In this document: positions 1-40,749 of the stretch, piece after piece
Numbering within the stretch: position 1 is the stretch's first letter
How the letters are laid out: each line of letters starts with the position of its first letter
IMG/VR virus record: IMGVR_UViG_3300009184_000086
Coordinates: 1 to 40,749 of that record
Source: a virus
Length of the DNA stretch: 40,749 bases
Strand: one strand, 5' to 3'
The notes under the pieces: model-generated
What the model saw: only the letters and a program-made list of their open reading frames with translations
What the model was told of the DNA's origin: nothing
Databases searched by the model: none
Translations under genes and position numbers: made by a program

Positions 1-87
1 AACTGCTGTCCGCGCCTCGCCTCAACGCCGAAACCCCGGAGAAACTCCGCAAACTCCCGTTCTCCGGCTTTTCCCTTTTGACAACCA
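1..87. other. Left-edge stretch, reading frame unresolved
   Basis: No single gene can be assigned here. If the window is circular, the gene starting at 40627 (41 full codons to the last base) continues in frame from base 1 and stops with TGA at 79-81, seven bases before the convergent gene ending at 88. Plus frame 3 (from base 3) is also open to a TAG at 129-131 and gives the most protein-like translation. A minus frame opens with an ATG at 88-86 that overlaps the upstream stop as TAATG. At most one is real. Confidence 0.3.
36..79 (+). terminator. Hairpin plus T-rich tract
   Basis: CCGGAGAA (36-43) and TTCTCCGG (60-67) form a perfect 8-bp inverted repeat with a 16-nt loop. A pyrimidine-rich run with two blocks of T follows (69-79). 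The orientation suits rightward transcription, such as the right-end operon wrapping round a circular genome, and it lies just before the convergent stop at 88. The long loop makes it a weak terminator candidate. Confidence 0.35.
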
Positions 88-348
88 TTAATCGCCATAC
101 CCACGCCCCAACTTCTGCAATTCCTCTTTAGTTTTCGGCTTAAGCGGCGTATTCGCCGCTGCGGCTTGACCCCCGAAGTCGCTGCGCACTTCCGCTTCAC
201 GGTACAGCGCCTGAATCAACTCTCCTTCCACCACCACCGGTCCGCCGGCGGGCTTGTAATTGTCTTCAACAAACGGCGTAATCGCTTTCACAAGCGCCTT
301 TGACGTCTTCGCTGTAACGACGAGGTAGGATGGGGGAATGTAAGCCAT
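88..348 (-). CDS. DUF1737-like small protein
   Basis: 86 aa, soluble, no membrane segment. The N-terminal half follows the pattern of DUF1737 proteins as I know them: a YLVVTA strand, an alternating helix, then a YKPAGGP turn (about 32-38) and IQALYRE at about 45-51. That family is small, widespread in phages and of unknown function. The C-terminus is lysine-rich. The ATG at 348 has a GGCGAGGT Shine-Dalgarno-like stretch directly upstream. It is isolated from the other minus-strand genes by the 557-base gap 349-905, so it needs its own promoter or read-through. Confidence 0.6.
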   Translation of the reverse strand: MAYIPPSYLVVTAKTSKALVKAITPFVEDNYKPAGGPVVVEGELIQALYREAEVRSDFGGQAAAANTPLKPKTKEELQKLGRGYGD

Positions 349-600
349 ACCTCGCCATTATCGCAATCCTCCCGGGCCTGTAAAGGCCAAATCCAACAGG
401 CCCTCGACTCAAACTGGGCCAACGAAAACCTCCAACCAGCCAAAGCGGCTCCCAAATTTCTTTTTTTTATTTTTTAGGCCAAGGGCAATCGCTCGCCTGT
501 AGCCCCCTACCCCCAGGGGCGTGTTTGCCCCCAGGTACACACCCAGCAGTCGGAACGGTCAAGGTAGCTCTAGGCAGTCGTTCATCTGAAGCAGTTGGTA

Positions 601-631
601 CTCTTGGCTAGGTCACGGCGGAAGCCGAGGG
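601..631. repeat. 9-bp stem-loop in the gene-free region
   Basis: Bases 601-609 (CTCTTGGCT) pair with 623-631 (AGCCGAGGG) around a 13-nt loop, with two G-U pairs if read as plus-strand RNA. A competing smaller hairpin, CGGC-GGAA-GCCG at 616-627, lies inside. No T-run follows, so it is not an intrinsic terminator. It could belong to an RNA structure or an origin. Confidence 0.4.
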
Positions 632-755
632 GGTGTAAGACTGGGTGCCCGTTTTACGGGCTGGCTTATATATAGGGGGTGCTGCAAAAATGCGAGCGTT
701 GGAGTGACAACGACTTATGTAATTTTGGTGCATTTGTAAAAAAAAATCGTACTTC

Positions 756-786
756 GTTGACTGTCAACAACTTAATTTTTTATATA
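756..786 (+). promoter_or_regulatory. Palindrome overlapping a possible rightward promoter
   Basis: GTTGACTGTCAAC (756-768) is a perfect palindrome around a central T. The TTGACT inside it (757-762) lies 18 bp before TATATA (781-786), a possible sigma-70 promoter with an operator over its -35 box. No plus-strand gene follows at once, so a product, if any, would be non-coding or antisense to 906-1193. Confidence 0.35.
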
Positions 787-905
787 TACATTTTGATAGC
801 AATAATTATGCCCAATAAGTGCCCACAGTTGCACTTTTTTTACATAAACCCTTGTAACCTCAACACTTTCACTCTTTGAAAAATGTCAAGTTAGGCCCCT
901 TTTTT

Positions 906-1193
906 TCAAAACTTGCCTAATTGTTTGTAATAAAACACATGTCGCCCCTTGTTGCCCAGGGCGACCAGGTGGCGGTCGACGAAATCCTCTGCCACTGCCA
1001 TGGCCCCCTCCCTCGTGACTGAGAAATGGGTCTTACTTGTAAAAGTGTAAGCCACCCCCCACCCTGAGTCTCGTTTTTGGATCTCCGCAAACTCGGCAGT
1101 TAAGAAGGGGATGGCGCCGACTGATTTTAGGCAAAGCCGATTATTTGACCACCAAAGTTTGGCCGTCGTTTTTACTCTACGAAGTCTTGGCAT
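906..1193 (-). CDS. Hypothetical protein, end of leftward operon
   Basis: 95 aa, basic N-terminus (PRLRRVKTT), no membrane segment or motif I recognise. Its ATG lies inside the 3' end of the primase-helicase gene (22-base overlap), so it is probably translated by coupling. It is the last gene of the leftward operon before the gene-free region. A small DNA-associated accessory protein would fit, but nothing in the sequence proves it. Confidence 0.6.
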   Translation of the reverse strand: MPRLRRVKTTAKLWWSNNRLCLKSVGAIPFLTAEFAEIQKRDSGWGVAYTFTSKTHFSVTREGAMAVAEDFVDRHLVALGNKGRHVFYYKQLGKF

Positions 1194-3160
1194 GTGACGG
1201 TCTCGTGGTTGAGGGTGAATAGCTTTCCGCTGACCACCGGCGACTTAATAAAAGCCGCCTGAAGCATACGCCGGACCGTGGTAAGATGACGGCGGTTAAA
1301 CCGCTCGAGCGCGTGGACTTTGACGCACACCTCCGTGAAAGGTAATTTCGTATCATTCAGCATCATGCCGGTGAGAGCTTCAAGAGCTTCTCTTTGCTCT
1401 AAAGTAAGGCTTTCCTCCTTCACTTGCCGGCCATCGGCCAATCGCATCCTACCCTCTTCCCACACAAGAAGAATTTCCTCCCCCGCCTTGGCGTAGTTAG
1501 ACTTCGCCCGCTTCAACGACATGATAGTGTCGCTCTCCTCCCACCTCGACAGTGTCAAACGGTTGCGCACGGCGTTCTCCCAGGCCGTCGAGCCCGAGAG
1601 CATATCCCCACTGTTTTGGCCGGAGCGAGAGGGGTGAGCCAGTAAGAGGATAGTCAGCTCGTGTTTAATGGCCAACGAGCCAATGTGGGTCTTAATAAAC
1701 TTGTTGACCTGGTCTCGGACATTCTCATCCCCCATGTAAATGTCCGATAGAGTGTCTAAAATAAGAAGCTTTGGGCCTTTAGGAAGTTTTGAGAGCGCCT
1801 CTTCCAGCGGCTTACGAAAGGTACCCGGGACAACGTCTGTCTTGTGCTCATTGAGCCTGGCCAGGTCGTTAGACTCCCCTACCCGAGGCCAAAGGAATAT
1901 GGGCGTCTCGGTGGCTTCTAAAAAGGCGTATTCTGGGGCCTTCTGGATGGCGTTAATGCGCCGGTGCAGCTCGTCCCGGGTATCCTCACAGAAAACGGCT
2001 AGGACGGGCATAGGGCGCTCCACCGGCACGCCCATGAAGGGTGTACCAGTGGCTACCGAGTAAGCCAGCTGTAAGGCTATCAAGGACTTGCCTGAGCCTC
2101 CCTTGCCGTACATTGAAGAAATCTCACCCAGAGGCAGCCAGTCTTTGACGAGCCATTGCCGATTAGGCGGCTCGCCTGTAAAATCAGCAACGGGAATAGG
2201 GCCCTTCAAAGGTACAGGGTTTTGAGAAGCTGCTTGTGGCCCTGCCGGCTCAGCCACTGCTTGAGTTGGCGCGGGGTGGTCAAGAAGTCCAAAGTCTGCA
2301 AGCGCGTGGAGAGTTTGGCCTTCGGCCGTCTTGTAGCCAATCCCTGTGTTTTGGGGGTAGCGATAGGCATTCCTTAGTTTACTATCAAAATGTCTCTGGT
2401 CACCGTCGTTTGAGAAATCCCATGGCGGACTGCAGCGGGGATTGTAATGCTGTAGGACAAGCTCCTTTGCTTTGTCTTTAGAAATGCCGCGGTCTCGGAC
2501 CTCGTAAAATACCTGCAAGAGATGCTCACCGCCGGGACTGCCGCCTTCAATACACGGGGTAGCTGTGTAGCTGAGGTACTCGATGGCCCGGCCGATGTTC
2601 TCTGAGGTATCCAGCTGGCTAATAGAAGGCAGCTCAATAGCCTCGCGCTTCGGCTTCCCCAGCTCTTTTTTTATCCACTCTGGGACGGGCGAAGCCGCTG
2701 CCGTGCTAATCGGCTCGTAAGCTTTGCCGGCTAAGGTACTGTAGGGGGCCACGACGTACCCGCCTTTTCCCCGGGTATCCAAACCAGCGCCAAGCTGATC
2801 GTGGGAGTTGTTTAGCGACCCTGTGAAATAGTAATGCCTGCCGCCGGAGGGGGTGTTAACCGTGTAGGTGGGCGGTAAACCCCCGTGAACTTGTAAGAGT
2901 TCCTTTAGAGTTGCGTAGCCATCCGCGCCCTTGCAGTCAACATCAAGTACTGAGTGGCCAGAGAAGTGCACAGCGACGCCCCAGTTACAGTCGGGGTGAT
3001 CCGCCGCGTAGCTGTCAATCAGGTCGCGCGTCGATGCCTTGGCCCAGTCTTGCCAAGAGGATACAGCCGGCGTCTTGCCGTTGGTGATGAGTGGAAAGAC
3101 AGCGAAGCCAGCGGCTTTCATGAGCCGAGCGCCGTCCAGGGGTGTTTTTGCGTTTTTCAT
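1172..3160 (-). CDS. Primase-polymerase / RepA-type helicase fusion
   Basis: 662 aa. The N-terminus is a bifunctional primase/polymerase (AEP) domain: D73 and D75 in VLDVDC are the metal-binding pair, and S105-H109 (SGGRH) is the nucleotide-binding motif. The C-terminal half is a RecA-fold helicase of the RepA/AAA_25 type with Walker A GKGGSGKS at 352-359 and Walker B LLILD ending at D469. Such fusions prime and unwind phage and plasmid origins, and the last part is probably a small winged-helix tail. It lies next to the gene-free region 349-905, which fits an origin role there. It is the largest gene of the leftward operon. Confidence 0.9.
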   Translation of the reverse strand: MKNAKTPLDGARLMKAAGFAVFPLITNGKTPAVSSWQDWAKASTRDLIDSYAADHPDCNWGVAVHFSGHSVLDVDCKGADGYATLKELLQVHGGLPPTYTVNTPSGGRHYYFTGSLNNSHDQLGAGLDTRGKGGYVVAPYSTLAGKAYEPISTAAASPVPEWIKKELGKPKREAIELPSISQLDTSENIGRAIEYLSYTATPCIEGGSPGGEHLLQVFYEVRDRGISKDKAKELVLQHYNPRCSPPWDFSNDGDQRHFDSKLRNAYRYPQNTGIGYKTAEGQTLHALADFGLLDHPAPTQAVAEPAGPQAASQNPVPLKGPIPVADFTGEPPNRQWLVKDWLPLGEISSMYGKGGSGKSLIALQLAYSVATGTPFMGVPVERPMPVLAVFCEDTRDELHRRINAIQKAPEYAFLEATETPIFLWPRVGESNDLARLNEHKTDVVPGTFRKPLEEALSKLPKGPKLLILDTLSDIYMGDENVRDQVNKFIKTHIGSLAIKHELTILLLAHPSRSGQNSGDMLSGSTAWENAVRNRLTLSRWEESDTIMSLKRAKSNYAKAGEEILLVWEEGRMRLADGRQVKEESLTLEQREALEALTGMMLNDTKLPFTEVCVKVHALERFNRRHLTTVRRMLQAAFIKSPVVSGKLFTLNHETVTCQDFVE

Positions 3161-3169
3161 GGGGAAATA

Positions 3170-3427
3170 TCATCTTCCAAAGAATGCCGGATGTGTCGAG
3201 GTTATATTTTCTCGCCACACTTCAGCCGGGATTGGCAATGGCATTATCTCAAGACAGACGCGGGCTAGGTTGGCTGCCATTTTCCTACCCACCCGTCGAC
3301 GGCGGTGCAAGATGTCCGATAAATAAGACTCTGAGATAAAAGCTTTTCGGGCCAGGTCACGGCGCATGTTCCTTGGCCAATAGTTAAAGGCCGAGGGCGT
3401 GGAGACTTTCTGCTTTGCTGCGGGCAA
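3170..3427 (-). CDS. Cro/XRE-like helix-turn-helix regulator
   Basis: A single HTH domain: RRDLARKAFISESYLSDIL is the classic two-helix pattern, followed by an arginine-rich turn and a third helix. The C-terminal HPAFFGR matches a family of small phage HTH proteins as I recall it. The start is uncertain. A TTG at 3427 keeps the YWPR segment that belongs to the domain. An ATG at 3367 has a better ribosome site (AAGGAAC) and avoids overlap with the upstream gene. A TTG at 3487 is the longest option. It probably represses an early promoter and sits just upstream of the primase-helicase gene. Confidence 0.7.
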   Translation of the reverse strand: MPAAKQKVSTPSAFNYWPRNMRRDLARKAFISESYLSDILHRRRRVGRKMAANLARVCLEIMPLPIPAEVWRENITSTHPAFFGR

Positions 3428-3593
3428 AGTCGAGCCTGACCAGGTCCGGTCGTTCAGGGTGTTCTTGGATTTTAAGTTCTTTTTCAATGGTGAGAATGTA
3501 GGTGCGAAGAGTTCTTAGCTCGTCGGTGGTTAAGGTGCCCAGCTTGTATCGGGTGGCTAGGTCTTTAGACTTTTCTATGATGGGTTGCCACAT
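3384..3593 (-). CDS. Hypothetical small helical protein
   Basis: 69 aa from the ATG at 3593 (starting MWQPIIEKSK). A longer TTG start at 3650 would add 19 unconvincing residues inside the neighbouring gene. It is predicted mostly helical and charged, with LTTDELRTLRTYILTIEKEL as its clearest helix. No known domain is recognised. It overlaps the membrane gene upstream by 29 bases. Confidence 0.5.
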   Translation of the reverse strand: MWQPIIEKSKDLATRYKLGTLTTDELRTLRTYILTIEKELKIQEHPERPDLVRLDFARSKAESLHALGL

Positions 3594-3696
3594 GTGGAAT
3601 TGTTTTGTGCCGGTGGCGGGCCCAGCAGTAGCCCGCGGCAAACCAAGCAATAGGCGCTACGATTGCTGCGATGGTGATAATGAGGTAGGAGAGCAT
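3565..3696 (-). CDS. Small single-pass membrane protein
   Basis: 43 aa from the ATG at 3696. Residues about 2-22 (LSYLIITIAAIVAPIAWFAA) form one membrane helix, followed by a basic, histidine-rich tail. A GTG at 3759 would give 64 aa but puts 21 polar residues before the helix and lies deep in the upstream gene. It overlaps both neighbours, as is common in this operon. Function unknown; membrane proteins of this size in early operons sometimes act against the host envelope or exclude other phages. Confidence 0.45.
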   Translation of the reverse strand: MLSYLIITIAAIVAPIAWFAAGYCWARHRHKTIPHVATHHRKV

Positions 3697-3884
3697 GGGA
3701 ATGGTAGGGGTAGACTGGGTTCTTGTTGTGTCCCGAATAATACTGCGGTGCGAAGCCACAGTGCCACGGGCTTAGTGTTATGAAGCTGACAAGCGCCTTC
3801 GGCAATTACCTTGGCCTCTTGAGCGCTGTCTGCTTCGATGGGGATGTAAAGCCCCGGCGTGCTAGTTTGTACTTGGTATTTCAT
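3657..3884 (-). CDS. Hypothetical protein
   Basis: 75 aa. The first 45 residues look folded (MKYQVQTSTPGLYIPIEADS then an alanine-rich helix). The last 25 are rich in proline and serine and are probably disordered. Its ATG overlaps the upstream stop as ATGA (3881-3884). No family recognised. Confidence 0.5.
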   Translation of the reverse strand: MKYQVQTSTPGLYIPIEADSAQEAKVIAEGACQLHNTKPVALWLRTAVLFGTQQEPSLPLPFPCSPTSLSPSQQS

Positions 3885-4096
3885 AGCGGCATTTCCTCCA
3901 TTATAAACTTCTGTAATACGAAATCTGAGGCACCGGCTTTAGCCTGTGCGCGATAGTTGATCGCCAGATCCATTGCTGCGGTGTCGTCGCTTGTGCCGAC
4001 GAACATCAGCGGCTGAGCCATGTCGATCAGGCGTGGTTCGCCATCGGCAGGAGTGTAGAGCTCCTTCCAGCGTAGTGAGTAATAGACTTTTTTCAT
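3881..4096 (-). CDS. Hypothetical protein
   Basis: 71 aa, mixed alpha/beta, no membrane segment and no motif I recognise. It is linked to both neighbours by 4-base ATGA overlaps (3881-3884 and 4093-4096), which supports it as a real, translationally coupled gene. Confidence 0.55.
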   Translation of the reverse strand: MKKVYYSLRWKELYTPADGEPRLIDMAQPLMFVGTSDDTAAMDLAINYRAQAKAGASDFVLQKFIMEEMPL

Positions 4097-4362
4097 TTGA
4101 TTTGATAGAGGTGAAAGACGAGGCCCGAAGTGGGGTATTGGATGGTGCCGACGTAGGCGCCCCTGTCGGGTATCGGCTGACCGGTAGCGGCAAGCCAGAA
4201 GTGCATAGAGGCCGGAACTTTGCCTGGGTCAAGCTCGACCCAAACGGTAGGCGCAGAATTTTGCCATTGAAAGGCTACCGGGGTAGCTCCTTTGGTGGCT
4301 TCAATTTGCCAAGGGCCGCCTTGCATGGCGGAGTCGTATGCGTATTTATAGATTCTTTTCAT
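4093..4362 (-). CDS. DUF7352-like phage protein
   Basis: 89 aa. It starts MKRIYKYAYD, has a VWVELDPG strand at about 40-47, a GQPIPDRGAYVGT segment at about 61-73 and ends LVFHLYQIK. This order of short conserved strands matches a small phage family (DUF7352) as I remember it, whose function is unknown. ATGA overlaps on both sides place it inside the coupled run 3.6-4.6 kb. Confidence 0.6.
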   Translation of the reverse strand: MKRIYKYAYDSAMQGGPWQIEATKGATPVAFQWQNSAPTVWVELDPGKVPASMHFWLAATGQPIPDRGAYVGTIQYPTSGLVFHLYQIK

Positions 4363-4616
4363 GTGGTAAAATCATCCTCCTCATCTTCGTCCTCGGGCCA
4401 CTGGGTGACTTCTGTTTTGGCGTCCTGCTCTTTAACCCATGTGACAGCCATGCCGTACAGCGTGTAGTAATTCCCGCGTGAGCTCTCTAACAGTTTGCAA
4501 GAGGCCGGCTTGTTCTTCGTCTCAGGCGTTGAGGTGCTTGCCAAGATCAACACGCCGTCAAAATGCTCTGAGAGTTTGACGACGGCGTCTTCTAAAATCT
4601 TTTGTTCAGGGGTCAT
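4359..4616 (-). CDS. Hypothetical acidic protein
   Basis: 85 aa. The N-terminus is a helix and strand resembling many small phage proteins that handle a possible ligand (KLSEHFDGVLILAST). The C-terminus ends in a run of aspartate and glutamate (about 75-82). The pattern 'EHFDGVLILASTSTPE' recurs in small phage proteins of unknown function. It is preceded by a 12-codon mini-ORF at 4638-4676. Confidence 0.55.
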   Translation of the reverse strand: MTPEQKILEDAVVKLSEHFDGVLILASTSTPETKNKPASCKLLESSRGNYYTLYGMAVTWVKEQDAKTEVTQWPEDEDEEDDFTT

Positions 4617-4637
4617 ATTTTGTTTTCCTGTTCAGGT

Positions 4638-4676
4638 TTATCCGGGCGGCTGTTCTTTTTTGAATATGTTAAACAT
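4638..4676 (-). CDS. Possible 12-codon mini-ORF
   Basis: Starts MFNIFKK and ends with TAA at 4638. The ATG lies inside the end of the upstream gene, and GGAG stands six bases before it, one of the better ribosome sites of this operon. It may be a coupling peptide that carries ribosomes to the next gene 21 bases on, or chance. Confidence 0.25.
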   Translation of the reverse strand: MFNIFKKEQPPG

Positions 4677-4917
4677 TTTTTACTCCTATAACTTTTTCTA
4701 CCCACTCTAAAGCTTCGTACCTGTTCTTAAAAGTTTTTTGATTTGCGAAGATGTTTAGCCACTCCGGTTTATTTCTTTTACGCCCCAGTACAAAAAGACT
4801 GTGGCCTGCCTTTTGCTGTTTTCCCTCTAGTGTCACCAAAAGAATTCCAGTAGATGTGACTAAGGAATAACCTTCGTCGTTTTCAATCCACTCTGCGTCT
4901 ATGCGGATCTCTTTCAT
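4669..4917 (-). CDS. Hypothetical protein
   Basis: 82 aa from the ATG at 4917, which overlaps the upstream stop as ATGA and has GGGTGG as ribosome site. An ATG 15 bases earlier is possible but gives a poorer junction. It begins with beta strands (MKEIRIDAEWIENDEGYSLV) and ends with a helix EALEWVEKVIG. No known family. Confidence 0.55.
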   Translation of the reverse strand: MKEIRIDAEWIENDEGYSLVTSTGILLVTLEGKQQKAGHSLFVLGRKRNKPEWLNIFANQKTFKNRYEALEWVEKVIGVKNV

Positions 4918-5264
4918 TTTCCACCCTTCCATTCTTCTCCTTCATCAAAAGATTTCTCTATGGAGCTTCCTAATTCCCAGCAGTCGTCTAAGAAATCTTC
5001 TAAAGGTATTACAACACTGCCGGTTCTCCCTATCTGTGGGACGTTCGGGCTATCAAATAACTTGCCATCTTCGGCTCTGATTATAGCCTCTACGACACTG
5101 GCGTGATAGGGCTTGTAATATTTTTCTTCAGGGACGCTGCTGCCTGCATAAGAAAAGTTCAAAGCTCCGTTGTCGTAATACAAAACATATCCTTTTACCT
5201 TATGGCAAATGTTAAAGCTGCCTTTGCCGGCGTCAATTGACTTTATGATTTCAAAAAAAGTCAT
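4914..5264 (-). CDS. Hypothetical protein
   Basis: 116 aa, acidic, no membrane segment. It has mixed strands (KGYVLYYDNGALNFSYAG) and an acidic C-terminal helix. 4-base ATGA overlaps join it to the genes on both sides. AT content is a little higher from here to about 7.2 kb than in the rest of the operon. Not recognised. Confidence 0.55.
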   Translation of the reverse strand: MTFFEIIKSIDAGKGSFNICHKVKGYVLYYDNGALNFSYAGSSVPEEKYYKPYHASVVEAIIRAEDGKLFDSPNVPQIGRTGSVVIPLEDFLDDCWELGSSIEKSFDEGEEWKGGK

Positions 5265-5893
5265 ACCTTGTCCTCCCCTCTTAACGCCTTGGCTTCGGCG
5301 ATAGCTTCATTAGATTTCTCAATTAATTTACCTCTAAAAAAAACATCTGGCACTCCTTCAACTACTGAGGCATCTATCATATGGTCTCTGAATTTAGTAA
5401 TTAGCTCCACCAGCCTGTCGTTCATGGCTTTGTAGGCTGCAAGGTCGGCTTCCATTTTAGACAACGCGCCCCAACTTATGTAAACAGAGGGTACAGGGCT
5501 TTTTTCTTTTTCGTGTTCGGTGGTCATAAAGTTAGTCGTTCTTTCCTTCGTCTCCTTGCCCAACTTGTCAAAATTGCTTACAAGTTCGGCATTTTTCTGT
5601 TTTAAGACTTCAACCTGGCGTTCAGAATTAGCGACTTGATTAATTAATTCGTCTTTCTTTCTCATAGCTGCTTTTAAGGTTCCGCTGCACAATAGGTTAA
5701 TTGCGTTTATGTCTTCTTCTTTAATCAGCCCCATTGCCTTCAAGGCCGCTGGGTTTTTGCGAAGACGTTGAAGCACCATTCCGATAATTTCAGAAGACGT
5801 CATATCTTCTATGTGTCTCAAAAACCCAAGCCTTTCGCCTATCGCTTCGTAATCAGGCTCGTTGCTGGGTTGTGGGGTATTTTGGTTAGACAT
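5261..5893 (-). CDS. Hypothetical coiled-coil protein
   Basis: 210 aa. The centre (about 70-120) is a heptad-like, lysine/glutamate-rich segment consistent with a coiled coil, and a second helical run follows at about 145-175. No catalytic motif or membrane segment. It overlaps the downstream gene by ATGA and the methyltransferase gene by eight bases. A structural or scaffolding role in the early complex is possible but unsupported. Confidence 0.6.
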   Translation of the reverse strand: MSNQNTPQPSNEPDYEAIGERLGFLRHIEDMTSSEIIGMVLQRLRKNPAALKAMGLIKEEDINAINLLCSGTLKAAMRKKDELINQVANSERQVEVLKQKNAELVSNFDKLGKETKERTTNFMTTEHEKEKSPVPSVYISWGALSKMEADLAAYKAMNDRLVELITKFRDHMIDASVVEGVPDVFFRGKLIEKSNEAIAEAKALRGEDKV

Positions 5894-6404
5894 AAACTAT
5901 TCCTTTTTGCTCTACTATTCCCAATGTCAGCCAAACGCTGTGAAATGGAGAGCCTCCTGTTTTTTCACCTCTTAATATTTTGGGATTAATGTAATTTATT
6001 CTTTTTTCTGGTATTAAAACGGTTATAGGCAATCCCTTTAAAATTCTAGTAGCGTTTACGCCGCCTAAATGCTCAAGTCTTATTAAAATTGCAAATGGTT
6101 TATCTAGTTTAACTGCTCGTTCAATAAACATTTTGTTCCCATTAAAGGGAGGATTTGTAATAAATACATCCCAGTGTTCGGGACAGCTAACTAAACAATC
6201 AATTTCTTTTTCTCCAACCACATTAAAGCCTTTGCTTTTAAGTAGTTCGGCCATGTGTCCAAGCCCATAGCAAGCCTCCCAAAAAAGTAAATCTTTATTT
6301 AAAAAAGGTGTTATACAATCTACTGCATATTTAGGAGTATAAATTTCGTTATAATTGTTTAGTTTAGGAAATTTTCGTTCGCTGGGGTGTGGGGCGGTGG
6401 TCAT
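5886..6404 (-). CDS. Orphan DNA methyltransferase-like protein
   Basis: 172 aa. It has the hallmarks of a small SAM-dependent amino-methyltransferase: a motif-I-like segment FWEACYGLGHMAELL (about 41-55), an acidic beta-2 region VVGEKEID (62-69) and the catalytic TNPPF (83-87) of N6-adenine or N4-cytosine enzymes. It lacks any target-recognition domain and no restriction partner is nearby, so it may protect phage DNA from host nucleases. Some phage relatives are annotated vaguely as sugar-phosphate nucleotidyltransferases, but the NPPF motif argues for methyl transfer. Confidence 0.75.
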   Translation of the reverse strand: MTTAPHPSERKFPKLNNYNEIYTPKYAVDCITPFLNKDLLFWEACYGLGHMAELLKSKGFNVVGEKEIDCLVSCPEHWDVFITNPPFNGNKMFIERAVKLDKPFAILIRLEHLGGVNATRILKGLPITVLIPEKRINYINPKILRGEKTGGSPFHSVWLTLGIVEQKGIVYV

Positions 6405-6649
6405 ACAACATGCCCCCTTCTAATTGCTTCGTCGGCAAGGGCTTCGGCAACATCGAATAAATGCCTCAAATTATAAATGTTTATTGTTTTGCATTCAAAT
6501 TTATCTTCTTCAATGACATAATTAATCGCGACGGAGGACGCCAATTGCATAGAAAACCGCAGAACTAGCTCGGAACGTTTACGGTTATTATCTTGCTCAG
6601 CATCTTTTTTAAAGTTGCAATATTTATATAATCCAGAGGGTGGTTTCAT
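6401..6649 (-). CDS. Hypothetical protein
   Basis: 82 aa, charged, with a C-terminal helix ending in an ATGA overlap with the methyltransferase gene. No recognised domain. It starts two bases after the stop of the gene at 6652. Confidence 0.5.
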   Translation of the reverse strand: MKPPSGLYKYCNFKKDAEQDNNRKRSELVLRFSMQLASSVAINYVIEEDKFECKTINIYNLRHLFDVAEALADEAIRRGHVV

Positions 6650-6651
6650 AT

Positions 6652-7131
6652 TTATTTCTCGCTTTCTGTTTTACCGATGCTGCGATAGGCGACTGTAAAT
6701 CGCTCTACTTTTTCATCTTGCGGAACCCATTCGTCTTTTTGTGCCAGGACTTCTCGCCCGCGACCGATAGCAAAGTGATTTTCTTCATTGTCAGGAGCGG
6801 AGTAAGCGACTTTTATTAGCTCACTGACGGCGTTCCTCAAACTTATTATTCTCTTTTGCAGCGACAAAATAAATAGTGTATTGGCCGAATCGCAAGCGGG
6901 GTCAACGTTGGCTTTTAGTCGTTCTATTTCTTTGCACAGCGCTTCGTGCAGATTAACCGCCTTTACGATGTACATTTGGTTCTCAGTAGTAACCGCGCAA
7001 GGGTAATACATTTCGTTGTCGGCCACTCGTTCGCCATCAGCGTCGATGATCTCGCACTCCGGCTCGCTAGAGATGTGCGTCGGGGGTTTTATATTTAGCT
7101 TCCAAGGGAGGGGGCTGTGTGTTTTGTTCAT
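6652..7131 (-). CDS. Phage hypothetical with SPLPW-type N-terminus
   Basis: 159 aa from the ATG at 7131. It opens NKTHSPLPWKL and carries a beta motif CEIIDADGERVADN, then NQMYIVKAVNLHEAL. This matches a very common phage family ('TPGPWxv ... D..G..VA ... N...I..A') of unknown function. A longer start at 7155 exists, but the small ORF 7136-7228 ends four bases before 7131, which supports the later start. Confidence 0.6.
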   Translation of the reverse strand: MNKTHSPLPWKLNIKPPTHISSEPECEIIDADGERVADNEMYYPCAVTTENQMYIVKAVNLHEALCKEIERLKANVDPACDSANTLFILSLQKRIISLRNAVSELIKVAYSAPDNEENHFAIGRGREVLAQKDEWVPQDEKVERFTVAYRSIGKTESEK

Positions 7132-7135
7132 GGGT

Positions 7136-7228
7136 TTACTTTCTAAAGAGTTCAAATATCAGGTGCACAACCAATACGCCGTATATAGGTAGGCGTCTGA
7201 ATTCGTAGCTTAAATCATCAATTTTCAT
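7136..7228 (-). CDS. 30-aa membrane mini-protein
   Basis: Begins with an ATG that overlaps the stop of the upstream gene as ATGA (7225-7228) and ends four bases before the next gene. Residues about 14-28 (PIYGVLVVHLIFELF) could span a membrane. Tight coupling on both sides is the only support. Its function is unknown. Confidence 0.45.
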   Translation of the reverse strand: MKIDDLSYEFRRLPIYGVLVVHLIFELFRK

Positions 7229-7512
7229 CGTCTGCCTTTCTTTAATCCTCCGAAGGTTTTGATCGAGCGCAATGCCCAGGCTTCGGCTTGTTCCTTGGCT
7301 TTAAAATAGATATTAGTATAGGCGCAGATACCAAAACACCGGTAGGCAAAGCCGTCCATAGATGTGATGTAGCGCTTGACGATTTTACCGCCACTGACTA
7401 TCTGCCATCTAAGATAGTTTTTGTCTTGAGACGCCATAGTCTCGATTATTTGGTTTATCTCAATCCGGTACGGGCGCCAGAAAAACCAGATAAATTTTTT
7501 AAGATTTTGCAT
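7225..7512 (-). CDS. Hypothetical protein, membrane-proximal N-terminus
   Basis: 95 aa, basic. The first residues (KFIWFFWRPY) are aromatic and could insert in a membrane surface. The rest is soluble and ends in a basic tail KKGRR. It overlaps the upstream gene by 14 bases. No recognised family. Confidence 0.5.
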   Translation of the reverse strand: MQNLKKFIWFFWRPYRIEINQIIETMASQDKNYLRWQIVSGGKIVKRYITSMDGFAYRCFGICAYTNIYFKAKEQAEAWALRSIKTFGGLKKGRR

Positions 7513-7699
7513 GAAGTTTTTTAAAGTTGGTGTAATAGCGTTGTTTTGTTTCTTTGGCCATGGCTTTCTTGCGTAGCCTTATTTGCCAAGATTTCAGCGG
7601 GGTTCTTTCTGTGGGGACAATCCGCTCCGGCTCAACAGAAGAAACAAGCTTGTTTTCTGGGTAGTTTGGGAAGTTGCAATTTATTGGTTTTGTTTCCAT
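7499..7699 (-). CDS. First gene of leftward operon; small basic protein
   Basis: 66 aa, no membrane segment, strongly basic in the second half (RLRKKAMAKETKQRY). It is the promoter-proximal gene of the minus-strand early operon. First genes of early operons often encode host-takeover peptides, but the sequence gives no more than position and charge. Confidence 0.5.
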   Translation of the reverse strand: METKPINCNFPNYPENKLVSSVEPERIVPTERTPLKSWQIRLRKKAMAKETKQRYYTNFKKLHAKS

Positions 7700-7917
7700 A
7701 GTTTTAATTACGAAGGGAACTTTACCTGTTCTATTTTTAAAGTAAAGAAAAATCTTTAACTTTTTTTATGGTGCTTTCGCGCCTTTGTTTATGCGGCTTT
7801 CATCAGCAAGTGCAATTTTTGCACACGGTAATAAAAATATTTTTGATTATTTTTTAAAATTCCCTTGACAGTTAAAATGTTTTCTGCAAAAACATCTCGC
7901 AACGAAAGAAAAACGCA
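7700..7917. promoter_or_regulatory. Divergent control region between early operons
   Basis: AT-rich, no gene. TTGACA stands at 7865-7870 (plus strand) but no good -10 follows at 16-18 bp. On the minus strand TTGCAC, inside the palindrome at 7810-7824, is followed after 16 bp by CATAAA, a weak leftward promoter. An inverted repeat CTTTAC/GTAAAG lies at 7720-7725/7742-7747, in the leader of the leftward operon. The region must hold the start sites for both operons, but the exact promoters are not secure. Confidence 0.5.
7810..7824. promoter_or_regulatory. Perfect palindrome, possible operator
   Basis: GTGCAATTTTTGCAC: 6-bp perfect arms around TTT. It overlaps the -35 of the weak leftward promoter described for 7700-7917. 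The HTH protein encoded at 3170-3427 is a possible ligand. Confidence 0.45.
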
Positions 7918-8244
7918 ATGAAAAATCCCGATCATCTAGATGTACTATACGCCGCCGCGGTTGCAGCAGTGCCTGTAATCGTGGCTATGTGGCTTTACTT
8001 CCGCAAACGCCCAAAGTTAGTTGACTTAGATGATCACGCTAGTGAGGTAACTCAGCCGGGCTTTCTAACAGAAAAGATAATAGAATGGGCTAAAAATGTA
8101 CGCCGCTATAGGCCCTTTCGTTTTAGCGAGGTGGCTATCGCTTTCCCTGAGTACGACACCAGAACACTAAGACAGGCAACAAAGACTCTATTATACAAAG
8201 GGCACCTCCGCCAAAACAAAGCCGGCTGGATGAAAGTAAACTAA
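7918..8244 (+). CDS. Membrane-anchored winged-helix-like protein
   Basis: 108 aa, first gene of the rightward operon. Residues about 9-27 (VLYAAAVAAVPVIVAMWLY) form one membrane helix followed by RKR, which suggests a cytoplasmic C-terminus. Residues about 48-106 look like a winged helix: a RYRPFRFSEVA helix, a RTLRQATKTLLYKGHL recognition-type helix, then a short wing ending in GWMKVN. The ribosome site is weak (GAAAG). It might tether phage DNA or the replication complex to the inner membrane. Confidence 0.6.
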   Translation: MKNPDHLDVLYAAAVAAVPVIVAMWLYFRKRPKLVDLDDHASEVTQPGFLTEKIIEWAKNVRRYRPFRFSEVAIAFPEYDTRTLRQATKTLLYKGHLRQNKAGWMKVN

Positions 8245-8245
8245 T

Positions 8246-8551
8246 ATGGTATACATCTTACTAAAAGGTAAAGAAGACGCACGGGCCTTCATTGGTTTTG
8301 AGGGCGATGAGTGGAAGGTTGTGGCTAAACTAGCAGAGGCCCATGTGTTTTTAGAGCCTCTCGAAGCCGAGGATTTTGTAGCAGAGCAGGCGGAGTACAT
8401 CGGCGAAGACGGCTGGGCGCCTTACATAGTGCAACCCTCGCTAGCAGCCAAGGTCGATAAGCACCTTGAGACTTTAAGAACCCAGGTAGACACCACTAAA
8501 CAAGAATATCAAGACAACGTGATCAAGCCACAAAAACTTAAACGGAAATAA
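8246..8551 (+). CDS. Hypothetical protein
   Basis: 101 aa, begins one base after the preceding gene. The N-terminal 70 residues are alpha/beta and acidic. The last 30 form a charged helix ending in KLKRK. No known domain. It sits immediately before the SNF2 helicase, so it may assist it. Confidence 0.55.
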   Translation: MVYILLKGKEDARAFIGFEGDEWKVVAKLAEAHVFLEPLEAEDFVAEQAEYIGEDGWAPYIVQPSLAAKVDKHLETLRTQVDTTKQEYQDNVIKPQKLKRK

Positions 8552-8555
8552 TTCT

Positions 8556-9896
8556 GTGAAAATAAAAAACGCAAACCTTAGACCGTACCAAATAGAAGGT
8601 GCACGGTTTTTAGAGCGCAACAAGAATGCGCTCCTGGCCGATGAGATGGGTTTAGGCAAAACAGTTCAGGTCATCGCTTGGCTTAATAGCTGCGTGCCCC
8701 AAGGTTTGACTGCTAGGGTATTAATCGTGTGCCCGGCGAGTCTTAAGATAAATTGGTGCAAAGAGTGGAAAGACAAAGCGCTGTCGGATCTAAGTATTGA
8801 CTATGCACACGGCGCCTACTTTCCAAAGACCGACATTGTAGTTATTAACTACGACATTCTGCACAAACACCGCGACGCTTTGCGCGCCTTCACTTGGGAT
8901 GCGGTGGTGTTAGATGAAGCGCACTACATCAAATCCCATGACTCGCGCCGGACCATCGAGCTTCTCGGCAGCCGCAGCAAAGGGATACCCGCCATAAAAA
9001 CACGCCGCCGTGTAGCCCTGACAGGTACCCCAATACTTAACCGCCCAATCGAGCTTTACACAATGTTGTATTGGCTCGGCCTAGACATGCCCGCACGGCA
9101 TGAGTTTGCCCTACAATACTGCGGAGCGAAGCTAGTTGAGAAATACGTCCGTGGCGGACGTCGCGTAAAAATGTGGTGGTATAACGGCGCCACGAATATC
9201 AGCGAACTAAGGCAGAAGTATTTAGCCCCCATCATGTTAAGGCGCTTAAAAGATGACGTACTGCAGGATTTGCCCGAGAAGATCAAGCAGGTTGTCGAGT
9301 TGCCAAACGTAAAGACGCGCCTCCCCGTAAGCCGGACATTCCGGTCCGGGGAAACTTTTGAAGAAGTCGTAGCCATACTGCAAAAAGAATTCCCAGAGGC
9401 TATGGACAGCATCCCCACACAGCGTAAGGAAGAGGGCCTGGCAAAGGTGCCTACAATTATCGAGCACCTGCATGACTGCTTGGAGGTTGAGGAAAAAGTA
9501 GTTTGTTTTTGCTACCATCGCGACGTGGTGCAAGCCCTAATGGAAGAGTTTGGTGATGACGCTGTTTGCGTGATTGGTGGCATGAGTGCTGAGGCCAAGG
9601 ACGAAGCAGTTGAGCAATTCCAAAAAGGAACTAAAAGACTTTTCATTGGCAACATCACAGCGGCAGGAGTTGGCTTGACTTTGACGGCCTCTCGGTTAGT
9701 AGTATTTGCGGAGCTGTCTTGGGTCCCTGGCGAGATACAACAAGCCGAAGACCGCTGCCACCGCTTCGGCCAGCGCGACACCGTTCACGTGCAATACCTT
9801 GTTGCCCACGATAGCGTTGAGGCATTCATGGCTGAGATACTCGTTCGTAAAAATAAAATTTTGGAAAAGGTCTTAAAGCCGATTCCTAGAAAGTAA
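8556..9896 (+). CDS. SNF2-type DEAD-like helicase/ATPase
   Basis: 446 aa, GTG start. Superfamily 2, SNF2 group: Q-motif region LRPYQIEGARFL (8-19), motif I ADEMGLGKT (28-36), motif II DEAH (120-123), motif III TGTP (156-159), and motif VI around QAEDRCHRFGQRD (about 396-408). It has both RecA-like lobes and almost nothing else, as in other phage versions next to polymerase and nuclease genes. It probably moves along DNA to remodel replication or recombination intermediates. It is the largest ATPase of the rightward operon. Confidence 0.93.
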   Translation: MKIKNANLRPYQIEGARFLERNKNALLADEMGLGKTVQVIAWLNSCVPQGLTARVLIVCPASLKINWCKEWKDKALSDLSIDYAHGAYFPKTDIVVINYDILHKHRDALRAFTWDAVVLDEAHYIKSHDSRRTIELLGSRSKGIPAIKTRRRVALTGTPILNRPIELYTMLYWLGLDMPARHEFALQYCGAKLVEKYVRGGRRVKMWWYNGATNISELRQKYLAPIMLRRLKDDVLQDLPEKIKQVVELPNVKTRLPVSRTFRSGETFEEVVAILQKEFPEAMDSIPTQRKEEGLAKVPTIIEHLHDCLEVEEKVVCFCYHRDVVQALMEEFGDDAVCVIGGMSAEAKDEAVEQFQKGTKRLFIGNITAAGVGLTLTASRLVVFAELSWVPGEIQQAEDRCHRFGQRDTVHVQYLVAHDSVEAFMAEILVRKNKILEKVLKPIPRK

Positions 9897-9898
9897 AC

Positions 9899-10306
9899 AT
9901 GAGAGCAACATCAACCACAACAATGAAAGAACTCGTCCTTGCAGTCCGGGCGCTAACCGCCCAACTGGAAAGACTAACGGCTGGAGGGCCAGTACCTTCG
10001 GCACCTAGCAACGCAGAAACGCCAACACCGAAACCCAGTGTCGCAGCAGAAACCGCTGAACCAGAAAAAGCAACGCCGCCAGTCAAACAGAAGTATACGT
10101 TTGACCAGATAAAGAATACACTGCTTGATTGCAGTGCGCGCTTCGGCGTAGATGTCGCCCGGGAACTCTTGGCCAAGGTCGGATGCGACCGCGTAAAGAG
10201 CCTATCCGAAAGCGATTACCCGGTGTTGATGAACCACATCGAAGAATACCTGACGAAGTACACGGCAGCAAACCCCGACCTACCTCAGGTAGGCAAAGAT
10301 GAGTAG
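9899..10306 (+). CDS. Rrp5-like small phage replication protein
   Basis: 135 aa. A short coiled coil (about 9-27) is followed by a proline/alanine-rich linker (about 30-64) and a compact helical domain (about 66-122: YTFDQIKNTLLDCSARFG ... LMNHIEEYL). Proteins with this C-terminal domain sit beside phage ssDNA-binding and nuclease genes and are often called Rrp5-like by weak similarity. They are probably DNA-replication accessories. The spacing of two or three bases on either side marks it as part of the operon. Confidence 0.6.
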   Translation: MRATSTTTMKELVLAVRALTAQLERLTAGGPVPSAPSNAETPTPKPSVAAETAEPEKATPPVKQKYTFDQIKNTLLDCSARFGVDVARELLAKVGCDRVKSLSESDYPVLMNHIEEYLTKYTAANPDLPQVGKDE

Positions 10307-10309
10307 GCC

Positions 10310-11518
10310 ATGTCTAAAGCCCACAAGAGACTTTCGCCAAGCGCTGCCCATCGTTGGATGGTTTGCCCGGCAGAGCCAAACCTAAGGGATTCATTGCCGC
10401 CTCCGCCGGATACTGATTTCTCTAAGGAGGGGACGACGGCGCATTGGGTGGCTGAGCAATCTATTACTCTCGGGGCTGAGCCTCATGAGCTAGTGGACAA
10501 AGTCTGCCCTGATACCGGGGTAACTGTAACTGAAGAGATGGCCGATGCGGTAAAAGTGTATGTCGATGAGGTTAGCCGGCATAAAGGCTTTTCTCGTACC
10601 GAAACGCGCTTTAACCTGGCTGAGGTTCATCCTGACATTGGAGGTACATCGGACTATTGCGTCTATGTTAAGGAGGAAAAAACCCTATACGTTTACGACT
10701 ACAAGCACGGCCAAGGCGTGTTTGTTGAGGTAGATGATAACCCCCAGCTTAAGATTTATGGACTCGGGGCGGCAGCCGCCATCGCTTCTTTGATCGGAGA
10801 GCCGCTTGAGAAGCTAATTGAGCACATAGATTTTTACGTAGTTCAGCCCCGGCACCGTGGTGGGAGTGAGCCTATTAGGCACAAACGCTACGAATTAAAG
10901 GATGTAATTTATTGGCGTGATAAAGTGCTCAAGCCAGCGGCAGAAGCCACTGACGCACAGCCTCCAAAATTTGTTGCAGGAGAACACTGCCGCTTTTGCC
11001 CAGCTTTGGGTATCTGCCAAGCAGCTCGTAATCACGCAGCAGAATTAGCAAAAGTAGATTTCAACCGCGTCGTGTTGCCATCACCGGCGCTTCTTTCCCA
11101 GAAAGATAAAGCCAGGATACTACAGGCAGAGGAGCTTATTAGCGCCTGGTTTTCTGCAGTACGGGAACAAGCGTTCAATGATTTGCAGCGCGGCGTGGCT
11201 GTACCAGGATTTAAACTGGTGGCAAAGCGCGCTAACAGACAGTGGATTGACGAAGCTCAAGTCGAAGCAGTTCTAACAAAACGGCTTGGCCAAAAGGCTT
11301 TCATTAAGAAACTTCTTTCCCCAGCGCAGGCAGAAAAAGAACTGGGCAAAAAGGAAGGCAGTGCTCTAGTAGACCAGCTGACCTTTAAGCCCGACAATGG
11401 CGTAACGATTGCACCTGAAGAGGACCGCCGTCGTGAAGCAACCGCAGGAGCAGTTGCGGATTTCGATGATGTTGTACTCGCTGCTCCGAGTACGACGCAA
11501 AAAACACTAAAAAAATGA
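10310..11518 (+). CDS. DUF2800 Cas4/RecB-like nuclease
   Basis: 402 aa. PD-(D/E)XK nuclease fold: D115 in GGTSDYCVYV, then D130-Y-K132 in YVYDYKHGQG. Four cysteines, C19, C227, C230 and C236, fit the iron-sulfur-cluster arrangement of Cas4/AddB-type nucleases. DUF2800 members are widespread in phages and are thought to process DNA ends for recombination. Its end overlaps the ssDNA-binding gene by ATGA, as expected for an exonuclease and binding-protein pair. Confidence 0.9.
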   Translation: MSKAHKRLSPSAAHRWMVCPAEPNLRDSLPPPPDTDFSKEGTTAHWVAEQSITLGAEPHELVDKVCPDTGVTVTEEMADAVKVYVDEVSRHKGFSRTETRFNLAEVHPDIGGTSDYCVYVKEEKTLYVYDYKHGQGVFVEVDDNPQLKIYGLGAAAAIASLIGEPLEKLIEHIDFYVVQPRHRGGSEPIRHKRYELKDVIYWRDKVLKPAAEATDAQPPKFVAGEHCRFCPALGICQAARNHAAELAKVDFNRVVLPSPALLSQKDKARILQAEELISAWFSAVREQAFNDLQRGVAVPGFKLVAKRANRQWIDEAQVEAVLTKRLGQKAFIKKLLSPAQAEKELGKKEGSALVDQLTFKPDNGVTIAPEEDRRREATAGAVADFDDVVLAAPSTTQKTLKK

Positions 11519-12069
11519 CAACAGAAAAAAAGAAATCTCTAGTAACCCCGGAAGGCCGCGTAAGCTTTCCTGACGTCTTCAAGGGCAAACCTTCGGAGAA
11601 CGACCCAAATACAACAGTGCGCGAAGTGACTCTGCTAATTCCAAAGACGCAGAATATCGACGTGATTAAGAACGCAGTTCGCGCTGCGGTAGAGGCTAAG
11701 TGGCCGGATGCTAAGAAGCGCCCGGGCAATCTAGCCTTGCCAATACGCGATGGCGATACTGAGAAGCCCCATCTTGATGGCTATGCCGGTCACTGGTTCA
11801 TGGCATTCCGTTGCCGTAACCGTGTGCCCGGACTTGTAGATGCATCAAAGCAGGCAATCGTTAATCCCGACGAATTCTACGCCGGCTGTTTTGCGCGTGT
11901 GAGCTTCGATGCTTACGCCTACGACAACGCCAAGAAAAAAGGTGTTTCTCTAGGGCTTAACAATATTATGAAGACCAAGGAAGGTGCACGCTTCGGTAAT
12001 GCCGTGGCGTCAGCCGAGGATGACTTTGCCGATGTCCGCACGGCAGATCAAGACGACCTGTTTAATTAA
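11515..12069 (+). CDS. ssDNA-binding protein (DUF2815 family)
   Basis: 184 aa. It follows the DUF2815/Enc34 pattern: VTPEGRVSFPDVFKGKP at the start, REVTLLIPK, an LDGYAGHWFMAF core and VSFDAYAYDNAKKKGVSLGL late. OB-fold ssDNA-binding proteins of this type coat phage single strands. The tail ends in acidic TADQDDLFN, like the protein-docking tails of T7 gp2.5 and other SSBs. It is coupled to the DUF2800 nuclease and lies upstream of the polymerase. Confidence 0.88.
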   Translation: MTTEKKKSLVTPEGRVSFPDVFKGKPSENDPNTTVREVTLLIPKTQNIDVIKNAVRAAVEAKWPDAKKRPGNLALPIRDGDTEKPHLDGYAGHWFMAFRCRNRVPGLVDASKQAIVNPDEFYAGCFARVSFDAYAYDNAKKKGVSLGLNNIMKTKEGARFGNAVASAEDDFADVRTADQDDLFN

Positions 12070-12113
12070 GTGGACAACAGGGGCCGCGCATCTGGCAAAA
12101 CGCGGAGATATTA

Positions 12114-12395
12114 GTGACTGAACAAGAAAACCTTCGACTTAAAGACGCCTGTTTTAGGTGCTTCGTTGCCCTCATACAAAGAGCTGTAGAGGATTACGTG
12201 GCTGACGTTAAAGACATGCAATGTCTTAGCCGAAGAAAACCCAAGCGCGAAGCCGTCGAGTTTTATGAAAGCGCCCGGTGGTTCTTGTTTTCTCCCGACG
12301 GCCTCGAGCACCTGATCGAAAAGTACGAAATGCAATACCACATAAAGATTGACGCAATACGCCACAGGGCAAACCAAATAAAAAAATGCAAATAA
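12114..12395 (+). CDS. Hypothetical helical protein
   Basis: 93 aa from a GTG at 12114, with GGAG 8 bases upstream. The 44-base gap before it can form a hairpin, CCGCG (12084-12088) with CGCGG (12101-12105), whose right arm touches the ribosome site and could limit translation. Mostly helical, three cysteines, basic C-terminus. It overlaps the polymerase start by 10 bases. Not recognised. Confidence 0.55.
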   Translation: MTEQENLRLKDACFRCFVALIQRAVEDYVADVKDMQCLSRRKPKREAVEFYESARWFLFSPDGLEHLIEKYEMQYHIKIDAIRHRANQIKKCK

Positions 12396-14341
12396 CCTTT
12401 GATATAGAAACACGCAGTTGCGCCGACTTAAGAGACATCGGCGTTTATAAATACGCCGAAGATGCTTCAACTGAGATACTCTGTGCTGCTTACAAGGTAG
12501 ATGATCAGCCAACTAAAGTTGCAAAGCTATCTTCTGCCGACACAGTAACTGAAGTAGACGGTAGCCTTGAAGAGCTCTTGGCGTTGATGGCCAAGGCCGA
12601 TCACATACACGCACATAATGCCGGGTTTGAGCGAACCCTGTGGCACTACGTGATGTACAAGCGTCGGGGTTACCCGGACGTTCCTATTTCTAAGTGGCGT
12701 TGCTCCATGGCCGTAGCCGCCGCCCATGCCCTCCCTTTAGGGCTAGAAGCGGTCGGCCAGGCTCTCGGCCTTCGCCAACAGAAAGACCTCGCCGGCGGGG
12801 CTATAATGAAGAAATTCTGCGCTCCGGTGCGAAGCGGAGCTTGGTATGAAGAAACTGATAATTTCGAGCCCAAAGACTGGGTAACTTTGTATGAGTATTG
12901 CAAACAAGACGTAGAGACAGAGCACGAGTTGATAAAAAGCATTAGGCCCCTAAGACCTTTTGAGCAGCGTGTTTGGGAGGTTGATCAGAAAATAAACGAC
13001 CGTGGCGTTTCCGTGGCCCATGATGAAGCCAAACGCCTACAGGCGCATGTACGCGCAGCCGAAGCTAAATACGACGCTGAGATAGTTGAATTAACCGGCG
13101 GGAAAATACAATCTGCCCGGCAGCTAAAAGTGGGCTCGGATTGGCTTAAAGAGCATGGCATGCCGACTGATGAGCTAACAAAAGGTAAGGTGGCAGAACT
13201 CCTGAAGGAAACTTCTATTGACCCAAAGGCCAAACGCTTCCTAGAAATTCGTCAGTCCGTCGGCCTTACAAGTACTGGCAAAATCGACGCAATGGTCGCA
13301 GCTGCAAACTCAGACAGTCGTATCCGTGGGTGCTTTATGTACCACGCGGCAACGACCGGGCGTTGGGGCGGCCGTCTCATTCAGCCGCAGAACTTTCCAC
13401 GCAACTGCTTCAAAGAGATAAAAGAGATACAAGATGTTGCGGCGCAGCCAACGGAGGCGGTCGAAGCCAAGTACGGCTGCCCTATCAAAGCTGCCTCGCG
13501 CTGCCTGCGCGGGCTGCTTCGCCCGCCCGCTGGTAAAGTATTCGTCGGCGGGGACTATAGCTCCATCGAGGCGCGCATTACCGCCTGGCTTGCGAAGGAG
13601 AAGTGGGTGCTTGATGAGTTTGTGTCCGGTCGAGACATGTATAAAGTCGCTGCCGCAAAGATATTCAACATCGCTTACGAGGCTGTATCAAAAGATCAGC
13701 GGCAACTAGGCAAGGTTGCTGAGCTGGCACTAGGATACCAAGGCTGGCTCGGGGCTTTTAAAAACATGGCCGCTGCCTACGGAATGGAGATACCCGACGA
13801 ACAAGCTAAGCCAATTATCTTGGCCTGGCGCGAAGCACATCCTGCCACCGTAAGGCTCTGGGACTCCGTCGAGCAGGCAGCGTTTCGTGCCGTCGATGAG
13901 GGGAAAACTTTTGAGGTGGGGCCTGTGATGTTTGGCGCTAAAGACAATTTCCTGTGGTGCCGTTTACCAAGCGGCCGCCTCTTGGCTTACCACCGCCCAC
14001 ACATCACAGAAGTAACCCGGCCACAGGGTGTTCGGAAAGCGATTGGCTTCTACGCCGTGGATTCATACACAAAAAAGTACAGTCTTCAAACAACGTACGG
14101 CGGGTCATTAGTTGAGAACATAGTCCAGGCAATCGCCCGTGATATTTTGGCTGAAGCGCTGGTTCGCTTAGATATGTTTGGCTATGATCCTGTGCTCCAC
14201 ATTCACGACGAAATTATTTGTGAGGCGGAGAACCCTGATCTTGAAGAGTTTCAACGATTGATGATAACGTTACCCAAATGGGCCAAGGGAATACCCCTGG
14301 CTGCCGGATGCGAGATTAGCGAAATGTACACGAAAGATTAA
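12386..14341 (+). CDS. Family A DNA polymerase with 3'-5' exonuclease
   Basis: 651 aa. The N-terminus is a DnaQ-like proofreading domain with D6-I-E8. The palm has motif A with D390 in VGGDYSSIEARI. The finger helix RQLGKVAELALGYQG is present in place of the usual RRxxKxxNFGxxYG, and motif C is H607-D608-E609. No 5'-3' exonuclease domain. This is the replicative polymerase of a phage of this size. The AEP domain encoded at 1172-3160 would prime for it. Confidence 0.95.
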   Translation: MQITFDIETRSCADLRDIGVYKYAEDASTEILCAAYKVDDQPTKVAKLSSADTVTEVDGSLEELLALMAKADHIHAHNAGFERTLWHYVMYKRRGYPDVPISKWRCSMAVAAAHALPLGLEAVGQALGLRQQKDLAGGAIMKKFCAPVRSGAWYEETDNFEPKDWVTLYEYCKQDVETEHELIKSIRPLRPFEQRVWEVDQKINDRGVSVAHDEAKRLQAHVRAAEAKYDAEIVELTGGKIQSARQLKVGSDWLKEHGMPTDELTKGKVAELLKETSIDPKAKRFLEIRQSVGLTSTGKIDAMVAAANSDSRIRGCFMYHAATTGRWGGRLIQPQNFPRNCFKEIKEIQDVAAQPTEAVEAKYGCPIKAASRCLRGLLRPPAGKVFVGGDYSSIEARITAWLAKEKWVLDEFVSGRDMYKVAAAKIFNIAYEAVSKDQRQLGKVAELALGYQGWLGAFKNMAAAYGMEIPDEQAKPIILAWREAHPATVRLWDSVEQAAFRAVDEGKTFEVGPVMFGAKDNFLWCRLPSGRLLAYHRPHITEVTRPQGVRKAIGFYAVDSYTKKYSLQTTYGGSLVENIVQAIARDILAEALVRLDMFGYDPVLHIHDEIICEAENPDLEEFQRLMITLPKWAKGIPLAAGCEISEMYTKD

Positions 14342-14344
14342 GCA

Positions 14345-14746
14345 ATGAATTACCTAGTATCTGTATACACCACACCCCAGACCCGAAGCTACTTAGCGTG
14401 CACCAAAGCAGGAGGTACTTTTTTGGTACCGCAAAAACAGATGGCGACTGCATTTTCTTCTGAAGAAGCAAAAAGAAAAAGTATTATCTTTGCTGAGCTT
14501 GGTTTTGTGGCAGTCTATGAACGGGATTCACGCGTAGATCACATCATCATAGCCAGGGCGCGCAAGCAGAACGCAGAGTTTAAATACGTCCTCGGCGCAA
14601 GCGGCGGGCTGTTTGCCGCCAAAAATAACGGCGCTCTGAAGATATATGTGGGCAAAGACTACGACGTTTCTGAGAAGATAAAAGAGCTTACCGAGTCTTT
14701 TCCTGATTTTTACTTTAAGGCCCAAGCCTTAACCCAACAAATATGA
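14345..14746 (+). CDS. Hypothetical protein
   Basis: 133 aa, starts three bases after the polymerase and overlaps the next gene by ATGA. Alpha/beta, no membrane segment. It has a glycine-rich GASGGLFAAKNNG segment at about 84-96. No family recognised. Position suggests a polymerase- or nucleotide-related accessory. Confidence 0.55.
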   Translation: MNYLVSVYTTPQTRSYLACTKAGGTFLVPQKQMATAFSSEEAKRKSIIFAELGFVAVYERDSRVDHIIIARARKQNAEFKYVLGASGGLFAAKNNGALKIYVGKDYDVSEKIKELTESFPDFYFKAQALTQQI

Positions 14747-15372
14747 CAAACGATGAATTCAACAACGTCGCCAACGGCCGCTATGCTGCCGAGGGCGCGC
14801 CCCTAGCGGCGCACATACCGACCCCGGACAGCGTTTATAAACCGCTTCCGGCTTTTGAAATATGGTCCGAAGAAATAGTACCCGCATTGGCGAAACTGCG
14901 GGATGCTATTTTCAAAGGTCGTCCCTGTCTTTCGGCGATGAAAGAAATCCACCTGCGCACCTACGAGCTGGAGCTTTCGCTACTTTATCCCGGCTTTTAT
15001 ACTCAGCCGGAGTCCGCCGACGCCGATGTACAAAAGGACAGACAATACGTTCCTTCAGAAGTTCCCGCCAAGGAAGTAGAGCGGATTGTGGCTCGCCGTC
15101 GTGTGCAAGACATTGAGGTACTCACCGCCAAAAATAAATCTTACGCCAGCGATAGCGACAAGCTCTCTAACTTCAAAGCAGCTGCAAAGTACAGCTTTAG
15201 CGAGACCGGAGCTTTGTGGGGTTTTTTAGTTAAGCACATCGTATCGGTTGAAGAAATCGTACTTGGCACGAAGCCTGCCACTCAGGAATTTATCGACGAG
15301 AAGCTAGGAGATTTTCGCCGCTATTTGATCTTGCTTGAAGCGCTGTGGCTTGAGATGTACATGAACAGCTAG
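14743..15372 (+). CDS. Nucleotide-modification-associated (DUF1599-like) protein
   Basis: 209 aa. The C-terminal domain (about 126-205) has the pattern K-NKSYASDSDKLSNFKAA, then WGFLVKHIVSV and EKLGDFRRYLILLEAL, with N143, E186 and D190 as likely metal ligands. This resembles the MazG-like DUF1599 (nucleotide modification associated) fold, found with phage base-modification or nucleotide-pool enzymes. The N-terminal 120 residues have no known match. No modification enzyme is seen nearby except the methyltransferase at 5886-6404. Confidence 0.7.
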   Translation: MTNDEFNNVANGRYAAEGAPLAAHIPTPDSVYKPLPAFEIWSEEIVPALAKLRDAIFKGRPCLSAMKEIHLRTYELELSLLYPGFYTQPESADADVQKDRQYVPSEVPAKEVERIVARRRVQDIEVLTAKNKSYASDSDKLSNFKAAAKYSFSETGALWGFLVKHIVSVEEIVLGTKPATQEFIDEKLGDFRRYLILLEALWLEMYMNS

Positions 15373-15376
15373 GAGT

Positions 15377-15541
15377 ATGAAACCCGTAACCGCTACGCGC
15401 CTTCTGGCTTTGCAGCTTAAGCTTAGGGTGACTTCATCTGAGCTGACTAGTATCCAAAACGAGAACGTAAAGAAGTGCGCCGAGGACATTATATCCGTGG
15501 CGAACGAGCTTCGTAATCTAGCAAGAACCCCACCGGCATAA
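15377..15541 (+). CDS. Small helical protein, end of rightward operon
   Basis: 54 aa, four bases after the preceding stop. AGGAG precedes the ATG but with only one base between, so initiation may rely on coupling. It is one predicted helix (TRLLALQLKLRV ... IISVANELRNLA) with two prolines at the end. It is the last gene of the rightward operon; its 3' end lies in the left arm of the hairpin at 15528-15554. Unknown function. Confidence 0.5.
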   Translation: MKPVTATRLLALQLKLRVTSSELTSIQNENVKKCAEDIISVANELRNLARTPPA

Positions 15542-15554
15542 AACACCGGCGGGG
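15528..15554. terminator. GC-rich hairpin between convergent operons
   Basis: CCCC-A-CCGG (15528-15536) pairs with CCGG-C-GGGG (15546-15554), eight pairs and one mismatch, around a nine-base loop. It begins in the last codons of the plus-strand gene and lies between convergent operons. No T-run on either strand, so termination would be Rho-assisted or not intrinsic. Confidence 0.45.
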
Positions 15555-15580
15555 CAATCAAAGAAGATACGCATCTAATC

Positions 15581-15898
15581 CTACTCGAATTGCGCCATCC
15601 AATCTGCGGTTGGCGCGATTTTTGTTTTAGTAGATTTTGCTTTGTAGCCGCCTTCATCGTGCAGGTATCGAATGGCGCGATCATGCTTTACTCCGAGCTT
15701 TTCAGCCAGGGTAATACGAGTCTCGTGTTCGTCGACACGCTCTACGATAGCGCTGTCATTCTGACGTAGGTTATTGACTTTGGTGTCGACGTCGCCGTGA
15801 CGCCAGCCCAAATAGCCACCCAGAAGGGCGCCAGCGGGGCCGAGAAGGGCTAGACCGGCTAAAGCGCCGCCGCCCGTGATGAGTGTAGTAGTTTCCAT
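15581..15898 (-). CDS. Glycine-rich membrane protein, possible holin
   Basis: 105 aa. Residues about 5-32 (LITGGGALAGLALLGPAGAL plus LGGYLGW) are glycine/alanine/leucine-rich, like a membrane-inserting or glycine-zipper segment. Behind it is a charged region with a coiled-coil-like stretch (NNLRQNDSAIVERVDEHETR). It lies apart from the late operon, past its terminator, in the minus direction. It could be a second holin, a membrane toxin or a tail-associated protein. Confidence 0.5.
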   Translation of the reverse strand: METTTLITGGGALAGLALLGPAGALLGGYLGWRHGDVDTKVNNLRQNDSAIVERVDEHETRITLAEKLGVKHDRAIRYLHDEGGYKAKSTKTKIAPTADWMAQFE

Positions 15899-16001
15899 TG
15901 TTTTGCGTTTTGTGCCGGCTTAATTGCCAACACCTAATTAAACGGCGCCTTCAGATATAAATTAAGCAAGTTAGAGCTATTAACAATTTCTTTACAACTG
16001 C

Positions 16002-16065
16002 GGGGTGAGAAGGGATTGAACCCCCAACTATGGGCTTTGGAGACTGCCTATTGAGCTACCACCCC
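16002..16065 (-). tRNA. tRNA-Trp(CCA)-like gene lacking 8 nt
   Basis: On the minus strand the acceptor arms GGGGTGG and TCACCCC pair over 7 bp. T8, A9, GCTC, the D-loop AATAGGCA, an anticodon loop CTCCAAA (anticodon CCA at 16040-16038), GCCCA, and a T-arm GGGGG-TTCAATC-CCTTC are all in order, followed by G73. The 3' side of the D-stem and most of the 5' side of the anticodon stem are missing, so the gene is 64 nt instead of about 72. The gap looks like one clean 8-base deletion. No CCA is encoded. It may be a pseudo-tRNA, an attachment-site remnant or a real but unusual tRNA. Confidence 0.75.
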
Positions 16066-16107
16066 AAAATGAAAAGCCCTCGCCAACGTTTTAAGTCGGT
16101 GAGGGCT
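16066..16107 (-). terminator. Intrinsic terminator of the leftward late operon
   Basis: On the minus strand the stem AGCCCTC-ACC / GGC-GAGGGCT (7 bp, one mismatch, then further pairs) is followed by TTTTCATTTT (16075-16066). No T-run lies on the plus strand side, so it acts leftward. It lies 109 bases past the end of the last lysis gene and directly before the tRNA-like gene. It would end both the late operon and any transcript from the promoter at 16185-16212. Confidence 0.75.
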
Positions 16108-16178
16108 CAATGCAAGAAGGCTTTGGAAACGCAAATAACCTTAGCCGAAAAGGAGACTTTCAGTTTCCCGTAGTCTCA
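16070..16178 (-). ncRNA. Candidate small RNA of about 110 nt
   Basis: The unit runs from the promoter at 16185-16212 (predicted start about 16178) to the terminator at 16066-16107. At the 5' end GAGACT (16177-16172) pairs with AGTCTC (16158-16153), then comes a weakly structured middle with a CCTTTTCGG stretch, then the terminator stem. 5' hairpin, open middle and intrinsic terminator are typical of bacterial regulatory small RNAs. No open reading frame of sense lies in it. No known family is recognised. Confidence 0.6.
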
Positions 16179-16184
16179 AACGCA

Positions 16185-16212
16185 ATCATACTATAACACG
16201 CAAAACTGTCAA
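16185..16212 (-). promoter_or_regulatory. Strong sigma-70-type promoter, leftward
   Basis: Minus strand: perfect -35 TTGACA (16212-16207), a 16-bp spacer, and -10 TATGAT (16190-16185, five of six consensus bases). It begins three bases after the stop of the lipoprotein gene and faces away from it. Nothing but the candidate small RNA lies between it and the terminator at 16066-16107. Confidence 0.7.
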
Positions 16213-16215
16213 GCG

Positions 16216-16482
16216 TTATTTTTGCAACTCGTCTTCGTACCCTACAATCGTCTTGAGTATTTTTCGCCAATCTTCTTTATATTTGGCTAATACTTCCGCA
16301 TTAGAGGTAGTGTCAATAAAAAGCGGCATTTTTAGCACTTCAGCCGAAAAATCCCGCTCTATAGCGCCCGTAAAGGCGCTTTTAGATGGAGGGGGTGGGG
16401 TAATGCACCCGCTAAGCGGCAGGAGGACTAGGAGGCCCGTCCAGAGCATCGTCAATGCGCTTAAGCTTTTTGGCTTTGTCAT
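16216..16482 (-). CDS. Outer-membrane lipoprotein, possible o-spanin (Rz1-like)
   Basis: 88 aa. Positively charged start (KPKS), hydrophobic h-region (about 10-22), lipobox LSGC with the lipidated C26, then ITPPPPSK, the proline-rich stretch typical of Rz1-type outer-membrane spanins. The rest is a charged helix. It overlaps the 54-aa gene at 16412-16576 in another frame, an arrangement reminiscent of Rz/Rz1. It is the last gene of the late operon, three genes past the holin. Confidence 0.7.
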   Translation of the reverse strand: MTKPKSLSALTMLWTGLLVLLPLSGCITPPPPSKSAFTGAIERDFSAEVLKMPLFIDTTSNAEVLAKYKEDWRKILKTIVGYEDELQK

Positions 16483-16576
16483 CAGCTATTTTCTTCTTTT
16501 TATTCTCGTGTAGCGTGGCCAAAAGCTGTTGCCAAACTGAATTCAGCAAAAATATGAGTTCTTTTAGCCACGCCAT
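16412..16576 (-). CDS. Small amphipathic protein overlapping the lipoprotein gene
   Basis: 54 aa. The N-terminus (AWLKELIFLLNSVWQQLLATL) is hydrophobic to amphipathic, followed by a strongly basic run with KKKK and a proline-rich end. It overlaps the lipoprotein gene by 71 bases in a different frame. The overlap and place after the holin suggest a spanin partner, but it is short for an Rz-type inner-membrane spanin. The ribosome site is weak. Not long enough for a firm call. Confidence 0.5.
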   Translation of the reverse strand: MAWLKELIFLLNSVWQQLLATLHENKKKKIADDKAKKLKRIDDALDGPPSPPAA

Positions 16577-16578
16577 AG

Positions 16579-16815
16579 TTATTTCAGGACCACTAGTTTT
16601 TTAGTAGCAACGATGCGTCCCCAGATAGCCACGGCGCTTCCGCCGAAAGTCATCAGGGATTCGATAAGCAGACTACTGGCTTCAGAAAAACCAGGCAGCA
16701 CTTTAATTCCAAATAGGGCAAGTACGCTCGGGATGGCAGCGACAACAACACCCAGGATGGTTTTAGAAGTGAAAACGGATTTCACTTCGGGTTGAGTAGA
16801 GGTAGTATCGGTCAT
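16579..16815 (-). CDS. Holin
   Basis: 78 aa. Two membrane helices, about 20-37 (ILGVVVAAIPSVLALFGI) and 47-66 (SSLLIESLMTFGGSAVAIWG), a short loop between, and a basic C-terminal tail (RIVATKKL). This matches the small two-helix phage holins with a GRIxATKK-type end. It would form lesions in the inner membrane to release the lysis enzyme. It sits amid the spanin-like genes. Confidence 0.8.
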   Translation of the reverse strand: MTDTTSTQPEVKSVFTSKTILGVVVAAIPSVLALFGIKVLPGFSEASSLLIESLMTFGGSAVAIWGRIVATKKLVVLK

Positions 16816-16823
16816 AGGAAAAA

Positions 16824-17138
16824 TTAGCGAGCGTAGTAAATTGTAGGCGGCTCAACGTAGCTGGTGTTTCGTGAGTCTCTTAAAATCATTTGAAGCATCG
16901 TCCTGTCTTCGGCAAGGTGTGTCTTTATGGTAGACACACTTTCGCGCATGTCCCCGATGTCTTTCCGGATGCCAGTTATTGTAGACTCGAAGATCACATC
17001 TCTTTGCTCGAGGCGCGTCTGTATTGAATGTATTTGATGATACACCGCGCCACCGGCAAACGCAGTAGCAACTATGGCGGTTAGAATTGCCCAGTTTTCG
17101 AGTAAAAAGGCATGGAAGTTTTTAATAGAAGAGCTCAT
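16824..17138 (-). CDS. Single-pass membrane protein with coiled coil, possible i-spanin
   Basis: 104 aa from the ATG at 17138, which follows the stop of the fibre gene by two bases. Membrane helix at about 16-34 (WAILTAIVATAFAGGAV), then a charged coiled coil (about 36-88). The layout, N-terminal anchor and helical soluble part, suits an inner-membrane spanin facing the lipoprotein encoded at 16216-16482, or a lysis regulator. A longer start at 17285 would lie in the upstream gene and is not credible. Confidence 0.6.
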   Translation of the reverse strand: MSSSIKNFHAFLLENWAILTAIVATAFAGGAVYHQIHSIQTRLEQRDVIFESTITGIRKDIGDMRESVSTIKTHLAEDRTMLQMILRDSRNTSYVEPPTIYYAR

Positions 17139-17140
17139 GG

Positions 17141-18025
17141 CTATCCAAGAAAAGATGCGTAAGCAACGCTGCGGACTCCGTTGACGCCATCGTCGCCGTA
17201 AAAAGATGTCGCAGCAGAAGAAAGCTCCAGAGGATAGAGAGTCTTGAAACCTCCATTCCAGGAGCGCAAATATTTCGCATGGCATGTTTGAAAGCCATTG
17301 CCCGGCGAAGAGCCGTTTGAGTCGCCTTGGCGCAGAACAGTACCGAAACCATCCGTGTTATTATTTAGACTTGAGAGCGCGCTAATAGGGGTGCGTGCCA
17401 CACAAGCACAATCCACATACATGTGGCCGTTAACTAAAGTTTCTCCCAGCGGGTCCACTACAAACTCAAGGCGCCACGCGTTTCTAACAGGGCGCCATGT
17501 GGCAGTACCGTAAGACCAGGTGTCAGTGGTGTCGTTTTGTTCGAGAACTAATTGGCGCTGATTATAGCGATTCCAGATACCAAGGTGGGGGTGGCCTACC
17601 GTAGCGCTGTCTGCACGAGGGCGCCACATGATGGTGTTGGCTGAAGTCCAGCCGTAAACGGTTCCTACGTGACGGCGAGTGGGATCACCGCTTTTTACCG
17701 GTATGCCGTCCACGCGCACCACAGTCGTGCCTGTCTCGACAGACAGTGTGGGGGTGCTGCCTACAGCCCTAACGTAGGCTTCGCCCTGCGTGTTGGCAGC
17801 CAAAGTAAAAGCCAATGAAATCCCACTTGCGCCAATGTCGTAGGCGTCATAGCGAGTGCCGTTAAACAAAGAGATGTACCGGTGTACTACAGGAATGTAA
17901 GTCAGCGTACTGGCGCTAACAGTTGAATTTAAAGACAGGGGTCCGGTGTTTAGGCTAAGCAGCCCGCCGACAACATCGGCAAACTGCGTATTGACCATTG
18001 GGCGATTTATTAGTGTCAGTGGCAT
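17141..18025 (-). CDS. Tail fibre or receptor-binding protein, likely
   Basis: 294 aa, rich in S, T, G and N with regular beta strands, no membrane segment. It follows the fibre gene and the small assembly-like gene, and its ATG overlaps the upstream stop as TAATG. An aromatic W-rich core (WTSANTIMWRP, WRPVRNAWRLEF) suggests a lectin-like beta sandwich, so it could contact host glycans. No specific family is recognised. Confidence 0.65.
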   Translation of the reverse strand: MPLTLINRPMVNTQFADVVGGLLSLNTGPLSLNSTVSASTLTYIPVVHRYISLFNGTRYDAYDIGASGISLAFTLAANTQGEAYVRAVGSTPTLSVETGTTVVRVDGIPVKSGDPTRRHVGTVYGWTSANTIMWRPRADSATVGHPHLGIWNRYNQRQLVLEQNDTTDTWSYGTATWRPVRNAWRLEFVVDPLGETLVNGHMYVDCACVARTPISALSSLNNNTDGFGTVLRQGDSNGSSPGNGFQTCHAKYLRSWNGGFKTLYPLELSSAATSFYGDDGVNGVRSVAYASFLG

Positions 18026-18348
18026 TAGTTTTCACCTCCGTAAGTTGCAACAAGAATTTGAGCAGCGGCCGAGGGTATGCCAGCGGCAACAAGAGCATCA
18101 ATTTTTGTTTGATTAATTGCTTGGGCGGCCTGTGTTTTAGCCTGAATATAGGCTTGCGCTGCGGTTGCGTGCGCTTCGGCCAAAGCTTGCTTTTTGGCCA
18201 CCTGTTCGGGAGCAGCCAGCCAAGAGTCGATTTCTTCCTGAGTCAACAGCTCATAGCCCTCAGGAGCCACGGCCTCGTCGTCAAAAAGCTGTGCCAGCTG
18301 AGTGCTTAACATGTCTTCGGACGGATTCTTTTTAAAAGCTATTTTCAT
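18025..18348 (-). CDS. Tail fibre assembly-like protein
   Basis: 107 aa. It starts MKIAFKKNPSED and has TQEEIDSWLAAPEQ then an alanine/glutamine-rich helix (about 55-92), which resembles small tail-fibre assembly or chaperone proteins. It lies between two fibre genes, one base apart on each side. Role inferred from shape and place. Confidence 0.55.
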   Translation of the reverse strand: MKIAFKKNPSEDMLSTQLAQLFDDEAVAPEGYELLTQEEIDSWLAAPEQVAKKQALAEAHATAAQAYIQAKTQAAQAINQTKIDALVAAGIPSAAAQILVATYGGEN

Positions 18349-18349
18349 A

Positions 18350-19807
18350 TTATGAACCGTAGTTTAAATAGGCTTTATCTATCCACACAGAGCGCGTGGC
18401 TGGATTTGTTCCGTTTGATTGGATGCGGGCGTAAGCCAAGTTGAAAGCAATCGACAGAGCCGGGGTAGTAGCGCTTATGCCGCTGCCCTGCTCAACGCCA
18501 TTGATAAAGTAACGACACACGCCCGAACCTGAAAATAGAATTTGAAGATCGATAGCAGTTCCAGTAGCTACGGCCACGGAGGTGTTAAATACTGTTTCAG
18601 AACCTGCGCCATTGTCCATAACACACACCCAGTTACCTGAATTTTCTGCGTGATTATAGCGGAAGAAGGCGGCGCGTTCACCGTTCCACCACCCTTGACC
18701 CAGCAGCAAAGTATAGTTGTTAGTGGCGTCTGAAAGGGTTTGAAGATGGATGCGCAGCCTTATATCTATTGGGCAGCCCCAGCGGCCGGTCTGGTCGTTG
18801 CCGTCTCCGCCGTACGCTCCTCCGTAGTACATCGTAGCACTGGCGCTTGCCGAAGTTCCGGCACGAAGCTCAAGCCAGCCTAAATTTACATTTTGATCAC
18901 GCACAGGACCGCCACTATCGCCGGTCCAAATCGACGCGACCGAGCCTGTACCGTTGGTTTCGCCACGGAAACCCGATATGGCAACCGTGCTACTTATTTC
19001 AAAGAAATCGCTTTTTACTTCAGTAAAAGAAAACGGCGAACTGGCCGACCCGGCGAATTTGCCGGCTTTTACTACTATCTTTGTGCCAGCCGCCATTGCG
19101 CCACCGACGGTTAAAACAGAAGACGAAGTTCTGGTTAAAGTACTTTTTGCCTGATTTACGCCATCAAGAAAACACTCGATGTAGTCTAGGCTAGTCGGCA
19201 AAGAATCGATACTGGGAGTGACAGTGATGGCCGTCTGACCTTCAGTGGCGGTGCCTTCGTAGGTGGCCACAACAACATTAGCTGCGGCGTTTACGGCCGA
19301 TGTGGCAGAAGCTGCGGCTTCATCAGCACTGTTTAACGCAGAGGCTTCAGAAGCAGCGGCTGAATTGGCGCTACTTGTTATTGAAGCCAATAAATCATCA
19401 GGCAGAATGCCGCTGCCCAATTCTGATTTTAAGCAGCGGTCTATTTGCTCTTGAAGTTGCTGATCGATAATGCGGCTTTCGTCGGCCGAGCTTTCGTGAG
19501 TTTCTGGAAAGAACCCGCCTTGATTATTGAAATCGCGCTTCTGAAGCAGCGGATAATTAGGGGTTAAAGTAAGCTTTTCCCCCGTGGCTAGGACTACCGT
19601 AAGCGTTACATACCAAGTCGCCGTATCTGAATTACTAACGCCGCTTACTGTGTAATCGGAATCAACCACTAAGGTCGATACAACCCCAGCAACCGAAGTC
19701 TTTGTGACCGCCACATAGGCTTTGTTAGCCAGGGGGAAACCGTAGGCAAAAGGCCCCGTAAGGCCGCTTCCAGTGTACTCGGAACGATAATTTGCCGCGT
19801 TAATCAT
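18350..19807 (-). CDS. Tail fibre protein with T7-gp17-like N-terminus
   Basis: 485 aa. Residues 1-135 match the virion-anchoring domain of T7-type fibres: YTGSGLTGPFAYGFPL, then DYTVSG, LTPNYPLLQKRDF and a conserved helical DESRIIDQQLQEQIDRCL. An alanine/serine-rich helix (about 135-180) follows, probably the trimer shaft. The C-terminal part (about 255-485) is beta-rich with jelly-roll-like repeats (GSGVCRYFINGVEQGSG), suggesting a lectin-type tip. The promoter at 19822-19849 may drive it together with the two genes downstream. Confidence 0.82.
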   Translation of the reverse strand: MINAANYRSEYTGSGLTGPFAYGFPLANKAYVAVTKTSVAGVVSTLVVDSDYTVSGVSNSDTATWYVTLTVVLATGEKLTLTPNYPLLQKRDFNNQGGFFPETHESSADESRIIDQQLQEQIDRCLKSELGSGILPDDLLASITSSANSAAASEASALNSADEAAASATSAVNAAANVVVATYEGTATEGQTAITVTPSIDSLPTSLDYIECFLDGVNQAKSTLTRTSSSVLTVGGAMAAGTKIVVKAGKFAGSASSPFSFTEVKSDFFEISSTVAISGFRGETNGTGSVASIWTGDSGGPVRDQNVNLGWLELRAGTSASASATMYYGGAYGGDGNDQTGRWGCPIDIRLRIHLQTLSDATNNYTLLLGQGWWNGERAAFFRYNHAENSGNWVCVMDNGAGSETVFNTSVAVATGTAIDLQILFSGSGVCRYFINGVEQGSGISATTPALSIAFNLAYARIQSNGTNPATRSVWIDKAYLNYGS

Positions 19808-19821
19808 ACGTCGTTTTGCAT

Positions 19822-19849
19822 AGTATATATCATGCCCAATCTCTGTCTA
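19822..19849 (-). promoter_or_regulatory. Possible leftward promoter for fibre and lysis genes
   Basis: Minus strand: TAGACA (19849-19844, five of six), 16-bp spacer, TATACT (19827-19822, five of six). Predicted start about 19815, only eight bases before the fibre ATG at 19807, so the mRNA would have almost no leader. It begins just past the stop codon of the 1933-aa gene. Confidence 0.55.
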
Positions 19850-19854
19850 TGCCT

Positions 19855-22800
19855 TTACTCTCTTGGCGGACGGATAAAATAATCCAGGAAGCTGACATCT
19901 TCGCCGTTGGCTTGATTAGCCATGGCGTCGATAGTAACGCTCAGCTGACTGGCGGGGACAGGAGCCAAAAGACTCGCCAAGGTAACGCCGGCTTTAAGAG
20001 TATTTTTGTCAAAGTTTTCCCGCTCGGTGTCTTTTATAACTAGCTGCCCGGCGCGTATAAGACTTTCAACAGGGGTCATTTGGTAATCTTGCCCGGTCAG
20101 CATAGCGCGGAAAACTCCGCCGGCGATGGGGATTAAACCGGTCCCTTGTAAAGCAACTATCTGAGCAATCTTTTTCCATTTCTCGTCGTCGTCGACGTCC
20201 GGAAAGTTTCGTTTAATGATTTGCTCCATTAAAGCAGGAGCAATCATCATATTTGCTACTCCCGCCAGTGCAGCAGGAAGCGCTACGATTCCGTCTCTTT
20301 TGACGTTATTCATGCGGCGCAGCAGACGATTGTACACCACGTTGGTGTAGGTTTGGAACATGGTGAATAGCCTGGCCGTGTCGTTTCCGCCGGCGATCAA
20401 CTGGCTTTGGGCGTATGATAAACCCGCGCCCTGTGTCTTTCTGACAACGCTATCGGCGTACTGAACTGCGTCTTCGTGGCTCATGCGCATTTCCTCTAGC
20501 GCTTTGCTGTAGCCACCGAGCCAGCTTGGTAGTGCGGTGGCAGCGTCAAAAAATCCGATCATTGCAAAAGCCGAATCTTCGTACGCAGATTTTACTTTTC
20601 CTGCATCATATTTGTTGTTTATTTCAGCAATGTTGCGGTCGACGTTTCTGCGCCGGGTTTTCATAAAATCGGAAACAGATTCTACCCAAGAGTGTAGCTC
20701 TCCGATTTTCGCAGGGTTTGCATAGGCTTTGGCTAACCCAAGTGTGGCCCATTTGGCGCCTAACTCATCCACAGTATTTGCATAGCCAACAATGTTTACA
20801 ACCGCCGACCCTACCTTGAGGCCCAGCTGAGCAAAGGTGGTGCGCTTGCGTATAAAGCGAGCCATGCCATCCGTTATAAAAGAGCCTGTAACATTGGTTC
20901 CGATAGACTCTTTAAGCCACCAATTTAGATAGTTGGCTTTTTCCGCCCCCATAGTTGACTCTAGGGCAGAGCGAACATTTTTGTCTTTTAAAAGTCTCGC
21001 AACATCCCGCACCGGCTCAAACAGATTTAAATCCGTGTAAACCTGTTTAAAATGTGAATCGAGGGGGTCCCAACCACGTAAACGAATTACTCGGTCGCCA
21101 GTGCCCACGCGAGCCATACGGTACCCATACTGCGTGGCGATAGCACCCGTGAATTGATTCATGGCTACGATGCCTGAGTCTTTTAAATTCTGCTCAACTG
21201 TGCCGTTTTTCATTTCGTACGCCAGGGGGAAGTACCACCCTTCGTACTCACCAAAAGGCGTCGAGACTTTGGTAGGCTGGACCATTTTCAACTTTAGTCC
21301 GGTCACACGCTGGTTGTGGGCTTGAATTCTTTCTTTGTCCTTTTCGAGCAAATTCCCAATTCTTTTTACAGTATCCCAATCTTTCTTGGTCATCGTAGCC
21401 AATACGCCGGCTACTTCTGCAGCGCTATATCTGCCATATAACGCGGCCTTATTGCCTTCGTTGCCCGTTTGCAAAGCCCAGTACAAGACGTCTCGTTTTG
21501 CTATTTTCGTGCCCAATTCTTTTATGTAAACATCTCGGGCCAGTTCTCCACTGCCGTAATCACTGAGAATTTTATTAAGCTCGCCCATCGTTTCAGTCAG
21601 CTCAAGCGTGGCTTTATTTACCGCTTTAGCAATAGGCTGAAATATAAATTTAGTTAGTGGGCCTACCTTATCTCCATCAAACTCTGTTAACAGGAACTCT
21701 ACCAGACGCAGTGTAGTAGCTATGCGCTCTCCGTACCTAGCGGCATCATAGAGTTTATTTGAGCTAGACACCGCTTTAGGCTCTGTGCGCTGCTTGTTAT
21801 TGACGCGCAGACTTTCTACTATTTCCTGAGCCTTTGTCTGCCTAGCAGATGCCACAGTAATGTCGTTGAGTTCTTTTAGCTGGCGGCCTACATGCGCAAT
21901 ACTTTCGACCGCGTTGTATACATCTTCAATTAGTCCAAGCTTTGCATCGTTAATATTGAGCTTAGTTCTTACTTCTGCCAAGGATTCAGGTATGATCGGG
22001 AAATTGTAATCCTCGTTTTGGCGGCGCTGCCACTCTGCCAGGGTGCCAATTTTAACGGCTCGCGAAGCTTCTGATTCATTTGAAAGGCTTACAAGAGAAA
22101 GAATTTCATCAATACGCGCCAGGTATTCCGGGTCACCCAAGCCGATTTTAGCGCGAGCGCTAGGGTTAGTGGCGTAGTCTTTTAGCTTTTCTACAAACCG
22201 ATCAACCTGTTTAAGACGAGACGTGGCTTCTTTGTAAGACAGGTAGAACTCTGCTTGTTTGCGACGAGCTTCTGCCGCTTGCGCGTACCGGCCTGAAGCA
22301 AAGTAAGACTGTGCCTGTTCCGCCGCTTTACGAGCATCACGGAAGTATTGTTCGGGGCTGAGAGTTCCGTAAACAGCTTCATCCATTCTCTGAGACACAA
22401 TCTCAGCTAGAATATCAAGAGGCGTGCCGGTACGACCAGAGAGCTTATCGAGCGCATCTATCTCTTTTCTTAATGTGGCAAATTTAGGGTCGTTTACTAA
22501 AGCATCACGTGCCGCAGCTTCAATGTTAGATTCAGCCAAGAAATCAGCGTATTTCTCCATCATGGCCTGCTCGACAAAACCTTGGACCATCTCTTCTTTC
22601 GAGACATTGGCCGTTAGCTCTTCGACCATTTTGTACTTGTTATCGTACTCAAACAGCTGAGCAACATCTTCCAACGGCACTCCGTCTTTTTTAACCCAAC
22701 GCGGGTTTAATTCATCAAGCTGCTTTTGAGTAATTACGCCATCAGCGACCATTTGCTCGAGCTCTTGGCGGTTGAGCCCTACTTTCAGCTGCTCCCCGAC

Positions 22801-25656
22801 TTCAATACGTTCGCCTGTCTTTTCGGAAACGTATTCAAATTTTCCTGTGCTTAGGAACGATCGAACAAGCGCCCAACGCATGTTGCCAACTTCTTTCTCG
22901 GCTTTAGCTTTTTCTTCGGCGCGGATTTTTCTGTACTCAGATATTTTGGCTTTTTCTACGCGAGCCTGCGCCTTTTGAAATAGCGTATCTTGGGCGGTTT
23001 CTAATGCCCGATTATGGGTGTTAATGTACTCAGCGTAGCCCTTGGCGGACATACCCGCTTCTTCCGGAGTTTTAAACAAAGGAGCCATCGGAGCGGCATC
23101 TTCGTTTGCATTAAGAACCTCGGATGCGCCCAGCAGTCGTCCAAATATTCCAGCCACCTCTCCAGTCTGTTGGCCGCCAGAGCGCACGTGCTGGTCGTAT
23201 AGCGCGCCTAACCAGCGGCCGTACTGCCTAAACGCCGGCTTTAGTGCTTTGTTTGGGGCCACGCCATCGGCAAGGAATTGCTCAAACGCAGCTGCCCATT
23301 TTTCCTGCTGGGCTTCTGTAAAAGGCTTACCACCTTCTGCGCCTACATATTTCAGAGCGGCTTCTCTTAAAGCTTTTACCTCAGGCGAAGCATTTTCTGT
23401 GCTGCCGATTTGATCTACAATTTGCAGAAACGCATGGCCACTTTCGTGTAAGAAAGTGGTGGGGTCAGCCGCAGAAAAAAGCGTAATGACGTTGCCGGCC
23501 GGGTCAAAATTTCCTCGGTCTGTGGTGCGTTCAGTTAACAGCGAAGAGTCGAAAGCACGTGTTATTGTAGGTTTATACTTCTGATAAAGCGCAAATGCGT
23601 CTTCGCCGGACAACTCAGCCAGGGTTGAGAAGAACGCGCCGTAAAGTTTTGACTGAGCTTTAGCTGTTGCCTTCTTGCTTTTTAATTTAACAAGATCAGC
23701 TTCTACGCCTTGCTCCACAAGAATGCGGCTTTTCTGTTGGGCAGTCAGGCTGTCAAATTTTTCTTGCGCCCGCTTGGTGACGTTGCCTTGTTCAGCGGCA
23801 ATCCGTGTATAAATGCTTTTGGCTTCAGCGCCAGTCAGGCCGCCGGCGGTCAGCGAGGTCTCTTCGATTAAAGCTTTTCTCGCATCAGCGCTTAAAAAAG
23901 AGAGATAGTTTTCCAGCGGAATGGAAAGGGTCTGACCGTTTTTGAGCTGCTCAGAGATACCGAGCTTTTCTACAGTCTCAGTCAGCTGTTCGTTTTTACC
24001 CGCAAAATACTTTATAAATGCTTCGGAGTCTATGAAAACATTTTTCTGTGCCTTAGGCAGCGCCGCTTGCTCAACGGCTTTTTGCGCAAAAGTCTGTCTA
24101 TCTCGGCCGGTTACAGTGGTTGCGTCAGCCGCCGAGTTTAAACTTTCCAGTCGGGCTCTATCTCTTTCGTATTTGGCGATTTGACCCAGCTGTCTGACAT
24201 TAGATGCACCACTTAGCACAAGCAGCGGACCCGCCGACGTTAACGCGCCGACGGCACCTGCTTGGCCAATACGAGAAAGTGCTTCCAGGGGAGTGGTGTC
24301 GGCAAACAGCTTCTTGTCGTCAAATGTTTTTGCCAACTCTTCGCCGACGATGTTGTTTAATTCAAAAGCCGCCATCAGCGCGCCTTGGCTGGCTACGGTA
24401 GTAGCGTAATTTTTACTCCATGCAAGAAGAGCTTTCTGAAAAGTCGGGCTTGTTTCTAAAGCTTTTTGTAAAACAGTTTTCGTAAATCCCTTAGAAAGGT
24501 TGCGGCCAACAGCGCCGGAAACAACCTCAGCCGCGCCTATACTTAAAAAGCCGCCGGCTGCCCCGGCTATTTTTGCCGCGATTCGAGCTGCTTGAGGGTC
24601 AATAGGCGTGCCATCTACTGATTTTATCTTCTTGAACTCTCTATACGCCTGCCCCATTGTCTGTTCGGCACCGACATCAAAAGCTCCTGTTCGCGAAGCT
24701 GCGCTTAAAGCAGTCGGCAAAGCGCGGGCTGCGCCGATCACTGCTCCTGCGGCACGCGCTTGTACAGGGCCGGGAGTAGAAATAAAGCCGCCAAGGGCGC
24801 CGGCGCCTACGCCCGCGGCGAACACCGGGGCTCCTCTAGCTGCAGCCATTCCTATCTGAGCCGCGCCGCCGGAGGTAAACGCGCCCGCAGCTTGTGAAAA
24901 ATTAAAAAGAGCGTTCTCTCCTTCGGGGATTAAGGACCTCTCGGTTTCTAAGCGAAGATACTCCTGCTCCTCTGCAGGAGTTAGCGGAACTTCGTTGGCG
25001 CGCTTGGCATCTAGCTCGTTCATACGAGTCTCGATGCCGCCAAGCTTAGTCAGCCCGCTTCCAAAACCATCAATGATAGAAGCAAAAGCGTTTAGATTTG
25101 TGACGTCCCGGCGTCCCACCCTGGCGTTGTAAGGATCAACCATCCACTCTCGGACGGCGGGATGCCACTCATTGATCCTATCTAACTTCATGCCGACACG
25201 CAGCGCGGCTAGCTCTGCGCTTCCGACGTCCGCTTCGACTGTCTCTTTATCTAGCCCTAAAACATTTGCGGTCTGATTTACCCGGGCCTGCTGTTCAGGC
25301 TGATATTCAGCCGCGGCCATCATGTTATTGCGAACTGTTTCGTTCTTAGCCTCGTCAGAAACACTTGTAGGGGCGTTGCCAGCGACAAGCTCACTTAGCC
25401 GAGTGTTAAGTGCAATCGTGTCTGCATAGCCTTGATAGATGTCTTTTATGTCATCGCTAGGAGCGATGTAGCGCTGAACCGGAGTAGTTTTGGGCGCTAC
25501 AAATTTATAATCAAGTCCGCCGGTCCCGTTTGGAGAGATGGTAGACATCTTCGGCTCAGCCGGTGCGTCGCTAATAACAGGAGCTTCGGTGGGCTGCGCG
25601 TAGGCTGGCGAAGTCCCGCCACTAAACTCCGTGTCCTGCCTTTGTATAGTTATCAT
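19855..25656 (-). CDS. Giant internal virion (DNA ejection) protein with metallopeptidase motif
   Basis: 1933 aa, the largest gene. Position after gp14- and gp15-like genes, length and alpha-helical, alanine-rich sequence point to the gp16-like ejection protein that enters the cell ahead of the DNA. Glycine/alanine-rich hydrophobic stretches at about 255-320 and 350-385 could insert in the membrane. A zinc-peptidase HExxH motif, HESGH at 737-741, lies inside PTTFLHESGHAFLQI. No lysozyme or transglycosylase motif is evident, unlike T7 gp16. Large polyvalent phage proteins share this peptidase pattern. Confidence 0.82.
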   Translation of the reverse strand: MITIQRQDTEFSGGTSPAYAQPTEAPVISDAPAEPKMSTISPNGTGGLDYKFVAPKTTPVQRYIAPSDDIKDIYQGYADTIALNTRLSELVAGNAPTSVSDEAKNETVRNNMMAAAEYQPEQQARVNQTANVLGLDKETVEADVGSAELAALRVGMKLDRINEWHPAVREWMVDPYNARVGRRDVTNLNAFASIIDGFGSGLTKLGGIETRMNELDAKRANEVPLTPAEEQEYLRLETERSLIPEGENALFNFSQAAGAFTSGGAAQIGMAAARGAPVFAAGVGAGALGGFISTPGPVQARAAGAVIGAARALPTALSAASRTGAFDVGAEQTMGQAYREFKKIKSVDGTPIDPQAARIAAKIAGAAGGFLSIGAAEVVSGAVGRNLSKGFTKTVLQKALETSPTFQKALLAWSKNYATTVASQGALMAAFELNNIVGEELAKTFDDKKLFADTTPLEALSRIGQAGAVGALTSAGPLLVLSGASNVRQLGQIAKYERDRARLESLNSAADATTVTGRDRQTFAQKAVEQAALPKAQKNVFIDSEAFIKYFAGKNEQLTETVEKLGISEQLKNGQTLSIPLENYLSFLSADARKALIEETSLTAGGLTGAEAKSIYTRIAAEQGNVTKRAQEKFDSLTAQQKSRILVEQGVEADLVKLKSKKATAKAQSKLYGAFFSTLAELSGEDAFALYQKYKPTITRAFDSSLLTERTTDRGNFDPAGNVITLFSAADPTTFLHESGHAFLQIVDQIGSTENASPEVKALREAALKYVGAEGGKPFTEAQQEKWAAAFEQFLADGVAPNKALKPAFRQYGRWLGALYDQHVRSGGQQTGEVAGIFGRLLGASEVLNANEDAAPMAPLFKTPEEAGMSAKGYAEYINTHNRALETAQDTLFQKAQARVEKAKISEYRKIRAEEKAKAEKEVGNMRWALVRSFLSTGKFEYVSEKTGERIEVGEQLKVGLNRQELEQMVADGVITQKQLDELNPRWVKKDGVPLEDVAQLFEYDNKYKMVEELTANVSKEEMVQGFVEQAMMEKYADFLAESNIEAAARDALVNDPKFATLRKEIDALDKLSGRTGTPLDILAEIVSQRMDEAVYGTLSPEQYFRDARKAAEQAQSYFASGRYAQAAEARRKQAEFYLSYKEATSRLKQVDRFVEKLKDYATNPSARAKIGLGDPEYLARIDEILSLVSLSNESEASRAVKIGTLAEWQRRQNEDYNFPIIPESLAEVRTKLNINDAKLGLIEDVYNAVESIAHVGRQLKELNDITVASARQTKAQEIVESLRVNNKQRTEPKAVSSSNKLYDAARYGERIATTLRLVEFLLTEFDGDKVGPLTKFIFQPIAKAVNKATLELTETMGELNKILSDYGSGELARDVYIKELGTKIAKRDVLYWALQTGNEGNKAALYGRYSAAEVAGVLATMTKKDWDTVKRIGNLLEKDKERIQAHNQRVTGLKLKMVQPTKVSTPFGEYEGWYFPLAYEMKNGTVEQNLKDSGIVAMNQFTGAIATQYGYRMARVGTGDRVIRLRGWDPLDSHFKQVYTDLNLFEPVRDVARLLKDKNVRSALESTMGAEKANYLNWWLKESIGTNVTGSFITDGMARFIRKRTTFAQLGLKVGSAVVNIVGYANTVDELGAKWATLGLAKAYANPAKIGELHSWVESVSDFMKTRRRNVDRNIAEINNKYDAGKVKSAYEDSAFAMIGFFDAATALPSWLGGYSKALEEMRMSHEDAVQYADSVVRKTQGAGLSYAQSQLIAGGNDTARLFTMFQTYTNVVYNRLLRRMNNVKRDGIVALPAALAGVANMMIAPALMEQIIKRNFPDVDDDEKWKKIAQIVALQGTGLIPIAGGVFRAMLTGQDYQMTPVESLIRAGQLVIKDTERENFDKNTLKAGVTLASLLAPVPASQLSVTIDAMANQANGEDVSFLDYFIRPPRE

Positions 25657-25657
25657 G

Positions 25658-27286
25658 TCAGAAGGCTAAGTTTTTATAAAGATGTACTCCATAGTAGGCT
25701 TCCACATCTTCGTTAGGGATTCCTTCAGGAGTTTTAAAAATGTCTTGTTTGTCGGCCGAAAGATTATTCCATATTGCCAGTCGGGCTGCCTTCTGGTCAA
25801 GCGGAGGAATTGAGCCTATGGGTATGGAAGGAAGAACTTTCTTATCGGAATAAACTTTATAAAGCGGGGGTTTGCCCCAGCCGCCGTTTGGATTTCTGAC
25901 TTGTATCATCAGTCTTTGCCCGATTTTTAATTTCTCTTCTTGCGTTGGCTCGCGGCCTTGGGATAACGAGAAATCTTTTACGGCTTGGAAATAAGCCGGG
26001 GCAAAACTCTTATCATAATCAGCGTTAGAGACACCCTGCTTTTTTATCGTCTGCTCGATTTGGCTGTCAGTTAGATTCTTTTGTATGTCTGCTTCAAGCG
26101 ATTCATTTCTTAGCCGGCGAGTGTAATAGCTCATTATTTCCGCCCCGTCTTTGGCGCTGATCTTATCTCTGTTCTCGGGGTCATTCATTCGAGCAGGTAA
26201 ATCGCGCCAGCGTTCATCTTGTGCAAAGACAATACCCTTTAGGCTCTGGACCACCGAAGGAGAGCTGGGAGTATTTAGTTTCTTATTTACGCGTATTTGC
26301 TCTATTGCCACAGTTTCAACGCCTGACAAAAGGCCAGGGGTGATAGGAACATCGGGATTAGCCAACGCATTATCTAAGACGGCTTTTATACCGGCTCCAG
26401 TAGCGGCGTCCCTGTTTTTTTGACGAATAGCTACCGCATCAAAAACTGATTTCTGCACCGCCGGACCAAACTGATTAGCGGCGGCGATTGTCTCTTCGTC
26501 AGAAAGATTGAGCGCAATAATGCCGCTAGTCTTTATATTGACCTCTTCTTGCGCCGCAGCTGGAGCGTACTTCTCATATAGCTGCGCATACCGCTGGGCT
26601 GATAGCTGGCCTTTTTGGGCCTCTAGTTCGCCTAACGCAGAGATGGCCGATGTCTGGCCCTGCATGAGCACTCGAGTGGCGTAAAAGTCATCCTGGGTTG
26701 CCCTGAGGGCCCCCTCAACCAGCTGCGGAGATTGATTCTTATTTTGACTTATCACTTCCGCCCTGACCGCCAGCCAGTCTTTGGCTACGTCATTTGGGTC
26801 GGTGCGCATTGCAGCCTGCTGTGTAAGGTTTTCTACTAGAGCCTGGCTTTGCGCCATCTGATACTTCTTGGCGGAAGAAAAAACCTGATCGTCAACCTGT
26901 TTGCGAGTGGCGCTATAATAGTCATTAAAAGCACCGTTAAACAAGCCACTAGACATTGGACCAAGACCAGTGCTGTATTTGCTAGATATTTCTGCCCGTT
27001 TTGCCTCTACCAGTTTGGGTATCTCGCCGAGCTTATCGCCTTGATTGGCCCCAAAAATCTCATTAGTTGCTTGATTAAACTCAATTGTGGCTTTGTTATA
27101 GGCTTCTTTTGCTGACCCTTTGGCGAGGTCAACCGTCCAATCAGTGGCAATGCTGTTAAGCTGTTTACCCGCTTCAGATAGCATTGCTCCGTTTGCGGCG
27201 CCAAAAGAGTTAGCGTCGGCTGTCGGATTCGAAGAGGCCAAAGAACGCTGCTCGACTTGGCCGGGCTGATAGCGTTGTATTTCCAT
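25658..27286 (-). CDS. Internal virion protein, gp15-like
   Basis: 542 aa, almost all helical, alanine/glutamine-rich, no membrane segment. It sits between the short gp14-like gene and the giant ejection gene, the place of T7 gp15, whose product forms the ejection tube with gp14 and gp16. Only position, size and composition support the call. One base separates it from the next stop. Confidence 0.75.
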   Translation of the reverse strand: MEIQRYQPGQVEQRSLASSNPTADANSFGAANGAMLSEAGKQLNSIATDWTVDLAKGSAKEAYNKATIEFNQATNEIFGANQGDKLGEIPKLVEAKRAEISSKYSTGLGPMSSGLFNGAFNDYYSATRKQVDDQVFSSAKKYQMAQSQALVENLTQQAAMRTDPNDVAKDWLAVRAEVISQNKNQSPQLVEGALRATQDDFYATRVLMQGQTSAISALGELEAQKGQLSAQRYAQLYEKYAPAAAQEEVNIKTSGIIALNLSDEETIAAANQFGPAVQKSVFDAVAIRQKNRDAATGAGIKAVLDNALANPDVPITPGLLSGVETVAIEQIRVNKKLNTPSSPSVVQSLKGIVFAQDERWRDLPARMNDPENRDKISAKDGAEIMSYYTRRLRNESLEADIQKNLTDSQIEQTIKKQGVSNADYDKSFAPAYFQAVKDFSLSQGREPTQEEKLKIGQRLMIQVRNPNGGWGKPPLYKVYSDKKVLPSIPIGSIPPLDQKAARLAIWNNLSADKQDIFKTPEGIPNEDVEAYYGVHLYKNLAF

Positions 27287-27288
27287 CT

Positions 27289-27762
27289 TTAGTTAGTGCT
27301 GGAGGTTTTGCCGTTTCCGCTGTATTTAAGCGCAAGCGGCGACAGGCTGCCGAGCAAGGACGTACCGACGGCCAGTGCGGTACTGCGACGCTGTGCGCCA
27401 GCCAGGCGAGCCTGGTTGCGGTACCCCGCGGCCTCAAGATCGGCGTTGTATTTTATAGTCAGAGCGTCTTGCTCGCCGAAGTACTGGGTCTGCTCGTTTA
27501 TATCGGCACCTGACCCGGCGTCTACCAAACCGCCACTAGCTGCCTGCGATGCCCGCTGGCGTCCCTGCAGCTGCGAGAGCTGCATGCGAAATTTAGATTC
27601 TTCTTTGGCGCCGCGCTGCTGTGCATCTAGCGCATTTTGCTCCATTACTTGCTGGTTAAACGATGCGGCTTTGTTGGCGGCAGACGTTTGAGTGTAGGCG
27701 CCAACACCGCTAACGGCGGCGCTACCTATCAAAAGAGGAACTGCGAGGGCGGGGGTGCACAT
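27289..27762 (-). CDS. Internal virion protein, gp14-like
   Basis: 157 aa. An N-terminal hydrophobic start (ALAVPLLIGSAAVSGVGAY, about 5-23) is followed by a long glutamine/alanine-rich helix (about 25-125) and a second mildly hydrophobic stretch near the end. Phage gp14-like proteins have this form and insert in the outer membrane during DNA ejection. Two bases separate it from the gp15-like gene. Confidence 0.75.
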   Translation of the reverse strand: MCTPALAVPLLIGSAAVSGVGAYTQTSAANKAASFNQQVMEQNALDAQQRGAKEESKFRMQLSQLQGRQRASQAASGGLVDAGSGADINEQTQYFGEQDALTIKYNADLEAAGYRNQARLAGAQRRSTALAVGTSLLGSLSPLALKYSGNGKTSSTN

Positions 27763-27763
27763 A

Positions 27764-28237
27764 TTAAGACTTCAGATAAAAGTAGTGAAAATTTCGTCCA
27801 AGCCAGCCATACGGCTGCGCTGGCTCGACGGTAAATCCGCACCACTTTAACCATTTTATGGACACTGCATTCTCAGAGTCGACCCAGTTCTCTAGGACGG
27901 CTGCGAGCTTGCGCATCCTGTCGACAAATATACGGCTTTTTTTTAGAAAGACAAGGCCCGCACGTTCTATTTCAGGCGTACCCAAGAGCCAAATGTTATA
28001 AACCCGCGCTGTCATCGACACGCAGGCAAACCCAAACATTACAAACGGCACCCCGTCTTTGCAGCCAGTCCACGATTTTTCTGAGGAAAAGAACGCCGTC
28101 CGTACGCCGCTATCGGGAGTGTGAGTCGAGCTTCTCCAGATTTCTTTCCGGTCCGCTTCCCGCATATTTTGGGCTATGATTGCGATGTCGCTAACACGGG
28201 ATTCTCTAACGGTGTAAACTGGTTTATTTTTCTGCAT
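27764..28237 (-). CDS. gp13-like internal protein, GNAT-type
   Basis: 157 aa. It matches the T7 gp13-like family (DUF2833/GNAT-type): VSDIAIIAQNMREADRKEIW, then VPFVMFGFACVS and ENAVSIKWLKWCGFTVE, ending near a FHYFYLKS strand. Proteins of this sort resemble N-acetyltransferases but are usually internal virion or morphogenesis factors in T7-like phages. It overlaps the tail tube B gene by 14 bases. Confidence 0.75.
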   Translation of the reverse strand: MQKNKPVYTVRESRVSDIAIIAQNMREADRKEIWRSSTHTPDSGVRTAFFSSEKSWTGCKDGVPFVMFGFACVSMTARVYNIWLLGTPEIERAGLVFLKKSRIFVDRMRKLAAVLENWVDSENAVSIKWLKWCGFTVEPAQPYGWLGRNFHYFYLKS

Positions 28238-30500
28238 TTACGATTCTTGCCATAATAGCTTGCACAGTTAAAGGCAGAGGTTCGTAAGTACGCACAAATA
28301 CACGGCTGCTTCGTTCCTCCCCTGCATAAATTTCAATCTCTTTAGTCCCGGTATACAAATCGATCGGCACTCCATTGGGCTCTGTCGTCCGGAACTTAAT
28401 CTCAGAAAGTCTATCAGCATTCGGGCCAACCCAGCAAGTACGAGACTTTCTTAGTTTCAAAAGAACAGTTTTTACCTGGCGGTGTTTGTCCTGTATCGGC
28501 CCGGCTTGTGTGTTGTAATTCAAGTCAAGAGTCCAAAGATCACAGGTGTAGGGAAGCCCTACGGTTACAAACGCAGCCGGAGTATCTAGTACTATCTGCC
28601 CCGAGGTTACAACTTTACCGGTGACCTGGCTTCCATCAGCCAACACCGCTACAGTTTTACCTTCTAAATGACTTAGCCCCGTAAATGTCGTAGCGCATTT
28701 GCGCGCAGCTCCGCCCGAGACATAGGTGCCATACGCGGCGGTGCTTACATCCGCGGTGCCTGCTTTGTTTTTTAAAGCAAACGTGTTAGTGGTCGCCGCA
28801 TCCACGGTGTAGTAAAACTTATTTACCTGATCCATGCCAGCAACATCGGTAATGAGTACAATATCTCCGTTTGAGAAACCGTGGGCGGGGCAAGTCACCA
28901 CGCCGGGGTTGGCTTTTGTAATTCCTGTGATTGTTTTAGGTGTGTTGTACTGAAGCCCGCAGTCGACAAACCACGGTGAGTAGACGTCGTTAAACTCCCG
29001 GCGAGCCATTTGCTCCACAAAGCGTTTGGTAGTCCCGTTAATCGTCCGCTTTACGATAAACCAAACTTCACCCGACCCGGTCGCATTCGTTGCACAGGCT
29101 ACAGACTCAAATTGACCGTCGGTCACATGACGATGCCAACCGTTTATCTTGTGTTCTTTGTGGTAGGTCATGCCAAGTAAAACTCCGTCATCGCGGCAAC
29201 CCCACACAATCGACTCTTGGCCTTGCTGGTAGCCCCAGCTTGAAATGCCGTAGTCCTCAAGGAGATGTTGAGCAAAAATCGTGACGTCCTGGCTATCGTA
29301 CCCGTTTATGTCTAGCGAGTAGGTAAGGTCTCTGACTTTCTTGCGAGATGCCTCTAAAAATAAAATAGTATTTCCGATCACCAAAGGGGAAAGATTATCC
29401 ACGCCCCACTGGCTTTGGCGCTTGATGTTAGTGCTTGCGGGAGTGATGGTGTCCGAGTTAACCCCGGGGGAAACGCGCCATTCGCCACCGGCGGTACCTA
29501 TAACTAGATCAGTTAAAGATACAAGCCAGCGGATTTCATTTACCTGCTGGGAGTTTAATGTTCTAGTGATAGCGTCGTCATCTCTCAGAGGTGCAGAAAT
29601 GTTAAAATTATTAAAAACCCCAATAACCGAAGTAAAAAAGCTTTGTGGATTATTGTTAGTGCGCGCCTCTACCAAACGCTGATCGTGGAAGACTGCTACG
29701 CCGGGATAGTCGCTTGCTGCATTAAATAGCGTACGAGCCACGGGCACACCTTTATTGGCGTCAGGAGTCAAGTTTGAGGGTACTGTAAATACGTTGGTGT
29801 TGGCTCTGCCTATCCAGCCATACGAACCGTTTGTGGCTTGATTAAGCGTCTCATAGACGTTATAGTAAGAAGCGCCGGCTACGGCCGTCCAAGTAAGGGT
29901 ATCGGCCCAGCCAAAAGCTGCAGACTGAGTAGAAGGAGGAGTCTCTTCGCCGATTGCAGATACGGCAGTTACTACATAGTATCTACCCGTAGCTGATCCA
30001 GAAGAACGAGTGATCGTGCCAGGGGAGGCAATCGATGCGGCCGTCGCAGGAGCTGTATACGTCCAAGAGGTGTGGCTTGTGCGGGTTAGCTCAGCTCTTG
30101 GATACGAGGGGTGGCGAATGTATAGCCGGTCGGCGCTTTGCTCAAATTTTAGATTTGCCAGGTCGGCTTCAACGTAGGGCGTAACAACTTCAACCGGAGT
30201 GCCAGGAGGACTTTCAATTCTCCCGCCATCTTTATAAAATCTGATATACAGGTCGCCGAACTCTAAAAAATACAACTGCGCGGTCGAGAACTGAAATCTA
30301 ACTATAATGCTTTTTTTATTAGAAGATTTTGTTTCGTTTACTAACTTTGTGCCGGGACGGTTAGACGCACCTCCGTGGATGTGCGGGTAGAAATTGATCA
30401 TTTCCGCCACCGATTGATCATAAGCATTCAGGTCGGTACGCGCATCGAGAGTATCAGCCAGCTCCCCTCCTGTGAATGAAGATTGAATTACGGTTGTCAT
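28224..30500 (-). CDS. Tail tubular protein B (gp12-like nozzle)
   Basis: 758 aa. It begins with the characteristic SSFTGGELADTLDARTDLNAY ordering of podovirus nozzle proteins (about 7-27), continues to PHIHGGASNRPGTKLV, and is beta-rich throughout. These hexamers form the end of the short tail. The ATG overlaps the tail tube A stop as ATGA, the conserved order of T7-like tail genes. Confidence 0.9.
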   Translation of the reverse strand: MTTVIQSSFTGGELADTLDARTDLNAYDQSVAEMINFYPHIHGGASNRPGTKLVNETKSSNKKSIIVRFQFSTAQLYFLEFGDLYIRFYKDGGRIESPPGTPVEVVTPYVEADLANLKFEQSADRLYIRHPSYPRAELTRTSHTSWTYTAPATAASIASPGTITRSSGSATGRYYVVTAVSAIGEETPPSTQSAAFGWADTLTWTAVAGASYYNVYETLNQATNGSYGWIGRANTNVFTVPSNLTPDANKGVPVARTLFNAASDYPGVAVFHDQRLVEARTNNNPQSFFTSVIGVFNNFNISAPLRDDDAITRTLNSQQVNEIRWLVSLTDLVIGTAGGEWRVSPGVNSDTITPASTNIKRQSQWGVDNLSPLVIGNTILFLEASRKKVRDLTYSLDINGYDSQDVTIFAQHLLEDYGISSWGYQQGQESIVWGCRDDGVLLGMTYHKEHKINGWHRHVTDGQFESVACATNATGSGEVWFIVKRTINGTTKRFVEQMARREFNDVYSPWFVDCGLQYNTPKTITGITKANPGVVTCPAHGFSNGDIVLITDVAGMDQVNKFYYTVDAATTNTFALKNKAGTADVSTAAYGTYVSGGAARKCATTFTGLSHLEGKTVAVLADGSQVTGKVVTSGQIVLDTPAAFVTVGLPYTCDLWTLDLNYNTQAGPIQDKHRQVKTVLLKLRKSRTCWVGPNADRLSEIKFRTTEPNGVPIDLYTGTKEIEIYAGEERSSRVFVRTYEPLPLTVQAIMARIVNAEK

Positions 30501-31120
30501 AGGCGCGATTGCGCAAGCGGACTGTCTTCGCTCGGCGCCTCGCTGCCTTCGTTTCCACTGCGAGCTGCCGCGCGATTGAAGGCGCGCAGATACATGTTAT
30601 AAAAATTTTGCTGCATCGAGATGCTGCCTTGCAGGGGCAGAGCCAACTCTGATGCCAAATACCAAGACAGGGCGTTTGCAAACAGTGGATCAAACAGCGT
30701 CGGGTTTGTTATCTTGGCGGTGTAAATTAAAGTGGCATTTGCCGTGTTAGAAAGCACAGACATGGCAGTCTTTGCCTTGTTAGAGACAACGTCAAAGTCG
30801 GGCTTTTCCAGAGGAAGTAGCGGCTCGCTAGACGAAAACAAAAGCGCGGCAGTTGCAGTGTCGGCTACGCGCAATGCCATCAGGCAATCGGGCGGGGCTT
30901 GGTACGCGTAAGAGTAGCCAGCGAACGAATCAGTTGTTAAAACTAATGCTTGCTCTGCGCGTGCAAAACGGAAATCAAATTCCCGCAGCATCATATCGCG
31001 GCACAGTGGGTAGAAAAGACGACAATGATCAGCCGTCTTGCCTACATCGTCAAGCGAATCTATGGGATTCGAGCCGATACGCAAGAGGGCTCTGTTACAA
31101 ATATCAGTCTCGGATGCCAT
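30497..31120 (-). CDS. Tail tubular protein A (gp11-like)
   Basis: 207 aa. The N-terminus ETDICNRALLRIGSNPIDSL and the following LFYPLCRDMMLREFDFRFAR are the signature of gp11-like tail tube/gatekeeper proteins. It joins the portal and nozzle. It is directly upstream of tail tube B. Confidence 0.9.
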   Translation of the reverse strand: MASETDICNRALLRIGSNPIDSLDDVGKTADHCRLFYPLCRDMMLREFDFRFARAEQALVLTTDSFAGYSYAYQAPPDCLMALRVADTATAALLFSSSEPLLPLEKPDFDVVSNKAKTAMSVLSNTANATLIYTAKITNPTLFDPLFANALSWYLASELALPLQGSISMQQNFYNMYLRAFNRAAARSGNEGSEAPSEDSPLAQSRL

Positions 31121-31168
31121 TATAAAATTGTCGGCATTGTTACGGGCGCCGGACCCGTCCCAAAACCC

Positions 31169-31231
31169 CCTGCGGTTTTACCCACAGGAGGCGTTCAGGA
31201 GGAGGGACAGAACTTCTCTAATTCAGAGAAG
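31169..31231 (-). terminator. Two hairpins between the capsid and tail genes
   Basis: On the minus strand a 7-bp stem (CTTCTCT/AGAGAAG, 31231-31213) stands right after the cement gene. A second stem (CCTGTGG/CCGCAGG, 31188-31169) follows, ending in GGGTTTTGGG. The tail side of a capsid cluster is where T7 has its late terminator Tphi. Neither hairpin has a long U-run, so they would reduce rather than end transcription, raising capsid over tail protein. Confidence 0.5.
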
Positions 31232-31235
31232 AAGA

Positions 31236-31658
31236 TTAGACGGGCTGGTTACCAGCTACAGGCTGCCAAGCTTGGCGGTCCATAACAAAACCCGAGCGAA
31301 TTGCACCTGCAGTGTAGGTTCCGGTAATTGCGTAACTAAAACGCAAGAAACGGAGCGTACCAGCGGGAACAACAGGCAGGTAAAGCTGAGCACCAAGGGT
31401 CAGAGCGGCAGTAGCAAAGGTCACCGTCCACAGCGCTACCGGTGAGGTAAACGCGGCGTCAGTGGCCGTTTGCAGGGTAATCGCAACCGAGGTACCGCCC
31501 GCAAAAGCGGTGGTAACAGCCAGGAAGCAATTAATGTCCATACCAATACCTGCATCTTCAGCAGCGCCGGTATCATAGATATCGGTGCTTACGATGGTGC
31601 CGGTGGTAAGGGCCTGCGGGTTAACTCCTGTTAAGAGGGTTTGACGGTCAAGAAACAT
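31236..31658 (-). CDS. Capsid cement protein (Bbp16-like)
   Basis: 140 aa. Beta-rich, with the pattern ASTxIYDTGAAEDAGIG, then LQTATDAAFTSP, LYLPVVPAGTLRFLRFSYAI and TAGAIRSGFV as in the Bbp16 family of head decoration proteins from BPP-1-type phages. It is downstream of the capsid gene. Small trimeric cement proteins of this family stabilise the mature head. Confidence 0.82.
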   Translation of the reverse strand: MFLDRQTLLTGVNPQALTTGTIVSTDIYDTGAAEDAGIGMDINCFLAVTTAFAGGTSVAITLQTATDAAFTSPVALWTVTFATAALTLGAQLYLPVVPAGTLRFLRFSYAITGTYTAGAIRSGFVMDRQAWQPVAGNQPV

Positions 31659-31686
31659 AGTATTTTATAGTCTTTCTTGTTTAGGG

Positions 31687-32682
31687 TTAGCTGATAGTGG
31701 CTTCGTTGATGCGCAAGGCGTCCGAGCGACGAACAGGAATTTCGTCAAACGAGAGAACCTTTTTGCCAGCAACCATGTCCATTGTCAGAGTTGAAGCGGC
31801 CACCTTGTTCATGATTTGGCGGCGCAGGAAAGAACGCAGAATACCAGGTACGTAGAATACGGGACGACCCATGCTCAGAGAAGGAACCTTCTCAATAGCT
31901 TGAGTCATCACGTCAATTAGGTCAGCACCCGAAGCAGCGTTCTTAGTCAGCGCAGGTACGTCAATGTTGGCTATACGCACAACATAGCGCCAGTCACGCA
32001 AGGACAAACCGACATTCCACTTATAGTGGGTGCGGTATCCCTGGAAACGGCCACCAGCCGAGTCAATGATTGTCTGCTCGCCGAGGTCCTGCGACTTCAG
32101 TCCGCCTACGCTACCCTTAGGATAGATACCATGGACAGTGTTGGGTCCCCAGACAACCAGCCAAGCCGAACAGTTGTTCGATCCCGAGCCGCCGCCGAGG
32201 ATGATGTTGTTACCGTTATCGGCGCCCGACTTCGTGGAATAGCGAGGAGCCAATCCCAGGAACTTTTCAGGGTCAATACCAGTGTTACCGTAAAAAAGAA
32301 CGTTGGCATACTCTTGGTTCATCGCCTCAAGGAACGCGGCGTCTTCCGACAAGCGGAACTCAGCTACGTTACCATTTAGTTCTGCCAAGTCTTTGTCCAC
32401 TTCGGCATAAGCTTCTAGCATGCCGCAGGTGTCGTCAACTTGAACGGTGGTGGATTTAGACGGCTGTACGCCGTAGTTTAGCAAGCGCCACGCTACCGTG
32501 GGGAGACCGGAGCGAACCGTGGTGCGATGACCAGTGGGAAGATTTCCTTCCACAAACAGCTGGTCGGCCAACACCTCATTTGTTCTATTGAGGATGTCGA
32601 CTATTTTAGCGATTTTGCCATCGGGCTCCATACGACGCACTGCGTCTTCAAGAGTGAGGGCGGTTGTACCTAGTGTTGCCAT
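31687..32682 (-). CDS. Major capsid protein
   Basis: 331 aa. It follows the BPP-1 type HK97-fold capsid proteins: ATLGTTALTLEDAVRRMEPDG at the start, LADQLFVEGNLPTGHRTTVR, a VQVDDTCGMLEAYAEVDKDL spine helix, and CSAWLVVWGPNTVHGIYPKG in the A domain. It sits between scaffold and cement genes, as expected. It is one of the best conserved products in the window. Confidence 0.92.
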   Translation of the reverse strand: MATLGTTALTLEDAVRRMEPDGKIAKIVDILNRTNEVLADQLFVEGNLPTGHRTTVRSGLPTVAWRLLNYGVQPSKSTTVQVDDTCGMLEAYAEVDKDLAELNGNVAEFRLSEDAAFLEAMNQEYANVLFYGNTGIDPEKFLGLAPRYSTKSGADNGNNIILGGGSGSNNCSAWLVVWGPNTVHGIYPKGSVGGLKSQDLGEQTIIDSAGGRFQGYRTHYKWNVGLSLRDWRYVVRIANIDVPALTKNAASGADLIDVMTQAIEKVPSLSMGRPVFYVPGILRSFLRRQIMNKVAASTLTMDMVAGKKVLSFDEIPVRRSDALRINEATIS

Positions 32683-32695
32683 ATTTTATATGTGT

Positions 32696-33379
32696 TTATT
32701 TGCCGTCATAGATGATCTCAGACGCAGGGCGAGTAGAACGTTTCGCAGCTGCCCCGTCGCCGGAAACAGTGGTGTCTTCGCTCATTGCCTGACCTATGCG
32801 GGCAAAAGTTTTAATCAGTCCTGGATGGCTACCCCACCCAGTCTGTGAAATTACTTGTTTAAGAGAAGGATCTGCATACTTCTCAAGGCCACGATGGGCC
32901 ATTTGTAGGGTCTTCTGCAGGTTGGCGCCACCGAAATCTTTGTCGGCGGTGATCTCTTGCTTCCACGTAGTGATCTGCGCGGCTTGCGCTTCTGCTTGTT
33001 TAGACATGATCGTTTGCGCAAGGCCGGAGGCCATGTCAACAAACTTTTGAGCTTTATCCTGCGGCAGGTTATACTCTTTGGCAGTCTTCATGAAATCGCC
33101 CATGATCTTTTCGTCCGCATTAAAACCTTCAGGAAGCTTGAACGATTCATATTTCTCAGGAGCGTTTGTTTTAGCAGCGTCAAGAGCTTTCTGTTTTTCT
33201 AGCTCAAGCTTTTGCTCGGGAGTTAGATTAGTCTCGTCTTTTTTGGATGTGCCATCTGGCGCCGGCTTAGCGGCCCCAGCAGGAGCCTTGGCGGCTTCTG
33301 CGATGAGACTAAGATTTTCAGCTGCGGGCGCTGCCTCAGCGGGCGTGGTTGTATTTACTGGGGGTGTTTCTTCAGCCAT
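32696..33379 (-). CDS. Scaffolding protein
   Basis: 227 aa. The N-terminal 60 residues are rich in A, P and E and probably disordered. Then ESFKLPEGFNADEKIMGDF and an acidic/helical middle, and a C-terminal part WGSHPGLIKTFARIGQAM. This pattern and the position upstream of the capsid gene match BPP-1-type scaffolds. GGAGG precedes the ATG, one of the strongest ribosome sites in the late operon, as expected for an abundant assembly protein. Confidence 0.85.
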   Translation of the reverse strand: MAEETPPVNTTTPAEAAPAAENLSLIAEAAKAPAGAAKPAPDGTSKKDETNLTPEQKLELEKQKALDAAKTNAPEKYESFKLPEGFNADEKIMGDFMKTAKEYNLPQDKAQKFVDMASGLAQTIMSKQAEAQAAQITTWKQEITADKDFGGANLQKTLQMAHRGLEKYADPSLKQVISQTGWGSHPGLIKTFARIGQAMSEDTTVSGDGAAAKRSTRPASEIIYDGK

Positions 33380-33432
33380 AATTCCTCCGATGAGCGCGAT
33401 TTTAACACGGAGAAAAACGCCCGCAATGCCAG

Positions 33433-33729
33433 CTACTGGCTTTTCTCAACAGGATATACCGCATCTCGTGCAAGCAGTGGAGCGGCTTCAAAGGCGTCAG
33501 AATAAAATTGCAAACCTAAATTTCTCCGTCCTTCTCTGAACTCAAGGCTTGCTCCAGCCATAATAGAGCCGTCAAATATTTTTGACATTTCTATTAACCG
33601 CCGAAATATACGAACGCCTTGCGGGCTGGATAAAAGCCAGCGCATATCTTCAAGCTCCTGCTTTCGTTCGTGCTTTTGCAATAGCTTGTGTTCTTTTTCT
33701 TCTTCAACTGTAAGTCTTGCTTTGTCCAT
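33433..33729 (-). CDS. Bbp19-like phage protein
   Basis: 98 aa. Residues about 28-90 follow the Bbp19 family: DMRWLLSSPQGVRIFRRLIE, then an EFREGRRNLGLQFYSDAFEA segment. These short helical proteins occur between the portal and scaffold genes of BPP-1-type phages; function unknown, probably head assembly. A lysine-rich N-terminal coil precedes the domain. Confidence 0.82.
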   Translation of the reverse strand: MDKARLTVEEEKEHKLLQKHERKQELEDMRWLLSSPQGVRIFRRLIEMSKIFDGSIMAGASLEFREGRRNLGLQFYSDAFEAAPLLARDAVYPVEKSQ

Positions 33730-33730
33730 A

Positions 33731-34309
33731 TTAAATCATTTCTCTGACATCTACCCACGTGCTATCTATCCACATCTTTGCCCATTCACCGTTTTTAGGG
33801 TTTTTGCCGGGGAGCCTAAGGGTAGTCGAGCTATAAAAAGGCCCAACGTTGGCTCGCTGAATAACGCCGGGGCGCACAGAAAAGTTGTAGCCTTCGTTCA
33901 GTCCCGTAACGTAAGCAAACGCATCATCTTCAGTTTTTGGCGTTTCAAAAATAATCCACAGGTGAAAACTTCCGTATGAGGTAGATTTTTCTACAAAAGC
34001 CTCGTGGCCGGCCGATGCCGCCAAAGATAAAACCAAAGTTTCGTTTAGCCCCAAAAGCGCGGTGTCGTTAACTCTGCCATCGATGTCAAAGCCGACCCAA
34101 CGGCAGAATCCGGCGCCATTGATAGCAGTAACGGCCAACGTCTCTGCGCCGTTGCAGTGCGCGTCGATTATATCTTCGCTATACTCCTCGGGATAATAAT
34201 GCTTAATCGGAGAAGAAGCGCCGCGCCAAGGCGCTGCTTTTCGGCGCATCAGCGTATCGCGGAAACCAATCGGGCATATCTTCTCAGAAATAAAATCTTT
34301 TAAGGTCAT
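33731..34309 (-). CDS. AEP primase-like (TOTE-type) protein in head module
   Basis: 192 aa. The order of motifs is that of archaeo-eukaryotic primase (AEP) domains of the TOTE type: GFDID with D75 and D77, then STSYGSFHLW with S111 and H116, and LRLPGKN (164-170) with R165. This would be the catalytic core for making primers, though the domain is short and the C-terminus is truncated compared with classic primases. It lies amid head genes, coupled by ATGA to the collar-domain gene. It differs from the AEP domain at 1172-3160. Confidence 0.7.
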   Translation of the reverse strand: MTLKDFISEKICPIGFRDTLMRRKAAPWRGASSPIKHYYPEEYSEDIIDAHCNGAETLAVTAINGAGFCRWVGFDIDGRVNDTALLGLNETLVLSLAASAGHEAFVEKSTSYGSFHLWIIFETPKTEDDAFAYVTGLNEGYNFSVRPGVIQRANVGPFYSSTTLRLPGKNPKNGEWAKMWIDSTWVDVREMI

Positions 34310-34830
34310 GTTTTTATAATGTAGTTGACGACCGCAAACGGCTGCATGTTATTGTGCGCGGTACCTGTTCCTGTCACACCGGTAATTCCTAGAGCTGGAT
34401 CAATATTGGCTACCACAACACTTCCTGCTGCTGTTGCCACTTCAATGTACGCATCGGGCTCAGGAGCAGTGTGTGCGTGAGGCGGCAGTTCCGGGATGGC
34501 CAGGGCATGGACTTCAGCACCGCCGCTTTCGGCAAGATTATGCTCGGCGTTTCGGCCCCCAGATAAAAGCCCGGGGCTCTCTCCTATTGCCACGCGTCCG
34601 CGTAAGTCAGGAAGATTAAAAGTAGTTGAACCATCTCCCACTCCCCAAGCCGTCCCAATGGCGCTAAAAAGGGCCGCGTAAGTAGAACGACTGACTGCCG
34701 CGCCATCACAAAGAAGATAGCCTGTAGGGGCCGCCGACGCTGCCCACATGACTAAGGCACCAGAGGGTAACCCCGATACCGCAGGAGCCTGAGGCAAAAA
34801 GCGAACATTATTTGGGGAACGATACGCCAT
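34306..34830 (-). CDS. Phage tail collar domain protein
   Basis: 174 aa from the ATG at 34830, one base after the preceding stop; an ATG at 34848 would lie inside that gene. Residues about 31-70 (WAASAAPTGYLLCDGAAVSR through WGVGDGSTTFNLPDLRGRV) are the tail collar domain. It carries an ELPPHAHT loop and ends VVNYIIKT. Collar-domain proteins cap fibres, and here one is encoded beside the portal rather than with the tail fibres. Confidence 0.85.
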   Translation of the reverse strand: MAYRSPNNVRFLPQAPAVSGLPSGALVMWAASAAPTGYLLCDGAAVSRSTYAALFSAIGTAWGVGDGSTTFNLPDLRGRVAIGESPGLLSGGRNAEHNLAESGGAEVHALAIPELPPHAHTAPEPDAYIEVATAAGSVVVANIDPALGITGVTGTGTAHNNMQPFAVVNYIIKT

Positions 34831-34831
34831 A

Positions 34832-35140
34832 TTATTCGTGCATCTCAAACGTACAGGTTACAGCGCCGTTTGTGCGAGCGGATACTCTAACGCGAACTTC
34901 AAGGAAAGCCCCCCACCACGCAATCAGCTCGTTACCTGCGGCAGTGTAGGTGGCTTGGTCAACTGTGTAAATATTACCGAAAGCGTCTTTACTCTCGATT
35001 ACCATTGTCATGTTGACTGTGCCGGTGAAAAGGTAGCCAACTTTAAACCACGTTTTGTCGGCACAGTTATACCACGGGCTAGATACGAGCGAAGTAGCCG
35101 CAGAAAACGGAACATCCTGCACATGGCAGGTTTTACTCAT
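34832..35140 (-). CDS. Hypothetical structural protein
   Basis: 102 aa, beta-rich, no membrane segment, with a YTAAGNELIAWWGAFLEVRV core. Three cysteines. It overlaps the portal gene end by ATGA and stands one base before the collar-domain gene. A small head- or fibre-decorating protein is likely from its place, but no family is recognised. Confidence 0.55.
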   Translation of the reverse strand: MSKTCHVQDVPFSAATSLVSSPWYNCADKTWFKVGYLFTGTVNMTMVIESKDAFGNIYTVDQATYTAAGNELIAWWGAFLEVRVRVSARTNGAVTCTFEMHE

Positions 35141-36825
35141 TGCGCAGGAGCCGCCAGTCTATCGGCCAGGGGTTGACCATTAATCGTCGTTTCTGAAGCT
35201 GCTTTGGCGGCCTGGGCGGCTTGGTTAAGCGCGGGCGCTGCTTGAGCGAGCTGCTGGGCTTGCTGTTGCACCTGACGTCCCTGGCGAAGCTTTTGAACCG
35301 CTTCGTCCGAACGGACAATTTGGGGAGCAATGCCATTCATCTCACTGTACACATCTATCACCTGATCAAAGTCAAGTTTATCCAGCGCTTCAGGATTTGC
35401 TTGAGCCAATTGCAAGGTGAAGCCCACAGTCTTTTCAATGGCGGTAGTGCCAACCATTTTCTGCGCTTGAGCCAACAACGAGGTGTACTGAACCTTTATC
35501 TGCGTGCCGTTTTGTAACTCCTCGGGAATTTCGGGCAGCATTCCCATGTTCTCAATTACGTCATACACCCGATCAATAATCGCATCGAGGAACTCACTTT
35601 GTAACCCCTCGATCACGGGACCTAGCATCATGAGCTTCTCCTCATACTTCTGCGCGGCCTCCGTGGCAGTCATCGTGCGCTCGTTATTTAAAACAGCCAA
35701 GAATAAATTATTAGAAAATGCCGACCGAATGCGACTTTCAACCACTTCCATTGAGGACACAAACTCCCGCAACTGCGGTTGAATCTGATAAAGCGGAGTG
35801 GCTCCTGTGGCCCCAGCCATTTCATCAACATACGTAATTCCGCCGGGGATCAACGACACGCCGCCGTTTTTCTTTACCGCCGGCGAAGCTTTGATAGGAG
35901 GGTCAACCATTTTACCTAAAGCTTTCAGCTTTATCTTCTCCATCTCATTTAGCTGCTTCACGTCGGGCAAGGCATCCATCGCAGGTGAATTGCCATAGAC
36001 ATCATTCCCCGTGACGTCCCAGCGGCCAGTCACAAACGGTTTCACACGATACCCGAGTGAAGTTAAAATCTCGTAGTCAGAGTCCATGCACGATACGCCA
36101 TAGTAGGCAGAAGTATACCTCATTTGACCAAGCTTCGACGGATCAAAATCCATGTTTGGCTCGATGACGTGCATGACATCAAAACTTGTAAAAGGCTGAT
36201 TGTCTTTGAGCGCATTGGCCACGCGAGTCGGCAGCTTTTCTTTACCAAACTTTTGCCGCATTTGCTTGGCTGACATTGCCAGCGGCCGGTACATCTCATC
36301 AATAATATTTTTGTGATTTGACGACAGCCAATACTCACCAACCGTCAAAGGTCTAAAATGAACAACCGTGTCAAAATCTTCATCAATGAGCATGGTTGCA
36401 GTGCCAAATCGAACCATCTCAAGGTAGCACTGGTGCACCGCTGTATAGAAATTCGACCGGGCAAACACCTGCATCATCATCTCTCGAACCCGGTAAAGCC
36501 AGTCTTTAACCGGCCCGTACTCCATAAGTGCCGTGTCTGAAAGCGTCAGCGTAAACCAAGGCGATGACGGCGAGTTTAACCCACCTTGTAACCCCGCTCC
36601 AGCCACACGAATGGCCTCAAGCGCAGTTCCGTTAAAAATCTTTTGGTGCTTTTTGTCCCCGCGGTTATCTTCCCATTTAGGATTGTAAGAGGTCAAATAC
36701 CGTCCCTTTCGAGGGGCCATGTAATCCACAATCTCTTTGTAATGCGGAGCCCAAGACTCTCTAAAGACATCTTCCAATGCTTTGGCTTTCTTACGCCAAC
36801 TCTCAACTTTATTGTCGACCATCAT
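35137..36825 (-). CDS. Portal (head-to-tail connector) protein
   Basis: 562 aa. Recognised by the podovirus connector pattern: SWAPHYKEIVDYMAPRKGRY (about 24-43), GTALEAIRVAGAGLQGGLNSP, VGEYWLSSNHKNIIDE and RIRSAFSNNLFLAV. The last 45 residues are glutamine/alanine-rich. Dodecamers form the DNA gate of the head and bind the tail tube proteins. It lies between the terminase and scaffold genes in conserved order. Confidence 0.93.
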   Translation of the reverse strand: MMVDNKVESWRKKAKALEDVFRESWAPHYKEIVDYMAPRKGRYLTSYNPKWEDNRGDKKHQKIFNGTALEAIRVAGAGLQGGLNSPSSPWFTLTLSDTALMEYGPVKDWLYRVREMMMQVFARSNFYTAVHQCYLEMVRFGTATMLIDEDFDTVVHFRPLTVGEYWLSSNHKNIIDEMYRPLAMSAKQMRQKFGKEKLPTRVANALKDNQPFTSFDVMHVIEPNMDFDPSKLGQMRYTSAYYGVSCMDSDYEILTSLGYRVKPFVTGRWDVTGNDVYGNSPAMDALPDVKQLNEMEKIKLKALGKMVDPPIKASPAVKKNGGVSLIPGGITYVDEMAGATGATPLYQIQPQLREFVSSMEVVESRIRSAFSNNLFLAVLNNERTMTATEAAQKYEEKLMMLGPVIEGLQSEFLDAIIDRVYDVIENMGMLPEIPEELQNGTQIKVQYTSLLAQAQKMVGTTAIEKTVGFTLQLAQANPEALDKLDFDQVIDVYSEMNGIAPQIVRSDEAVQKLRQGRQVQQQAQQLAQAAPALNQAAQAAKAASETTINGQPLADRLAAPAQ

Positions 36826-37013
36826 GAACCAAGAAGAGTTTTCTTTTGAACCGGGGCCACACTCACGTCACCAAACGGAGATGTCGCAATATTGGGATTA
36901 TTGTTAGCGGCCTTTAGCTGTAATAGCTGCTGGTCCGCATTCAAAGGAGTGGCTTTTGCCGTTTGTATGGGCGGAGCCGACTCCATCTTCCCAATGTTTG
37001 GTGTATTGCACAT
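36822..37013 (-). CDS. Hypothetical protein between terminase and portal
   Basis: 63 aa, polar, disordered-looking, with MCNTPNIGKMESAPP start. Short proteins with an MCxTP N-terminus and proline-rich start occur at this place in related podoviruses. ATGA overlap with the portal gene and two bases from the terminase stop support it. Role unknown. Confidence 0.6.
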   Translation of the reverse strand: MCNTPNIGKMESAPPIQTAKATPLNADQQLLQLKAANNNPNIATSPFGDVSVAPVQKKTLLGS

Positions 37014-37015
37014 AG

Positions 37016-38779
37016 TTAGGCGAAGATGTCGTAGTCCGTCACCGCCACGTTAGGACGGTTCTGGTACTCTTCTATCTCGGTCTTTTTTACCACGGGAGCG
37101 GCAAACGTCAATGCCAGCGCGTCGCCTAAATCCGGAGATTTGAGTCCACGTTTTTTCATCATCTTCTTTTGTTCAAGCATCTTTTGCCCGGACGAAAGAA
37201 AACTATAATTAGGTCCGGTTAAATCATCAAGTAGGGCTTGATCGTCGGGGATGACTCCGCCTTCCTCTAGCCACTTTTTAATACCAAACCACATTTCTGT
37301 TCGCTTGTATCGGTACTCAGTAACGCTTGATGCTGAACCGAAGTTAACCGGTATCGGTGCCAAATGAAGATGGCGCAGATAATCTATAACACCGGTTCCC
37401 ATACCTACGTCAATAAACACAGCGTCAGCGCTCTCACTCTTCCAGTACTGCGCCACGAGATTGCCAAGATCAATATTGCCAATGTTACGCCCTTCCCAGA
37501 GCTTCCATGAGGCCAATCCTTGGCGCTTGAATATTACAGAGCGGTCATCGCCCTCCCAGGCCACGTCAACACCGAGTATGACCGGCTGGAAGATGTAGGC
37601 GCCTTGCCCTAACTTACGCTTGCATGCCGCCGATACAAGTTCGCGGGGAATAAGCTGGCTAATCGACGCACGAGGGAATTCGCCAAGGACGCGAACTCGG
37701 TACTCATCGCTGTCTTTGCCATATTCCCCTTCCCATTCGGCGATACTGGATTTCGAGACGAGCGGGCTTTGCTCTGCGTTGAGGCAGAAAGTCTTCCACA
37801 AGTCAGCGTTACGGTGGTGCGTGTTGTAAGCGTAACCGCTTGTAGCAGTCGGGTTACCGCACAACATCACACGGGCTCCATCGGTTGACAGCGCTCCGCG
37901 GGCTACCTCGAACACACTATCGGCCACACCGAAGGCCTCGTCGACTAGAAAGAGCATGTGCTTTGCGTGAAGCCCTTGTAGGGCGTCGGGCTGCTCTGGT
38001 CTCGCGGTACGCGCGGTTAAGAACTGGGAAGATTCCTTTCCCACTACTTCCATGCGCATGTTCGACACCACTAGTTGTGATTTTATCCAAGGGTTAGCGC
38101 TGTTGATCAATCGGCCAATTTCGGCCATCAATACGTCTCGAAGCTGGTTTGCTGAAGGTGCGGTGGCGGCAGTCTTAGAATCCGTAAAGAGCAAAGTGTG
38201 CCAAATAGCAACGATAGCCTCCACGGTGGTTTTACCTACGCCGTGGCCGGCGCGTACGGACACTTTGGCGTTAGGCTTCACGATCTCTCGCAGGATTTCT
38301 TCTTGCTGGGGTGTTGGTTTAATATTCAAGGCGGCATGGGCAAACGCCACGATGTCGGTGCGCCAGTGACGAATTTTCTGAAGTAGCTTCTGTTTTACTT
38401 CTTCTGGCGATGCAGAAAGGGAACTTTCGTTTGTAGCCTCGCCAGGCGAATCTTCCAAGGAGTCTTGTTTCCTCTTATCCCCTGTTTGCGCGATGGAACC
38501 GTTTTGGGTGGTGGGTTCGGAAGCACCCCCCTCTTGCAAGGGGGCGGGGGTATCGGCGGCAAGGGACGCGGCATAGGCTCGCATAAGTTTATCGGCGTTA
38601 CGCTGCAACGCTTTATTGCCTGGAAAGTTCTTACTTAGAGCAGCGTCCCGCATATACACCTTTGCGGCGTTGTAGGGTATCCGGGTACTTTTGTAAGGTT
38701 TTACAATATTTTTACCATTTAAACGAGCTTTAAGCCCTTTTGATTTGTAGCCCTTGGGGTTGGGTAGGTCATTTTCCAT
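37016..38779 (-). CDS. Terminase large subunit with N-terminal extension
   Basis: 587 aa from the ATG at 38779, one base after the small subunit stop. A TTG at 38809 is possible but less likely. Walker A is RAGHGVGKTT (K183), Walker B LFLVDEAFG (D280, E281), and the nuclease part starts VILGVDVAWEGDD with a second acidic AVFIDVGMGTG segment. It cuts and packs DNA. Residues 1-125 form a lysine-rich, then acidic low-complexity extension that ordinary terminases lack. Confidence 0.93.
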   Translation of the reverse strand: MENDLPNPKGYKSKGLKARLNGKNIVKPYKSTRIPYNAAKVYMRDAALSKNFPGNKALQRNADKLMRAYAASLAADTPAPLQEGGASEPTTQNGSIAQTGDKRKQDSLEDSPGEATNESSLSASPEEVKQKLLQKIRHWRTDIVAFAHAALNIKPTPQQEEILREIVKPNAKVSVRAGHGVGKTTVEAIVAIWHTLLFTDSKTAATAPSANQLRDVLMAEIGRLINSANPWIKSQLVVSNMRMEVVGKESSQFLTARTARPEQPDALQGLHAKHMLFLVDEAFGVADSVFEVARGALSTDGARVMLCGNPTATSGYAYNTHHRNADLWKTFCLNAEQSPLVSKSSIAEWEGEYGKDSDEYRVRVLGEFPRASISQLIPRELVSAACKRKLGQGAYIFQPVILGVDVAWEGDDRSVIFKRQGLASWKLWEGRNIGNIDLGNLVAQYWKSESADAVFIDVGMGTGVIDYLRHLHLAPIPVNFGSASSVTEYRYKRTEMWFGIKKWLEEGGVIPDDQALLDDLTGPNYSFLSSGQKMLEQKKMMKKRGLKSPDLGDALALTFAAPVVKKTEIEEYQNRPNVAVTDYDIFA

Positions 38780-38780
38780 G

Positions 38781-39251
38781 CTATTTCTCGCTGTTCTGTT
38801 GTTTGTCAAAGTCTAATAGGGATGCAATACCCAACATTACCGCGCCGCTATGCTCTACCTTTTCGGTGAATGCGGCGATGGATTTGCCGTAAAGCTCGCT
38901 AGCCTTTAGCCGCTCGCTGAAGGCGGGTCCGGTTATGTGGTGCTCTTTACCGTCCGGCATCGTGACAGTGTCAACGCTTGGCGCTGTTAAGATGTTTTGC
39001 CAGAAGCTTTGTAGGTCTTCTTTCGTGTAAAGTTTTTTCTTGACATCGAGCGGATTTTGATTAAGGGCGGCAATCACTCGCGGCTCTTTGACAATGCGGG
39101 CGACAGTTTGCGCGGTCACTGCAACGCCGTCACGCTTCATCGCCTTTACAGTTTGTTTTATATCGCCTGTGTAGTAAGCCAGGATAGCGGCGCGTAGTTG
39201 CTTTGATTCAGCACCGTTAACCGTTTTTATTTTTATGCGTTCTTGAGACAT
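38781..39251 (-). CDS. Terminase small subunit
   Basis: 156 aa from the ATG at 39251. Helical, with an HTH-like region at about 20-55 (LAYYTGDIKQTVKAMKR then TAQTVARIVKE) and a downstream SERLKASELYGKSIAAF helix typical of small terminases. It binds the packaging site. The TTG at 39287 (12 codons earlier) coincides with the promoter's -35 box and is not used here. First gene of the late operon. Confidence 0.85.
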   Translation of the reverse strand: MSQERIKIKTVNGAESKQLRAAILAYYTGDIKQTVKAMKRDGVAVTAQTVARIVKEPRVIAALNQNPLDVKKKLYTKEDLQSFWQNILTAPSVDTVTMPDGKEHHITGPAFSERLKASELYGKSIAAFTEKVEHSGAVMLGIASLLDFDKQQNSEK

Positions 39252-39259
39252 ATTGGGCA

Positions 39260-39287
39260 GTAATAGCATAAAAAAATCGCTTGTCAA
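39260..39287 (-). promoter_or_regulatory. Late leftward promoter, near-leaderless
   Basis: Minus strand: perfect TTGACA (39287-39282), 16-bp spacer, TATTAC (39265-39260, four of six). The start site is expected near 39253, only a couple of bases before the terminase ATG at 39251. The late mRNA would thus have almost no leader. No Shine-Dalgarno is needed or seen. Confidence 0.65.
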
Positions 39288-39306
39288 GGCCGCGGACTAA
39301 TTTCCA

Positions 39307-39324
39307 GTCTCAATTAGTTGAGAC
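39307..39324. promoter_or_regulatory. 18-bp operator-like palindrome
   Basis: GTCTCAATTAGTTGAGAC: two perfect 7-bp arms around TTAG, in the 179-base space between the divergent late and right-end operons. It lies 20 bp upstream of the late promoter's -35. A dimeric regulator would fit; none is encoded next to it. Confidence 0.6.
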
Positions 39325-39376
39325 ACAGGGCAATATATTACTAAAATAAATAATTGAAAATAAAAGACGAATCTAC

Positions 39377-39405
39377 TTTACTTTTGTATAAGAACGCCGT
39401 ATTGT
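39377..39405 (+). promoter_or_regulatory. Weak rightward promoter candidate
   Basis: TTTACT (39377-39382), 17 bp, TATTGT (39400-39405): four of six matches in each box. The predicted start, near 39412, precedes the gene at 39431 by about 19 bases. Weak, so activation via the palindrome at 39307-39324 is possible. Confidence 0.35.
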
Positions 39406-39430
39406 ATAGGTATCAAAGGCAATAAAGCCG

Positions 39431-39871
39431 ATGAAAAACGCAAAAATGACAACACAAAATAAATACGCCGAAGCTTGCAAAAAGCTTCTTGAAAAAACAA
39501 ACGCCGTTGGCTACTTCGAGTCTCAGTGGCTCAAGCACGCAGAAGGTAAAACCGCTGAAGATTATCTCAACGACCTAAAACACGCGCTGGAGCATGCTGA
39601 CTGTTCTAGCGGCTCAACTCCCGCGAGTGTTTATTATTCCAACATGCGCAAAGAGTTGCAAGATCTCGACGCTGACGCATGGGAAGAGATAAACGACGCG
39701 TTAGAGAGACATGCAGAAAATAGCGCGAGAGCCTATGATATGTTAGCTTGTGGTAGCTACAGGCTGGAAAATGCGCTATGGCTTGCTTACGAGTTCTTCG
39801 CGTTTGAGCTACTTTCGCGCATTGAAGATATCACGGCGGAAGAATTGGAAAGTGAGGCAGCCAATGTCTAA
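39431..39871 (+). CDS. Hypothetical protein, right-end operon
   Basis: 146 aa, acidic, helical, no membrane segment. It ends ...ESEAANV; the gene at 39864-40118 ends ...ESESANV. Overlaps the next gene by 8 bases (ATGTCTAA). The ribosome site is weak. No family known. First gene of a plus-strand cluster diverging from the late operon. Confidence 0.6.
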   Translation: MKNAKMTTQNKYAEACKKLLEKTNAVGYFESQWLKHAEGKTAEDYLNDLKHALEHADCSSGSTPASVYYSNMRKELQDLDADAWEEINDALERHAENSARAYDMLACGSYRLENALWLAYEFFAFELLSRIEDITAEELESEAANV

Positions 39872-40118
39872 CATATTTAAAAAGATACAAGCTGTTACCG
39901 GATTAAGCGTCGAGGCCCACACCTCGCGTTTTTCCGGTGAGTTTTCGTATGTCGTCAACGGCAAACACTATTTTGCGTGCGATGACATCTTTGACGCGCT
40001 GTGGTACGCGGCGGCGACTGATAAAATAGTACATGGAGCGCTTACAAAGCCCGTACTGTTTAAGTTAGGAGTTTTGAAGGCTTCATGCATAATAGAAAGT
40101 GAGTCGGCTAATGTCTAA
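39864..40118 (+). CDS. Hypothetical protein, right-end operon
   Basis: 84 aa from the ATG at 39864 (starting SNIFKKIQAV), with GTGAGG upstream. A longer upstream start lies in the preceding gene and is not credible. It has FSYVVNGKHYFACDDIFDAL and basic N-terminal helix, end ESESANV. ATGTCTAA overlaps at both its start and its end. Function unknown. Confidence 0.6.
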   Translation: MSNIFKKIQAVTGLSVEAHTSRFSGEFSYVVNGKHYFACDDIFDALWYAAATDKIVHGALTKPVLFKLGVLKASCIIESESANV

Positions 40119-40305
40119 CACTCTACGCTTTGACGCTAGGAGTGTGTACGGCCGCGTAGTTTATTACCCGGCCAACGCCGAAGCAATGGCAATTTGCAAG
40201 GTTGCCGGGCTTAAGACACTGGACACTTACAAACTCAATACGCTAAATTCTGTTTTTCAAGTTGAAGTAACAGAGCGCGCTTTGGAAGGGGCCGGGTATG
40301 TCTAA
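40111..40305 (+). CDS. Hypothetical protein, right-end operon
   Basis: 64 aa from the ATG at 40111 (starting SNTLRFDARSVYG). A start 12 bases earlier is possible but breaks the repeated junction. Alpha/beta, no membrane segment. It ends GAGYV and overlaps the next gene by eight bases (ATGTCTAA at 40298-40305). GTGAGTCGG upstream acts as ribosome site. Confidence 0.6.
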   Translation: MSNTLRFDARSVYGRVVYYPANAEAMAICKVAGLKTLDTYKLNTLNSVFQVEVTERALEGAGYV

Positions 40306-40636
40306 AATCACCTTCAAAGTAAAAACGCATAGCGGCGAAGAAGAGCGTACAGGCAAACTTGTAGCGCATCCGCTTTTCCCGGGGATTGAGTTTGTCCTAC
40401 ATAGGCCGCTAGTGGGTAAAGAAGATAGTGGATGGAGCCTCGCTCATTATGCCAGCGGGTATTTAGTGGGCAGTTCAATCAGCACGCAAGCGGCCGCGCT
40501 GGAAAGTCTAACGCAACATGTCGCGCGCAACTGTAAGAGACTAAATCAGTCACAAGAGGAAGTTTTAAAACTCATGCGCGGGGGGATGGCCCAAGCCGAA
40601 GTTATAAACTCCCGGGAGGCCTCAACATGCGCCTGA
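40298..40636 (+). CDS. Hypothetical protein, right-end operon
   Basis: 112 aa. The ribosome site GGAAGGGG is strong. The middle has LFPGIEFVLHRPL and WSLAHYASGYLVGSS, a pattern found in small phage proteins of unknown role. The C-terminus is a helix with a HVARNCKRL stretch. It overlaps the final partial gene by ten bases. Confidence 0.6.
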   Translation: MSKITFKVKTHSGEEERTGKLVAHPLFPGIEFVLHRPLVGKEDSGWSLAHYASGYLVGSSISTQAAALESLTQHVARNCKRLNQSQEEVLKLMRGGMAQAEVINSREASTCA

Positions 40637-40749
40637 TAATAGATAATGCGCGGGTAAGCCATAGTAACGGCCAGACCGCAAATAAACCTAAGGGATTGAC
40701 CAAAGAGCAACGCAAAACATTGGCGCAAGTCGCGCTATTTGCAGCACTG
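40627..40749 (+). CDS. Partial gene at right edge
   Basis: Begins ATG at 40627 with GGGAGG ten bases before it, the best ribosome site in the cluster. 41 codons are visible (MRLIIDNARVSHSNGQT at the start, TKEQRKTLAQVALFAAL at the end) and it runs off the window with no stop. In a circular genome it would go on from base 1 (see the entry for 1-87). Function unknown. Confidence 0.55.
   Translation, partial: MRLIIDNARVSHSNGQTANKPKGLTKEQRKTLAQVALFAAL

Follow-up and report, generated by a model that had tools for sequence, protein, structure and literature searches.

The phage record IMGVR_UViG_3300009184_000086 carries a tRNA-Trp(CCA)-like element of 65 bases on its minus strand, from which eight internal bases are missing. 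With a probability of roughly 0.8, judged by sequence comparison, this element is the pseudogene of an acquired tRNA-Trp(CCA) gene that was inactivated by one 8-base deletion. The term pseudogene is used here for two properties found together, homology to an intact tRNA along the whole length and a lesion that prevents folding. The window analyzed is the whole virus record (40,749 bases), which is classed as linear, lacks end repeats, and has genes cut at both of its ends.

Results

Structure of the tRNA-Trp-like element

Both tRNA ends are present in the element, the features of which are listed in Table 1. The 5' strand of the acceptor stem is followed by U8-A9, the 3' strand of the anticodon stem reads GCCCA, and the variable loop reads TAGTT. 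The marks of tRNA-Trp are kept, i.e., the anticodon CCA, an anticodon loop of seven bases that includes U33, and G73. The D-stem lacks its 3' strand and the anticodon stem nearly the whole of its 5' strand, and, according to our script and the alignments, a four-arm cloverleaf cannot form without these strands. Therefore, the element has no tRNA fold, does not display its anticodon, and does not serve in translation. The gap is its only clear defect. No pair is broken in the remaining part, a picture that a retained function would also give. The sequence-only reading had placed the element at 16002-16065; the locus was right, but the 3' end was not, as the discriminator G73 at 16001 had been left out.

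Table 1. Positions of the tRNA-Trp-like element, its parts, and the adjoining putative small-RNA unit in the window
Feature	Position	Strand	Basis
tRNA-Trp(CCA)-like gene, 65 bases, with 8-base internal deletion	16001-16065	-	Rfam RF00005, 25.8 bits; blastn to annotated tRNA-Trp; pairwise alignments
Acceptor stem, 5' strand GGGGTGG	16059-16065	-	Script; 7/7 pairs with TCACCCC
D-stem 5' strand GCTC and D-loop AATAGGCA; D-stem 3' strand missing	16045-16056	-	Script; alignment
Deletion junction, 8 bases absent, placement ± one base	16044-16045	-	Alignments to six IMG/VR tRNA-Trp genes and IME-SM1
Anticodon loop CTCCAAA, anticodon CCA	16036-16042	-	Script
T-arm GGGGG-TTCAATC-CCTTC	16009-16025	-	Script; T-stem 5/5 pairs, two of them G-U
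Acceptor 3' strand and discriminator G73; CCA not encoded	16001-16008	-	Script
Strong terminator-like hairpin and T-tract closing the putative small-RNA unit, directly upstream of the element	16074-16108	-	Fold of 16072-16188
Sigma-70-like promoter TTGACA-16-TATGAT (11/12) of the putative small-RNA unit	16185-16212	-	Consensus scan

Homology to intact tRNA-Trp genes

The element was aligned with seven intact tRNA-Trp genes, six from IMG/VR and one from Stenotrophomonas phage IME-SM1. In all seven alignments, both halves of the element were colinear with the intact gene and were separated by the same central gap of exactly 8 bases, which bears out the earlier description of a tRNA-Trp(CCA) with an 8-base internal deletion. 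The best alignment was obtained with IME-SM1 (49/65 aligned bases, the 8-base gap apart). Four of the six IMG/VR alignments offset the divergent acceptor strands and placed the ends loosely (57 aligned bases). A search of IMG/VR with the T-arm pattern returned six records, and every match (6/6) was an intact tRNA-Trp gene inside a phage tRNA array. The acceptor stem differs from those of the nearest genes, yet it is fully paired (7/7), as is the T-stem (5/5). This indicates that the gene was under tRNA constraint before the deletion.

The Rfam tRNA model (RF00005) scored the element at 25.8 bits, i.e., below its gathering score of 29, with E-values of 7.1e-5 over the 40.7-kb record and 0.0024 in a sensitive scan of 331 bases. 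Consequently, the element was not called by Rfam at the gathering threshold, and neither was it called by ARAGORN. Using blastn, 85 phage records were matched, and among the 40 matches listed, 36 had an annotated tRNA-Trp at the matching position, although the E-values were weak (best 0.01). The E-value over the record, together with the matches to annotated tRNA-Trp genes, rules out a chance likeness. The predicted fold of the element (-20.5 kcal/mol; z -1.28) was hardly better than those of shuffled sequences, 22 of 200 of which were equally good, and there is no sign in this comparison of a new structure in the remnant. A plus-strand likeness to a CRISPR repeat (RF01346, 12.3 bits, E 3.9; cut-off 38) was dismissed as a side effect of the T-arm sequence.

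Searches for an intact tRNA-Trp gene with the acceptor strand GGGGTGG gave no match in IMG/VR or, with two patterns, in a collection of genomes from 84,980 species; these were strict exact patterns, which near misses would escape. The 5' half of the element, used alone as a pattern, had no match in IMG/VR either. The pattern GCCCATARTTGNGGGTTC was found at three viral places, none of which was recognized as a tRNA by ARAGORN or Rfam. The Arthrobacter alpinus plasmid NZ_CP013746.1 (L130:255-345) gave a 38-base match to the 3' portion of the element (86.8%; E 0.003). This plasmid stretch shares the ends GGGGTGG ... TCACCCC with the element. It was rejected as a tRNA or donor because neither ARAGORN nor Rfam recognized it, and no convincing relatives of it were found in the plasmid or phage collections. 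It is possibly another decayed tRNA.

The adjoining small-RNA unit

A putative small-RNA unit occupies 16072-16212 on the minus strand, and comprises a promoter-like site, a structured stretch of ~110 bases, and a terminator-like hairpin. The fold of 16072-16188 (-39.1 kcal/mol; z -3.44) was not equaled by any of 200 shuffles. The hairpin at 16108-16074 would be expected to act as a strong terminator, judging from this predicted fold; it was not among the hits of a simple consensus scan for terminators. No convincing match for the unit was found in Rfam or among phages (best E 0.1). The consensus promoter scan returned two promoter-like sites against 1.6 expected in the region scanned, and the one at 16212-16185 was the sole such site on the minus strand between 15500 and 16900.

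The hairpin's T-tract leads directly into the element, which confirms the observation that the element adjoins the terminator of the small-RNA unit. The consensus scan found no promoter of its own for the element. With a hairpin and T-tract ending beside its first base, transcription of the element would need read-through, either at this site or from the late operon. The remnant (16033-16044) and the small-RNA unit (16119-16130) have GTYTCCAAAGCC in common on the minus strand, with 11/12 bases identical. Of 2000 shuffles, 9 scored equally well, but so did 21 of the 1340 other window segments tested, and a link between the small RNA and the tRNA based on this similarity was not relied on.

The phage and its relatives

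The major capsid protein of the record has 66.5% identity to its counterpart in Bordetella phage BPP-1, and the terminase and virion genes match those of related environmental phages. Judged by these proteins, the record belongs to a phage related to BPP-1. The tRNA-like element lies at the far end of the late genes, beyond putative lysis genes, whose names rest only on their position and on a reading of their sequences. Five proteins of this region (15581-15898, 16216-16482, 16412-16576, 16579-16815, and 16824-17285) had no match in PHROGs. Elsewhere in the record, a minus-strand protein at 33731-34309 resembles the AEP-TOTE primase domain (PF22548, E 1.4e-7, above the cut-off). It sits amid virion genes, between the portal and the scaffold region.

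The tRNA model was run over the whole length of 43 related records (6 + 37), and no tRNA-Trp was detected in any of them; many are fragments, which makes this a soft absence. A tRNA above the cut-off was present in two of the 43, namely a tRNA-Met in G001, the nearest relative by terminase, and a tRNA-Thr in G036. Two further relatives gave only weak, sub-threshold tRNA likeness (13.2 and 10.8 bits). When ARAGORN was applied to 60 of 80 capsid loci, one tRNA-Met was found (L070), and 20 other loci yielded no tRNAs. The intact tRNA-Met of G001 (L040:1498-1572) directly follows a putative holin gene, near lysis genes, as in the record.

As in our record, the tRNA-Met of G001 and the tRNA-Thr of G036 are each a single tRNA gene in a related BPP-1-like phage. 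However, they are intact and of other isotypes, and therefore do not represent the same acquisition as the element. The sequences compared indicate that single tRNA genes are gained and lost within the BPP-1-like group. The deletion itself was sought with an exact pattern spanning the junction, which occurred at 18 other places in IMG/VR, all of them (18/18) outside a tRNA context. Thus, among exact matches in IMG/VR, there was no second case of this 8-base deletion in a tRNA.

Discussion

The sequence-only reading had proposed a decayed tRNA, among other options, and it is this option that is supported by the colinear homology to intact tRNA-Trp genes and by a fold-breaking gap of 8 bases. 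A BPP-1-like phage would have acquired a tRNA-Trp(CCA) gene at some time, probably from the pool that phages exchange, so that the origin of the element is probably phage-borne. One deletion of 8 bases would then have removed the D-stem 3' strand and nearly all of the anticodon-stem 5' strand. The remainder would still be tRNA-like owing to too little time having passed for further decay, and the deletion is accordingly likely to be recent and the element to have no present function. The clean deletion had earlier been taken as unlike random decay, but one small deletion is a commonplace way for inactivation to begin and is silent on retention. A phage tRNA-Trp put out of action by a small deletion accounts for everything seen.

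It is unlikely that the tRNA-Trp of the phage is in fact intact and that the eight bases were lost in the record through an error of sequencing or assembly, or in a minority variant. Such a loss would agree with the gap being the only clear defect of the element, and the contig comes from IMG/VR and has no end repeats. However, short-read errors usually occur in homopolymers or repeats, and the gap lies outside homopolymers and obvious repeats. It is very unlikely that the element is a functional truncated tRNA, i.e., an acceptor/T-arm minihelix kept as a substrate or decoy for tRNA enzymes or against tRNA-targeting defences, with RNase P, the CCA-adding enzyme, and TrpRS as the candidate enzymes under this same joint reading. 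The acceptor stem, T-arm, and discriminator are the parts that these three enzymes read, and all of them, G73 included, are intact. In contrast, no conservation was seen, given that the exact IMG/VR matches to the junction all fell outside tRNAs, and the fold of the remnant is not unusual compared with shuffles. For a decoy RNA, which had also been suggested from the sequence, we found no positive evidence: the element has no promoter that we could find, and the sole promoter-like site nearby lies upstream of the strong terminator-like hairpin and is cut off by it. It is highly improbable that the phage keeps a pared-down tRNA-Trp minihelix with no usable anticodon arm, made by read-through from the small-RNA unit, to occupy host machinery that processes or senses tRNAs.

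The least probable explanation is that the element is an attP whose source was a host tRNA-Trp gene, as the sequence-only reading had also offered. tRNA genes are common integration targets, according to PMC9897764 and PMC10865867, and a tyrosine integrase (PF00589) is encoded by two of 11 relatives, G001 and G030. In G001, this integrase gene (28472-29851) is close to the terminase gene (31569-31790), and an integrase just past the right end of our record, where its genes are cut, is thus possible. The element itself is 21-23 kb from the terminase, the neighborhood in which G001 has its integrase, and an integrase beyond the right end would still be >20 kb away from it. Within the record, which is a fragment, PF00589 is absent, and PHROGs and Pfam revealed no integrase among the proteins scanned. 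Moreover, the attP cores in the portion of PMC10865867 that we consulted span one part of a tRNA, often the 3' half, whereas the element has both tRNA ends. The closest intact genes found are phage-borne, and a host gene with this acceptor type was not found with the two exact patterns in the genome collection. The presence of both tRNA halves and the lack of a detected integrase in this incomplete record therefore make an attachment site unlikely.

As a pseudogene, the element would be a further example of tRNA gain and loss in phages, observed shortly after the one deletion that inactivated it. It would gain in importance only if relatives sharing this deletion came to light, because these would suggest a tRNA-derived RNA that acts outside translation. 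A search of titles and abstracts surfaced no paper on internally deleted phage tRNA genes, which is not proof that none exists.

Two known systems can be compared with the element. The partial prokaryote tRNA genes that arise from mobile-element integration, as described in PMC9897764, are non-canonical and score below intact genes, as does the element. However, those partial tRNAs are fragments beside integrated elements, whereas the element retains both ends and has suffered an internal loss. The tRNA-Trp(CCA) of the large phage IME-SM1 (KR560069.1, 2143-2215) shares the isotype with the element and is nearly alike in the D-loop, anticodon loop, and T-arm. It differs in being intact, in its acceptor sequence, and in belonging to a tRNA array, whereas the copy in our record lacks 8 bases and is solitary.

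Follow-up and report, generated by a model that had tools for sequence, protein, structure and literature searches.

The short intergenic gap examined here raises the question of whether a promoter and a terminator that face the same way, about 110 nt apart, form a gene for a small RNA or merely accompany the end of a late operon. The window, that is the whole stretch of DNA analysed, is 40,749 bases long and corresponds to the entire IMG/VR virus record IMGVR_UViG_3300009184_000086, a phage known from environmental DNA alone. Among its genes, those for the virion belong to the BPP-1/epsilon15 type (portal, PHROG 332; capsid, PHROG 212; tail, PHROG 376) and the capsid is 66% identical to that of Bordetella phage BPP-1. 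The replication set is made up of a family A DNA polymerase, a helicase, an exonuclease, an SSB, and a primase. Replication genes run rightward (7918-15372) and converge with the late genes, which run leftward from 39287 to 16216.

Intergenic DNA represents 8% of the window, and the stretch from promoter to terminator, hereafter the unit, is found within a gap of 317 nt (Table 1). The unit comes directly behind the lysis-type genes; the last leftward ORF before it, 88 aa long, gave no match when Pfam and PHROG were searched. On the far side of the gap, the plus-strand terminator of the replication operon overlaps the 3' end of the 105-aa ORF.

Table 1. Features of the unit and of its surroundings (positions in the window).
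Feature	Position	Strand	Description
Intrinsic terminator, strong	15582-15626	+	-19.6 kcal/mol; ends rightward replication operon at convergent junction
ORF, 105 aa	15581-15898	-	N-terminus glycine-rich, membrane-like; lies beyond unit and tRNA-like element
Degenerate tRNA-Trp(CCA)	16000-16065	-	RF00005, 25.8 bits vs. gathering cut-off 29
Intrinsic terminator of unit	16066-16108	-	13-bp stem, one mismatch, 7-nt loop, U-rich tail UUUUCAUUUU; z -6.1
Middle stretch	16109-16152	-	Weak or no structure; candidate pairing region; z -0.4
5' hairpin	16153-16177	-	GAGACU...AGUCUC, GAAA-capped inner stem; z -2.9; 6/500 shuffles fold as well
-10 element	16185-16190	-	TATGAT, 5/6, 16-bp spacer from -35; sequence match
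-35 element	16207-16212	-	TTGACA, perfect match; sigma-70-type
ORF, 88 aa	16216-16482	-	Last leftward ORF before unit; lipoprotein-like N-terminus; spanin-like by inspection only

Promoter, terminator, and the chance of their pairing

The original prediction started from a leftward promoter with a perfect -35 box, and both boxes and their spacer are indeed found where it placed them. TTGACA-16-TATGAT (16212-16185) is the sole 11/12 sigma-70 match on both strands of the 40.7-kb window, and transcription is predicted to start at about 16178-16176. A stand-alone sRNA gene should have its own promoter, and the unit has one as a sequence match, not as an activity. By chance, a window would contain about 0.5-0.7 promoters scoring 11/12 or more. 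Taken without the terminator behind it, the promoter could therefore be a chance match. Five of the 12 top promoter-like sites of the window are intergenic, a placing consistent with genuine sigma-70 promoters in this phage.

Two further observations concern transcription signals. An inverted repeat, TAACGC-N13-GTGTTA (16194-16218), spans the -35 box and TTGCGTTT recurs around the locus; together, these repeats are a possible operator. Farther along the late genes, a promoter-like TAGACA-16-TATACT (19822-19849, minus strand) is located in a 47-nt gap just ahead of the tail-fibre ORF (18350-19807) and might allow separate transcription of the tail-fibre and lysis-type genes.

The intrinsic terminator that had been announced about 110 nt past the promoter was confirmed, with a folding energy of -21.9 kcal/mol that none of 500 shuffles equals. 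Its layout is GAGCCCTC-A-CCGAC-loop-GTTGG-C-GAGGGCTT, followed by TTCATTTT, and the tail is not one long U-run. A simple terminator scan missed it because of the internal A/C mismatch. Among the minus-strand candidates identified in the window, this hairpin has the lowest energy and is the best one outside genes; the next (-21.2 kcal/mol) is inside a gene. Its distance from the promoter is within the 50-300 nt expected of a stand-alone sRNA gene. Both signals were also considered jointly. The pair was defined as a promoter matching 11/12 positions or more with, at most 220 nt behind it, a terminator that folds at -18 kcal/mol or lower. In 100 windows simulated with an order-2 Markov model, such pairs arise at a rate of 0.01 per window, and there is none in the 2.4 Mb of 168 related viral loci, which hold 30 promoters of equal quality. 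Hence, the pairing is unlikely to be due to chance.

The late genes share the strand of the unit and continue directly into it, and the strongest terminator after them is that of the unit. Since late transcription would enter the unit and reach the same hairpin, the terminator likely also ends the leftward late mRNA. Thus, the idea that the unit is not just the tail of the late operon is upheld only in part, as the terminator would serve both transcripts. A simpler account is that the late-operon terminator alone is functional, the promoter-like site being a chance match or making a short RNA devoid of function. This account, which we regard as rather unlikely, agrees with the direct run of late genes into the terminator, with the number of such promoters expected by chance, and with a transcribed part that shows no conservation in the relatives searched. 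It leaves aside that the promoter falls in the small intergenic part of the genome, in the right orientation, 4 nt past the stop codon of the 88-aa ORF and just before a terminator, and that the 5' hairpin beats chance.

Fold, coding potential, and the adjoining tRNA-like element

For the 112-nt RNA (about 16178 to 16067), the predicted folding energy is -38.4 kcal/mol (z = -3.6), mostly owing to the terminator, whose pairs form in the full-length RNA with a probability of 0.82-1.0. The expected succession of a 5' hairpin, a loose middle, and a 3' terminator was recovered, as the z-scores of the three parts indicate (Table 1).

The unit had also been described as encoding no protein, and this was borne out: no credible ORF is found in it. 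With a minimum length of 12 aa, the minus strand holds an ORF of 14 aa with a TTG start and another of 28 aa extending across the terminator, and the plus strand holds ORFs of 47 and 28 aa. No support was found for any of the four. A very short protein made from the unit or from its complement (plus-strand ORF 16030-16173 or 16110-16196) appears scarcely credible. A GAGG does occur a few bases ahead of the ATG of the plus-strand 28-aa ORF. However, this ORF has no plus-strand promoter and lies opposite the terminator stem; the rightward operon, for its part, ends at a separate terminator.

No Rfam 15 family scores above its gathering cut-off anywhere in the window, and at E-values up to 5 the tRNA-like element is the sole plausible match in the window. 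These searches bear on another account, that of a leader with an attenuator: the promoter would drive the 105-aa ORF and, in the past, also the tRNA, with the hairpin (16108-16074) setting the amount of read-through. The 105-aa ORF is indeed downstream on the same strand; ahead of it no separate promoter-like site reaches 10/12, and its transcription would need read-through or a separate promoter. Nevertheless, no competing antiterminator fold is found, the leader offering only short pairing to the 5' arm of the terminator, and the riboswitch and T-box families give no match with E relaxed to 5. For these reasons the attenuator account is disfavoured and we hold it to be unlikely; moreover, the stretch from the terminator to the ORF holds a tRNA remnant, unlike a leader.

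The element next to the unit had been called a tRNA-like gene, and its tRNA was one of the things that the unit was suggested to tune. It does resemble tRNA-Trp, since it weakly matches phage tRNA-Trp genes, from which its identity as tRNA-Trp(CCA) is taken, but it is degraded. Its acceptor and T arms are intact. In a hand alignment with canonical tRNA-Trp, it is about 8 nt short and lacks the 3' arm of the D-stem and most, or part, of the anticodon stem. ARAGORN does not detect it in normal mode, only in mitochondrial mode. A functional tRNA-Trp should form a complete cloverleaf scoring above the cut-off, and this element does not. It is most likely a tRNA remnant and, judging from its sequence, probably not functional. 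Use of the remnant as an attP site was considered and is disfavoured: no integrase was recognised among the scanned ORFs of at least 250 aa of the window.

The middle of the unit holds GTTTCCAAAGCC, identical at 11 of 12 positions to GTCTCCAAAGCC of the anticodon region of the tRNA-like element. Of 1000 shuffles, 11 score as high, 24 of the 1111 other segments of the window equal the resemblance, and the statistics are weak for a likeness noticed post hoc. One could imagine that the unit is tied to the tRNA-like element and makes an RNA, derived from a tRNA or imitating one, that disturbs host tRNA-Trp or ribosomes. A parallel has been published, sRNA2 of phage PAK_P3 (PMC4933390), and the shuffling result lends this idea something; we nevertheless find it very unlikely, given that the likeness covers 12 nt only, that the remainder of the unit does not align, and that other segments of the window do as well. 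Equally conditional, and quite remote in our estimation, is the idea that the RNA carries a look-alike of the tRNA-Trp anticodon loop and, with the adjoining remnant, would act on host translation or tRNA-Trp, by analogy with PAK_P3 sRNA2.

Distribution among related phages

At the DNA level, neither a 3.7-kb region around the unit nor the unit alone found anything but short tRNA-Trp matches and chance hits among 50,697 phage records. The exact tRNA-like pattern is absent from the viral contigs searched. Relatives were sought with the portal, the 88-aa ORF, and a 1933-aa protein, and with capsid and DNA polymerase alignments. The portal, capsid, and polymerase scans gave more than 240 related loci, and the unit is in none of them. 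The nearest proteins among the relatives are 69% (capsid) and 42% (polymerase) identical to those of the phage, none of them accompanied by the unit. With no match at the DNA level and only distant relatives by protein, this phage stands without close known kin.

Further comparisons gave the same picture. Against 43 whole related records, the DNA of the unit found only two chance matches of 14-15 nt, and low-stringency blastn gave no match to the unit in 3.9 Mb. A covariance model built on the single sequence and run over 1.34 Mb recovered the window itself and one marginal match, also in the window, but no second copy. This marginal match (15520-15617, minus strand; 19.7 bits, E 0.42) is at the convergent junction and consists of two hairpins with a similar CUUCUU linker between them; it is probably unrelated to the unit.

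As for the neighbourhood, tRNA genes are present in 1 of the 43 related records. In three relatives that keep the convergent gene order (L184, L189, and L207), the junction has little or no gap and no unit, and at the junctions of five relatives no promoter-like site has a terminator behind it. Because the relatives are devoid of the unit and the junctions of the three syntenic ones are tight, the unit, the tRNA remnant, and the 105-aa ORF together look like a lineage-specific insertion with a moron-like pattern.

A candidate small RNA gene and its known counterparts

The pairing of promoter and terminator, the 317-nt gap, the lack of coding, and the fold z-score of -3.6 favour a small RNA gene. 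On the other side, the terminator by itself is explained by the late operon, and no relative searched carries the unit, which leaves its stems without support from covariation. With its signals and predicted fold, the small-RNA reading is the likeliest, and we give about an even chance to its full form, in which the unit would be a lineage-specific small non-coding RNA gene acting in trans by base-pairing. In this proposed mechanism, host RNA polymerase with the main sigma factor would start at about 16178 and stop at about 16073-16066, giving an RNA of 105-113 nt. Its ends would be shielded by the 5' hairpin and the terminator hairpin, and its loose middle (about 16152-16109) would be the part pairing with another RNA. 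Because the promoter looks host-type, sigma-70 transcription would supply the RNA in early infection and thereafter. At later stages, transcripts of the late operon would cross the unit and end at the same terminator, so that the unit would double as a separate RNA gene and as the 3' end of the late mRNA.

The most likely role would be base-pairing in trans on a host RNA. Pairing with the 49 start regions of the phage itself, scored by plain duplex energy without accessibility, is no better than that of shuffled RNA (35 of 60 shuffles as good), which makes host RNA the likelier class of target.

Bands C and D of phage T4, which map beside the T4 tRNA genes, offer a first comparison. Like the RNA predicted for the unit, these small stable RNAs belong to a virulent phage and are located by tRNA genes. 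In contrast, the T4 RNAs were isolated as molecules, whereas the unit is predicted and its adjoining tRNA is a remnant. According to a study of 2016 (PMC4933390), bands C and D were the only small RNAs known earlier from virulent phages and their functions were unknown. The same study describes PAK_P3, a virulent Pseudomonas phage with two late-induced small RNAs, sRNA1 and sRNA2, seen by RNA-seq; sRNA2 is between phage tRNAs and has 11 nt identical to the T-loops of host tRNAs (PMC4933390). Both resemble the unit in being intergenic, about 100 nt long, and carried by a virulent-type phage, and sRNA2 further shares with it a position beside phage tRNA genes and a short stretch in common with tRNAs. 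The likeness is drawn as an analogy, and the unit differs in being known from sequence alone and in its host-type promoter.

Two other systems share part of the arrangement. AgvB and AsxR are Hfq-bound "moron" sRNAs of about 54-60 nt, found downstream of PR' in lambdoid prophages (PMC4104026). As proposed for the unit, a terminator-ended small RNA is inserted by late genes at a gene junction. However, the unit is longer, and Hfq binding and a prophage state are known for AgvB and AsxR, while no integrase was recognised here among the ORFs scanned. MicX is a bacterial sRNA made from the 3' end of an mRNA, with its own promoter inside the ORF, as shown experimentally (PMC9438474). The unit would likewise share the terminator of an mRNA, but it starts after the last ORF whereas the MicX promoter lies within one.

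Our best guess as to kind is a base-pairing RNA of the sort of PAK_P3 sRNA2 and T4 bands C and D. The unit would probably join a known, sparse kind, the phage-encoded intergenic small RNAs (for a review see PMC12197685), with no new system. Known small RNAs of virulent-type phages are few, and the unit, a prediction from a single genome, is a compact candidate with clear statistics, located next to a tRNA gene in decay. It also provides a simple search recipe: intergenic gaps of phages in which a strong promoter is followed about 110 nt later by a strong terminator.

A minor observation was made elsewhere in the window. A 192-aa ORF (33731-34309, minus strand) matches the archaeo-eukaryotic primase domain of TOTE conflict systems (PF22548, E 1e-7) and stands inside the virion gene block, an odd site for a primase-like domain.

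Follow-up and report, generated by a model that had tools for sequence, protein, structure and literature searches.

A predicted zincin-like metallopeptidase at the border between the variable front and the constant chassis of a giant, probably ejected phage protein

Zincin-like metallopeptidases (MPTases) of phage polyvalent proteins, of which there are 12 clades, were described by Iyer et al. in 2017 (PMC5512222). Their active-site helix carries HExxH and is preceded by a three-strand beta sheet and an N-terminal helix, and a conserved glutamate on a later helix serves as third metal ligand. In giant phage proteins these MPTases are fused with large polyvalent protein associated domains (LPDs) and with ART and PBECR domains; Iyer et al. 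proposed that each cleaves the polyvalent chain to which it belongs, either ahead of packaging or after entry, with action on host proteins as an alternative (PMC5512222). The P1 protein DdrB, which has a C-terminal MPTase, is processed before packaging; the N4 vRNAP, which also has one, goes into the virion uncut, and MPTase proteins of plasmids are transferred full length (PMC5512222), so self-cleavage is not universal among them.

The protein considered here, P0001, is a giant of 1933 aa encoded at 19855..25656 of a 40,749-nucleotide window (the whole stretch of viral DNA that was analysed, positions 1 to 40,749 of IMG/VR record IMGVR_UViG_3300009184_000086); like all window features given below, it lies on the minus strand. 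It falls in PHROG 9880, together with Bbp10 of Bordetella phage BPP-1 and its relatives, and it shares with them both the place in the cassette and the order of LPD22, a second N-terminal domain, the HExxH domain and a long rear part or ‘chassis’. In Bbp10 the peptidase is preceded by a PBECR1 nuclease, whereas P0001 is without a payload domain, and identity between them is only ~24-28%.

Gene order in the window runs from a tail tubular protein B type protein (P0004, 28224..30500; PHROG 376, E 2.4e-192) through a small protein, a gp14-like internal virion protein (P0005, 27289..27762; PHROG 418, E 1.2e-29, with Pfam T7_gp14 below cut-off) and a 542-aa protein (P0002, 25658..27286) to the giant. 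The same order is found in Vibrio phage MZH0603, and the last three genes also stand as in N4, where a small and a middle protein go with the vRNAP, a cysteine-free ejected giant; the vRNAP carries an RNA polymerase, which P0001 does not. P0002 occupies the position of T7 gp15 and the N4 66-kDa protein, and neither Pfam nor PHROGs nor a set of 50,697 phage records contains a match to it. In many relatives, the gene directly upstream of the giant encodes a wall-degrading enzyme (annotated as lysozyme, SLT or M23). As a side observation, P0004 contains an E1_FCCH domain (Pfam PF16190) at aa 531-600, and the presence of this domain in a tail tubular B-like protein accounts for the odd use of ‘ubiquitin-activating enzyme’ as a label in Vibrio phage records.

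T7 gp16 carries a transglycosylase. It is cysteine-free and is the largest internal protein, following gp14-like and middle proteins, and so it is with P0001, which bears a predicted peptidase in place of the transglycosylase. The initial annotation had read P0001 as the counterpart of gp16 in which the transglycosylase is not seen; the comparison holds for position only, since P0001 gave no gp16-family or transglycosylase match in Pfam, PHROG, NCBIfam and PDB sequences and no sequence similarity to the T7 protein was found.

P0001 and P0002 have no cysteine, and neither do T7 gp15 and gp16, P22 gp7, gp20 and gp16, or the N4 vRNAP, 66-kDa and 16.5-kDa proteins; among the 28,282 residues of the giants of 12 named phages there is 1 cysteine, whereas other proteins of the same loci have 165 in 17,688. 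N4-like vRNAP had already been noted to lack cysteine, a property linked to its injection through the tail (PMC3915230). Cysteine exclusion may help to recognise, from sequence, proteins that are ejected across the envelope. Near-absence of cysteine, as in known ejection proteins, suggests that the whole P0001 chain, front, peptidase and rear, probably passes through the tail; the gene order, with a PHROG 418 internal virion protein close by, is likewise indirect evidence for packaging in the head and ejection. That P0001 is ejected we consider very likely. This bears on the idea that the peptidase works in the procapsid, shortening the giant or other internal proteins to make them fit and pass out through the narrow tail. 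Very long chains in all relatives, and the processing of MPTase-bearing DdrB before packaging, would suit such a role in assembly; however, the N4 giant is packaged uncut despite its MPTase (PMC5512222) and, as both halves of P0001 are cysteine-free and so both probably ejected, prior trimming would not be needed. We regard procapsid trimming as unlikely. One archaeal-virus relative (L010, 2005-7929 of Caudoviricetes sp. vir555, a Methanomicrobiales virus) keeps HExxH but departs from this pattern: its 3 cysteines, each C-terminal to the motif, perhaps reflect a host without an oxidising periplasm.

The motif itself, HESGH at residues 737-741 of the ORF translated from 25656..19855, lies at 23434..23448, exactly where the initial annotation had placed it, within the flanking sequence AADPTTFLHESGHAFLQIVD; H737 and H741 are putative zinc ligands, and E738 the putative general base. 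P0001 has only 10 histidines in total, and 0.0039 HExxH motifs are expected from its amino-acid composition. When the protein was shuffled 5,000 times HExxH appeared in 0.3% of shuffles and HExGH in 0.02%, so HESGH in P0001 is not a chance string. Other in-frame HExxH motifs in the six frames of the window fall in ORFs of 97, 28 and 48 codons, which are not credible genes, and STFLHExGH, the family-wide form of the motif, written as a degenerate DNA pattern, matches once in the window and in 0 of 100 shuffles.

Comparison with other phages shows that this site is strictly kept. Searching P0001 by tblastn against 50,697 phage records gave relatives in 42 records, all below 60% identity, and in 30 of the 40 phages listed the similarity begins at aa 702-724, just ahead of the motif. 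Each of the 19 relatives whose sequence was read out carries HExxH, set in [DN]xSTFLHExGHxxLE or a close variant, with (H/Q)EqfArgfExYLxEGkAPS downstream. H737, E738 and H741 are among the invariant residues of an 18-sequence phage alignment and so, in 18 of 18, is E785 (23302..23304), which stands 44 residues past H741 and is the candidate third zinc ligand of a gluzincin-type site; E792 (23281..23283), a second invariant glutamate, is on the same helix and perhaps belongs to a second shell. The H-E-H triad and both glutamates are also kept in named phages at 21-30% identity.

Viral contigs searched with P0001 alone gave no relative, and a broad alignment yielded no searchable pattern, but an alignment including BPP-1-type relatives found the domain in hundreds of contigs. 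Because the first pattern used on the contigs included the motif, that search was repeated with two far-C-terminal patterns only. In the set so fetched, H, E and H are kept in 67 of 67 relatives that reach the site, and E785 and E792 in 68 of 68 that span it; the remaining motif-less relatives end at contig ends before the site. An apparent lack of the domain in one relative (L103) was rejected, since the upstream part of its split gene encodes HESGH; this gene (5265-12268) consists of two overlapping frames, 5265-8945 and 8462-12268, through a sequencing error or a frameshift. The motif is thus invariant in homologues. This invariance also bears on whether the domain could be a metal-binding fold of the ejection machine that performs no proteolysis. 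The motif does stand at the beginning of the constant, chassis side of the protein, as a structural element might, but E738 would be dispensable for a purely structural site and yet is found in every relative covering it, at 20-35% overall identity, making a non-proteolytic fold a very improbable reading.

AlphaFold2 (AF2) models place these residues on two helices. One model covered aa 587-962 (from 69 sequences; mean pLDDT 78.8) and one the core, aa 680-876 (from 104 sequences; mean pLDDT 85.9), which was modelled separately because helical bundles dominated the Foldseek matches of the 376-aa model. Both agree on a beta-hairpin, then the HESGH helix, then a later helix with E785 near its start; in the core model the HESGH helix has pLDDT of ~91-96 and E785 sits on a helix of aa 781-797. 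Together with conservation and the VIA-align comparison below, this delimits a zincin-like metallopeptidase core of beta-hairpin, HExxH helix and glutamate helix at ~aa 714-830 (23167..23517). The motif is therefore found in a confidently predicted helix, with a candidate ligand on a later one, rather than in a coil devoid of a third ligand. Ahead of the active-site helix, the core model has two strands (the hairpin) and short helices only, where the published polyvalent-protein MPTases have a three-strand sheet and an N-terminal helix (PMC5512222).

When the core model was compared with known structures by VIA-align, the best three matches were to the catalytic domain of anthrax lethal factor (PDB 1yqy and others), a gluzincin that also makes up the majority of the top 17 rows; lethal factor was the sole zincin family listed, which excludes nothing. 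These matches are modest (Z 4.5-4.8 over ~99 residues, chain residues 651-778) and extend over the helix of the motif as well as that of E785; a Z below 8 alone is no proof, but the entries matched are a single enzyme, and one from the class expected. The N4 domain, too, matched anthrax lethal factor according to Iyer et al. (PMC5512222). Foldseek returned no significant match for the core model, and PDB sequence searches with P0001 gave chance-level matches only, among them a match to Spartan that spans the HExxH helix (E 0.11). The MPTase region of N4 vRNAP (aa 2130-2460) has a beta-hairpin-like stretch, HExxH and a glutamate on a later helix, like P0001, and the profiles of the P0001 family and the N4 MPTase match weakly (hhalign E 0.004-0.02; score 26.5, with 21.4 the highest among 60 decoys). 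The predicted helix, the candidate ligand E785 and the invariance of the motif support the zincin-type active site proposed in the initial annotation, and we hold it almost certain that this domain of P0001 has a zincin fold with intact catalytic residues; presumably it would bind zinc and be catalytically active.

That annotation had treated the site as a lone oddity; the domain is instead of a known kind, the MPTase of phage polyvalent proteins, and LPD22 (aa 111-199, 25060..25326; Pfam PF18834, 30.3 bits against a cut-off of 28.6) is present in P0001 as LPDs are in the published examples. The P0001 version of the peptidase lies outside all current Pfam and NCBIfam models, and PHROG 9880 is described as of ‘unknown function’; for these phages the annotation is therefore new, although the kind was described in 2017. 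Relatives of the giant (including L005 and L006) are labelled ‘lysin’, ‘lysis protein’ or ‘crystallin beta/gamma motif-containing’; nothing was found in support of a lysis function for them.

The position of the peptidase within the chain is suggestive of what it may cut. Behind LPD22 lies a second conserved N-terminal domain, unnamed and of VYIDA/FIDS type (aa 485-623, 23788..24204), recognised in the window at 38.8 bits (i-E 5.6e-12) by an HMM built from 36 relatives; then comes a stretch in the payload position (aa 624-713, 23518..23787), the peptidase, and the constant C-terminal chassis (~aa 831-1933, 19858..23166), which is conserved across BPP-1-like phages. LPD22 was found in the N-terminal halves of 47 of 49 relatives and ART-PolyVal in 15 of 49, other domains of these halves being GNAT, PBECR1/3/5, MuF_C, ddrB-ParB, Zeta toxin and further LPDs. 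The payloads (ADP-ribosyltransferases, BECR nucleases, GNATs) are all N-terminal to the peptidase, as with PBECR5 ahead of the HExxH domain in the protein of Cobetia phage Carin1. Length before the motif varies greatly in relatives (median 950, SD 408 aa) and length behind it hardly at all (median 1255, SD 55), placing the peptidase where an exchangeable front meets a constant rear.

It is this place, between variable payload and constant chassis, that favours self-processing near the border. We propose that P0001, a protein of a BPP-1-like short-tailed phage, is packaged inside the head and probably enters the cell with the DNA. Within residues ~714-830, H737, H741 and E785 would hold the metal and E738 would activate water; during or after ejection the peptidase would cut its own chain near the border of the variable front and the constant chassis, and the cut would release the N-terminal module from the chassis. 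On balance we lean, with some reserve, towards P0001 being a polyvalent ejection protein with a gluzincin-type MPTase that cuts its own chain near this border, and we have a similar slight preference for the peptidase acting mainly on its own chain after packaging. A literature search found no virion proteomics of relatives showing cleavage.

The same border position also speaks on the suggestion, made in the initial annotation, that the peptidase cuts envelope or host proteins, for which no specific support was found. An ejected peptidase might nevertheless be an effector that acts on host cytoplasmic or envelope proteins: the cysteine exclusion indicates that the chain probably enters the cell, MPTases can be effectors in other conflict systems (PMC5512222), and the peptidase is invariant even where the payload is almost missing. 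However, the effector domains of this family differ strongly between phages, whereas the peptidase is constant and fused to the chassis, and its constancy across hosts as different as Pseudomonas, Caulobacter, Vibrio and that of a methanogen virus fits a house-keeping role better; we doubt that host proteins are its targets.

P0001 is itself informative here, being nearly payload-free and yet intact in its catalytic residues. Only 114 aa separate its second N-terminal domain from HExxH, the 7th shortest distance of 134 (median 381, maximum 1657), leaving no space for the usual payload. At least four other short forms (L109, L150, L165 and L167), found without selection for the motif, keep motif and catalytic residues too, and so payload release would not be the whole reason for the protease. 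As these payload-poor forms keep all catalytic residues, the self-cut may be required for building or opening a trans-envelope channel in all BPP-1-like phages; that the peptidase is a working part of the ejection machine, rather than mainly a device for payload release, we put forward only tentatively.

Self-cleavage of the chain, as proposed by Iyer et al., becomes directly testable where a protease is fixed between swappable toxin-like payloads and an ejection chassis, and payload-poor members such as P0001 offer a clean case for separating payload release from a role of the protease in ejection. The domain also offers a way into the function of a giant phage protein that is very common yet left as unknown or mislabelled as lysin in databases.

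Two smaller observations concern individual relatives. Limnohabitans phage DC33 (L009, PQ492659.1) has a 39-kb genome with podovirus-type genes but is filed under Inoviridae, an evident misclassification. Five relatives (L004, L008, L011, L012 and L075) have a second HExxH (HEVQH, HEVLH or HEIQH) ~190-340 aa before the conserved one, which apparently marks a further metallopeptidase-like domain within the payload region.

Follow-up and report, generated by a model that had tools for sequence, protein, structure and literature searches.

An open reading frame lying among the virion genes of a BPP-1-like podovirus encodes a relative of the archaeo-eukaryotic primases (AEP, or Prim-Pol), in which the acidic residue of the third catalytic motif has been lost. 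The frame encodes 192 aa from an ATG start and occupies positions 33731–34309 of the minus strand, exactly where the preliminary description had placed it. The window, which is the whole stretch of DNA analysed, is the virus record IMGVR_UViG_3300009184_000086, a single record of 40,749 bases. Judged from its sequence the protein is a true AEP relative by homology that lacks one of the features defining a catalytic AEP, and it is filed here as an AEP-fold relative and not as a primase. We tentatively favour its interpretation as a non-catalytic protein, a nucleotide- or DNA-binding pseudo-enzyme carried as cargo in the slot between the portal and Bbp19 genes, and hold this at somewhat less than even probability.

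Gene order and the portal–Bbp19 slot

The virus is a BPP-1-like podovirus, whose major capsid protein shares 66% identity with Bbp17 of Bordetella phage BPP-1 and whose gene order from terminase to tail is broadly that of BPP-1. Starting from the large terminase subunit TerL (37016–38809), the minus strand continues with the portal or head–tail connector (35137–36825, PF12236), a 102-aa frame (34832–35140) for which relatives were sought and none found, the tail collar protein (34306–34848, PF07484; the likelier start is the ATG at 34830), the AEP-fold frame, a Bbp19-like protein (33433–33729; phrog_528, with a PF25181 match slightly below cut-off), a scaffold/protease-type protein (32696–33379, phrog_458) and the major capsid protein (31687–32682, PF20911). 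The frame thus has the same orientation as the portal, scaffold and capsid genes, and its earlier assignment to the head genes holds. The ATG of the 102-aa frame overlaps the portal stop, the ATG of the AEP-fold frame and the collar stop overlap as ATGA, and the Bbp19 ATG lies 1 nt past the AEP-fold stop. The run from portal to Bbp19 is compact and probably co-translated. Since its start overlaps the collar stop, the AEP-fold protein would probably be made late, by translational coupling to the collar gene, a timing suggested by its position. Its codon usage is ordinary. No convincing promoter- or terminator-like site belonging clearly to the frame, as expected of a moron-like unit, was found within 31000–39400, where there are 14 promoter-like sites (7.6 expected by shuffling) and nine terminator-like sites (10.2 expected). 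The window has no match in Rfam or tRNA scans, and the repeats near the slot are all short and imperfect. Elsewhere, the largest frame of the window (1933 aa, 19855–25656) lies in the tail region, and a 172-aa frame at 5886–6404 matches the phage DNA methyltransferase family phrog_799 over positions 208–362 of 458 only; it is possibly a truncated or split methyltransferase.

The portal–Bbp19 slot of BPP-1-like phages is variable. In 68 other loci having both genes (after removal, from 70 rows, of two that represent the window) the distance from portal to scaffold ranges from 106 to 2377 bp and is at least 999 bp in 12 of them; the corresponding distance in the window is about 1758 bp. By eye, several frames within the longer slots resemble fibres, spikes or small virion proteins. 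Two slot frames of 662 and 536 aa (L046:3914–5902 and L057:4287–5897) have a common N-terminus, MSNYKTGESADLFDF, after which they diverge, a pattern resembling interchangeable spikes mounted on a shared anchor. In the window the cargo of the slot would comprise the AEP-fold frame together with the 102-aa frame and the tail collar gene. PF22548, the Pfam domain of the AEP-fold frame, occurs in none of 80 capsid-related IMG/VR records (49 + 31), a count of limited weight because many of these are short contigs.

A second AEP is located in the early region (1172–3160, minus strand), where a Prim-Pol domain of a different Pfam family, PF09250, is fused to AAA_25; such a fusion had been proposed in the preliminary description. 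This protein is probably the replication primase-helicase that performs the priming of the phage, and the window also encodes a family A polymerase. Among four named BPP-1-like phages, PF22548 is found in BcepC6B, in the early polymerase/primase gp46 (NC_005887.1:39697–42363) with motif III intact, and the family is therefore represented among the replication genes of BPP-1-like phages. The AEP type of the early primase varies among these phages, being PF22548 in BcepC6B and PF09250 with AAA_25 in the window.

Homology and predicted fold

The Pfam AEP-TOTE profile PF22548 matches residues 35–136 of the protein with 31.8 bits, above the curated cut-off of 27. A profile of 102 AEPs, from which the protein itself was left out, scores it at 34.8 bits (E = 6.7e-10), compared with a top score of 7.4 bits for 1000 shuffled copies. 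Run against the stop-to-stop frames of at least 120 aa in the window, the same profile matches this frame alone, a second row being the frame again, read from stop to stop. The AEP relationship proposed earlier is upheld by these scores.

No close relative was found in phage records, IMG/VR or the genome_contigs scan. When phage records were searched by tblastn with the protein, no match appeared even at E 10; in plasmids the rows were all weak (E 2 to 9), and two TOTE helicase proteins among them served as seeds. Scanning viral_contigs for patterns, whether those of the protein, A1 and A3 or a DNA pattern, returned no relative, nor did the scan of genome_contigs. The protein gave a clear match in one of 369 genomes, three further rows at E 0.006–0.007 being discarded as chance, and the profile A3, built from two rows, had no match among 398 genomes, a set that did not include any genome known to match. 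The single match (L196, on a bacterial contig of genome G301) is a protein of 403 aa and is the best single-sequence relative, with 27% identity and E 1.9e-7. It shares GxxHLWI and RLPG with the phage protein, but keeps the motif III acid (ETFPKR). In its gene (L196:1369–2580) AEP-TOTE PF22548 is followed by a HAD phosphatase-like part with a weak NCBIfam EcbF-BcbF match, and it adjoins a frame that we take to be argininosuccinate lyase-like. The alignment used for the motifs contains 149 relatives, comprising 94 loci, the L196 protein, seven seeds, L093 and 46 loci kept by a near-complete filter from up to 56. There are 139 unique sequences, falling into 34 clusters at 70% identity and seven at 40%, with 80 of the rows closely related to a single phage primase.

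AlphaFold2, given a 15-row alignment, produced a model of moderate confidence (pLDDT 60, pTM 0.61); a single-sequence model (pLDDT 33) was uninformative and was discarded. Because the alignment guides the model, the fold and the sequence evidence are not independent lines. Both Foldseek and VIA-align place the Prim-Pol domain of CAPP first, and superposition upon 7nqd gives Z 12.2 with an rmsd of 3.5 over 167 aligned residues. LigD polymerase domains follow at Z about 10–11 (11.1 in one case), while the yeast and human primases give Z about 8–9 (8.4–8.9). Helicobacter pylori HP0184 (2atz), which bears no evident primase name, has Z 10.7. The comparison with primase structures proposed at the outset thus favours an AEP fold, and both homology and fold are those of the AEP/Prim-Pol superfamily, with its alpha/beta and RRM-like modules.

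The CAPP Prim-Pol of Marinitoga sp. 1137 (7nqd, 7nqe, 7nqf and 7p9j) resembles the phage protein in fold, in motifs I and II and in the profile link. CAPP is CRISPR-linked, whereas the phage frame sits in a virion gene cluster. Those window proteins that were scanned, a part of the frames, have no Cas match, and the weak PrimPol match given by PADLOC is the AEP-fold frame itself. TOTE conflict systems combine an AEP with a superfamily II helicase (and nuclease), either in one fused protein or from genes that occur together. The phage protein shares the TOTE AEP domain PF22548 above cut-off, but TOTE-type frames are mostly about 680–1060 aa, and the two that were read fully have a helicase-type part, whereas the phage frame is AEP only and its neighbours are virion proteins rather than a helicase. 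A literature search for TOTE with primase returned nothing, a statement confined to that search. PF22548 is also present in proteins of phage DSL-LC04, Dinoroseobacter phage R5C, Gordonia phage Luker (gene 5) and BcepC6B (gp46), but these four are 304–888 aa in length with motif III intact. In the records viewed, phage AEP-TOTE primases have a helicase gene or other replication genes nearby, or carry the name polymerase/primase. Full-length CAPP has a further C-terminal domain, according to a review (PMC10345425), whereas the phage protein corresponds to the core only.

The catalytic motifs

That review lists the AEP motifs as I (hhhDhD/E), II (sxH) and III (hD/E), and adds that catalysis is ablated when a residue of motif I or III is mutated (PMC10345425). 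Motif I of the phage protein is formed by D75 and D77, in columns that are acidic in all 149 relatives, and motif II by S114-F-H116, where 148 of the 149 have histidine. In all 149 aligned relatives the motif III acid is located 3–4 residues before an invariant proline. Here the phage protein reads F143-S144-V-R-P147; the proline is kept, and S144 or F143 takes the place of the acid. There is neither aspartate nor glutamate anywhere in residues 140–174. Besides P147 the conserved G156, L166 and P167 are kept, while the FPxQ pattern is degraded, with R146 and V149 replacing the F and Q common among relatives. Of the three AEP motifs originally recognized, therefore, D75, D77 and H116 align with motifs I and II, whereas the acid of the third is absent. 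The second motif had been written SxxxSFH, which is not the literal sequence; the stretch is S109-T-S-Y-G-S114-F-H116.

The third catalytic motif had been taken to be RLPG. This reading is ruled out, since RLPG aligns with a later LP pair and the acid precedes the proline that matches P147. By position and pattern R165-L166 best fits the ‘Rh’ motif IV, the arginine of which is thought to aid nucleotide binding and is essential in PolpTN2, as described by Kazlauskas et al. 2018 (PMC5862659). Using P157 as the motif III proline does not restore the motif, as no acid precedes it either. A sequencing or frame error was rejected on the sole ground that the other two frames are without an FPKQ-like stretch.

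For CAPP, D177 and D179 are given as active-site residues (PMC8211822), and E260 as holding, with metal A, the 2′-hydroxyl of the first nucleotide (PMC10345425). In our alignment D177 corresponds to chain residue 68, the first D of DID, and E260 to chain residue 151. By this mapping E260, the motif III acid of CAPP, is the E of VEIFPKQ, where the phage protein has no acid. Around motif III the phage protein aligns with about 25% identity, and pLDDT is <50 at residues 145–151 and 153–162; because this region is so weakly aligned and modelled another acid, such as E139, could replace the missing one. No relative sharing the loss was found.

Possible roles of the protein

With one of the three normally needed metal-binding acids lost, the protein is probably not a working primase. 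The suggestion in the preliminary description of an inactive fold put to another use fits better than a working primase, although the structural role it envisaged for such a fold would be no more than a candidate. In the interpretation that we favour, the protein would be a lone Prim-Pol core of the AEP-TOTE or CRISPR-associated kind, devoid of any ancillary domain, that keeps motifs I and II and the motif IV-like arginine but not the motif III acid. It would make no primers, which would probably be left to the early Prim-Pol/AAA protein, but might still bind nucleotide or DNA outside replication. Confidence in this is limited by the weak modelling around motif III, by the failure to find a close relative that would reveal the conserved residues, and by the possibility of a compensating acid. 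A more specific version, in which a dead Prim-Pol made late binds nucleotide or primer–template DNA as a decoy or cap, being packaged or acting at packaging, is highly speculative, and the least probable of the readings considered here.

Prim-Pols are usually described alongside replication, repair or CRISPR genes. The location of the frame, between the collar, Bbp19 and scaffold genes in a slot that in relatives holds frames resembling fibres or spikes by eye, is consistent with a virion or morphogenesis protein in which the AEP fold is reused structurally, for example at the head or a collar fibre. The retained DxD and SxH would be needless in a purely structural protein, and PF22548 is unmatched in the records of relatives, so that such a role is improbable. 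The same retention, together with R165-L166, could instead indicate an unusual but active Prim-Pol, in which another acid such as E139 replaces that of motif III and which fills gaps or extends ends at packaging or after injection. LigD-type Prim-Pol domains fill gaps, and they are a good structural match to the model. RepE/RepS AEPs, a described family from mobile elements, resemble the phage protein in that the motif III acid is not conserved; as described, Gln replaces the Asp, and most members have an acid close by (PMC5862659). Loss of the acid is consequently no proof of inactivity. Nevertheless the absence of any acid from residues 140–174, the degraded FPxQ and the missing accessory domain argue against activity, as does the fact that the phage already encodes another Prim-Pol and a family A polymerase, and we regard an active enzyme as unlikely.

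The frame might alternatively be a decaying passenger that arrived with the collar cargo and whose function has gone. The loss of both motif III and FPxQ, the variability of the slot and the failure to find a relative in phage records, IMG/VR or the genome_contigs scan would all agree with this. Against it, the frame is intact and tightly coupled to both neighbours, its motifs I and II are fully kept and its codon usage is ordinary. Decay is doubtful in its own right, but is nearly as likely as a non-catalytic binding protein because no relative with the same motif III loss was found.

If the protein is merely decaying cargo, it illustrates on a small scale how genes move through the portal–Bbp19 slot of BPP-1-like phages. 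Should the decoy or cap reading be true, the phage would possess a pseudo-primase that acts outside replication, for example by blocking host Prim-Pols of the TOTE or CAPP type or by protecting DNA ends. A core-only Prim-Pol without motif III, placed among virion genes, would provide a natural experiment on the reuse of the fold without catalysis.
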